Shown: piece by piece, positions 1-64,000 of the stretch | Layout of the letters: each line of letters begins with the position of its first letter | Position numbering within the stretch: the stretch's first letter is position 1 | Source: Datnioides undecimradiatus | Lineage: Eukaryota > Chordata > Actinopteri > Lobotiformes > Datnioididae | NCBI GenBank assembly: GCA_008933995.1 | Contig: WARS01000010.1 | Coordinates: 8,907,001-8,971,000 of the forward strand | Length of the DNA stretch: 64,000 nt | Direction of reading: 5' to 3' | Notes under the pieces: generated by a model | Told to the model about the DNA's origin: nothing | Seen by the model: the letters and a program-made list of their open reading frames with translations, nothing else | The model's database searches: none | Made by a program: the position numbers and the translations under genes

Positions 1-607
1 AACACCGATCCAAACAAACACACCAATGACAGTCTTACTTCCTTTAGAAATCACACAGGTTCTGCAACACTGCCGCGGCTCGGCACCAGCGTGTAACAAA
101 CTGTCGAGTCACAGTTGGCTAGATTTGAGGCCTGGGAGGTCGTTGCAGTTACAGTACTGTAAGTAGTGGAGAGTTGGGTTGAAGCTTTCAGTGCTGTGCA
201 TCCATTTACGTTTATAATGTTTCCTTTTCCAAATCATCCCTCCTGATACCATTCAAATCTGTGGTGCTGTGCTAAAAAAACCCACATATATATTATTTTA
301 TCAGGAAACAGAGCTTCCTGTATACATTTTTGGGAGAGGTTAAAAGAGCCATGACACATCAGTTCAGAGAGAGCCCTACGTGCTGTTTTGATCCCTTTGA
401 TTTTGAAGAGTTCATACAAAATCAGCTTGCTGCCATAATCATCCACATTTGGCACTAAAGCCTGCACGAGGGGTCGTTCCAAACCAAACTCCCATCGCTT
501 CTCTCACAGTTTGTTTTGTACTCCAACCCTGCGTAGACACGGACGCGCCAGGGTGAGTTGCATTTCCCGCAAGTAGCTGCCTGATGTGAAGCCCGGCAGT
601 AGGAGGT
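1..607. other. Downstream flank / probable 3' UTR of pdss1
   Basis: No coding exon is recognisable here. The small open frames show no similarity to any family I know. Part of it is presumably pdss1 3' UTR, but I found no clear poly(A) signal on the minus strand. Confidence 0.4.
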
Positions 608-3600
608 TCACTTGTCTCTGGTGAGCACCATTTCAGTGAGCCGGATGAGGGCGTCTCTCTCCGCTGACTGCCTCAGCCTGCTGATCTGCCTGATGGCTTC
701 TTGACAGTAATGCTGAGCCAGGTAGTTGGTCTGTCGCACGCCATCGCTCTGTAACAGAAGAAGGAGGACGCTGTTTATCTGAGGAAACCCTGATTGTACC
801 ATTTATCCTTAAGATACATCAGTCTCAGCATCAACAACCCCTCAGTGTACTATACAAATAAAACCAGCTGGAAACACACACACACATAATGAGGTTTCAT
901 ATATACATTTAATTTTATGATCACACAATGTTTAATTAATAGTTTTTATTTTCATTTTTTAAAGTAAAGTTAAAGATGTGTTTTTCTTGGTTTACACTGT
1001 ACATGTGGTCCTACCTGAAGGACGTACTGCCAGGCTCGATCTACATCTCCTTTAGAGCTAAAACGTCTCATGATCATTGCATGGAGCTCAGGAAACTGAA
1101 AAGACAGGTAAAAAGAGAAAAGGTTGGGACTGAGAGCGGATAGTGATGTGCGGGGTGGGTCCCACATTGATTTATACATACTGCTTTTATGAAAACGTGC
1201 ACACATCAAACTAAAATACTGATGTTTGGGTCTCACCTGTTGACAAGCAAACAGGACCGGTCCGGTGGCCAAGCCCAGTTTGAGATCTGCAGCCGAGGGC
1301 TTCCCCAGGTGATTGGCTCCTGATGTGAAGTCCAACACATCATCCACCAACTACAGGGAAGAATGAAAGAACACATATTGTCACTTAATGCAGCTTGGTG
1401 TTTCATGTATCAAATTAGCAACAGATAGATGTTTTAGCTGGAGAGTAGTCTAAAACATTAAATGAAACATTGAAAAAGAAATGAAAAGGCATTACTTGAA
1501 ATGCGATGCCAACGTTCCTGCCATACTGGTAGGCTATTTCATGAACTTCAGGATCCGAATTTACTAGAATGGATACCTTGAATGAAAGAAGAGACAGTCA
1601 ACAAAAGACACTGAGTGTAGAAGCCGCAGCTTCTCGCCAACTCCCTGATATTTGTGTGGAGACAGAACGTACATACTGCTTTACAACTGTTTGCAATGAG
1701 ACTCGCTGTCTTCTTGAAGGTCTTCTCGAGGTAGTGCTTGAATCTCTCGTTCTCGTTCTCTTTGGATCCCAGCTGCATGAATTCCCCTGGCGGCCACAAT
1801 CGGCACTGATTAGGAAGTTTGTCTGGACAGTTACAGCTTCTTATGTGCTAACTGCTTCGTTAAACCTCAGGTGAAAGTGACAGATGTAGCAGTAACATTC
1901 TGATTGCTGTACCTCGCACCAGGTCCTCTATCACCTGGGACAAGACCTTTACCACTGTGTTGTTCCCAATACGAGCCAAGGCCATGGAGGCAGCAGAGAG
2001 GATGAAATCTCCGACCAGTATAGCCTGGAAGAGAGAAAACAACTGGTACTTGTATCCTCGTAAGATCGGAGGAGAAAATGAGCTGAGCCCATTTTAATTC
2101 TCTTACCTTTTTTTCACCCCACATGTCATTGATGGTTCTCTTTCCCCTTCGTTTATCTGATCCATCTATAACGTCATCATGCACCAGGCTGGCAGTGTGG
2201 ATCATTTCTGAGATCATGGCTATGGCCCTCTGCCCTGGGAGCAAATCCCTACAGAGGACAAAGGCCGATGAAAGATTGCAGGAGGTGAGACGAAATAAAA
2301 CCCGGGATTACGCTTCAAATAACGATCTGAAGAGTGATCACAGGGCGTGGTGCATCTTTACAGCAGTATCACACGCCACATCTTGTTAGCAGTGGCAGCA
2401 AATACTGGATACTGGATGATCTAAGTTTACCCAGCTCTGTTGCTGTGGATGTTGAGCGCCCGGGCCATCAGGACAACGATCATTGGTCGGATGGCCTTGC
2501 CCTTGCCATCAAAGTAGTAGTCACATAGATACTTAAGCTCTTCTTTAGATACAAACAGCTCCTGTGAGGCAAAGAGATACAATTCAACCTGTGTCTGAGG
2601 TCAACACCTGCACCTCGTGAGAGTACTATGACCTCTGTTCATGTAAGCAATATCTTTTTGATATGGCAGCACTCAGATAATTAACAGTGTGTTGTTGAAC
2701 TGTCCCTGCAGCTGCAAGGCCAAATCCAGGGAGGAACAACAAAAGGCACTGGATAAACTGCGTGACTGTCAACTAGCCTTCTACAAGCTGAAAATCACCA
2801 TTACTTTAGATGTAGGAGAAATGGCAAGCACAGTCTCTGTATTGAAAAGGTACCTTTTTGATGTCTTCATATAGACTTTTTAAATCTCTCTGGGCTAACG
2901 TGAAGGGGTCCTTCAGCTTCGCATCACTGTGTATCGTTCTGCAACAGCGAGACAGCGGGGTGGGATTCAGCAACCGCGACTTGTGTCTGGAGAGAAAGAA
3001 AACACAAACAGCATCTGTGAAATAAACTGTCAATTACATTATTTAGACAGCCTACCCCTTATTTATTGTTTATTTAACCGTATCTCCCCAAACAACAGCT
3101 ACTCCTTAGGACCTTAGAAAGGAAATGACTATGGTTATTTCATGCGATTGTGTGAATCTTGCGATGATTAACATTTGAAAAAAGTTGCACAATTACAGTG
3201 CCCAAAAATATAATATAAAGTATAATAAAAGGCTATTTGGTGACAGTGGCAAAGACAACTCACCTGATGAGAGATGAGGTTAAGTTGGCTCGTCTTTGTA
3301 GTGCTGATGGCCGCCTCTGGAATGTCAAAGCACATGATACCATAGAAACTTTTTGAATAAATAAAAAAAATCTTTGACCAACAAAGTCAATAATTAACAC
3401 CTGAGCATTTATCAGCTGTAATACAACATGAGAAATATAAGTATCATACCAACATCTAGCCTGCCATTAGTTTCTGCTTAAAGCTTAAACACTGACACTG
3501 TTCTTCACTTGTAATATACAAAAGTATTTTGTCATTGAAACCTGCAGTAACGCACGTGTGTCATGAATGAATGAATGAATGAATGAATGAACTTCGGGTG

Positions 3601-4119
3601 GAAATGCATCTTAATGAATCGGGACTGGAGCAGACACTGGCTGGAACTGGGTGAAGGGCAAGCCAAGTTAAGGACGGAGCTAAGTGTAATTGATCTGTAA
3701 TATAAGGAGCAGGTCTTGACCTTTACCGCAGCTGTGTAAGTTCAGAGAGCCAACACCCACTGCAACAAGTCACTGCTCAAACACTACAAACTCTTGCTTA
3801 AGACGAACGGTTGTTGCAATGCCAGGAAATGTCTCAGACAGCGGAGTTTGAAAGCCTTTAAGCTGGATGAGAAAGAGGTAGTGGGCTAGGCTGGCAGCTC
3901 GGTGCAATGGATGACCTTCCTGGATCTGACAGCCCGGTGCATTTTAAACCGCAGCAAACTCACCTCGGTCCCCGGCGCCGAGGTCCAGCATGTCCGCCCC
4001 AGAGAGGTGGCGGAGACAGACACACATCTGCCGTTAAAATGCCACAAGGTTTCAAATAAACCCGTACTCGTACAGTTTGTACTCCACCTCCAGCACTGCC
4101 TCCACCACGGCGCCGCCAT
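608..4119 (-). CDS. pdss1: Decaprenyl/polyprenyl diphosphate synthase subunit 1 (PDSS1), complete
   Basis: Catalytic subunit of the mitochondrial trans-prenyltransferase that builds the isoprenoid tail of ubiquinone, working with PDSS2. Coding exons in transcript order: 4119-3964, 3316-3264, 2986-2854, 2561-2431, 2248-2107, 2024-1913, 1786-1677, 1576-1496, 1350-1237, 1095-1015, 748-608. They sum to 1254 nt, 417 aa plus stop; human PDSS1 is about 415 aa. The two Asp-rich motifs that bind the Mg-diphosphate are present: DDVID at about 182-186 and DDVLD at about 309-313. The block [12 protein letters not shown] and the C-terminal ending EMVLTRDK are diagnostic of PDSS1. The first about 70 residues are Arg/Ser/Thr-rich without acidic runs, fitting a mitochondrial presequence. 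The start is the ATG in a GGCAACATGGCGGCG context at 4117-4119; the open frame continues upstream but only from non-ATG codons. No AATAAA on this strand was seen downstream of the stop inside the window. Confidence 0.97.
3563..3591. repeat. (TGAA)n microsatellite in a pdss1 intron
   Basis: Seven or so tandem TGAA units interrupt the intron between the first two coding exons of pdss1. Confidence 0.85.
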
Positions 4120-4660
4120 GTTGCCCAGCAGCGTGCACTGGGACAAGTTATATACTTGAACGGAACCGGAAATTAGTTAGCGGTCGTCGGTCTATGACGT
4201 TTCACAACAAGGGAAGTGAGCTGGTCGTGTTAAAGAGTTTAGAAAAGCATGATTAGCGAGAGAAATTCCGTAAAAATTAAACGTTTATTTGGGATGTAGT
4301 GCATATATATGTTTAAACTGAGGATGTAGAATATGAGTTCTCACTGTCCAGAAAATAATCTAAGTTAGCATATTTAGGACGACGCTAGTTAGAATTAGCT
4401 AACATATAGCTGCTGTTGTTTGCACCACAGCTAACGCTTAGCCTATGCTTTATGATTCACCACCTTGACCTGTGTTGGAGTATTTTAGCTCTCTAGTATT
4501 ATTCTAGTAGTATGCTTTTACTTCTGTAAATGGTCAGAGCAGCTTTCCCACCATTTACCTCATGACGACAAGCTGGAAGTCATGGTTAACCATGTTTATT
4601 TAAAGCTAGGTTATTGCTTACTGCACAAGTACTTTTAAGGCAAGTGCTCTGTCAGTGGAA
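4120..4660. promoter_or_regulatory. Divergent intergenic segment between pdss1 and selenoo
   Basis: The pdss1 start (4119, minus) and the selenoo start (4661, plus) are only 541 bp apart and face away from each other. Both promoters and 5' UTRs should therefore lie here unless selenoo has a remote non-coding first exon. The pdss1-proximal part (about 3960-4200) is GC-richer with several CpGs; the selenoo half is AT-rich. I see no convincing TATA box. The promoter role is inferred from layout. Confidence 0.45.
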
Positions 4661-8904
<4,244 letters not shown>

Positions 8905-8984
8905 GTGACTTGTGGTCATAGAGAAATACCAAAATGAGTAAGAATTACAATCTAACTGAGCTCTTCTGTCATTCTGTCAAGTTC

Positions 8985-8990
8985 AATAAA
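8985..8990 (+). terminator. Candidate poly(A) signal of selenoo
   Basis: AATAAA lies 81 nt after the selenoo stop. A second AATAAA is at 9184-9189. Which one is used cannot be decided from sequence alone. Confidence 0.4.
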
Positions 8991-9483
8991 TTTTGATCCA
9001 AACTGTCAAGGTCATGGCTGTTTAATGTCCTTTTCTACTGAGATTACCCACTATGTGTATGGATGCAGGTTTCAGTGTCACAAGAGGTTTTAATTCCCCT
9101 TGTATTTTGCTCATAAAACTGTCTTTTTGACTCCTTTTTAGCAAAATACAAGCATGAAGTTTGTGGTTCCATCATAACAACACAATAAATGCAAAGATGC
9201 TACTGTGTGAAAGCTGGCCCATTACTTTTTGACCCCATCCATACGTAAAATACAAAATGGCAACTAGGTCTAGTGCTTTTTAACCTGTCAGAGGATTTTA
9301 TAGCATGTCTGAGATTGTTTCCAGTTTGGCTGTTGTTTTTAAAAAGACATATGTCATACATGTTGTGTTTTTAAATGGCCAATGCTAGTAGGTTTTATTT
9401 GGATGGAAGGAAAAGACCAGATAATTAAATCCATTAATACTGTACAGTATATGCATTTCATATGCCACCAGGAGTTTAAAGGA

Positions 9484-9503
9484 TTTATTCAGGAAGCTTT
9501 ATT
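9484..9503 (-). terminator. Candidate tandem poly(A) signals of apbb1ip
   Basis: Two minus-strand AATAAA hexamers (plus-strand TTTATT at 9484-9489 and 9498-9503) lie about 550 nt past the apbb1ip stop. They are the nearest canonical signals I see. Confidence 0.4.
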
Positions 9504-10050
9504 CAGGCAACAGTCATTTGAAAGCTTAAGTAATAGGATATACGGTTTATGCCCAAGTAACTTGTGTTTTAAAGTATTTACAACCCTCCATGCAAACGTG
9601 ACGATATATATAAATTCTATAAACGTTCCCTTTTTGGTGTCATGACAGCAGTATATTTTTAATGTCACGCAGAAAGAATTACACCTCACCAGATGCATCA
9701 TGGTTTCTTTCAGGAAATTGTTGCAGTTACTGTGAAGTTGAGCTTTAAAACATACAAAAGACACCTTTATATAACAGTTTCTCTAAAGTTGAACTCTTTA
9801 ATCTTACAATAATCCTGTGACTTGATTCAGACAAGATTAGGTCTCGGATAAGCAGTTCAGAAAAATGATGGATGGATCTGTTGTATGGTGGGGATCTCCA
9901 CTGGCTTCCTGGTGGAGATGTTAGGTATGGTTGTGGTTGTAAAGAGTAGCTGATTTGCTGGAATCAAGACAAAGCTGATTAGGAGTTAAGTTGGTTGTTG
10001 TGTGAATCCAGTACGTGTTATAGTTGTACTCCACAAATTCTTTGCTGAGG

Positions 10051-13000
10051 CTAATGATTGCCACGCTTCTTGTTCATGGCCATCATCAGCTCTGACATAA
10101 AGTCTCCACCTCCACCCCCACCCCCTCCTCCTCCATGCAGTGATGGAGTAGTCCTCTTTGGTGGAGCAGGAGGCATCCTCTTTACTGAGCCAGAAGGCTG
10201 CAGTGCTGGTCTTGGGGCAGCTGCTTGTTGGGGTGGAGGTGGTGGAGGTGGTGGTGGTGGTGGGGGTGCTCCAGCCCCTGTAAATATTGGTTGAGGTGGA
10301 GGTGGAGGTAAAAACTCTGGATCTGGAGGTGGAGGAGGCAGAGACTGATCCGTACTGCCAAAACCAGCTGGGGGAGGTGGTGGAGGTAGGGAGCTCAACG
10401 GTGGTGGAGGTGGCAGTGAACCAAAGCCAGTTGCAGGAGGAGGAGGTGGAAGGAAGTCTGGCGGGGGCTCAGAACCATCATCAGTGGGTGGGGGTGGCGG
10501 TGGTGGAGGGAGGTTGTCCACTGGAGGTGGAGGGAAATTGGTTGGCATGTGTCGATGGGGAGCAGCTGGCTTTGAGGTGCTCTTGGCAGCCAAAGGAGGA
10601 GGTGGAGGAGGAAGGACTGGGTCGGGAGGTGGTGGGGGAAGAATCTCCATTGGTGGAGGTGGAGGTAGAACATTTTCAATGTCCTGAGAAGACAGAATAT
10701 AATAATTATCATGTGGAGGCACAATTTCTGAACCCAAAACACAATAGTTTACCAGGCAGAGAGGGTGATAGAAAGAAATGATGCCACTAGGGGCATTATG
10801 GGAAACGTAGGAGAAAGCATATTTTTTGGCTTGAGTCATACAATCGACAGAAAGTCTGGATATCTTGGTGTCTGCTGGATTAACATTCAACATCTGCGAG
10901 TCCTTTAACTTTATGGAAATGCAATAAGGAATCAGCTAAAATCACCATTTTAAATAAAACAAACGTTCACATTCAGCCTCCCATGTCCCTCCAGACCTTC
11001 ATCAAGGGTTCAACAATCTTTCTATGAATTTATATTCAAATATCAGTGACAGAAATCTGCAAGCCAAAACCAAATAATACACACAAAATAATATTTATCC
11101 CATTTGCCCTTTTGCCATGTCTATCATTTTTAAATTGAGCATTTTTGAATTTGTTCTGGACAAAACAAAAACGCATCACCTTAGGATTTGGGAAATGCAT
11201 ATATAGACTACATTACAGACAAAACAATAATAGTCAGAAGATAACTCGATAATCAATAATATCACCTCTGAAGGAGAGTTTTGTACCTTAGAAACAAGTC
11301 CTGGTTGGGGCTTGGGAGCATGACCATTGGCCTGGCTTGGGGCGTTGCCTAGCAGAGAGGAAGAAACACCAAAAGTGAGTGAATGTACTGTACAAGGAAA
11401 ACCACCACATCTGGCTTGTTGAAACACTCAGTACGGGCAACTCATGTGGCGTGCTACCTTTGATGGTGAGTGAGGGCGTTGATGGATCGGAGCTTGATGG
11501 AGTGCTGCGGTTTGTCCACACAGAGCTGACAGCAGCCTTCTTCTCGGCTGTTTTATAGTTTTCATACAACGCCACTCCATACTGGAAGTGAAAGAGAGAT
11601 GTCACGGAGCATGAGTTCTGATCAGATAGAGATATTTCCTTTTATTCAATGCAGAGTTTAGAGCATAATTTACCTTTGCAATACGTATTCCGGTTACCCA
11701 AAGGTTCATGGTCCAAGCATCATCACAGCACAGGTACTTGATGTACTGAGACTCTTTTTGGATTTGAGGATGCTGAGGAGACAAATCTAAATTGTTAGGA
11801 GTTTAAGAGTTAAGAGAATGACCAAAACATGCTAACATTAGCCTCTGAGGTGCCACATCACACACACCTATTTTTTCTGACTTTCTGTCTTGTAAATTGG
11901 GATGAAGACAACTTTCCTTGACTCTGCCCAAGAGCCTTGACAAACCCTTTAACTCATTGTTAAATATGAGATGTCTGGATTATTTTAAAGGATTACTCCA
12001 CTGATTTAGCATTGCACTTCTATAACAATGTTGGACTACTTCTTTATTATAATGTGAGGTTTTTGTTGCCCTCAATACAACTCAAATGCTGACTGTTCAG
12101 TTGGAGATCCAGTTGTAATATCCCAGTAGCAGCTAAACCTCCTTGCCTTCAGCTGAGGTGGGGAGTGGGCTACAGTGGTCTGGGAAACTCAGTTCTTTCT
12201 AACTACACACTTTTTAAATTTCAAACTGATAGTCTTCAGACTATCCCTCCAACGCCGACATTGTAGTTCCTCTTTAAGGGTGTCACAGGCTGCCACAAGG
12301 GGGCAGAGTGAGTCAAGAATCAGCATGTTAACAGGCAGCACTGTTAAATAGACAATATATTTTCAATTCCTATTCTTTGGAATCGTCCATTCAGCATTTC
12401 AGAGCTTGACAGACAAATTAAAAACTAAAAGTCAAATGCCTATGCATCCTGCAATTCAGTGTAATTTACTAAAAATGAGATGTAATATGCTCAAATAGTG
12501 TATAATGTTCGATTTATGACAGTAAGTGTGCACCATCATACTGATTGCAAAAATATTTCAATGTGTTCTGGATGGGGCTTTCATTAATCCCACAGTCAGT
12601 CCCTGAGGAGGGAGCTGACTTCCCATAATGTCATGATATCAGTTGTTCATAATGAGGGTGATATTAGTGACCACCTCAGGCATCTCCTCTGAATATATAA
12701 CAGCTAAATCATGAAGCCAAATTGTTTTGTTCTCGTCCTTGAATCGCTGCAGTGTTTGGCAGCTCATAAACACCACCCCACCAATGTGTCAAAACACACC
12801 CTCATTGAGCACTTTGGCTGCCAAAAAGCTTCAGTTATTATTGTATCATCTTCATGCTATCTACCACAACTGATGCAGCTTTGAGCAAGTTTTACTGAAT
12901 GTTTTTGAAACAAGGACAAGAGACCATGTGAAGTCTTCCACAATGTCCACTCTGACAGGTCGTTTTCCTTTGCCCTTGGCCGCCAGCATCCTATAGTCTC

Positions 13001-16000
13001 CTCCCTTGACCTCAAACCTTGAGGACTCTGTCTTTCATTGGTGGGTAATTCAGTTTCTTTTCCTCTCCAAGCTCTTTTTACTTTGATCCTCAACAACTAG
13101 TCTAGTATCTGCTGATTCTAGTATTTTGCAGACAAGATAGAGGAAAAGAAAGAAAGCATACTTTCACATCCCTTTAAGACAGACCAGCAACCAATCTAAC
13201 TCTTGCTTTTCTCATGCCAGTCAGCATTTCTTGCTCTTAAATAAGTACTGTAGGTCCCGCCCATCACTGTTAATATTCTCAATTTTAATCTTACTTAAAT
13301 GCACTTTAATAGTAATTTCACTGACAGAACTATGAGGAACTCTTAAAAAAAGTCTTAACTTTGTAACCACTGTCAGCTAAATTAGCTTTAAGTCTCCTTT
13401 CACTTCTTCAAATTCAACTATTTCTTGCATGTCACATTTGATGTAAAGCCAGCAGCTGTGTAGCTGACCAAAACAACCAGGACAGAATCAATTCTGCTTT
13501 GATATCCCTTGCAATATACTGTATGGTGAATGTAATACAGACGCAGAGGGTGTTACTGTTAATGTTTTCTTTAGCATTACAGTTAGGGGAAGTTGCAGTT
13601 TCTCTTCAGATCAGTTCTACAGGAAAAAAGGGTGTGTGAGGCAAACAAGATTAGAAGATGACAATTTAGATATTTACTTACCTTCAGAACAAAGCAGAAG
13701 TCTGTTGGGGACTTGAATTTACTCTTAAAGTCTTTGCCGTAGTAGACATTTAAATTGTCGAACTGGACAAAGCAGACAAGGTCACGGGATGACTGAAAAG
13801 AAATTAAAATTTACATGACAAGTTGATCTGTAGTGTACATGTTTACTGTAAGTACAATAGTAGCAGCATAATGTCCAGTATCAATGGTATGTGTGAGAGG
13901 AGGAGCTCCCGTAAGATTACAGTAACACATACAGTTAGTGAATATGCTTTAGGTATAGAGCAGAGAGTAAAATCTCTAGTTATAAACTAGTTCAGTGTTG
14001 CATGAAACAAGAGTGTGGTTCATAAAGCAGGAAGTCTACAAACTAGGCCTTGTGTAGTGTCTGTGAAAATGAAAAAGAGGCCCATATTTCATATTTCATT
14101 TCATTTGTAATAGTGTCTTTATATCTGCTGGATTTTCATCGTTCAGCCCTCCTGGTTTAGAGTATTAGCTACTGAATGTGTGTTAACTGTCTGTCCACAA
14201 CATGATGTCCTCCCTTTGACCCCTGACCTTGGTCTTCCCTTTGGGCACGTAATAAATTCCCGAGGCCCTCAGCTGGAAGAGCCGCTGCTTCCAGGACTTC
14301 TTGCCGTCTTCTTTGAGGTAGAGCACCGCCTCGAGATCGGGCACGATGATGGAAGTCCCGCAGAAGTTCTCCTGCAGAGGGGAAGAAGGGATGAAAGAGG
14401 TCACACAGAGGAGCTCCCACAGGGAAAATTGTCACTTTAAAGAAAAGACTTCACTTACAGTTTGTTTGTGTGCGTGTGTGTGCACATATTTTACCTGTAT
14501 TAATAAGTCCTTGTCTTTGTCTTTTATGTCTTTGAGAGCTCTCTTATCCTTCTTCCATAGATAAAAGTTCTGTAGGAATAAAACATAAAGTGCATTAATG
14601 ACTATAATAGGACTGTAAAAGCAATTTCAGCCATGCTAGCAGCAGTGTGACTGGGCTAGTTTGATTTCATATCACAGTCTCAGCGGCCATTTTCATTGTA
14701 GTGAGAAAGCCCAGAGGGGATTTCTATTTTGGTAGCTCTTGTCAAAAGTTAAAATTGTAAATTGATGGGGACGTGCTGTATAAAGCAGATCTGTCTTTTG
14801 TTGGGGGACGTGGAAAACATGATGGAGTAGTTTAAAAATGAGAATATCTCATCGCGTTTTTCCAACCCGACTATTTGTCTCTGCCAACAGACCGAATCCA
14901 TTAAACACTCTGAGATTATAAAAGGTTCCCCATTATATCAACAAACACGCCAAGAACTTGATGTCTTTTGCCTGAAGCTGTTTTGTCTGATATATTACAG
15001 TGAGGACATAAATGTAAGAGGTCATCCTACATGGAGGAAAGACATCCCATAATTCAGACAACAATTCAGCAGTGAAAACAGCCAGATGGCGCTCAGCTGA
15101 AACAATGTGGAGATAGATTTGAGCAAACTGAGGTCAGGAATAGTGAACCAGACAGTGTGTGGATATTTGAGATACCATACGCACATCACTCAGTGTATGC
15201 TCAGTGAGGTATATAAATGTGTGTACAATGATGGGACCAACCTGCGGGTTTTTGAAAACCTCATTTTTTTCTGCCCGTTCTTGAAAGAGGATTTTGTTTT
15301 CGCTGTCCCTCGTCCATGCTAAGAGAGGCTCCACAAGGTTCTCGTGGTCTTCAAACGTCCGTTCTGTCAGAAGAAACGAAGAAGTGAGCAAACTAGTAGT
15401 GGTAGTATTAATGGTTATTTTTATGTGATTCTAGCAACTGATGGCATAAGTTTGGGTTTGGAGACTTCAGGTGAGGGTTACTGAGATCCAAATGGATTTC
15501 TGTCAGGTCACATGTGCCTTTTTGATGCTACCATTGGAGGGTGCCAAAGTCTGAAATTTTCAAAATATACATGTAATGTCTAAGCAAAAGTATCACAAGG
15601 TAAAACTACTCAATTACAAGGGATGAATGGATGACTTGGGCCTAACAATGAAGATGATACGGGGGCCTTTATCTGATTTTACATTTTTTTCATTTTTGCC
15701 ATGAACAATAGCGCAGTCACATTATCTTGTATAACATCAAGATTAAGTTTTGTTTTTTGGAGTAGAAGTACAGAGTTGTTGGCTGGAAACTGTTCTTTAT
15801 CATAACATCAAATTAAAAGCCCCTTTCATAGACAGTATTGCATTATTTATTAGTTAATGTGTAAGCTGCATGTCAATATTAAAGTTGATCCATGTGGTGT
15901 TACTAAACACAATATGTTATGGGTGGTTGTGATGCAAAATTGTGCTGTGGAGTAGCAGCAAAAAGTCTAAGCAGAAAGCAAAGTACAAAATTACCTTTTA

Positions 16001-19000
16001 GTTTCTCACTAAAATCTCTGCAGTAAACACAGCTAAGCAGCCATTAAAGATTATTTCTCAGCACAGTCGCACACACAAATGACAGTACTCTGGCTTGGGG
16101 GGATTAAAAATGTCTCCAGTTTACTTTCACACAGTAGATCTACAGAACATTATTATTCAAACCAGAATCTACGACAGTCTTTAATGTCACTTTCTAGTCT
16201 CCCTGTCCCCTCGGTTTTAACTCGGTACCATTAAACATGTCAAAACAAATGCTTTACCATATGTGCAGTAGTTCACTCTGTCACGAAACCTTTGGGCTCG
16301 GGTCAAAGGCAATTTAACAGCTGTGCAATTGTCTATTTCAAGTGGGATGAATTAAAGAAGAGCTCAATAAAACACAAGCCTGTATTTGCTGGAAGGACTT
16401 TAAATGGCACTAAACCTCGAAAACTCATTAAGGGCTATTTCTACCTCCCCCTTCTCCTCCTCTTGCTCCTCCTCTGCCTCCTCTCTGCCCACCCACACAC
16501 TCAGTGCCATAGATCTCCATCACGCACTGGGCATTTGACTGTAGTTTAGCCGTGCCCCCAATTACAGGATACCAGCCGAGGCGGAGGTAGGCATTAAATA
16601 AATTGCTGCCAGGGTTCCAGTCTATAGTTTGACTATTGCAATCATTAAACGGATGGTGTGACTTTGCTTCCAGAGTGAGTTATTAGGGGCAAAAATCCCT
16701 TTGAACTGCATTAACCACATGGTGTGTTTCAGTGGTGTGCATGGTGAGCACATGGGTGAGAGTGAAATCTTCACTGTTTGAAGATGGTGTTGCTGCTGAG
16801 CTCTGTATTTATAGGGTACAACGTGCCTTGAGTTTTTTTGGATAAATGTTAAAGGTTGGTTAAAATGTGTAGTAGTCACATTTTAACACAGTTGGGGTGG
16901 CTACAGGCATTTAAAAATGAAAATCATCATCGTCAGGCTGTCATACGTCCTCATTAGTCAGAGATGACAGGAACGCCCTACCCAACCCCCCGTGCTTATG
17001 AGTCAGACACTTTTAGCCCATGCAAAACATCATATGTTTTCAAAACATCATATGTTTTGCATGGATGACTTTCCATAGCTTTAAATAGCAATCCTTGGGT
17101 CACATGGATTGTGTAAATATGGGCTGTCATCTGGTTAAATATAAACTGTTGACCAAAGTGAAACGCAGACATCCTCAATTGTTTTTCAAAGACAGCATAT
17201 ATTGATACCTCTACCATCAGATTGAAAAAGGCATGTGCAATATCCAAAGAGTTAATCTGTTTTATTAGTATTATTATTATTAAAGCTATTATTATTGTAA
17301 TTTATCTCATTTACTAGAAATTGCTACACCTTCAAAATGTCCTCTGTTGTGTTTGCAGATATTCTATATTTTTCTTAGTGCTGCAAATTCTGTATATCTG
17401 TATTGTCTGTGTATCAAAAACCTAGTAGGTATCTGTGTTTGTCCTAAACTATTGTTCTAATAAGAGTCAGTGCCCAGCAGTTTTTGGAATTTTTAAAATC
17501 TTTTTTTCAAATTATAAATCAATAATTTTGTGATTACTTTAAAAAAATGTATGTCTTCAGTGGAAATAAATGGGACTTGAGTCTGACAGGCACAGACAGC
17601 TTAGGGAGATCTTGCAAAATGAATTAATACATTCTTGGTTTTGGTCGACTAATGGAATTAGTTGAAAATAAGAAAAAATATGGAATACTTCCAGCCTTAT
17701 CCTTTAATTAAGTATTTCACGGCTTAACTTGCTGCATATAAAATTACTTGAATATAGTTTTCAAGCAAAATAATATTGACTTAGAGTTTATTGCTCACAG
17801 AGGTTAATGACTTTACCGTCAGTATCTCATTAAAACAGTTTCAGGGCAGCGTAAAATGACTCCCTGTTCATGATACATAAGATTGGTGCTTATCAAATTT
17901 GAGTTATCGCCGTAACAATCTGATGAAATTGTTAGAAAACAGAAAACACAGGTGGTAACGAGCGGCTGGAGAGTCTGGGAGTCCAGCAGCTCAAGTAAAT
18001 ATAGCACAGACAGCTCAGACGGAGGATTGAGATCATAAGGCTTCTATTTCCGCGTGACAGGAAGGATGACTGACAGTGTCCGATACAGCAAATTAAACCC
18101 ACCTGTCTACCCTCTATGTGTGTGTGCAAGAGAGGGAGAGCGAGAGAGAGGGGGGGGAGATGGATGGGAGTCAGATCAATGTTTCATTGTGAGCTCGCTG
18201 CAGTGTGGCTGCCATTGTGCCAATAAAAACAGAGTCCATCATCCGGACCTGAATGAAATATCCCACCCTGCACATTGTGTGTGTTAAGTTGACAATTCAT
18301 ATAAAAACACACTGAAGACTTATGTTATGGAATGGCAAGATGTAGTCTACTTTACCACTGCACTGTGTTGTTCTAGTTCTGTTAATGCATTTGCCATGGA
18401 GCTTTCACACCTATTGTTGTTGTGTTAAACAGCGAATAGGTGTTGAAATTTCCCAGATATCAACACAGCATTGTCACTGGTAGTATGACTTTTTTTTGTC
18501 TTTTTTTAAGAAATGTTGTTTATTCTAGTGATGGAGTTCTCTGATTTATTCTAAACTGCTGCTGCTGGAAATGGGCGCCCAAGGCTTTTTAATTTCCCCC
18601 TTGAAAATTCTTAAACTGTCACACAGTGCTGAAAAACAAGCAAATCTCTCACAAAATGACCAGAGATTGAACCACAATGGTGCTTTATCAACTAGTGGCA
18701 ACACACTAAAGGATCTGGTGATTGTTGATGGATTAATCATTGGTCATGAAGGCTCCTCAGCCTGTTATAATCAAACACTTCTCAATCTGTATATGTCATC
18801 AGGAAATGTATTTCTCTCCAAAGCTATGCTGATGACACACCGCCATATGTGGCTGTCTTGTCTGATGACACAAGACCTAATAATGCTATTTTTCAATGTT
18901 TCATTGTAAGTACTATATTGCCTGGATGTCACAAAACCTTTACTTACTTACACCTCAACCAGGAAAGAAGCGAAGAGAGAAACAAACCCCCAGAATTAAA

Positions 19001-22000
19001 TTATCTGGGACTTACCCAGGGGCGACAGGCAGGAAACCTGATTTGTAACTTTAAGGCTCATGTGCAGTATGTTGTATTTCTCAGTCCGAGCAATACAGTG
19101 AGACTTATGCACACTTTTATACTCGGCTGGGAATATTATAAAAATACTCTTCTCTCTGATCCACCCATTAAAGTTATAAACCTGGTACAGTTTTCTTCAC
19201 AAGTGCTGACTAGAACCAGAAGAAGGGATCACATTGCTCATATAAGTAAATTTTCATTGTCGTGTTGTTTTGTTAACACTTTGTTAGTCATCCAGAACCC
19301 ACTCTTAGCCAAGGACCAAATGCCCCTTTCACATCAACTCACCAAGCTGCAGTTCAGGGTTGGTCTCACACAGGCTCCAGTCCACATTACAGTCACAGTG
19401 AGTCTTTTCAAACAGGTTGTCCAGAACTTCCCTGACATTCTGCCTCTCATCGACCATCAGAGTCTTGGAGCTGCCATCGTTCAAAAGCACCTTCACCACC
19501 AACTGTAAGAAAAATGTAACTTTATTTTACTTTGTGTCACCTTGCTGGATTTTAAGCAGTTCCAACCACTGAAAACTCGTACATAAAAGAAAAATGTGAC
19601 ATTCTTGCTGTCTCTTTAGTAAATATAAAGCTGCAGCAAGAAGCTGCTTAGCTTAGCAAAGTAACGACTGGAAACAGTATATACTTGTCCTAAAATCAGG
19701 ACAATCCGTTTTTGTACAAATTAGACAAATAAAATAAAGCATATTACTACTAGATAGGTATTCTGCCTTTGGACTGAGCCAGGGTTTTTAATTCTCCCTC
19801 CTCTCCCTGTTCTCTTCCTCTCACTCTAGTCTTCACATGAAGCTAACTCTCTCCTGGCTCTAACTTTATATGTAACGGACAGACATGAGAGTGATCAGTC
19901 TTTCATCTAACTCTCAGGAAGAAAGCCCAGTAAGTCTATCTTGCAAAACTATTTATTGAAGAGTTTCTGCATCTAACATGAAGCTTTCTCTTTCATCAAC
20001 ATGACAGATTGACGCCTGAAACATGCTGTGGACAGCAGCAGGTGTCTCTAAAGTGTGACATCAAATCAAGCTTTAAAGCACATAGACCTTGTTCACTTGC
20101 CCATTTAATTACAGGCTACAGTAAATTGTTGTTTCTGCTTGCTAATGTTAGTTTTACTAGAAGAGTAGGAGCATCAGCACTTCTGTCTCCATTCTGTTGA
20201 ACCTCTCTAGGTTCTGTAGTAATTTCTTCTCCTTTTTATTTTCCTCTTTTTGGCTGAGACAAATTTGGCTGAGATTAATTTAACTCTGGAGCGGCGCAGT
20301 GCTTTCCTTACAAGCTCATATGGCCTCTCACTTCCTCTCATCTGAAACAAATCCAGCTTTGGGAAGCTGAGGCATCTCAAAGAACCAAGGTCAGGCAGCC
20401 GCTCGCCTTGTGTCATAAAGATGTGGGTTTCAGAGATGTTATCACAAGAGGATTTACAGGGTTAGATCACATGTTGCTTGGCCTTGACCTTCCCCAGAAA
20501 ACAATAAGGGTTAGCATGGGATTGAATGATATGTCACTGGATATCAAATTACTTTTCTTTTTTAAGTACTTCTATATGCAAGGTAGGTATCTTCAGAATA
20601 CATGATCCATATGAAAGCATCCTCAGGCTAAAGGCCTGAGCTGTCGGTGGTTTTCTGCTGAAACTGACTGAGAGTGCAACTTGTACTCATGTGTCCAACT
20701 ACTATGAGACAGATGTTCCCGTGAAACTGGCCAGTGGTCTGTAGCCACACTTGATTTGTTCCTTTAGATTTTAGGCAATTTTGAAGAATTTAAAAGAATT
20801 GCTACCATAGCAGATAGACCTGACAGTGATGCAGCAACTGAAAGCTATGAGTGGAAGTGTAGAGGTGTCATATATATCAGCAATGACATGACCTCTGATG
20901 AAAAGACAGACGACAATTGGCACAAAAGGTTTTTGTGGGTTTTTTTGTGGTTTTTAATTGAAGAACCTGATGTGAAGGTTTGCACGCAAGACCACATGCC
21001 TGTGCTTTTGTTGACTGCTTTGAAGATGAAAAAGTGTTCACTCTTTCGCCCAAAGAGGAAACCGTGCTGTACCTGCAGGATGTTGGCTGGATGAAAGTGG
21101 CCATTCATTATTGTGACTGATGGTTCAAAAGAAAAAAAGAGCCGTACTAGGTTTGAACATTACATCTTTAGCAGTGATGTCCATGTAGCCGTAATTCACA
21201 ATGTCTTTAAAGTTTACTGTTGCCAGTGGATGTAAGATCAGAGCAGTACCCTTCAATGTTTGGTTGTCTTACCTTTTTGACTTTGGCTTCCTTGAGCTTC
21301 TCAAGAGCCATCTTGATTTTGTCTGCTTTCATCTGTGCCTCAATTTCCTCCTGCAGAAAATAATAATAACATATAATGATTATAACTGTGACATTTGGAA
21401 AATGTTTTGAGAAAATCAATACCAAGAAATCATCTTTCATGTCAGTGAAGTACACAATTATGGAACAGCTTAAGGGAATTGTTCTGTTGGTGATATTTTT
21501 GTAGATTAGCATCACAGAAAAGGTGAAAACAGCTAGCCTGTCTCTGTCCAAAGCTAAAAAAAAATCCATCTACCAGCACCTCTGAAGGTCAGTAATACTC
21601 TGATTTGTTCATTAAAACGAAGCTGAAATACAACTTGGCCAATAGCTGTAACTTTCTCGAGTCTTGTCATCACTGACACCAACCAGCGGATTCCAGGAAC
21701 AAATAGTTGGTGCATAGCTGCCCATAAAAACACAACTTAGCGCTTTGACACTTTTTGTTTTTGACTAAACAAACAAGAGAAAAACATATTTACAGGTAAT
21801 AAACATATTTATTTTTAGTTAGTTTCAGGTGTGCTGTTTTGCAGATGTTGTTATATTAAGAAGGAGCCAGATATGCTGTTTTTTCCTGTTTTCAGCCATT
21901 AAAGCTGTAGTGCAGGACTTTTGTCTGCCCCTTTTGGCAGTAAAAGTAATTACACAAACACTGTTGACATAGTCATGAACCCATAGGCTCCAATATGTCA

Positions 22001-25000
22001 CTAACTGCTGTAGGCTATTCTGTAGCAACGGTTCCTCCACCCTCAACTCTGGTAAACCATCTCAGACCATCTGAGAGTTCATTTTCTGTGGATGACACAG
22101 GTGCGCGTTTTGTTCTGATTTAGTTTTAATTCTATGACGGAGGTGTCCATTCAAGACTTTCATTTGGGACATTTCATCCAATTTTCTGGATTTTGATTAA
22201 TCTGGGATAGGATACCCTTTTCTTTGGCTTATACATCAGGTGTGTTTTTACACTGAAACCCTGCCACAGTCAGTTAATGAACTTGTACGACTCTACCTAA
22301 CAATGACACATTCTCTGCCTCAACACAGATGGTGTTTTTACCTCAAAAGATGAGGTAACAAGCCCTGCTAAAGCAATAAGCTCCTGTCTGGCTTCGCCCC
22401 CCCCCACACACCCCTGCCACATCTCACCTCCCCTTCAACCTTTGGTATTGATCCTGTTACTCTTTCTTGCCTCATGGCTGTATGTGTTTGATCTGTTCCA
22501 GACAGACTCTCCGCTGTTTCGCCTCACAAGTCTCTGTAACTGTAACAGATGCCTCCATCCAGCAACAACTTCGCCATGATCTCACCATTCTAACTGTTTT
22601 AAGAGAATAGCACTCTTCCCAGTTCCACAAAGACAAAAGAAGCTCACCAGAAATTTATATCCTGGGAACTGGTGATGTTTTTGTTGTAATACTGTCTTGT
22701 CACGCATGGCTCAGAAAGTGCCTTCTTGTGGTAAATCAAGACACGCCACCAATAAAACAGAGATTGTGACATTATTGCCTCTTTCTGCTTCATGTTTCTT
22801 ATATATTACATTTTAAGAGCCTAACAGTGCGCCGAAACGTTCCTGTCTTCCCTTTGTATCTGTCGTCCATTATTGTGGCATTTTCTTTAAAACCCTACCA
22901 ACCAAAGTCAACTCTATATTACTCTGACAAGCCTTGATTAAAACTCTCACTTCTGAAAAATTTGGATCAGTTCCCAGCAGAGAGGTTAGAGATGCTTCTC
23001 TTTTTACAAACTGTACACTCACCTTTGTAGGCTTTGCAGACTGAGGAGGCGGAGGTGGTAAAGGGGAGGCGGCAGATGAGGCCGGGGTGCTAACATTGCT
23101 GCTTGCACTGCCTGCGGGGGAAGTCGGGGAAGTGAGGGAGGAGGCAGGGTGAGTGCTAAGACCCATAGGTGGTGGCGGTAAGTCTGACAGGGGTGGTGGT
23201 GGCACCTTCAGACCCTCTATCTCAGCTGCAAGTTTCTCTTCTGTTGCATTGAGGTCAGCAACCAAATCAGCCATGAGAGCGTCCAAATCATTGTCCTCAA
23301 GTTCGTGGAGGGATTCTGGTGTTAGAAGAAAATCATTAAAATTATTATTAAGAACTGACTCAGTGTGTAGAAGAAAAGAGCCAGATGTGTTTTGAAGTCT
23401 TTTCGAAAACCTTTCTCATTGAGAAAATGCCTTAGTTCCTTTCTAGGAATCAGTCAGGCCTTGTTTTCTATGAGAATTAAAGGGTGGCACTGTAATGTTA
23501 ACTGGAGTAAAGCATCAATTAACCATTAGTTTACCACTATTATGCCAGTATTTACAGCTTAAAAACCCTGTATTAAGGTTCCACTTTTAGACCAGCTGAC
23601 AGCATGGCTCTCACTTCAGTGTTAACTAGCAAATGTACGCATGCTAACATCCTAACAAACTTAAGTTGGTGAGCATGGTAAAAACTGTCTGTCACTGTGA
23701 GCATGAATGTGCTGATGTTTGCATTTAGCTCAAAGCACCAGTGAGAGCTGCTAGATTTTCAGTCTTAGTCTAGAAAATTTGTATTTCCTGGTTGATTTCA
23801 ATTACAGTTAAGAAGGTTTGTCTTTGTAAAGTCATTTAAGCTAAAGAGTTGTATACATTCACCGGACTTGACAAGACTGAAGAATGTATTTGCATATCAA
23901 CTAAAAAGAGGGAACAGGAAGACTTAAAGTAGAGAGCGAATAACAACAGATGCTGCAGCTCTGCTGTAACGTTTGACAGTCCATAAGAGCCAGAGTAATT
24001 AGTGTGTGCATTGACCTCAACCATTATCTGAAATCACCTCTTGAACAGTAGCCAGATATATTATACTTCTACCTCTTTACATCACTACCAGCTTTCCATT
24101 TTCTAGATAACTGATGAAACATGCATTATCCTGCCCTTGCACCACAGCTGTGTCATTGAAAACCGTCATGCAAAAGATCTTTGTGTTATTTCTACAAACT
24201 CAACCGTCAAAAGTGTAAGTCACCATTCAGGTCGCTGAATCCGATGGATAAGTTGACTTCCTTTTCGGTTTTGGGGAGAGATGCAGGAGGTACCGTTTCC
24301 TGACCGAGACTCTGCAGGCAAGAATGAACAAGGCAGTGGCTTTGTGAGAGCATGAATACACAATCGGCACAGACACAAGACCCCCAGAGACTCTGTAAAT
24401 TAATCCACAACACACTCTGAGTGCTCTGGAACATAAACTGTCCTGTAAAATATTATGTAAGACAGTATAATGTTTACACATGTTATGTTACATCTGTTTT
24501 TAGGTTTTACACCTAACAGGGCTTCTATGTGTAATATAAAGCCCCTCCTGGTGAAATGGTAGTTATTTAAAATGACTGGGTTGGAAAACAACATCAAAGT
24601 GATCAGCAGGGCTTTTCACTAAGCAACTGCCATTTGACCTCCCATCTGAAAGAGAAGGTAATATATGGCTGTTAGGTGACCACAAAGAGTGTTTCCCCTG
24701 CTGTGTCTGTTGTGCTTGCTCGATGGTGGCTTTTAGTGAGTTTGTCATCCATCTTTAAAGAAGAAAAGTTCCATTTTAGCCACAGGCTGTCAGGCTGACA
24801 GAAAACATGTAGTGTTCAGTATTTATTGAATGATATTCAGATATTATATTACAAAAACAGAGGCTTGATAAACTAAAATGTATTCATCAAATTAACCTTT
24901 TGCATTGTATGTTGTATATCATAATAATAAAATGTACCTATAGAAGTAAATTACAGACAAAAACATTTATAAAATGGCACCCACTTATTGCACATTATAA

Positions 25001-25461
25001 GAAGCAGAGTTGTTACACAATGTAGCCACTCATTTATTCACAGTAAAACTTTTTCATTTTACCTTTGTGGTTTTTATTGCTTTTGATTGACATATGTTGA
25101 TTTTTAATAAGGAAAAGGAGAGAGAAATTGTTTTAATCCTTACCAACATAGCTTTTATACTTTATCATCTTGACTAGTATGTGGTATTTATTTTCTGTCT
25201 CAAAAGCAAATGGCAATAAGGTACAACACCTACGTACCAATAAGTAATAAACAACAGCAGTATAAAGTAATAATGTGTATTGAAAAATGAAACAGGTAAC
25301 AAAGAAAAAGTGTTGAGATGTGGTGTGAGGAGCAGCAATAAAACTGTGTGACCATTCTGGGTTCACGTCTTACAGTTGTCATGGCAACTGACTTAGCTTA
25401 CCTGTGTGAGGAGGTCCATCTCCCCCAGCAGGTCACTGAACATGGCATCAATGTCATCCAT
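10051..25461 (-). CDS. apbb1ip: APBB1IP / RIAM, Rap1-GTP-interacting adaptor, complete coding sequence
   Basis: Cytoplasmic adaptor that links active Rap1 to talin and Ena/VASP for integrin activation. Coding exons in transcript order: 25461-25402, 24311-24224, 23315-23023, 21350-21273, 19502-19343, 15363-15242, 14569-14495, 14371-14228, 13792-13682, 11772-11674, 11581-11458, 11348-11287, 10683-10051; 2049 nt, 682 aa. Order of parts: talin-binding helices DAMFSDLLGEMDLLTQ (5-20) and DLDALMADLVADL; a Pro/Ser linker with PPPP runs; a basic helix ending LKEAKVKK; RA domain from LVVKVLLNDG (174 to about 260); PH domain about 303-413 (ALYLKEDGKKSW-type strand, ASGIYYVPKGKTK); and a Pro-rich tail of about 210 aa with FPPPP and repeated LPPPPP motifs for Ena/VASP and profilin. 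The tail ends in a Gly run and DFMSELMMAMNKKRGN, matching the human C-terminus. The start ATG at 25459-25461 is close to the acceptor, so the 5' UTR exon(s) lie upstream and were not located. The protein is slightly shorter at the N-terminus than human RIAM. Confidence 0.97.
10083..10680 (-). repeat. Proline/glycine-coding low-complexity tract in the last apbb1ip exon
   Basis: GGN/CCN-rich imperfect triplet repeats encode many PPPPP blocks, one run of 12 prolines and a run of about ten glycines just before the C-terminal helix. The tract is coding, not a neutral microsatellite, but its purity suggests length variation between individuals or species. Confidence 0.75.
17023..17058. repeat. Two head-to-tail copies of an 18-nt near-palindrome
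   Basis: The unit CAAAACATCATATGTTTT occurs twice without a spacer (17023-17040, 17041-17058). Flanking CCATG and GCATGG extend the outer symmetry, so the whole can fold into a hairpin of about 13 bp with an inner loop. It lies in the apbb1ip intron between the RA-domain exon and the next exon. Confidence 0.8.
19628..19680. repeat. Fragment of the TTAGCTTAGC fold-back repeat family
   Basis: Carries GCTTAGCTTAGCAAAG followed by ACTGGAAACAGT, matching one arm of the fold-back copy at 39538-39811. No second arm was recognised nearby. Confidence 0.4.
21525..21590. repeat. Fragment of the fold-back repeat family (inner part)
   Basis: Contains ACAGCTAGCCTG, CTCTGTCCAAAG and CTACCAGCACCTCT in the same order and spacing as the copy at about 39575-39622. 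Confidence 0.5.
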
Positions 25462-28400
25462 CTGTTTAAAGTAACAACAGAAGTGTCAAACACAAAAATG
25501 TATTTCAAGCTGAGACTTTAAACTAATTCATTGACAAAAACCCATCATTAGCCTGCATTTACTGAATTGTGCTGTCAGGGAGCAAAGAAATCCCATTGAT
25601 TTGATGTGGTTGTCGTGATGAATGACAGCGAAGGAATGTATGGAATGAAAATCAATCTGCATGGTGAAGCAAATGGTAAATACACATGCATGTCACGCTG
25701 CTAGCGGTGAAACACAGTACTGCTACTTTACTTTGAAATGTGCGCAGTTGTAATACATGCCCTAAGGCTGTGCTATCTTGCACAGGCTGGAAGAAGAAAA
25801 GTATGTATGCATAACCTCCAGGTATTTATTTCTCACGAGAACTTGCTGTGTCTTGTTGCTCATGCTGAACTGGAAAGCGCAATATAATTTCCTTTTTGTG
25901 TTTTCTTTACAATTCAGATATAACATTTACTTTGTCCACTTCTGTCATTTCTGCTTTTCACTGCTGTGTTCAACCGTGCACTCACATTACAGGATTACTC
26001 TGTGCAAGTTTGTCTCAGTCACTAAGCATGACAATACTATACAGACACAGATGCATGAAGTCATATGTTATTATCGATGATGGTAACATCTAGACTGATG
26101 ACAGCTCTAGAAGTCATCAGTATAGAGTAGCAAGATAGCTCCTAAAACAACTGGAGTAGCAGCGCGCTGTCTCACACATATGTAAGCCTAATGTTTAAAT
26201 CCCAATTTCTCAGAGCAAATGTTATGATGGGCTACAATGTACAGTCTAAACAGAGACCCTGCTGTCTTACAGTGGAACATGTCCAGTAGTGGTAAAGTGT
26301 CAGTGGGAGTCCATTCAGTTGCAGTACCATGGTGCTCAATGTAATGTGCTACTGTACACCACCATGCCGTCATTGCCTGAGCAAGTTCTTATCAGGGACA
26401 TTTCAACAGAAAGTATGACTGTTGTAACTGCTGGTCCAGGCAATTCTGAGTAACACTCCTCATCACCACTGAACCTCCTGTCTGGTGTATAAAAGCCACC
26501 TCAGTGGTGACTACGTGAGTTCTGCCTTTTGCCTATGGTTCTGTGACTGCTAATGAGCTTTACTGACCTACTTTTTAGGTCAGTAGTAGTAGCTAGTGGG
26601 TAACCTTTTTTTAAAACGAATACATGAAATATAAACCAGACTTTGGGTTTTTTTCCCATCAGTTTGTCCTTTTTAATTAAAATATATCAATCTATCATTC
26701 ATGGTCACCAGATAATGCGCCCTAATGACTGAAACTAATAGCTGAAGCTTTACTTTGTGTCTTGAGCTAATGCCAAATGTTGTAAGGCTAACGCTAACCT
26801 TGGTAAACACTAAACACATGAAACACCAAACTTTTAGCTTTGTCGTTGTGAGCACACTAGTGTATGGATGTTTGCATTTAGCTGAGACCACAACTGTACC
26901 TAAGTACAGCTTCACGGAGTTTCTCTCATCATATTTAATCTGCAACAGGACTTTAAAAACAGTATTTATTGTTTTTACATTTGAAACAAAAAAAATATGT
27001 ATAAAAATAACAGCATTTTGTTTATTCAAGACATAGCGCTGCTGATCTTGAATACAGTAGTGATAAGTGAGGTTAGTTTCCGTTGCGCATACTGTATATT
27101 TGAATATGAAGTTGAATATAGCTCAGTATCAGATTGATATTACAAATGACCATGGTTATGTCAAAGTTCTGTGTGGTTAGTCACATGGACACTTTACACA
27201 GGTTATTGCTACACACATTTTTTTACAGGCCTCTCTTAGCGTTAGTCGCTAACCTAGACAACTTTTTTAAGTTATACCCACCCCTTGATCTCGTTGGTTT
27301 AACTCAAGCAATAGCGTATTTTCTCCCTCTGGGGTAATGTTTGCATATCAAATTCTTTTGTTTTTCTGCTGTTATGCTACATTAGATATGAAAATATTAT
27401 CTCTTACTGTTTTCACTCACCACAGATTTGAATCTGTTTCGAAAACGTTTATATCCAATGGGAAAAAAGACAACATTTGCAGAGGTTTAATCAAACCCTG
27501 CGTCACACTGTGGAGGAGACAAGATCGACTGATTGTGTTCCAGGCAAGAGTTCATACAGTGCTGTGACATGATGTTTCTCATTTGAATGTGAAATGGATC
27601 AGTACTGTTCCAACGTCTAACAGATGGTGTGTGCATGTATGGTTTAAAGCTTATGAGACACGGTGTATCTTCTGATTCTGAAGTAGGGTTTGAGCAGATT
27701 CTAGATTAAGACCTGCAAAATCTCTCTGGTTATGATGTGTTGTGCAGTCTTTTACATAAGAACTACATTTCTATGAATGCCAGCCAATAATTCCCACGTG
27801 ACCTGTGTTTGTGTGGGTCTTTCTAACTGTTGCAGCGTGTGAGCCAACTCCCCCTCACCAATTTGCACAAATGGTTTGCTCCTAGGAGGAAGTGGTAAAC
27901 TTCCTGTTGAAATAGTAAAGGAAATGGTGACACAAAAAGGCACCTGCAGACTTCATGATTCTGTTTACTTCACTCACATTAAGTCACATTTCAATGGTCT
28001 GAAACGTAATTTCCATACAATACATAATTTGTGGTTTTTGTAGGGGATATTCAGTGCAATTGCAAAATAAAACATGACATGGAGTGACTGCAGTCTCAAA
28101 AAAGATCGCATATATAATATCTCGATTATTTCCTCCTCTTAATTATTTTCATCCACCTCTTCTGCCGGTAGTTTAACATTTTATTTTGTTATTATGTAAG
28201 CTGCAACACAAGAGACCTACCTGGAACAACCACAGTATGATTTTGGACCGCTTCAGCTCACTTTAGTCACAAACAGTCACACAGATCACATAAACAGTGT
28301 GAGCGGATGTAGCTATATTCAGTGTGTAAATGTAAAGTCACACATGAAAACAAAGACCTCTCCTGACAGCCAAATGCATCAAAAGGATAGACTAAGTAGA

Positions 28401-31400
28401 AGTTAGGAGGGTTGAGTGTAGGCTTCTGCTGATGGAGGCAAAAGTAGATTCTAGTCATAGTAGTTGCAGTAGTAGTCATAGCTAAGTTCATATTCATTCT
28501 TGTAGATAAACGCATGACTGGATTCTTAATTTGTTGTCAAAATGAACCTATTAAACCCAGTGTAGCGTAACACTTTTATTTGTTAACCCAGTTGTAAGTG
28601 TGACATTGCAAATAAGACTCGGAAGAGGAACATCGAAGAAGTGTTAACCCGTAACTGGTGTCTTTAAAACTACATTAGAATGCCTGTCAGTGAAGCCTAT
28701 TAGTATTTCATTTGTTAGATACTTGAGAAATGCATTAATGTGCTTCTTTGCAGAGAGTTAGATGAAAAGATGTATGCCACTGTTGTATCTGCTAAGTCTG
28801 CTCTTGTGCTAAATATAGCTTAGCTTTGCATAAACAGCTAGCCTCACCCTGTTTGGACACAACAAAAACCTACCACTTCTCAAACCCGCTAATTAACAGA
28901 TTAAACCTGTTTATTAAATCTGAACAAAAAAACAGATGGAGCCAGGCTAGTGTTTATGCTAAGCTAAGCTAATTCTTCTTGTTGAACTCTCAACACCCCC
29001 CCCCCCAAAAAAAACAACAAATAAGCTCACTGCATTTCCTCACGTCATTTTATTCCTTTAAAGAATATAAGACCATGAATGAAAAAATTTAACACTTTTG
29101 GCTCAAGAAATCATGGCTGACCTGGCTCTGTTGTGATCCATACTCATACTAAAGATATTCATCGGTAATACTGGACAACCTTCGTAGTTTGGAGGAGAAA
29201 GTTCGGCATGACTAATGTTATTTGAAAGAACCATTAGCGATGCTAAAAGTGCTCTGGAAGGAGCTCTGATTTCCATTTTAATTGAACATGTCTCTACAAA
29301 GAGAACAAACTGATGACAGCTGTAGACTGTCTTCTGTAAGGTGAGATGGAGAGAACAATGGGATAATTTCATTTCTCTTAAACAACTGCATTTACTCTAC
29401 AACAAAGTTGGTGTTTGTGCCAATGTTGGAGCATGAAGGAACACAGTCATTTTCCACCACTTATACTTTCTCTCCAGAAACCACTCTGAAAATATGTGAT
29501 TTGTCAGCGTTCATAAATATTATTGGAAACACTCGGGCATGAAATCTGGCACCCTTCCAAACCCGCACGATTCATTGTGAAAACAACCCAATGCACTTTT
29601 GGTATCCAAAGAAATAAAAAAAGACAAAAATATAGCACGCAAGCAACTCTTGCTTTCCTTCAGGAAACAATTCCCCTTCTGAGTAATCACATATATGTAC
29701 ATATATATATGTTCAGCCTTTCCACACGTGCAACTGAGGTTTCTGTGAGAAGATGAAAACGAGACAACAACTCCAAGTGGCTGCATGTACCTATGTTTAT
29801 CATAGTCTACAGAAACTCCTTCTCTTACTCAAATCAAATATCGATACTTGTGGCTTAGGCAGACACGTTTACAGAATGTAAGTGGTGTAGTGTACTCTAT
29901 TATAAGATAGGCAGCAGAAACAAAGCGCTAAGGGGCATAAAAACCCACAACGGTAACTGACATTTAACCAACAATCTGTGTATTTAAAATCAAACACTGA
30001 TGCTAATATCAACCAAGAGGTTGCACGGAAAAAATAATGCCATAGCACATGAAACATACAACATGAAATCCCCATTGCATGAGTCATTGGACAGTCTGTC
30101 TAAACATACATTGCAGCATTTTGTGGCTTGACAGTCAAAGACAGAAAATACCCTGTGAACAAAATGGTTTTTAGTCCGTTATTCCAATTTGACACTTGCA
30201 GTGATACAGTTACAGAGTGATTCTGTCCCATTTTCTGCGATTTGATCATATCTCGAAAACCAAGTGAACATAATGTTCCTGTAAGCAGACACAAACTGAC
30301 AGCACTATTAGCTTTAAAATAAGAGGCCAACCCTATCGGTTTCATGTGGTTATTGAGTCATACAGCAGTCTGAAATTAGAGCCGGGTCCACCCACCTGGA
30401 GAGCGGACAAGAACACATATGAACTAACACCCTTTTCATCATAGTATGCTTAATGGCTGCCTTATCACTGTGCCGCTACTTAATCAAGTCTTATCTCATG
30501 ACTACCAAAATAATAATAATAAAACAATGACTGCTTTGTGTCATTTTTGTGCTGATATAATTTGACAATTTGTTGCAACCAACTAAAAACAACATTGCGT
30601 CTTAGAAGTCAAAGTCATGCCCGCTCAGAGAAAGCAGCTATGGGTATTCACCGTTAACTGAAGATACAGCGTTCAACTCAACGGAGGTGTGACTCACCTT
30701 TTCGAATGTATTAATCCTTGTTTCACCGTATAATTTCAAGATCACAGCTTCATGGACATCGATTCCACCTCAAAATATTATTCTCTAATAAGCCCAACAC
30801 CAAAAAACAATCACATACAGTCAGATCTGAGTGTGCTGATGTGGATTACATCTGGCTCTCTGACTGTTGACTTCTTCCTGCTTAATGCGGAAGTTCAGGT
30901 CCAGACCTGTCACTGCATTCCTGCCAAGAGCTCAGCACAGCACTTTCACAATAGTCTTGTCTAGGCAGCACTGGGCAGCCCCCCTTTGACAGCCTCCTTA
31001 TCTTGCACTGTACTTGTGTTTCAAAGGCATGAACATGGACAGACCAGGAGAGAACTTTGCTGTGACTTCCAGTCATGGTGCTGATTGACAAGCACACGAG
31101 CAGATGATGTGGGGTTTTTTAGAAGAAGTAGAGAAAAGCGAGGTCTCTGTGGGACCGAGAGAACGGCTGAATCAGCACGAGGAATGTGGCGGTCTCGGTT
31201 AATAATTCACCTTGCTGAAACTGATTTACAGCAGGTCTTTAGGCGGGAGTGCTAATATGGCACGTCACAACGGTGAAGGATACCAGACTCCAGCTGAGCT
31301 TGGTCTAAATTCTTCTGAAAAACACAGTGTCGCCTCTAGACAGATGGAGACTTTTTGCTGTACAACTTTTAAATTAAGTTAAAACCATTTCTATCTAGAC

Positions 31401-34400
31401 AGTCTGGGTGACTTGACTTTGAGGCTTACAGAAATTGCTTTCACTTACACTCTGACCCTCTTTTCTTTGCTCAAAATCAGGAAGAAATATCTTAAGACAT
31501 TGGTGTGATGCAACAAGGTCAGTTATCTTCAGGGGGAACCAAGGAAAGTCAAGCTGTCAAGCTATGAATAGCCTCTGGCTCTTATCTGACCATGCAGACA
31601 CAGATAGCTCTATTTATTTGCATTTCTCCTTGAGTCAACCTGGGAGGCCAAAAAAACAAGATTTCACATCGTATGTTTAAATCTAATCTCACGGAGGCCC
31701 CATTATTACACTTCTACTAGCTTTCCCTCATTGTTGCCCACATTTTCATCTTGAATATTTGTTCCCCTTTGCATTGTTTTGATATTATTAACACTTGTAT
31801 GTCTTTTTTTCCCTCAAACCAGCCGAGGCTGCAGTGGAAGAGACCAACCACCCTCTCTGTGGCAAAATCCTGTCATCACAGAAGCCGAGCACCATGGGGG
31901 GAAAACCAAATAACCTTGAATGCGTCCAACAGCCCTTCGTGACTCGTGATGTATTAAACAAACACTCAGGGTACAGGCATGTGTCCCAACCACTGCTCAT
32001 TTCCTCTCTCTCTCTGTCAGGGGTTGACTAACAGATGGACAGCCATTAGCTCCAAGCTTCTCCTAAATACCAACACACTGGTACCTTAGAGAACATTTCT
32101 CAAACAGATACGCTGAACGGCAATGGAACTTGAGCAAGGAGAGAGGTGATTTTTCTGCTTTGTTGTATCTTTGCAGTCACTCTTCAGTCACTGAGGGTGG
32201 TCCAGTACCATTGTTGATACTTAAAATGTTTTTTGCCCATATATGCATCAACTTCATGACGTTGAGTAAAGAAACTGTTGAGGATTGTTACTTTTTAGTT
32301 GATCATATTTTATGCATTACAAAGCATGAGCTGCAAAAGCTGCAATTTAAAAGCTTTACAGGTTGCCAAACAAAGTTCTGCTGGATAAAAAGCAGTCTTT
32401 TGGCAGAATACCAGATGGTAAAGTGTGAGGTATAAAAGAGGGCATACATTTCATTCATTAGTCTCCATCATGTTAAATATGAGTGCTCTAACACACCCTT
32501 AAATACTTTTCTTGGGTTTTTCTGCACTGAAGGAAATGGGGTGATAATGATAAAACCAGTGGGCACCTTGCAAAATAATAAAGCATTTGTTAAATGTAGT
32601 ATTGCAGAGGACAAACTGTCACCGTGATGATGTGAAAAGTGATGCATACAGGAGTGTTGTAGTGCCCTCTGTTTGTACTCTGCTGTACTGACTTCAGTGT
32701 GGTGGTGTAAAGCAACCGACCTGCACTTCTTGTTGTGTTTGTGGAACAGCGATCCAATCAACATGTTTACGCCAGAAAAATAGCAAACACTTAACTGGAT
32801 CTTTCTGTATTTATAACTAATTTAAGTTTCCAATCAGACTCCCTGCTCTGCTTGGCAGGATTTGTTTGCCAACAGCATCCAACAAACAAAGAGTTCAAGG
32901 GTTTGTTTTTATTCATCTGAGTCCAGCTCAGTTGTGTATGGAGGCCTATTACTGCCAAAATTAAAAAAAAAAAAAACAACATTCGAAGAAAACAAACATT
33001 AGACATTAAAAACCATCACTCATTGCAAACCAAAATGAGGACATTATGAAAGTAGAAATGAAATCAAACTGATGATATATTAAGTTAACATTATGAGAAA
33101 AAATAGGTCAAAAGTTTGACAAATTAAATCAGGACAAAAATTAAAAGCAATGAATAGGAATTTATTTATATTATTTAAAATTATATCCTAACATTATGAA
33201 ACATTACATCAAAATTAAAAAAAGAAATAAAAAGTCAAAATTATAAGAAAAAATAAGAAATCTGTTAGAAGATTGCTTTAAAGATGGAATATAGCTGACA
33301 TTTACTTTGTTGTTATTTCTGTCTTTACATCTTCTGATGTAAGAAAGTTCAAAAATAAACTAAAAAGAAAAGTAGTCAAACTGATGGATTATTAGATCAA
33401 AATTCTGAAAATCCAAGTCCTAGGATTGTTTATGAGATATAAAGTCCAAGGTATAAGTCAAAAGTTTGACTCAGTTGTATTGTCATGATATGTATCCCCC
33501 CCGTCCTTCCTTTTGGCAGAAAATGACCTCCATACAAGCCTAACCTTTAAATAATCAAACTGAAAATTTACTTCAGAACTTGACAAAGCACAAACATCCC
33601 ACCACACATCATCCTCAGATAACCCCCCACTGGACATGTGGTTGTGCTGAGGCACTAAAAGAAGCGCATAAGACAGAGTCCAAAAACCAGCTGTGGGTTT
33701 CACATTCCTGACTTCTGCCAAAGGTCCCTTCAACAAAAGTTTGACCTCTGCCAGCTCTGTCTATAAAGAGGGGCGCCCGGTGTTGACAAGGCCAGTACAA
33801 CGTGAAGGACACTGGGTCGAGGACCAGCAGCTGTCTCAACATTCAGGATGTGCTGAACAAAAACCACTGCCACTTTGTGCGACGGGGATGGCCATAAGGT
33901 CATAGGAAAGTCAACAGTGAGCAAAATGAAAAGTGGCAGTCATCAGGAAATAGGGATGCGAGGACTGGAGAGCATGACCCTGTTAGTGCATGGCCCAGAT
34001 TTCTCCTTTGTTTTTCCTTTTAATATAAAAATGGGAGCCAGTATTTGTATGTTTTGATTTAGAAACTGTTTCTCTCTGCCCTGTATTACTTCAGTGGGGA
34101 ATTCCTGTATCGAGAAGAGGGAAAGTGAAGGGTTAATTTGTGGCCGGGGAAACCTGATGCTAATTAAGTCTTAGGAATGCCACATACTGACATTGTAGTG
34201 CAGAAGCCCTCAGAGTGGGTCAGGCGTGGAGAGAGCCAGCAGTAATGCGTGTGTCTAATGTTTTTATTCCGTAGTGACAGTCGGGAAAGCCAGTCTCACC
34301 AAACCCTGGAGCTGAAGGTAATGTCCTGTCCAGATCCGCAGATCAACAGTCTCTGTGTCAAGCATGATGAAGTTTGTTTTCACTTGTGATAGAGGGGTGT

Positions 34401-34553
34401 TTAATATGAAACAGGATGATGACTGAGGGACTTTTTCTGGATTTATTTGATAGATTTTAAGGGATTTTTCCCAGATGTATTATTTGGAAATCACAAGATC
34501 AACTCGCATTTTTCTTCTTTTGCAGGGAGAGAGGGAGAGATAGCTGACGCAAA
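25462..34553. other. 9-kb non-coding interval upstream of apbb1ip (-) and of the 939-aa gene (+)
   Basis: No coding exon recognised on either strand. Only short open frames without family signatures occur. The segment is AT-rich, with TAATAA-type low complexity (about 33040-33450) and one fold-back repeat (28815-28974). It should contain the apbb1ip promoter and 5' UTR and the promoter of the plus-strand gene. A splice acceptor (pyrimidine tract ending TGCAG at 34525) precedes the ATG at 34554. A possible non-coding exon of about 34276-34317 (acceptor CCGTAG, donor AAG-GTAATG) could supply the 5' UTR; that part is speculative. Confidence 0.4.
28815..28974. repeat. Fold-back (inverted-arm) interspersed repeat
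   Basis: The left arm (28815-28854) and right arm (28931-28974) are inverted copies of about 40 nt. Shared blocks are TAGCTTAGCTT, GCATAAACA, CTAGCCT and CTGTT, around a core of about 75 nt. The structure is MITE-like; no coding capacity. Confidence 0.7.
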
Positions 34554-37500
34554 ATGGTTTTAGGAACACCAGTGCTGTTGCTGCTGCTGCTGTCTTGGGT
34601 ATCACTGCAAGCTGTCGCAGAGATTTGCCGGGGGACGCACTGCTACGGCGCGGAAACCGGCGATCCAAGACCGTGCACCGGAGCGCACTGTCCGGGGAGC
34701 AGATCCTCCAGACCCCCGCGGCAGTTCAACCCGACAACGCAGGGGAGAGCGGCGCAGATAGTTGCCAGTCAACACCATGCGTACCCGAGCTCTCCAAGAG
34801 CAGCATCGGAAGCCTATCCGGCTGTCCAGCCACTTCGCGGGCGCCACGGTGACAGCAGCAGCGGCACACGGATAAGAGCGCTGGAAGTTTTACCTGCGGG
34901 ATGCACCGATGTAGACTGCGCCGCTCTTGTGAAACAATTTCAGCCCACCAATGACACTCGAGACTGTAGAGGGATCGAGTGCAGACTGCCACTGAGGATA
35001 CGGCCAAAACCTCGAGCAAAGTCGTGTGTGGGAGAGGGCTGTCTGGCCGCTTCAGAGGAGAGCGTCTCCTCTGCCGCCGCCAGCCAGCTTCCTCCTGTCC
35101 ATTTGTCCGACAGAGCCGCACAGTTTCTGGGAGATTTTCCGGAGGTAGGATATCCGTCCCCGGAACTTGGCGGCGCGCCTTTGGGTGTCCAGCTCACATG
35201 TGACATCAAGCCAGGTCTGTTATCATCATCATAACTGACATCTACAATTTTAACAGCTGTGTTTTCACGATTGAATTAGCTGATTAACCATCGCAAAAGA
35301 CCCTCCGTGCACAATTGCGCACAGGTCTAACCACTGCGAGACATTTCCAGTTGAGTGACAATCTTGAAAAGAAGTTGATGAATTACAATCTTGCAGCGTA
35401 AACATTGTGCATAACACACATACATAACACTTTATTGACTTTAACCCCCTTTTCCCACCAGTGATCAGCAAAAAGGGGTTTATGGTCTAAGAGCAAAGGA
35501 AGACTTTGTTGACCTTCAGCCCAAAATGATATCTGCAGAGCAACTAGAGCAGCTGAACTGGAAAAATGTCTCAGAGTCAATTGTCCAGAAAATGTAGAGT
35601 GCTTTGATGTTGGTCCATATAGGAAACGTTCATTACACTTGCCATGGCTAGACCGATAGAATGGGGTCACTGGGTGTTCACACTTTGTTCCTGCAGAAAT
35701 CAGACTACTGAATCAGTCTTAATCTCATTTAATCACTTCCTCTGCTGCAGTGTTTAACATTAAGAACATGTCTGTCCGATCCCATCTTTCACTCTGTATT
35801 ATTTTCCTCACAGGGGAGAATGAAGTTCCGTCAGAAGATGCCCTCATATTACACCTCCAGCTGGCTAAGGGGCAGGAGAAGCTGGTGGAGGCACTGCGAG
35901 CCCAGCAGGTGGTCATCCGCGACCTGCAGCAGAAGCTCGCAGACCAACAGGAGGCACTACTGTCTCAGCAGAGGGAGATCTTGGAGCAGCAGCGACGCAT
36001 GTATGAGCAGATGGATGTGGTGAAGGCCCAATACGGCCTCCTCTCAGACACCATCAAACAGGTCTCCTTCCAGGGCCTGCAGGGCGAGCTCCAGAGCTAC
36101 TTCGAAAACCACCTGGCCGGCCTGCAGAGCCAGGCCCGCAGTCACCTGCAGAAGTCCTACGCTGTCCACAAAATGGACATGGAGTCGAAGGTGATGGATG
36201 TTGTTGGAGAGGCTAATTTTCCTCAACCTCTGCTGGGATGCCCGTCACCTTGTGGGCAGGAGGAGTTCTGTGATTTTCAGAGGGACCCGCCTCGGTGTGA
36301 GAAGTGCACCATGTGTCCACCAGGCTTCTTTCTGATCTCGCAGTGTTCTCCTACAGCAGACAGGATGTGCCAGGTATTGTCTTTTAAAATACTGATATTT
36401 CCTTTTAGACTAACACCCTTGTAGCTGTATTTTAAATACCCTCTTGTTTTTATGATTATATTGGTCTCATCTGTGAAGTGTGAAAAGCAACCCACTGCAA
36501 AAAGTGTGAATAGATTTCAGCTGTTGTGTGGCACGGTAGTGTCAGCCTGTGGTTTTCAAGCATACGCCAGCAATCCCCAAACATAACAGCAGCTGATTCG
36601 GAATGAAAATATTCACACTCTAGGGCATCAATAGCTGATATCGTCCCTGATTAGAATAAAAATGAAAGGAAAAACCCTGATCCTTTTTTATTTTATGTGA
36701 TTTTAAAGTCAATTCAGTAGGACAAAAGATATTGCTCTGTAAAGGTAACTTGGGCCAGCCAGATGTTTCCAGCAGAAGATTTTTTTTTAAAGAAATAAAA
36801 GCTTGAATCATTTTTGTTGTTTTATTTTCTGAGATAAAAATGCTCATTTGATATGTAGGGTTCCTAATTATTGATTATTTTTCATGATTTTAGCACAGTA
36901 GGCAGAAAGGTAGACAATCCTTTGATTAAACTTGGCATCCTAATACTATTATGCTTCTCAACAAAAAGTGTTTGCATTTGGCCCCGGGCCCTCCATTAAG
37001 TTTGGCCACCCCTGGACTGAACCCTATTTTTAACACTGAAATGTATTCATGATGGTAATATTCATTTGTGTGAATTGCAGGACCGGGATGAATGCCTTGA
37101 ATTACCAAACATTTGTGGAGAGCGAGTGAAATGCCTTAATACTCCAGGTAAGTTCAATACATTACTTGTTTTTCATGACTAATGCAATTTGTTCTGTAAT
37201 CGTGCTAATTGTGGGTAAATTAAAAAAATAATGATATTACCCATTGACATTTTCACTGTAGAACTATTTTCCACATAGGGCACAATGCTGACAGTCCTGT
37301 CAAAACAAAAGTGCACTGCATCACTGTCTGCAGAGACGTTAGATGCTGTTTTTTTACCCTTTGCTGTTCCATCCGCTCTGATCTTAAACTGTGCAGGGGG
37401 GTTCAGATGTCTGGGAGTTTCTGAGAGAGAAGCAGTGATGGGCCTGTGTGGTCGCGACTACTTCTACAACCAGGAGCTACAAGAGTGCCAGGCCTGTTCT

Positions 37501-38928
37501 GACTGTGACGGAGAGCCTGTCGCTGTTCCCTGCACAGCTGTCAGTGACGCAGTCTGCGGCCAGTTTTCAGAGAGCCGACTGTCCCAGTCTTGGGGGGCCA
37601 CTGTAGCTGTTCCCCCTGCCCGGACCTCTGGGAGCCAAATCTTCCCGGGGCTTCAGCTAAACATCCATGGCAAAGAGATCACTGACCTGTTGGCTAACGA
37701 AGCAGGGCAAGTGAGGTTTCTGCAGCATGGCCTGGTGTGGTTGGATCATAACTTTGCAATTAAGCACAGCTGCAGAAACTTCCTTCAGGTGGGCATGAGG
37801 CTCAATGGGAGCCAGGAGGAGGAGGGTCAGGACCTCAGTGGTGTTCGCATTGAACAACCAGATGGAAAGTACTTCCAGGGGGTCAGCATCAGCAGTGGAG
37901 TTGAGGTGGAGCCTAACCACACTTTCACTCTCCTCCTAAAGAGTCCAAATCAACACTGCAACCAGAGCAAGGATCTTCACTTCTATGATATCACCACTCC
38001 CACTTTCAGCCTGCTCTGGTTGTCACATGATACTGGTGCCGTGGCTATGACGGCTCAGATGTCTATGTTGGCACACTATCAAACCAGCTACCGCCCAACT
38101 TTCCGCATGACCTCAGTGTCCGACCCATATATGATCATTCTCACCCATGACAGCCGCGGCGTGCGCTTCACAGAAAGCGGTGTTGTCAAGTTCATCCTCC
38201 AGCAGGCGCTTTACTCCATGGGCCATACCTGCATTCGAGAAGGTTTCTCCCTTATTGCCTACACCAATCGCAACGGGACTGGCCAGGAGGCAATGCAAGC
38301 GTTCAAAACAGGCGTCAACTACAGGGACACCTCTATCACTCTCTCTGGAGCTGTGAGCGTGGACAGTGGGGACACACTTAGCTTTGAGATAACATCTCCG
38401 TCCCAGTGCAACATTCGCTACTTTGGGGACAGCACTGGAATCAGCATGCTGAGCCTTATCTGGATTCCTTCAGCAGTGTCAACAGCCCTGAGTGCTACTG
38501 TGTCCAGGACTGGTCTCCCTTTTGGAGCAGTCAGGAACAAACCTCTGTTATTCCAGCAGATCAGCCCAGATACTCCGCAAGTTCATTTGGCTCGCTCAGG
38601 TGAGCCAAACAGCCGAAAGAACTTTATATTCCACGAGAAAGGGACGGCTAACATAGCCCTTAACCTAAAGCTGATACACTCTTGTAATATCATAAAACTC
38701 ACTTTGCAGCATGTCGGGGGTCAGGGCGAGCAGGCAGGTCCTGTGGCTCAGCAGGTGTCTGGGTATATGCCTGAAGGGAGCCAGTGGGCCAGTATTGGGC
38801 TGAGGGCCTCATTTCAAGTCCAGAACGGTACGGCTGTGTATGTTACTCTGGACTGTATCCGTGGGCGAGTTAACCAGATAACACACGAGGGCGGCACTAA
38901 TATTTCAATCCTCTGGGTTGCAGCGTGA
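34554..38928 (+). CDS. Unrecognised secreted multidomain protein: Cx4C repeats, coiled coil, TNFR-like/EGF Cys-rich region, three beta-rich repeats
   Basis: I cannot assign this to a named gene. Coding exons: 34554-35214, 35814-36373, 37081-37147, 37397-38928; 2820 nt, 939 aa. The ATG follows an in-frame TAG and an acceptor at 34525. The N-terminus is a strong signal peptide (poly-Leu, about 1-22). Residues 25-163 hold five C-x4-C motifs (CRGTHC, CTGAHC, CTDVDC, CRGIEC, CVGEGC) separated by Pro/Ser/Arg-rich spacers. About 228-310 is a Gln/Leu/Glu heptad-type coiled coil. About 365-510 is Cys-rich and TNF-receptor-like; exon 3 within it encodes a calcium-binding-EGF start (DRDEC) and NTPGGFRCLG. 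About 535-640, 685-787 and 838-939 are three related beta-rich repeats, each with an early HSC/HTC Cys, a second Cys, and an ending such as SLLWL, SLIWI or SILWV. These look C1q/TNF-like, but that is inference. Several N-x-S/T sequons support secretion. No membrane anchor is seen. The gene is absent from the equivalent human interval as I know it. Confidence 0.88.
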
Positions 38929-39234
38929 TCCATGAAGGGAGGAAGCCTTCATTCAATACACTTTGTGAAAAAAAGACAGTTTTGCACGATATTGAATTGC
39001 AGAGCAAATTCAACTATTTACCAAATTAAAGAAGCATACTGGGTGATGAAAAACAATGCTATTCATCTATTAAGCATATTTTGTCATATAATTGTTTTAA
39101 ATGCATCAGCTGTTTAGACTTTTATTGTGAAATCTCTTTTGGGTACGATTTACATATTGTAAGTACTGCATTTGCTTGAAGTACTTCGGCTGGTTGAGCA
39201 GTGACCAATTCTTCTTTGAATGCGTTTATGCGTG

Positions 39235-39258
39235 TGTGTGTGTGTGTGTGTGTGTGTT
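39235..39258. repeat. (TG)n microsatellite
   Basis: Uninterrupted GT/TG run in the 3' flank of the 939-aa gene. Confidence 0.85.
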
Positions 39259-39537
39259 TTTACAGTATGTATGAAAGTGTGTATGCACATGTGCAGTGGT
39301 GCTTATAAATGTATTTGTGTGCATGTGTACACACACATTGGCATGCTACTTTTGCATACGTGTATGATATGTATATCCTTCTGTTCCTGCACATATTTAA
39401 CTTGCATACTGTATGTAATGAGCCTTTGCGTATTGTATTGTTAGGCATTTAAACTAATGGTTTGACATTATGGGAGTTACACTTAATCACTTCCTGGAGA
39501 GTTAAACAAGATGACTGATATCTCTGTCAGCAGAGGG

Positions 39538-39811
39538 TTAGCTTAGCCAAGCACAAAGACTCGAGACAAGAGGAAACAGCTAGCCTGGCTCTGTCAAAAG
39601 GTAACATCCTCCTACCAGCACCTGTTACCTGACGTGTTATATTAAACAAACAATGCAGAATAAAATGATTTGCTGTTACTGTAGAGTCCACTAGAGTCTT
39701 GGCCAAGTTAGTTGTCTGGCAAACCCCTCCTAAAACAATTAATTGTTTTTTGTGTGCTGACTTCCTGTTTCTCTCTGTTTCCAGTCTTTGTGCCAAGCTA
39801 AACTAGCTGGC
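39538..39811. repeat. Fold-back (inverted-arm) interspersed repeat, longest copy
   Basis: The left arm (39538-39590) and the reverse complement of the right arm (39761-39811) share TTAGCTT, GCACAAAGACT, GAAACAG and AGCTAG blocks, around a core of about 170 nt. Same family as 28815-28974. It lies in the probable 3' UTR/flank of the 939-aa gene. Confidence 0.65.
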
Positions 39812-41330
39812 TTCTTTTGGTAGCTTCATAATTGTATTGATATAAGACTGGTATCGATGCTTTCATCTAATCCTATGACAAAAAGCTCATACATAGCTTT
39901 TCCAAAATTTCAATTACTTTCAAGAGTTTGTCATGGAAGAGCTACTATACACAAATGCTATGTAGTGACCTCTCAGTAAGCAGAGGTTTTGGTGCTTGAT
40001 GATGTTTTTGATATTTATTTGCCTTTTATCAAACAGGACTTTAGCATTTACACCATAGAATACATATGATTTGCCAGACTTGAGAAAAAGGTAGGAATAT
40101 GCCAAGTGTATGGCAAAGCACTGAGTAGGCAGTGTTGTTATTCAAATACATGCAGTGATAGCCTGAATTATATGTTTATTTGCACACGTATTGTTTAACA
40201 TAGTATTATGGACTGTGCAAACATCATACTTTGTTATTCTTTTGCCTAAATGCTGTTTCCCTGTGAAGAGTTGCCCATGCATATCATTCCTAATTGCCAC
40301 TGTGTGTGTTCTGTCCTCTAAACAATTAGGCACAATTAAGTGTTTCAGGGAGCTGGCAGCGAAGCCGCCACTGAAATTCTTCGGCTTTATTCTCACTTCA
40401 TTATGTTTAGTGATTTCTCTCTGCTGTGGTAGGCTTGCCCTGCACGTGTCCTGTGGTACGTCAATGCATGCATACTTGTTCGACACCAAATAAAATGTAC
40501 ATATATTTTGCCAAGAGGGAAAATGTACTCTAGCTTTTAAAAACTAAGTTGCTTTATTGTTTTTTTTTTGGGGGGGGGGTTCAAAAAAATATTAATTTTA
40601 GGGTTGCAGAAATGTTACCATACCATAAAAAATGGAAAGATATTTCACATTTTTTCTTGATGACTACAGTTTATGTATTTAATTTAGCATAATATGCACC
40701 TAAAGCATTCCTTTCTAGCCACATCATTTGGCCTCTCATGTGACCTTAATTCCAATTTCTTGACATTGATTTTATAGAGAACTTACCTATCGTGATTATC
40801 AACATTTCATTGTGAATAGCTACTATTTTCCAGTAAGTTAAAGGGTAAGAGTTGAACGTTCAGACGTTACTCATACCATATAATCTCCAACATACTGAAC
40901 CTATTTGAAAGCAACGTTATTCAGCAGCTAAGGTGCCAAAATTGCAGACATAATACCTGGAAAATCATACACTGTATTTTCCTCTCAATTGGTCTTAATC
41001 AAGCTTAAATTATTCCTCCATCTATTACCTATAACATAACAAATAGCCTGTGAGTCAATGAGAGGGAGAAGGAGAGAGCGAGAAGAAAAAAATGGTCTGG
41101 TTGTGAGAAACAATCAAATGTTTCTGTCGGTTGCCTGAATTGAAAACAGGTGTTTCAGTGGAGCAGCGCTCCAGATGTCTGACGCTGGAGATCAAATGAG
41201 ACCCACAGCACTTGAAGAGTTTCAGAGACATCAGAGAGAGAAACGGGGACTGAGAAACAAAGCAGGAAAGAGGAGAAAAAACAGAGGAGAGAGGCGGGTG
41301 GGTGTGTATCGAAAACACTGTCTTTAAAGC

Positions 41331-41750
41331 TCCTGTAATCAATATTTTCTGACTACATTAACGGGAAAAGGCTTGCTTGTAGTGACAGCCATGGAGAGTT
41401 ATCGCCTGACTTTGTAGTTCCTCTCAGCTCGACAATGCTTCTCTTTGTTAGCCTTATAATTAGTTGTGTTTTGTTTGTACAGCCAACAAATTCCACTCTT
41501 GTAAACCCTGTTTCTTGCAGCCGGCAGCTGTTTCCAGCAAAACAAGCTGTGATAAGTTCACGTCTTTCTACCTGCCTAGCACCAAATGGCAGACTGGTAA
41601 AGTTAGCAACTGGTGAAGCTGCAATGTCTACTAGTTATTGCAAAGAGACAGTTACCTTCTCTTGGAATGGGTGGAGGCCAGAGCATGCAGAATGGATTTA
41701 TATTCATCACATACGAGTCCAGGCTTCAGGAGATGGCACACTGATTTTTA
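41331..41750. repeat. Old interspersed repeat, copy A
   Basis: Shares ordered blocks with 56630-57040: TAATCAATATTTT near the start, then GAGTTATC/GAATTATC with CCTCTCAG, then a GGTGGAG block and TTATATT-ATCA near the end. Strongly diverged; no intact coding sequence. Confidence 0.4.
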
Positions 41751-44700
41751 TGAGGCCGAATGCTCGGAGGTGAGATCCATCATTGTGGCACACAGTCACT
41801 GAAAGACAAAGTTTTCCTCCTTGTTTTACCCACTTTCTCATGACCACTAACATTGCAGTGACAGAGGAACAAGCCAACCTGGAGGCGTACATTGATCTAC
41901 AGCACATATCAGAAACGACTTGCAGTGCACCCCAGCAAGAATCATCAAAACCTAAACAAGAGACAACGGATATCGTCTACAGAGCCAACCGACCCACAGA
42001 CTACACAAATCCAGGTCAATCATCAGTAATAACCCTGTCTCACTTCTTACACTCCACAAAGTCAAAACTGTTTCTGTGCCTGCTGGATCTGTAGGCAGTT
42101 TGTTAGCAACATGTTTTCTATATAACTTCATCAAGCTGTAATATGTTTGTCAGGATTTTGACCCCCCTTCACAGATCATTGAAAGACTTAAACCTTTCAT
42201 TTTTGTCAGGGGCAGTGGAGACAAGCTGACACTCACAAAACACATTTATCAAAATGCTACCTATCAACATACACAGAGAAATGAGCTCTCTTACCTCTTT
42301 TTTTGGTAACCGCCAATTTGTGAGGGAAATATCTGGACTTGTGGTTGCTAAATGCTACACTATGTTCACCAGCAAGTTGCTAACCGTGTCTGTCTGTTGT
42401 TTGGAGCTGAGAAGGTGGTGTAAAGTCAGTTTTCAGGCCTCTAATACTGAAAACAGCTGGCCTCTGCAGCTGGAAATGATGCTATGAGAGAGTGACGATA
42501 ATGGGAAATTATGGGCACAAAAGAACAGTTAGTTAAAAATCGCTAAAAGTTCAGAAGAGATGCGGAGTGGAGTGAGGTTATAACTCTCCATGAGCACACC
42601 CTTTCATAGAAGTAGTCATGTGATCCACGATTTATGTAAAAATGTTACTGTGACCACTTTAAATAGGTTCCATACTTATTTTATAGTTATTCTTATTTCA
42701 TGCATACACATAAAAGCAAGAGTTAATAAAAGAGTTAATAAAAGTTTGGCACAGAGCTCATGCTTCAGTCCTCATTAATGAATCAGAACTCAGAAATTCA
42801 ATTCACAAATGTTGTGATGTAAAAACAGAAAAGGTGCCATGCAGTTTGATGGGCTGCAGTCTTGCATGCCAGTGTATCCGGCAGAACAGAGAGACATCAT
42901 TTAACACCGCAATGCATCTGTTGTGAGTTTATTTGCTTTCTGCGGGTTTTTTGTGTTTGGATTTCTCTCAAACAGTCGATGGCATGCGAGGAAGTTACTT
43001 CAACACAACAAAAAATCTCGAATGATTCCAAAAGCAAAACTGTTTCAACAAATGACACAATCCAACGTGTCTAATATTACTCCATTTCATGTTTGGAAAG
43101 CATTTAACTTAATACTCTAAATATGTGTCTTCAGCATTTGTTCATGTGTGCTGAAAAAACTGCATTCAGAATTGTGTTGTGTTAATAGACACATCAGTTG
43201 CAGTGATTTGTGGTTGAGGTGAACACCCTCCTAACCCAAACCTGGCCCCAGTCTGCTCCGATGTTGACTTAAAAAGGACAAAGCTGGAGACAGGCTTGCT
43301 TTAATCAGAAGCGGATGTTACTGTAAGAGCCAAGGCCTCTTGTCTACAGGGAAATGTTTAGACCATGTGGTCAGGGTTGATGCTGCAGTCCTCCGCACAG
43401 TGTGTTACAGTGGTACTTGACAGTGGATTTATGAGGTGTGAAGAAAGTTTGTAATGATGTCGTTGATTTTTTATCCAGCTCGTTGGTTTCTTCTGGGAAT
43501 AAATCATGCTAAATAGTCTAAATATGGAAATTAAATCCATTGTGCATTTGAAATATCTTAATTCTGGAAGTTTTGGCCTGTGACATAGATACATTATATT
43601 CCGGTGGAAACCGCTTGTGTAGTGTGTGTTATGTTAATATTTAGTACCAATTTTGTGTTTTAGTGTGTTCAAATGGCCAAAAATCCCCGACTGGATCACT
43701 TTTTATAGGTCTGGATATATTTTCAACAAATCTTTCCAGATGACACTGAGCAGATCATTTCCTTTAGTGAGGATATTTGATGGCGTCATTTGTGTCTGAA
43801 CTGAAGAGATTTTGTGTTGAAGTCACGTTCATGTAGGAGGACACAGTACACTGTCCATCGGTGAAATTAAATTTACTTCAAGGGATTTTAAAATTTACCT
43901 TTGGAGTTGAAAATGTCTTGTTTTCCTTTTTGTTTTAGTTGGCTAATTTTACTCAATCAGTCAAATCTTGACAATGAGTAAGGCTGACCTACAAGATGAT
44001 GATATGTGATCGTGAAGGTTATTGTGTTAAATGATCAGACAACACAACCAGTGACAATTTGCCTACTGTTTCGTGTGATTCTCAAATATTTTTTCTAGCT
44101 ACTTGTAAAGTAATTTGCAGCTGTCTACAACTGTAACAGCAACTCTATGAGGCTGCACCTAGGCACAGTTTTGCTTATGGCTAAAAGTTAATATCAATCA
44201 GCCAATCCAATAGTTGTTTGGACATTTTACTGACAGATACTGACAGTGGCATCCAAGCCAAGCAGCTAACGTGGCTAAAAATGTGTTTTTTTTGTCTCAA
44301 ATCACTGAAGTTTAACTCTCTATGATGACCCCTACTTCCTCTGCAACAGAAGTTTGTCCAACTTAAAGACTTAGCTCCGTCTCAAGTGCAACACTGCAGC
44401 AGGTTTTTAATAACTGCATGTTTTCAGTCTTCATTTCATCACGACTTCTCCATCATCCTCCCATTCTTGTGCATCCACTCATCTGTCGCAGTCTCCTCCC
44501 CTCCTTTGTCCATCTGTGCCGGTGTTTTTCTCCTCATTAGAGAGGTTACTGATGCATGAGGGAATGGGCTGGCAGGTCAGTAGCCACAAACACAGAGTGG
44601 GATTTATATTGAACAGCTTGTGAAAAATGTCTCAGTCTGACCAACACGAAAAAAGTTGACCAGCAAGCTTTTTAAATTCCTGAGATTTTCTACGCCAGTG

Positions 44701-45004
44701 AACAGGGTCTATCACAGAAACCTGTGATAAAGCATGAGCACTACCTGCTCTCTATAGGATATTTTGGCCAACAGGAAACCTATCCTGGCATTGAAAATAT
44801 CATGCTGGACTTGCTGTATCTCCCTTTTTCAGACTTGGCAAGGGCTCTGCATAGTTCCCTCCAGTGTCTGGTAAATTCCCTGATCGCCAGGAATGCAGCA
44901 TTTAATTTTCTTGTTCTTTAGCTGACCTTAATCATTTCTGCGTCAAGGGCAATCTGAAACTCCAGAGCCATAGGGATCAGTCAGTCTGGGTGTGGAAATA
45001 AATA

Positions 45005-45036
45005 CCTGTGTGTGTGTGTGTGTGTGTCTGTGTGTA
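45005..45036. repeat. (TG)n microsatellite
   Basis: TG run with one TCTG interruption. Confidence 0.8.
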
Positions 45037-45314
45037 CAATATACATGTGTATATGTAAAAGAGGGGTTGAAGGGCTGTCTTCCTGTCTTCATGAAGAGAC
45101 CATTTAAAGCGCTGATGATGAATAATAGGTTGGCTGAATGTGAGTGAGTGAGTCCCACTGGTGTATATTTAAATGGCGGAGAGATGCTCTCTCACTCAAA
45201 TCAACTCCCCGGTGGTCCGTGAGGTTAATTGCTTTCTCCGGCAGGCGCTTACAGATTAACTATCTCACTGAATGCATCCATACAAATGACTCTGCATATA
45301 CCACAATAAGTTGA

Positions 45315-45317
<3 letters not shown>

Positions 45318-45358
<41 letters not shown>
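45318..45358. repeat. (TG)n microsatellite
   Basis: About twenty uninterrupted TG units. Confidence 0.9.
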
Positions 45359-45362
<4 letters not shown>

Positions 45363-48300
45363 GCTTTGCAACAGAACATAGTGTATTCTCAGGTAGCAGG
45401 CTGACTGGTGCACAGTGAGGTCAGAGAAGCTAATGAGTACAACTGACTTTGACTAACGAAGTGGGCACAACACACTAACAGACAGAAGTCCAGCATTAAT
45501 ATAACTGAAGCAGATGCAAACATGGATTGGAAATTTGAGTATGGAGATGTAGCAAAAAATCTTTATATTGGTTGATAGCACACCTTGTGATTTATATCTA
45601 ATGTCCACTTAGTTCAGGATGGACCGTTGTATACACCTTTTTAATCAAGTGGTTGCCTTAGGCTAATGATGTCTTCAGCCATGATATTTCATTTAGTTAA
45701 CCTGTAGTTACAATGTGCAGATATTTAATGAGAAATTTTAAAACTATTGCATTGAACGTAAAAGTCTTGTCCATCTGTAGGATCGCAAAACACATTGTTC
45801 AGTCAGACGGCCAAACTTCAGCTAAAATTAAAAGTGAGTCTGACGTATATATCTGTAGTTACTCTCCATTGCACATGAAAACTGTGTGCATGCATTGAGT
45901 CAAGGAGAGTTGGTCCATCACAGTTTGCAGACCAAACTGGTTTGAGTTGGAACATTTTTTTCTCTTTTAAATAGGTTTGGATAATCTGGCTCTTTAGCAG
46001 CCAAATGCCCCACTAGGTTCAAAGGCTCCTGGGCTGGTAGCTTACAGTGGGTTTATCTGAGCTTATTTTATTTTTTTTAACTGAAAACAGCTGCAGAGTT
46101 GAGAGCAAATGCAGAGGTGAAAATTCTCTGTGGCATTGTCACTACAGGTGACAACTGTACTGTACTGACACAGTAAACACAGTGGTATGATGTATTTTTT
46201 AATTTTATAATATTGATTAGATTGAAATGTAGATGTTTTTTGACCTCCAAACCAACAAACCCATGCTTGTTGGCTGGACGGCTGATAAATAACAACATGT
46301 GGGCAGAAGCAAATGTGTCTTTGCAACTTCTTCTGCTGTCAACCAAGCATGCAGCCTCTCCCTTAAGGTGATCAGGCGTTCATGTCTTAGCTGAGCAGTG
46401 TCAGAGTGAAACCAAACACTAACTGATGACCCACCAGCTCCCGGGTTGACATTAGGGCAGAGGCAGAGTTCAGGAAACGTCAGGCCGCGAGGTGAACGCC
46501 ACCAATTCCAACAGACACCAACATCTGGCTTGGCTTAGCCGCCCCACACACAAATATACACAGTCTGCTTTCAGGAGAGACTTCGGTCGTTTAAAGAAGC
46601 ATGAGAATCCTTTTGGCCTTTCTGTCAAAATGCTTTGGTGAGCTTTTTCTCAAGCCAGCCACCCTGATTTTACCATCTGTTGCTTTGCACATAAATCACC
46701 GCCGTGTTTCAGAAAAGAGTAACTTCTGCGACTTTATGACATGTTTGCTACATTTCTCCTTTCTGTGTTTGGATAGAGGAGCTCTTCTTCTTTGTGTAAT
46801 CACATGCAGGATTAGAGTGTTGGGACTTTACAAGGCCTGTGATGTGCTCCACATGGCTGAGGTTGCTGCAAACGCTGAGCAGATCATTCAGGCGACACCG
46901 GTGATAAAATGCTCATGGGAGACAACTCTGAGGAAGAAATCCTGCAGTGTCTGAGAAAAGTCAGACCTGGTCATTTAGTCATTGTTCTTATTATTCCTTC
47001 AGTTAATCTTTAATCTGTGAAGGCGGTGATGAAAATATTTACAGTCTGTGTAGAAGACTGCCTGTCAGGAAGATAACGGCAGCAGAGCCTGCAGAGGCAG
47101 CGTATCAAGGTTGATTGAAATTAATTTGGTCTCCCGACACCAGAGCCCAAAATGTGATGTCAAGAGTACACATAGGTAATGGCTTGATGATAATTAATGG
47201 AGGATGAGCTGACAAGTCATTTTGTCTTTGTGAGGCAAAAGCAGAAGATCACAAAACTCCCTACGTGGGCTGGAAGGGAGGAAAGCTCACTAATGGCTTC
47301 ATATGTTCACGTTCATATTGTATATCTGAAGCTGGGGGGTGGGCGGCTGGTGTGCATGCTATGTCTTTATTGTGTAACATTAAAAAGAGTTGGGGTTTAG
47401 AGTGGGTTTAAAACACAGTAGTTGGTTTGCTGATCATTTAAGATCATTCACATTTATGTTTTGTCTCTTTTGGGATTCAAGTTGGTCAAATTAGCATGGT
47501 TTCCTGCAAAACCTGTAGTTTACTAGCTGTATACATTCTAATGTAAATACTCACTGCATTTTGCTTTGCTAGAAGGGCCTGATCTTGTTCATCTGGTGGA
47601 TTAGTCCACATGAAACTTCAGGATCATGGTCTATTTTATACCACTATTATTAGTTTTATCTGTTTCATTAAACCATAAATTCCACATTCTCCTTGGGTGA
47701 TCATGATCCCCACAGGAATAATTCTCAAAATTTTTCTGAGACCCCAAACTTTCCATGAGGCCAGAATATAAATACCCATGCAATAACTACTTAACTGTCT
47801 GTTTGATATTTGTTTATTTATGGAATTCATTCATGCAGAGGATAAACCCCTACCAGCCTGTGTACTCTATTAGCTATCCTGTAGCACCAGCCTTGGGTAA
47901 AATTGGGAAATCTGTACACAAAGTTCTGAAAAACAATGAATGAAATTGAGCAAATAAATGGAAAGTTTGTTTCAAGAATTTATTGCCCCCAGAAGATGAA
48001 CCATGTAGATTTTGGACAGTCTGCAAATAACTTGGGTCAACATGTCAACTCCATTTAAATAAATGAGTATAACCTAAATATTCTCTGTATAATGCAATGC
48101 GGTTCAATAGTTAGATTTTCAAGATACTTTCATGCTTCCCAGAGGATAAACCTCTCCTTAAGTGCCATCAAGGCACACACTTTGTCCCCTCCACTGTTTC
48201 ATACTGTGGATCCGATTATTATTGCAGCCTTTGTAGAACCTTTTGGCACACATTTAAGAACTATCTGGGACTCATGTCACCTATTGTGCAGCTACACAAA

Positions 48301-51300
48301 ACTGCAGTATGTTTCATAAATACTATGTTTAGTATGTATATAGTATGTTTTATATATGCACTGTATGTAGCTGTAGCATGGTAGCTACAACCTATCAACA
48401 CTATAGCTATACAAGAAGATACAGTCGATACAGTTGTCAATTAGATTGCATGCTAAAATAATGTCTACAGAAGGCTCAGTGAGACAGAGTTTCCTCTTAC
48501 TGTCCACCCTACCGCTGTGCATTGATCACGTGTTGGACATTAATCAAAGACTGCATTGAACTATCTTGGACCTCATAATGCAGAGGAGCTCAGACTGCTG
48601 GGTGGAAACAGTTAACTAACTGAGTGATTACATGTCATATTAGTAATGTTAAAACCATGCATTTCCTCTCAGCGGCTCCATTCAGAGCCAGCTGATAGTG
48701 TGCTCCCCAGATGTTTACTTTAAAGCATACATTGTATCTCTCGTTCTTATCTGGGTCTTTTTATTACTCAAATAATCAAACAAATATGATAATTCTCTGT
48801 CTAGTTGTGCGGCCAGTCTTTGTAAGAGAGATTATTCCCATGTGTTGCTTTACTAATTTTATGTGTATGAAAGGGAAAGATGAAGCAAACCATGTGGGAC
48901 CTTTCACATAGTCTGGGATGTCTATTTTCATTCTTTGAACATAAATGAATGCTGTTATGAGAAATGATTGATAGGAACATGAAAAAAAAACCCCACGGCA
49001 ATCAGACAATGACAGAAAATAATTTATATTTGCATAAGATTGCAGCCATATTTGCTGTACATGCCTACTTTCCAGCAAGGTAAAAAAAAATACACTCCTT
49101 TGCTTCTCCTGGCCAAATTATGGGGTAGCAGTGCCACCTAGAGAGAAGTTAGTATCCTGCCAGTGATGTTCCTCACAAAAATATCCCATTTGTCACTGCA
49201 GAGGCACAAGACATCATGTGTTTTGCAACTGTCTTGCCTATATTATTTTTAAAATCATAATTAAATATGATGTGTGAGAGAAAAAAAAGCTGAAATCTGT
49301 ACTTCATGGTGCTATATTGTAATGTATGATAACCCTTATTTTATTTTCTTACAAACGTTTGATTGCATGTGTACATACTGTACCTGTTCCTTTTTACTTG
49401 CAATATAAATAGACTATTGCATATACATAATGTGTAGGTAATCTTGTACAAAATCTATGTTTAAGTTTATAAACTGCAGAGAGACACCATAAAAGCACTA
49501 GTTTGAGATGGATATTGGATTATTTATGCATTTATTTATTCAAGTCTTGTATTTTTTTGACCAATTTGGGCACACGATTTAGAAACTTTGCAATAGGCAA
49601 TGATTAATTGTGCTGTTGTGCTGCTTTCTGTCTGGCATCAGTGTATAATCAGAGAGGCACTGAAACAATGATCTCTGAGATTACATAAACATAACCAGTG
49701 CTGTACTGACGCCACTGACAGATCTGTACCTTGTAGTGCTGTGAAAGTGCCACTTTTCGTGCCCCACTTTGCTGTTCGAGGACTTTCTGACCAGTTTATG
49801 TAACAATTAAACTCATCTGTTCACGTAACACTGAGCTTTTGGCCTATGCTTCAACATGCTGCAGAGTTAGCCTTGAAAAGGTTACTTCATGAATGAGAAA
49901 GAGTGAAAGAAGACAAAGGAAGGTTGTTTCTTTGTTTTGACAATATTTATTTCTAATTTTCCAATAGCAACATAGAGTTCAGGACAAATGAATGTTTGAG
50001 AGAAGCTAGCACAGCAGTTTGCAGGATATATTATTCAAATTGCACCATATTTAGGGGACATCGACTGCACTCTGAGTACTAGGGTTTAATTGTTCTCATA
50101 AATAAACAATATTTCCTGTAAGCAAGAAACCAGGGGATATATTTTTTGTACTTCTCTGTTAAAGGCTAACAACACTTGCGTTGGACAAGCATTTGGACAA
50201 TCAAGTCTAAATTCTGTTTCTCATACATCCCATAGAGTCAAGGGCCCAGGTGAAACAAAATCAGGAACAGTGACGCCATGGCACCATGACACGAGTCAAC
50301 ATTTCGTCTCAGACACACAAACAGAACAACAGTGGGTAGCCAAGAAACGTTAGAGGAAAGCGCAAGGATACGTTGTCACTGCTACCAGAGGGCGAAGCAG
50401 AAGAGAAAGAGAGAAAAAGGTCGTTACAGGTGCAGAGCAGAGGAAAGCTTTCAGAGAGACATGCTGAGGGACTACACATATACGGTAGATATAATACTCT
50501 ACGTTCTTAGCGGCGACAGTCTTCAAGCAGAAGAGAAAGACAGAGGATAGAGATAGTCAGATCAAGCGCGGAGAGGAATACAATGCTTGGCGAGGTTAGC
50601 ATGCTTGCGGCACAGAGAAACTTTACAGGAAGCCCAAGACACAAAGATCACATGTAAAGGCTAGAGCGACAGTGCACTATTCTACAGGCTAAGCTATACA
50701 TTGGACACTAAAGCTAATTACAGGAGCTACACTTACTGTATATATGTATATATATATATATAGAAACAGTTATATATCGGAGACTGTATATCGAACAAGC
50801 TGGATAGGCAAGGCATCGCATGCACGTGCAAAGGAAGCAAGTCTAGCAGCAGCAGCAAGAGAAACAAAATGTCTGGCTTTCCAAGACTACCACAGTGAGA
50901 TTCCTTTGTCGCTGTACTAAATCTGATGTTGCCTGTGTCACAGTGTGTACGCCAACTTTATCTGGGAAATGAACAGAATCGGGAGCAATAAAGTCAAGTC
51001 ATTTAAACTCCAGAGCACTCTTTGTCAGGACGTAGGACAGGTAAACAAGAAGCTCTATAATATCTACAAACTGCAAAAAATGAAATGCTTTCATTTCCAA
51101 CAGACCATTGATTCATGACACATTCAGACCAAAGAGCTTAACTTACATTTTTGAGTAATTTTTTTCAAGAACAACTTATGAACAACCATTGGACATTGCA
51201 CGCTATTAGGTCATGTGTATACTCTAAAGTGCACACCCTCCTCTTTGGAGGAAAACTAGACAATACTGGCAAATTTATACTAAGGCAACACAGTTACAAA

Positions 51301-51533
51301 CACACTAAGGTACACGTTGGCACATACTGTCAAGTATCACTTGTGCACAAAAAACACAGTGCTTCAGAGTCAAAATGGCTTTGCATATTCATTTATAATC
51401 CAAACACCGGGGTCTCTGAGCAAGACTCGGAAGTATATCGAGGTGAAATCTGCCCCTTTCTTTAAAGCCAGTCCCTGAAACACGTTTTCTTTGAAATACC
51501 TAGAAGAGTCACAAACCAAGTATCTGACATACA

Positions 51534-51564
51534 TACACACATACATACATACATACATACACAC
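51534..51564. repeat. (ACAT)n microsatellite
   Basis: Tandem CATA/ACAC units in the gad2 3' flank. Confidence 0.8.
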
Positions 51565-52399
51565 AGGAAAAAAGCCTTTTGGACTAACAGGATGAAAATA
51601 CAGGTAATCTATATTGGAGATAGAGAAAATATGAATAACTTTACCTCACAAATAGTCTCTGATTATATGTCTTATATACACTTATGTATACACAAAGATA
51701 TGTACTTAGGACATCTTGAAATACTATTTACAATCTATGATCAAAAGTGATTGTACACTGACCGACCATGTTGAGCAAATTGTGCTTTTCTAACTTGTTC
51801 TAATGAAAATGCTACAGAACCGCTGCTTGTTAAATCAGGGTTCACATTCCATCAACTAGCGTGCCTACAATAAGCATGTTTTCAGTTTAGTTTTTGCTAA
51901 CTACCACGCATAGTAGCCAACTTGATTATCGTTAACTATTGTACACTTGAATTCACTGTTTCTTTAGATATTTTGCAGGTTATAGAGATTGGACCCATAC
52001 TCGAATATTGCTTGTGAATGAATAAAGAAGAAATCTCATTTGCAATGCTAAGGGATGCTCCTCCTCCCTCGATGATTTAGTGCAAGTGATGTCAGGTATA
52101 CAGTAGCTGCAAATCTGGTGAAGTTCCTATATTCAGACAACACACCATTATTGCCCTGTTCCCAGTTTCTTAGGATCCTTGATCTTCCATTAAGTGCTCA
52201 TCCAAAAACACCAGTGACAAATAGCCTCTCTCATTATGGTCATGTAGATGAGAGGTTACATCTTTAAAGTTATAATCCTCAAAATTTCAGTCCGTTTGGA
52301 GTGACCATGAACGACATGAGTCTGAGAGTTTTTGGAGTAATGGCCAAAGTGGGTATTGCAGGTCATGTGATGTCTAACAGCCCCAAAAGCATATTGGTA

Positions 52400-52430
52400 T
52401 ATATCTTTTTTTCTTAAATATACTCTTAAA
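52400..52430. repeat. 31-nt exact duplicate, copy 1
   Basis: Identical over 31 nt to 53402-53432: TATATC, seven T, then CTTAAATATACTCTTAAA. Both are downstream of gad2. Confidence 0.85.
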
Positions 52431-53401
52431 GTGGCCATACACAATGATTACACAAACAAACAAACAAACAAAAAAGCCATTCATTCAAATAAATGGGTGA
52501 ATTCTTTGCATGTGGGTACACATTTTGGAATGACATTTAAAGATACTTTGAATGGCTTAAGAAAATCTTAAGGATTATAACTTTACTTTACTTCTGAGGT
52601 GTTATTCTCATTTTAAATCCATTTTTGTAACATTTAAAGCACACTCAACACCGCTAAATCTACAGCCTGGTTGCAGACAATACCCATTTTGATATGTGTG
52701 TGTAGCTGGTGACATCAAACAAAATGGGCTTAACAATCCTTTACTGGTTTAAATAGACAAGTAAGAAGCGTGTTTAAAAAGGGTAGAAAGTGTTAGACGT
52801 TATAAGCAACAACTTTAAATTAGCATCATAAGCGGCAGACCAAACTGTGAAAGGCTGAGGTGATGCATGATGCACTAATATGCCTTCATAAATGCTTTTA
52901 ATTGACTTTGCTGTTGTGTTATTTTGATTGAAGTTATTTCTTTGCCTTGTTTTCCACATCTTCCTACAGCAGCCTGTTGTCGATTGGGATACTTATTTAA
53001 TAAACCGGTGCTGTTTTTCATCACCAGCCAGGAAAATATTGTCCAAAATCATTGTTTGAAGAACTGTATGTGCAGGTGTAAAGGCAGTTGATTGAGCTGA
53101 GGTAAGGTGAAGTGCTATTTCTTTTGTTTCAAACCAGAAGATTAAAGTCACGATCGAACACAACCACATTTGGCACTTAACAACATACCCGGCAAATGAG
53201 AAATGATTCAAAAATAAACTCTTCCTCATCGACCTATTGCACAAGCATTTCATATCACAAAAGGTACATAGAAAGTTACATCACTTACACTATTCTGGGA
53301 TCCACTACACTAGAGGAAAGGCAGACAGAAGCACTTTTACATAGCTTTGGACCAAGTTAGTCCACGGCAAAGCTACAATACATAATATATGGATATATCT
53401 G

Positions 53402-53432
53402 TATATCTTTTTTTCTTAAATATACTCTTAAA
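53402..53432. repeat. 31-nt exact duplicate, copy 2
   Basis: Second copy of the element at 52400-52430, 114 nt past the gad2 stop on the minus strand. Confidence 0.85.
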
Positions 53433-53545
53433 TATGTGACTTTGGAGGAAAGAGAAAAAGAAAAGAAAAAAGTTTACCAGTACATTCACGACAAACAATT
53501 CATCCGTCAAGGGGAAAAGTACAGGAGGATTTGGTGAGATGAGTC

Positions 53546-56500
53546 TTATAGATCTTGGCCGAGCCGTTCAATCTCCTCAATAAGAAAATCGATGTCCTCG
53601 AAGGTAGCAGCCGGATTTGAGATCACCATGCGGAAAAAGTTGACCTTGTCCCCTTGTGGTTGGTAGCCGACCATGGTCGTCCCGTACTCCATCATCCGGG
53701 CCTTTATCACTGGAGCCACCTGAAAGATCCAAAAGTGTTTAAGTACCATATCTGAGAAACAAAAGATCATTTGCCTTTAGCACCCTTTTGAAGTTACAGA
53801 CAGCAGCTGGTTAGCTGAAACGTGCTTGAAACGTAAAAATGGCTAACCTGGTTATGTCCAAAGGTACCAGAATTAGCCTACAGCACTCCTCACTGCTAAA
53901 TATTTTGTTGTTTTGTTTCTTTAATCTGCACAGAAGGTGTAAAAATGAGACATTATGGTTGTGGTTGTACACGTGGTTATGTGCCGGGCTATTTCTTTGG
54001 AGCAAGAGTCTCTAATAGAGTCTGTGTGGGTTGCTAAGCTAAGCTAAGCTAAGCTAAGATAAGCTAAGATAGCCGACTACAGACTCCAGCTTAATAGCCG
54101 ACAGATAAACTTGAGGTTGATATCAATAATCTCAGTGAACTCTTAGGATAAAGTGATACAGTGGGGGTTTTTTAAATGTCAAACATTTCCTTTAAATAGC
54201 TGCTCTTAAATGGTCCCTCTTACACTCAAGTTTCTTGCCCACAGACTGATTAATGCTTTTATGCTGTTTACTCATAAAGTTTTCTCATTAATAAACTGCC
54301 AGGGGTGAGTACAATACAGTTTGTATTTTGCTGGCACTATTTAAATGATTTAAAAAGCAGGAAAATGTTGAGAAAATGTCAATTCTTTTTCAAACCATAT
54401 GCAGTCTGCAGCAATAATCTAACTCAAACAAAGTGTAATGCAAAGTGCTGTGGATATAAAAGTTAACTGCAAAAGATGAGATCACCTGTAAATGAGTACT
54501 GAGAATCTCCACATAACAAATTATTAAAAATGCAATTGAACATCCTTTCTTCACCAAACAACATAAGGTGTGATCACACATCTAAAAATGTAAAGGACTG
54601 AGTAATTTTGTGAAAAATGAACAGTACTAACCTTGACTAACTAATTTTGGAAAAATGTTATCAGATCTGTACATTTCCTTTTTTGTTTTCTTGTTCAGCA
54701 ACTGAACAAGCCCAGTTTTCTCCTCAGCCTCCTCAGATTTGGAGCCATGTAGTCCATTACCCCCACCACTGGTCTGACAGCTAAATCTGACACCAGCAGG
54801 GTACACAGCAGCACTCTGACTGCTGCTGCTGCTGCTGCCAAGTTGAGAGGTTATCTCCGCCAGTAAAGCAGTGACAGTCATTTATTTCGTACTCAGCTGA
54901 GTCTTGATGGCGGTGTGGATTATGTCCTGTGATGAGCTGTGGCAGATTCAATTACAAGTTGGAAGCTCACACTCCTTGTTTTGACCAAAACCAAACTATT
55001 AAGATGCTGTGAGACTGACGAAGGAAAAACATTTCAATAAACCCATCTCTGAAAGATGATTTTAGGGCCAGCGCTGGCTGTTTTTGCGAATGTGATGGGA
55101 TCTATGGTTACAGTACCATGGTAAAACATTTGTGACCCATACTGCTGTATAAAAAAAGCATTTACAATTTTCAGGTTGGACAGCAAACGGTGAAACAGAT
55201 GGTGAGGGTGTACCATGGGCTCTACAGATTATCTTAAAAAAATGCACATAGTTCACTTTTTCACTAGTTACTTGAAGAAACTTCACGATCTACCAATAAA
55301 ATATCTATTGTCTGTTTTGTGTGCAGGGTATAGAGTAGGTTGTTTGGGAAAAAATAGCTGAATTACTTTTACTTGATTAAAAGACAAAAGTACTTCTTCT
55401 TCCACCACTGGGCTTACAGTATAACGGCTGCAGTGCAGTGCTTGTACTGTACTTCTCATCACATAATCAGCCACTCCCTCTAAATCTCTTGCAGGTGTCC
55501 TGATGCAGCTGGCAGGCTCTGCAGTTTCAGTAAAATAATTAATCAGTTGCTGCAGATTTCCGTCAAATCAGTCTTTTGACAATTTTCCAGTCATTAAGTG
55601 GAAATTGAGGAAAGCTCCTTGACTTCGGGCATTTTCCTCCCTGAGCTAAACGGGAAGCATTACATCATCCCTCAATCTTAGTGTCAGAGTTTGTGGAAAA
55701 GAGAGAGCTGGCCAAACACTCTGTCACAGTGACGCATGTACGCCGAGTTTTTTTTAAATCTGGAATTTGGAAAACAAAGGGAAATCTCTCTGTTTGATGA
55801 GCTATCACAAACGTGGCAACGATTTATGGCCGATGGTTTTACAGCAAAGGAGAAAGATCTTTGTGTGGCCTGCATTTACACCATCTGTTTGTCCTAATTG
55901 TCAATTAGTAGGCCCCTGCTGCTCTGGGATCCCCTGAATGGCATCCTTTTTAGCTAACTGAATAGCCTGACTCCCTCTAAGTCTGGCCTGTGATACCCTT
56001 CCTCTTAGACAGTGTAACCTGTTTTAAGGCTTTCACAGTTATATCCCATGTGGATGGCAAAGCATGTTTTTTTTTTTTATCCAGAGTGGATGTTCATGTT
56101 GTCCCTAATGAGGAGGACACGTGATGGTCAAGCTGGATAGGAATGGCAGGCTTGTAGGGCAAAAGAAATGTGCAGGTGAAGGTGTTTTTCAGAGATATTA
56201 TAGTCAGGCTTCTTATCGCTGCTCACCCACCTTGTGCAAGTGTTTCTTTCTCTCCTCTTTGTCCTCCATGTAGCGGATCCCAGGAGGGAGGTACCAGAAG
56301 CAGACGTTGGTGTGCTGAGGCTGCGGGAACACGCAGAGTTGACAAGAGACATGAGGAATGAATTACTACAGTTGTGTGAAAGCAAAATATGCACACCTAA
56401 ACAGCAGAAAATGATTAACTATTACTGAGCTTTAGTGGAATAATTAATGGTGAAATCAATAATTTTTTGTTCTTAGGAATCTGTTCAAATTAAAGCCACT

Positions 56501-59500
56501 ATGTGGAGAATTTGAAAACTTCTTGACATTGGTGCCCCCCAGTGGAGATTCCTTAATATCAGACATACTGATATGACTTTAATGATTACATACACAATAT
56601 TATCAAAACTAACCACATTCGTTGTATGTTTTAAGCTGCTCTAATCAATATTTTAGATTTTAGATCAGCAACAGGAACACTCATAGTACTGAATCCACAG
56701 AGAATTATCACCCGACTCTTGAGGTCCTCTCAGTTTTATGATGTGTTTTTCCATCTATCAGCTCATTACTTTGGTTCTATGTCCCGCAACTTTTGTTTTG
56801 GTTCATTCTCACCACTCACACCAGGACAAGTTTAGCAGGCAGCTGAGCGGTTGTTTAGCGGCAAACCCATCGTGCACTACGTTTCCACAGCCACAGTAAA
56901 CACGCTGGCAGACAGAAAGTTGACAGTAATATATTTAGTTGCTAAAAGGGCCAGAGGTTCCCTCCCAAGTTGGTGGAGACCAAAACAGAGCTAAAACAGA
57001 GAAGAAGAGAATTTTGGACTTATATTTATCAGTTGTCTGGAAACACAAACCACCAACTCAATGCTAGCGTTTTTCTGTATTTACTGGATGTATAAATCAG
57101 CAACTGCCTGCTAACGTGTTGCACTACATTATATATCAACTTTATGAGCTGATAATGTAAGCTACTGATGATGTGTCAGACTGAGCCGTGCAGCTTGTTG
57201 CATTCCCCTCAACCTAAAAAGAAGAAAAAAACGAATGGAGGTGTGGAAATAATTAGAATTATTTACAAGATGCAATAATCAAATTCACCTCTCACATATC
57301 AAATAGTAGCATTAATGTTTTAATCACAATATATTTAAGAATTTTTTAACATACCAAGAGTATTATTTTAGATAGTATTGTATTGTATATAGAAGTATTT
57401 GAAAAATCTGATTATCAAATCTGATATCAATTTCAATCATGGTACTGAGTTCTGTCCACATGAAGGCGAGTATTATACACACAAACCGATATCAGCAACT
57501 ATACACACATATTTACCAGCCGTCCTTGCATGACATACTTCAGTTGCCTCAAAATACAGAGTGCTGAAAGTAACCATAGCCCATCCACTTCACTAAGACA
57601 GAGAAGATTCTGTCCAGCTCAAAAAGGAAATCCATTAGGTGTTCCCAGCAACACACAGGTATGCCTCTTCCTCAGATACTCTATTTGTCTGAAAGCCTTG
57701 CACGCCTCTATTTTTTGGAATCTGAAGCCCTGCTGGAGCTGCCTGCCTGCCTGCAAGTGGAAAAGCATTCATTACCAACAGCTGACTAGCCATGCACACC
57801 AGCCTCATTTATACAGCCAGGGCTGGTTCGGCTGGAGTACATTCAACATCAGATTGATGTAATGGCTCAATGGGAGGCACAGACAAGTGAACACCTGGGC
57901 CAGTGCCCAGAGGACTTGGCTTTTTCCCATCACCCTCTGGGTTATGATGCTCTTAGCCTTTTGCAGCTCAGCAGGAAAACAATAAGCCTTTAAACATTAC
58001 GGAGCTTTCACTAGAAATGACTCTGGGTGTCCAAGCACTCCTTTGATAAAAGACTTTTTAGCTTAATACACCGTCATACCGGCATATGTTTGTGCTGTTG
58101 TGGCTTTGCTCGGTAGAGGATATTTCAGACACCATGCTATTCATATGCATATGAGCAATTACAGGCCGTTATGCTATTCATTAAACATAATAGCAGCACA
58201 TTATACTGGCAGCCAGAGGTAAAAATGGCATTCATCCAACACAAAGCGAGAGCACACAGTGTGCCAATCAAGGCACCCATAAAGACACTGAATAAAGGGA
58301 GGTAAAAGAAGCAGCATGGGCTAATGTCAGCCACTCTTCTCTGGCTGCAGATCAGTTATGCTTGTGGATAGTCAAAGCTAAATGTGGACATACCTTTCCG
58401 TCAAAGACCATCTCGTATCCTTCTCTGTCTTTGATCTTGTTGTAGAGGTACTCTGACAGCTCCAAGCACTTGTCAATCTGAGCCTCAAATCCAATAGTGC
58501 CCTGTCAAAGAGAAGACTGTCAGCTTGGAAAGCATCACTTACTCTAATGAATATGATGTGATCATCATAGATTAAAGTTAAATGTTTCTGTGGAGAAATT
58601 GAAAGTGTCCAAAACTGTGCGTACAATTCAGCATATTTACATTAATACACATTTCATGTTTCTCTTTGTTTCTCTTTCATTTTTAAATTAAACATTACCT
58701 TAAAAGGACACAATGGTAAACAAAACAAGAATGAGAACATCTATCAGAGCTTAGTTATTCAAATTTTAAATAGTAAATCCTTTGAGTTGTATGTTTAACT
58801 CTGGTTAAAAGATGAAGAAACCATTGTCCTTGATGTCTGTCACCGTAGAAACCTTCACAGAATCAGTCTGTGTTTTAAAGACCTCTATGCCAAATACAAG
58901 CACCAGAGTTCATTTGCCATTTTAGCTTTTCCTCACCTTCGCTCTCCACATGAGCCAGAGCTTGAAGATGTCCACATGGCGTCCACACTGCAGCGCTTTG
59001 TCTCCGGTGTCGTAGGAAAGGTCGTAGTGTTTGTCCTGCTGGAACAGGTAGCAGGCGTGCATCTGGTTGCAGTTCTGCATCAGACCCTGTAAAATCACAT
59101 CCAGAACGGTTGGTATTATAAAAAAAAAAGAAATGTATTAGCAGAGTGTGACAATGAGAAGAGGGATAAGTCCTACCTCCTCTCTGACCAGCAGGGCCGA
59201 GCACTGCAGGGGCACAGACATCATTTTGTGCGGGTTCCATGTCACTGAATTGGCCCTGAAGTCAACAAAAACAACCAGCATGTATCATTACATCAATTCC
59301 TCATCAGCTACTAACAATTTTCGCTTTGTGTTGCACCCGCCCTCCAAGAAAAACATTACGTGCCTCTCGACTCCGTCCAGCTTCCACCTGTGTCTCCTGG
59401 ACATGAGGAGACTTCCTCCCCAGGCACCCTGACAGGACACACAGTGAGAAGCAGACATGTGACACTTTGCTGTTGATCATTCACCACTGCCAGCGGTGGA

Positions 59501-62392
59501 GTCTCAACTGAGGATAAACAGATGAGTTAAACCTTTTATTCATTTAAATGGACACTCTACTGGTTTAACAAGCAACACGTCTGTGAAAACAACAGTTAAA
59601 ACGTCTTCTGTTGCTCTGGAGGAGCTGGAGTTTGAGGGGTGTGACGTGCCTTCACCTGTTATTAATTATCAGCAGCAACAGATAATGTTGAGCTGCGTTG
59701 TGGGAAATGTAGGATCCAGGGTTTTTAACAGCCTCTCTGCATACTAGAGAGCAAAAGCCAGGAGATTTCAATTTCTGCTGCTGACCTTTGCAAAAGTGCT
59801 GCACTTACTACCAAACACTGATAGGTAAATGCATGACACAAAGAAATCGTTAATCTTATTCATTAAATACTTAGCAGTGAATTGTGAACATCATCTTGGA
59901 CTTGAAAAACAATCGAGTCAGCACTCTTTAATGGACAAATGCATTCATGATGTTTCTGGATTCCTTAAAACAGATTGTGCAGAATTGTTGGTCCATCTTT
60001 TATTAAGTGCTATCATGTGAGTCAGGCCATGTTTCCACCTCAGTAAAGCTCTCTCTGTAACCTGCAGTACTGTTTAATGTATTTGGGTCTATAGCTGAAA
60101 CAATTTTGATGATTGGCAGAAAAATAATTGGCAACCATTTTTTTATTTAGTTAATCAATCTAGTTGCTGCTCCTTTAGAAATTGCTGTGTTATGGGTATT
60201 TCAATATTTTCTTACATTTTCCAACTCAACTGATTAATCCAGAAACTAAATAGCAGATCAATCTTTAATCAGACTAATTGCCTCTCTGTTGAGGAGGCTC
60301 AGTTTTGCTTGATGCTGCATGATGCGTGCTGAATTCTCTCATTTTTCAGAAGCATGTTTACCCTGAGAAGAATAAACTGGGAGGAGGAACGCTGTATTGT
60401 TTTTGCTTTGTCACATCTAATAGTATCGATGATTGGCTATCAGCATAGTCGCTTGAAACATTTGGTCTAAATAATATAGGTCTCACTGTCAGAAGCTTGT
60501 GTAGATGTTTTGCAAGCATGTTCCAGATTTCCCAGCCTCATAATATTTACTACTGAGAGCCGAGAAAAAACAAAAACACACACCCCGACACTCCAAAGCA
60601 AGATGGGTTTTTTCCACATCACAGCCAGTTGAGGAATGATAGATAAGGCCATTTATGTCTCTTAATAGAGGTGTCCCCCTGTCAGGACTAAATCACCTTC
60701 ATTAATAGATAGAGTTCCTTCAGTGAGAGGGCCCATGATGGCAAAGTCAGGGGAGAAGATGATTTACAGCCTCTGTTCCACTTTTTCTAGTCCCCAGTGT
60801 TAGATAGGAAATGGCTGGCTCCTATCTGGGTCAACCACGAGCAGTTAGAGGCGAGACAGACGTAATAGATTTGTCAAACTCACTGTTGAGCTCCGTATTT
60901 CTACGCGATCCTCCACTAAAACTCCCTACTGTGGATAAATTCGGTGCATCACAGACGTTTCAGGTCACAACAGTGAAAGTTAAATGAGGCAGCAGGAGCT
61001 GTTTTATGTAGATTTGTGTCTTCGGTCTTAAGATTCCACTCAAATACGTCCATGTGTGCTACTCACATCCACATGCATCCAGATGTTGTACTTTTTGCAG
61101 ATGTCCGAAATGGCAATGAGAGGGTCAAAGGCTCCGTACACTGTTGTTCCAGCTGTTGCACTTACAAAGAAAGGCACAAAGCCCTGCAAAGCCAAAAAAA
61201 AACAAAACCCCAAATAATTTCTGCAGAGTGAAGCAGCTGTCAATATGTTTCCAAATTTCCATCATCATCACATCTGTCAACAGTATTCATAGCTGAGTTA
61301 TTAATGTGGATCACATTACCTTCTGTTTGGCCTCCACTATTCTCCTCTCAAGGTCAGCTGGGATCATTTTCCCACTGTGAAAGCAGCAACGCAACAATGT
61401 CAAAACACTGCACTGCAAGCAAAGGTCCTGCCTTTAAAATCCAAAGTCAAAAGTACAATAGTATTGTCGGTAAAGTGTTAAACTGAGAGTTCTCATTCTG
61501 GAACAAAAGTGCCTTCTGTGTCTACTATATATAAGCAACGTTTGACTGTTGTAGCTGGTTGTTGTGGCTGGAGTTAGTTTGAACCACTTCACGTTCAGTC
61601 ACTGCAGCTAGTTCAGTCTGACGGTACAAGTGACGGGTTATTGTGAATCATTAAACATTATTTTTTTTACCTAAAACTGTTATTTGAAATAGACCACCTG
61701 AGGAGTTAGAGGACAAACGGCTCCAAAAGGCTGAAAATTGCCATGGGGGGCTCAGCTAGACAGCATTTTTTTGGTGTGTGTGTTCACAAGCCAAAAAAGT
61801 TGGATCTTTAATATTTTTATGACCTGATTGTGTGTTTTCATCTATAAAGTAACTACATCTTATATAATTGCAGTGAATTGAATCTTACAATATTTCCCTC
61901 TGAATTGTAGTGGTATAGAGAATCGAGTGGCATTAAAAGGAAATACTCAAATAAAATCAGTTACTTTCCATCACTGGAATTCATATCTTATCGTCTAATA
62001 TTTTACCTTTCATCTGCTTTGATGCAGATCACACTCTCTGTCCCGATACCAAGGGCTGCTGCACCTTTTTTGATTGAAAAATGGCTCTAAAACATAAAAA
62101 GAGAAACAAATGAAAGCGAGATGGTCTTCAAATGTTTGCACAGTAGGTCACAGGAGAGGAACCAACCTGGAAATCTAAATAAATGGTCAGCTGTGTTAAA
62201 ACGCTTGGATGCTGAAAGGCTTGTGCGTTATTTAATGGCTTTTCAGCATCTTTCAAATGTCCTTTAAAGATGAAGGAGGTGACACATAATGTGACAGACA
62301 CACCAGTCACCTCGCGTCCTTCTGCGTCTGACACACACTGAATGTGAGCTTGATATCAGCGCCGCTGGTGCAAAAGTGACGCAGAAGCACGT

Positions 62393-62432
<40 letters not shown>

Positions 62433-63342
62433 TCAAGACACAGCTAATGTGCAACATGAGTAATTCCTGCGCAGGGTAACAAGATCATTGACATTTGAGT
62501 GAAGAAAACAGTAATGATCGCTCGTCATTTGATCCAATGAGACACATTTTTACAATGCAGCTGAACTGAAACATAAATGCCTACATGTTCAGACGTGAAG
62601 GCCACCAGTCTGGGAACAGATGACATTCCTTTCTCCTTCACTTCAGGGAACATCTTGAAGCGAGCCAGCAGCATGGCATACATGTTAGAAATAGCACCAC
62701 CTAGAGGACAGACAGAGCAGTCCAGAGTCAGTCCACATCACAGCTTCAACCAGTCTCATGGGAATGATGCAGGCCCTCTGACTGACACAAAGCATGACAG
62801 AGTTTAAAATGTCTCTGCATGTTTAAAATAATGAAGCAACAACAACAACAAAAACTTGTTTCACAGCGTATCAGGAGTGTGTCGAGAGATGACACAGCAT
62901 CCAAAATCACAGCTCGCTGTCCACAGTGTCAGGGCCAATCACGGTCTTTGTCTTTAAATTCTCCAATGAGCACTCGTCATCATGTGTCAAACAGAAGAGC
63001 AGGGGAGAAATTAAAGAGTGGAGGGCGCAGGGGTGGGGGCTCAAGTTGGAAAAAGAAAATGATTTTATGCTAATTGGCTTTGAAACGAGTTCCATTTATA
63101 TCATCAAAATGCAAATTGACACATTACAGCACAGCACACACACGCACACAGAGGCAGTTCCATTTTCAGTGAAACAGAGGGGTGGTGGGTTTGGCGGCGC
63201 CTCACACATGTACATACATACATACATACCAGGAGAGAAAATGCCATCTCCTCGCCCATCCGGCCAGCCAATGATCTCCCTCATCTTCTTCAGAGTGACG
63301 TATTCCAGCAGCACAAAGACAGGAGCCACCTCATAGGTGAAC
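53546..63342 (-). CDS. gad2: Glutamate decarboxylase 2 (GAD65), C-terminal ten coding exons; 5' part beyond window
   Basis: PLP enzyme converting glutamate to GABA in neurons, mainly at synaptic vesicles. Exons in transcript order: 63342-63230, 62700-62585, 62086-62007, 61374-61320, 61183-61067, 59428-59364, 59255-59177, 59086-58937, 58501-58394, 56320-56231, 53719-53546 (eleven segments, ten introns); 1147 nt, 382 aa, about the last two thirds of a 585-aa protein. Visible motifs: [47 protein letters not shown] around the PLP-ring Asp, the PLP-lysine motif NPHKMM, and the C-terminus [32 protein letters not shown] matches GAD2 rather than GAD1 (which has VAPKIKALMMESGTTMV). The position next to apbb1ip agrees. 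The intron after 59364 has a GC donor. The exons for the N-terminal palmitoylation/targeting region are to the right of position 64000. Confidence 0.97.
54031..54070. repeat. (GCTAA)n tandem repeat in a gad2 intron
   Basis: About seven 5-nt units, two with an A for C change. The motif resembles an arm of the TTAGCTTAGC fold-back family, from which it may have expanded. Confidence 0.75.
54820..54838. repeat. Short (CTG)n triplet run in a gad2 intron
   Basis: Six CTG units in intronic sequence; CAG on the gad2 strand. Confidence 0.75.
56630..57040. repeat. Old interspersed repeat, copy B
   Basis: Diverged relative of 41331-41750, in a gad2 intron. It includes GGTGGAGACCAAAACAGAGC and a following TTATATTTATCA block. 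Confidence 0.4.
62398..62430. repeat. (AC)n microsatellite in a gad2 intron
   Basis: About sixteen uninterrupted CA units. Confidence 0.9.
63210..63229. repeat. (CATA)n run at the donor end of a gad2 intron
   Basis: Tandem ACATACAT units directly abut the donor site of the exon 63342-63230; on the gad2 strand the intron begins GTATG and continues in TATG repeats. Confidence 0.75.
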
Positions 63343-64000
63343 CTGCGTTACACAAGGGACATCACATGGTGATGGTTACACAAAATGTGCCATGACTCAT
63401 CACCGAAAAATAGCCAGTGAACGGACGCTTTTCCCTCTGCAGTTTGGCAGTTTCAGGACTGATTTAGAGTTGAAACAGATGGCTTCTGCAGTGGTGGATA
63501 AAACTAAGAATAATCCAAACACTGGAATGTGAAAAAAACATATTTTGGGATTAAAAATGTAAAAATATTGTCAAATTCACAGGCGTCCACTTTTATTTCT
63601 GAGGAGGGAAAAAGATGTTGATGTGCACAGATGCTGTTTGAACAAAATGTACCAGCATCCACACAGAAATGAGCTCTTTTCTGTAGATCTACGTTGTTTT
63701 TTCCCTGTCAAAGGCTGAATTTCCCAAAGAGACCCAAATCTACTCTCTGTTGTGCAGGAGTCTCATGTTTCCATTATCCCTGCTGCCACCCCCCCCCCCC
63801 CCAAAAAAATACATTTTCAGTATGTGCCTCCTGTTATATATTTTTTCTTTACACATAGTGCATTTGCTGCAGTTGCTCTTAACTCCCCTCCCCAACAGCA
63901 TGCTTATTTTGCGGCGCCTCACAGTTGCCAAGGCCGACTCTTGCAGAGTTTATCGCCCCAAAAACACGCACACCAAAATTAGCCTCAGATTAGTCAGAAT
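63343..64000. other. Intron of gad2 running off the right edge
   Basis: No exon found. The segment contains a homopolymer C run (about 63789-63802) and A/T runs. The next upstream gad2 exon should lie beyond the window. Confidence 0.6.

Follow-up and report, generated by a model that had tools for sequence, protein, structure and literature searches.

The window, the 64,000-nt stretch of DNA that was analysed, holds a gene for a 939-aa protein between APBB1IP and GAD2, both of which are on the opposite strand, with a polyprenyl synthetase (PDSS1-like, based on Pfam) at the left end. The neighboring genes were identified by tblastn with human fragments and, together with the Pfam matches, they confirm the placement of the gene between APBB1IP and GAD2; the sequence-only reading had put it inside a conserved mammalian synteny block. 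Mammals are not known to carry the gene in their version of this block. The features are as follows:

11516..25458, minus strand: APBB1IP (RIAM) ortholog, tblastn-matched exons; RA above cut-off, PH below cut-off
34318..34525, plus strand: candidate 5' UTR intron (GT..AG) immediately 5' of the start codon, predicted from sequence alone
34554..35214, plus strand: coding exon 1; start codon, putative signal peptide (about aa 1-22), followed by the Cys-loop region and the lone Cys216
34626..35042, plus strand: C-x4-C mini-loops, five in all (aa 25-163), within an Ala/Arg/Pro/Ser-rich stretch; all ten Cys conserved in the paralog (see below)
35199..35201, plus strand: Cys216 codon, directly before the coiled coil; QLTCD conserved in the paralog
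35814..36373, plus strand: coding exon 2; holds both the coiled coil and TNFR module 1
35828..36082, plus strand: Gln-rich coiled coil (aa 226-310); heptad register, 3.5-residue periodicity
36251..36370, plus strand: TNFR_c6 module 1 (aa 367-406); Pfam 36.3 bits alone
37081..37147, plus strand: coding exon 3; bulk of the calcium-type EGF
From exon 3 (37081..37147) to 37410 in exon 4, plus strand: calcium-type EGF (aa 408-434); D-x-D-E-C...N-x4-F-x-C pattern
37397..38928, plus strand: coding exon 4; completes the EGF and adds TNFR module 2, the three beta repeats, and the stop codon
37447..37557, plus strand: TNFR_c6 module 2 (aa 447-483); Pfam 33.0 bits alone, six-Cys pattern
37585..38067, plus strand: repeat 1 (R1, aa 493-653); Cys555, Cys617; putative TNF/C1q-type jelly roll, being homologous to R2 and R3
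38068..38511, plus strand: repeat 2 (R2, aa 654-801); Cys708, Cys767; sequence-closest to TNF ligands
38512..38925, plus strand: repeat 3 (R3, aa 802-939); Cys859, Cys916; predicted seven-strand TNF/C1q jelly roll
39025..39030, plus strand: candidate poly(A) signal ATTAAA, likewise predicted
53549..62737, minus strand: GAD2 ortholog, tblastn match; Pyridoxal_deC above cut-off

Elsewhere in the window, a long proline-run frame without a Pfam match (9986-10935, minus strand) is presumably the APBB1IP C-terminus, in a region where GGT/CCA repeats cause long overlapping frames on both strands. A 144-codon open frame between the 939-aa gene and GAD2 (41339-41770, plus strand) has no Pfam match and is probably due to chance. 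No tRNA was found in the 64,000 nt, nor any Rfam family at gathering score.

Splicing the four exons at these coordinates yields an in-phase frame of 939 aa with a single stop at the end, and the introns are GT-AG throughout (phases 1/0/1; junctions 35214/35814, 36373/37081, and 37147/37397). Among the junction combinations scanned, only this one has all six GT/AG sites, and the complete four-exon protein put forward by the sequence-only reading is upheld. The exon-4 open frame spans 549 codons from stop to stop, twice the longest frame (274) in 20 Markov-simulated sequences of 64 kb each with exon-4 composition (214 with window composition). The CDS has a GC3 of 0.61, and the introns are 35-40% GC.

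A search of the whole assembly (581 Mb, 497 contigs) with exon 4 returned the gene itself and one place on another contig (C477), with 58% identity over 509 of 509 residues and no stop, while exon 2 matched at E ≤ 0.001 only itself and three pieces at the same locus. A tblastn search of the whole protein against the 60 kb around this place recovered the modules in order, including an exon 1 match (aa 7-222, 38% identical), and the paralog can be assembled from six GT-AG exons into 943 aa. All 35 Cys of the window protein are conserved among the 38 Cys of the paralog. Identity is 18% in the signal peptide, 46% in the N-terminus, 61% in the coil (aa 221-352), 63% in TNFR-1, 75% in the EGF, 54% in TNFR-2, and 49%, 66%, and 61% in R1, R2, and R3, respectively. 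The proportion of differing sites is 0.76 at synonymous positions (pS, saturated) and 0.28 at nonsynonymous positions (pN; 0.24-0.30 in R1-R3), showing a second full-length copy under purifying selection. The three junctions of the window gene have same-phase counterparts in the paralog, and window exon 2 (35814-36373) corresponds to three paralog exons (C477:4165794-4165999, 4165387-4165557, and 4164534-4164686); either one copy has lost the two extra introns or the other has acquired them. Because the paralog has every module in the same order, the exons are not drawn from different genes, and because accident would hardly keep frame, order, and every Cys in two old copies, they constitute one functional gene. 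The earlier description of a single, complete, probably secreted mosaic protein therefore stands, and the second copy turns an orphan into a small family.

The paralog also adjoins an APBB1IP-like gene, with six exon matches collinear with those in the window (59-80% identity). Judged by sequence similarity, this neighbor appears marginally nearer to APBB1IP than to RAPH1, though not firmly (summed bits, 311 vs 297 against the human proteins; identities, 156 vs 158). The same block has an ABI-like gene, with an SH3 exon 91% identical to human ABI1 (SH3 also by Pfam), and frames without a Pfam match carrying CPWE-type motifs that may be GPR158-like; tblastn found no GAD2 match in the 60 kb around the copy. 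Human 10p12 holds GPR158, MYO3A, GAD2, APBB1IP, PDSS1, and ABI1. Two blocks with shared content fit the teleost genome duplication, in which case the gene would predate the duplication. In a spotted gar study, gad2 is adjacent to myo3a (PMC4962313), and in a guinea fowl study, APBB1IP (15.60-15.66 Mb) and GAD2 (15.73-15.77 Mb) belong to a six-gene region (PMC6579635), with space between them for an unannotated gene, but none shown there.

The N-terminal hydrophobic stretch is of signal type (hydropathy 2.12) and is most naturally read as a signal peptide of about aa 1-22; the next-best 19-mer reaches 1.54 (1.63 in the paralog) and lies within the final strands of repeat 2. The five Cx4C motifs that had been pointed out earlier are present at 25, 41, 117, 138, and 158, and when 10 Cys were placed at random in 178 residues, five pairs arose in 7 of 200,000 trials; the surrounding Ala/Arg/Pro/Ser-rich stretch is probably disordered. 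Cys216, without an obvious partner in its own module, is a candidate for an interchain disulfide. The predicted Gln-rich coiled coil was recovered as a hydrophobic a/d register at 226-310 (62% in the best register), and the helix may run on to about aa 350.

Both of the suspected TNFR-like modules exceed the Pfam TNFR_c6 gathering cut-off (29.4 bits) by themselves, and the whole protein scores 50 bits (E 3.8e-13; paralog, 45.4 bits, E 1.1e-11). Module 1 has one extra Cys inside (373) and one ahead (363). Of the proposed EGF-type module, the calcium-binding (cbEGF) pattern is present, with four of the six Cys and an EGF_CA score of 22.6 bits against a cut-off of 27. Members of the TNFR superfamily have a membrane anchor and a death domain or TRAF-binding tail, which are absent in soluble decoys; here there was no Pfam match to a death domain at E ≤ 10 and no clear second hydrophobic segment (best, 1.54).

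The C-terminal repeats measure 161, 148, and 138 aa, with one Cys pair each. The likeness of all three that had been claimed holds for R1/R2 (score 62, reached by 0 of 1000 shuffles) and R1/R3 (51, by 2 of 1000), but not for R2/R3 directly (665 of 1000 shuffles reach the score; with two-copy profiles, 5 of 100), so that by sequence R2 and R3 appear to be linked mainly via R1. An AlphaFold2 model of repeat 3 (pLDDT 63.4) was a TNF/C1q jelly roll in fold searches, with C1q and caprin-2 rows level with TNF rows, and as modelled fits the TNF homology domain and the gC1q fold alike; the 460-aa C-terminal half, modelled from the single sequence, was unusable (pLDDT 32.6).

The proposal of C1q/TNF-like heads is supported as a fold for repeat 3, and as for the choice between the two families, sequence favors TNF over C1q, mainly via repeat 2. 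The three-repeat region does not reach the Pfam TNF (PF00229) gathering score (13 bits vs 23, E 0.1), yet the TNF-profile score of R2 was reached by 2 of 2775 scored shuffles (3000 made), its hhalign score is 26.4, and it has the F-G strand sequence pattern of TNF ligands. In a six-repeat test, the TNF score of 27.0 was reached by 1 of 200 shuffles, and that shuffle (133.4 over a 3-column alignment) proved on re-run to be a program artefact, the next best being 17.7. Taken by itself, R1 shows neither a TNF nor a C1q signal. Some controls ran counter to the TNF reading: short matches to an hhalign FN3 control scored 19.1 for R1 (TNF, 10.7) and 20.2 for R1+R2 (TNF, 21.2), and R3 scored 16.0 against FN3 and 15.4 against TNF. 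For Pfam C1q (PF00386) there was no match at E ≤ 10 in either copy, noting that HMMER filters drop weak matches, and with a profile of seven C1q domains no repeat rose above shuffles (R2, 2219 of 2645; R3, 321 of 2349; R1 unscored). With an earlier three-domain C1q profile, R3 scored 5.1 bits (E 0.0034, three targets). The idea that C1q is the nearer relative was set aside; it has less sequence support than TNF, with the R3 row and the hhalign R1+R3 row favoring C1q, and the fold fits either family.

Searches of Pfam, NCBIfam, and PDB sequences revealed no characterised family with the same module order. NCBIfam returned one chance row (E 5.3), and the whole protein had 25 matches to PDB sequences at E ≤ 10 (best, 0.0016), 24 via the TNFR/EGF part and one via the coil (FAP99, E 4.1); PDB sequence searches with the coil, the C-terminal half, or the N-terminus each returned zero at E ≤ 10, and a three-repeat profile returned two rows (E 0.38 and 0.44). 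Neither copy has a Pfam match to the EMI domain at E ≤ 10, and none appeared with the N-terminal mature region alone. Searches of viral contigs, prokaryote genomes, and phages gave 7 and 25 pattern matches, none confirmed, and a third search gave none, which says nothing on rarity as fish orthologs are not expected there. Among the literature matches listed (titles and abstract openings), nothing described the 939-aa protein or any gene lying between APBB1IP and GAD2, and the accessible part of a survey of fish TNF ligands (PMC7674686) mentions neither of the two genes. Fish genome annotations probably list the gene as an uncharacterised protein. The modules are known ones, we found no match for their combination, and tandem TNF-like heads share a chain with TNFR modules.

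On balance, we favor a real, duplicated fish gene whose product is a secreted, oligomeric glycoprotein, rich in disulfides and belonging to the TNF/C1q jelly-roll superfamily. The coiled coil, locked by Cys216, would assemble a probably trimeric rod, the TNFR-EGF-TNFR segment would act as a docking site or as a rigid spacer holding calcium, the Cys-loop N-terminus may anchor the oligomer to the matrix or cross-link it, and the three TNF-like heads at the C-terminus could bind with high avidity to matrix or to receptors on cells. Such a protein would work like a multimerin or a collagen-tailed C1q/TNF ligand, and by the tests made belongs to neither family.

The heads could pack as a pseudo-trimer within one chain or as three layers in a three-chain molecule. 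We tentatively raise the first arrangement, itself rather unlikely, as a natural single-chain TNF-type trimer, in which three domains encoded by one exon would form a pseudo-threefold head, with TNFR modules on the same chain and the coil multiplying the heads. If true, the ligand- and receptor-type halves of the TNF system would be united in a single secreted chain. Its heads could then acquire three distinct receptor faces, like those of engineered single-chain C1q and APRIL-BAFF-BAFF molecules.

A possible, if less probable, alternative to the oligomeric ligand-like glycoprotein is a structural matrix protein in the style of multimerin/EMILIN, with N-terminal Cys cross-links, a trimerising coil, and jelly rolls that bind integrins or matrix without signalling. 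The shared plan (Cys-rich N-terminus, coiled coil, EGF, and C1q/TNF heads), the odd Cys ahead of the coil, and the many conserved Cys agree with this, whereas neither copy has a Pfam EMI or C1q match at E ≤ 10 and, that family is not known to include TNFR modules or tandem heads. It seems improbable that the protein is a soluble decoy or carrier that, like osteoprotegerin and DcR3, traps TNF-family ligands with its TNFR modules, and whose heads serve to oligomerise it. Two TNFR_c6 modules above the cut-off and a signal-type N-terminus, with no other 19-residue stretch exceeding a hydropathy of 1.54, would suit this role, but there are only two modules, split by an EGF, TNFR-type modules occur in non-receptor proteins too, and conservation of the heads (49%, 66%, and 61%) is overall on a par with that of the CRDs (63% and 54%). 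We also regard as doubtful a pattern-recognition lectin of the C1q/BC2L-C type, with heads binding microbial or cell-surface sugars; a common fold proves no function, and the low divergence (pN 0.24-0.30, R1-R3) is unlike fast-evolving immune recognition. An artefact, whether exons from different genes or a decayed gene, is scarcely credible against a full-length paralog with identical module order, in which synonymous sites are saturated, the Cys are conserved, and the junctions are homologous.

The two copies represent an apparently unnamed, duplicated fish family that combines TNF-receptor-type and TNF/C1q-type modules in one secreted chain. If the three heads form one trimer, the family would be nature's counterpart to designs from protein engineering. 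It would also add to the TNF/C1q superfamily an unexpected branch that standard profile searches overlook. Further, as the gene sits in a conserved block beside GAD2, species comparison can date its gain, or its loss in mammals.

The protein shares the predicted repeat-3 jelly roll and the repeat-2 F-G pattern with the TNF ligand superfamily (TL1A, CD40L, TNF, 4-1BBL, and APRIL/BAFF), a family for which a type II anchor is typical; unlike these ligands, it has three tandem domains per chain, a signal-type N-terminus, TNFR and EGF modules on the same chain, and a score below the Pfam TNF cut-off. Like EMILIN/multimerin, it is predicted to be secreted, with an N-terminal Cys region, a putative long coiled coil, an EGF (present in multimerin-1), and a predicted C-terminal C1q/TNF-type head, and it differs in having no EMI match, TNFR modules, three heads, and five Cx4C loops. 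The soluble TNFR superfamily members OPG and DcR3 are likewise secreted and have TNFR_c6 modules, whereas here an EGF lies between the modules, and a coiled coil and ligand-type heads are on one chain. C1q-domain proteins belong to a common fold superfamily, from which the protein is set apart by the lack of a Pfam C1q match and by a coiled coil in place of collagen. The engineered single-chain C1q head (PMC4774423) joins three tandem jelly rolls from three C1q chains, a tandem triple that is man-made there and natural in the fish protein.
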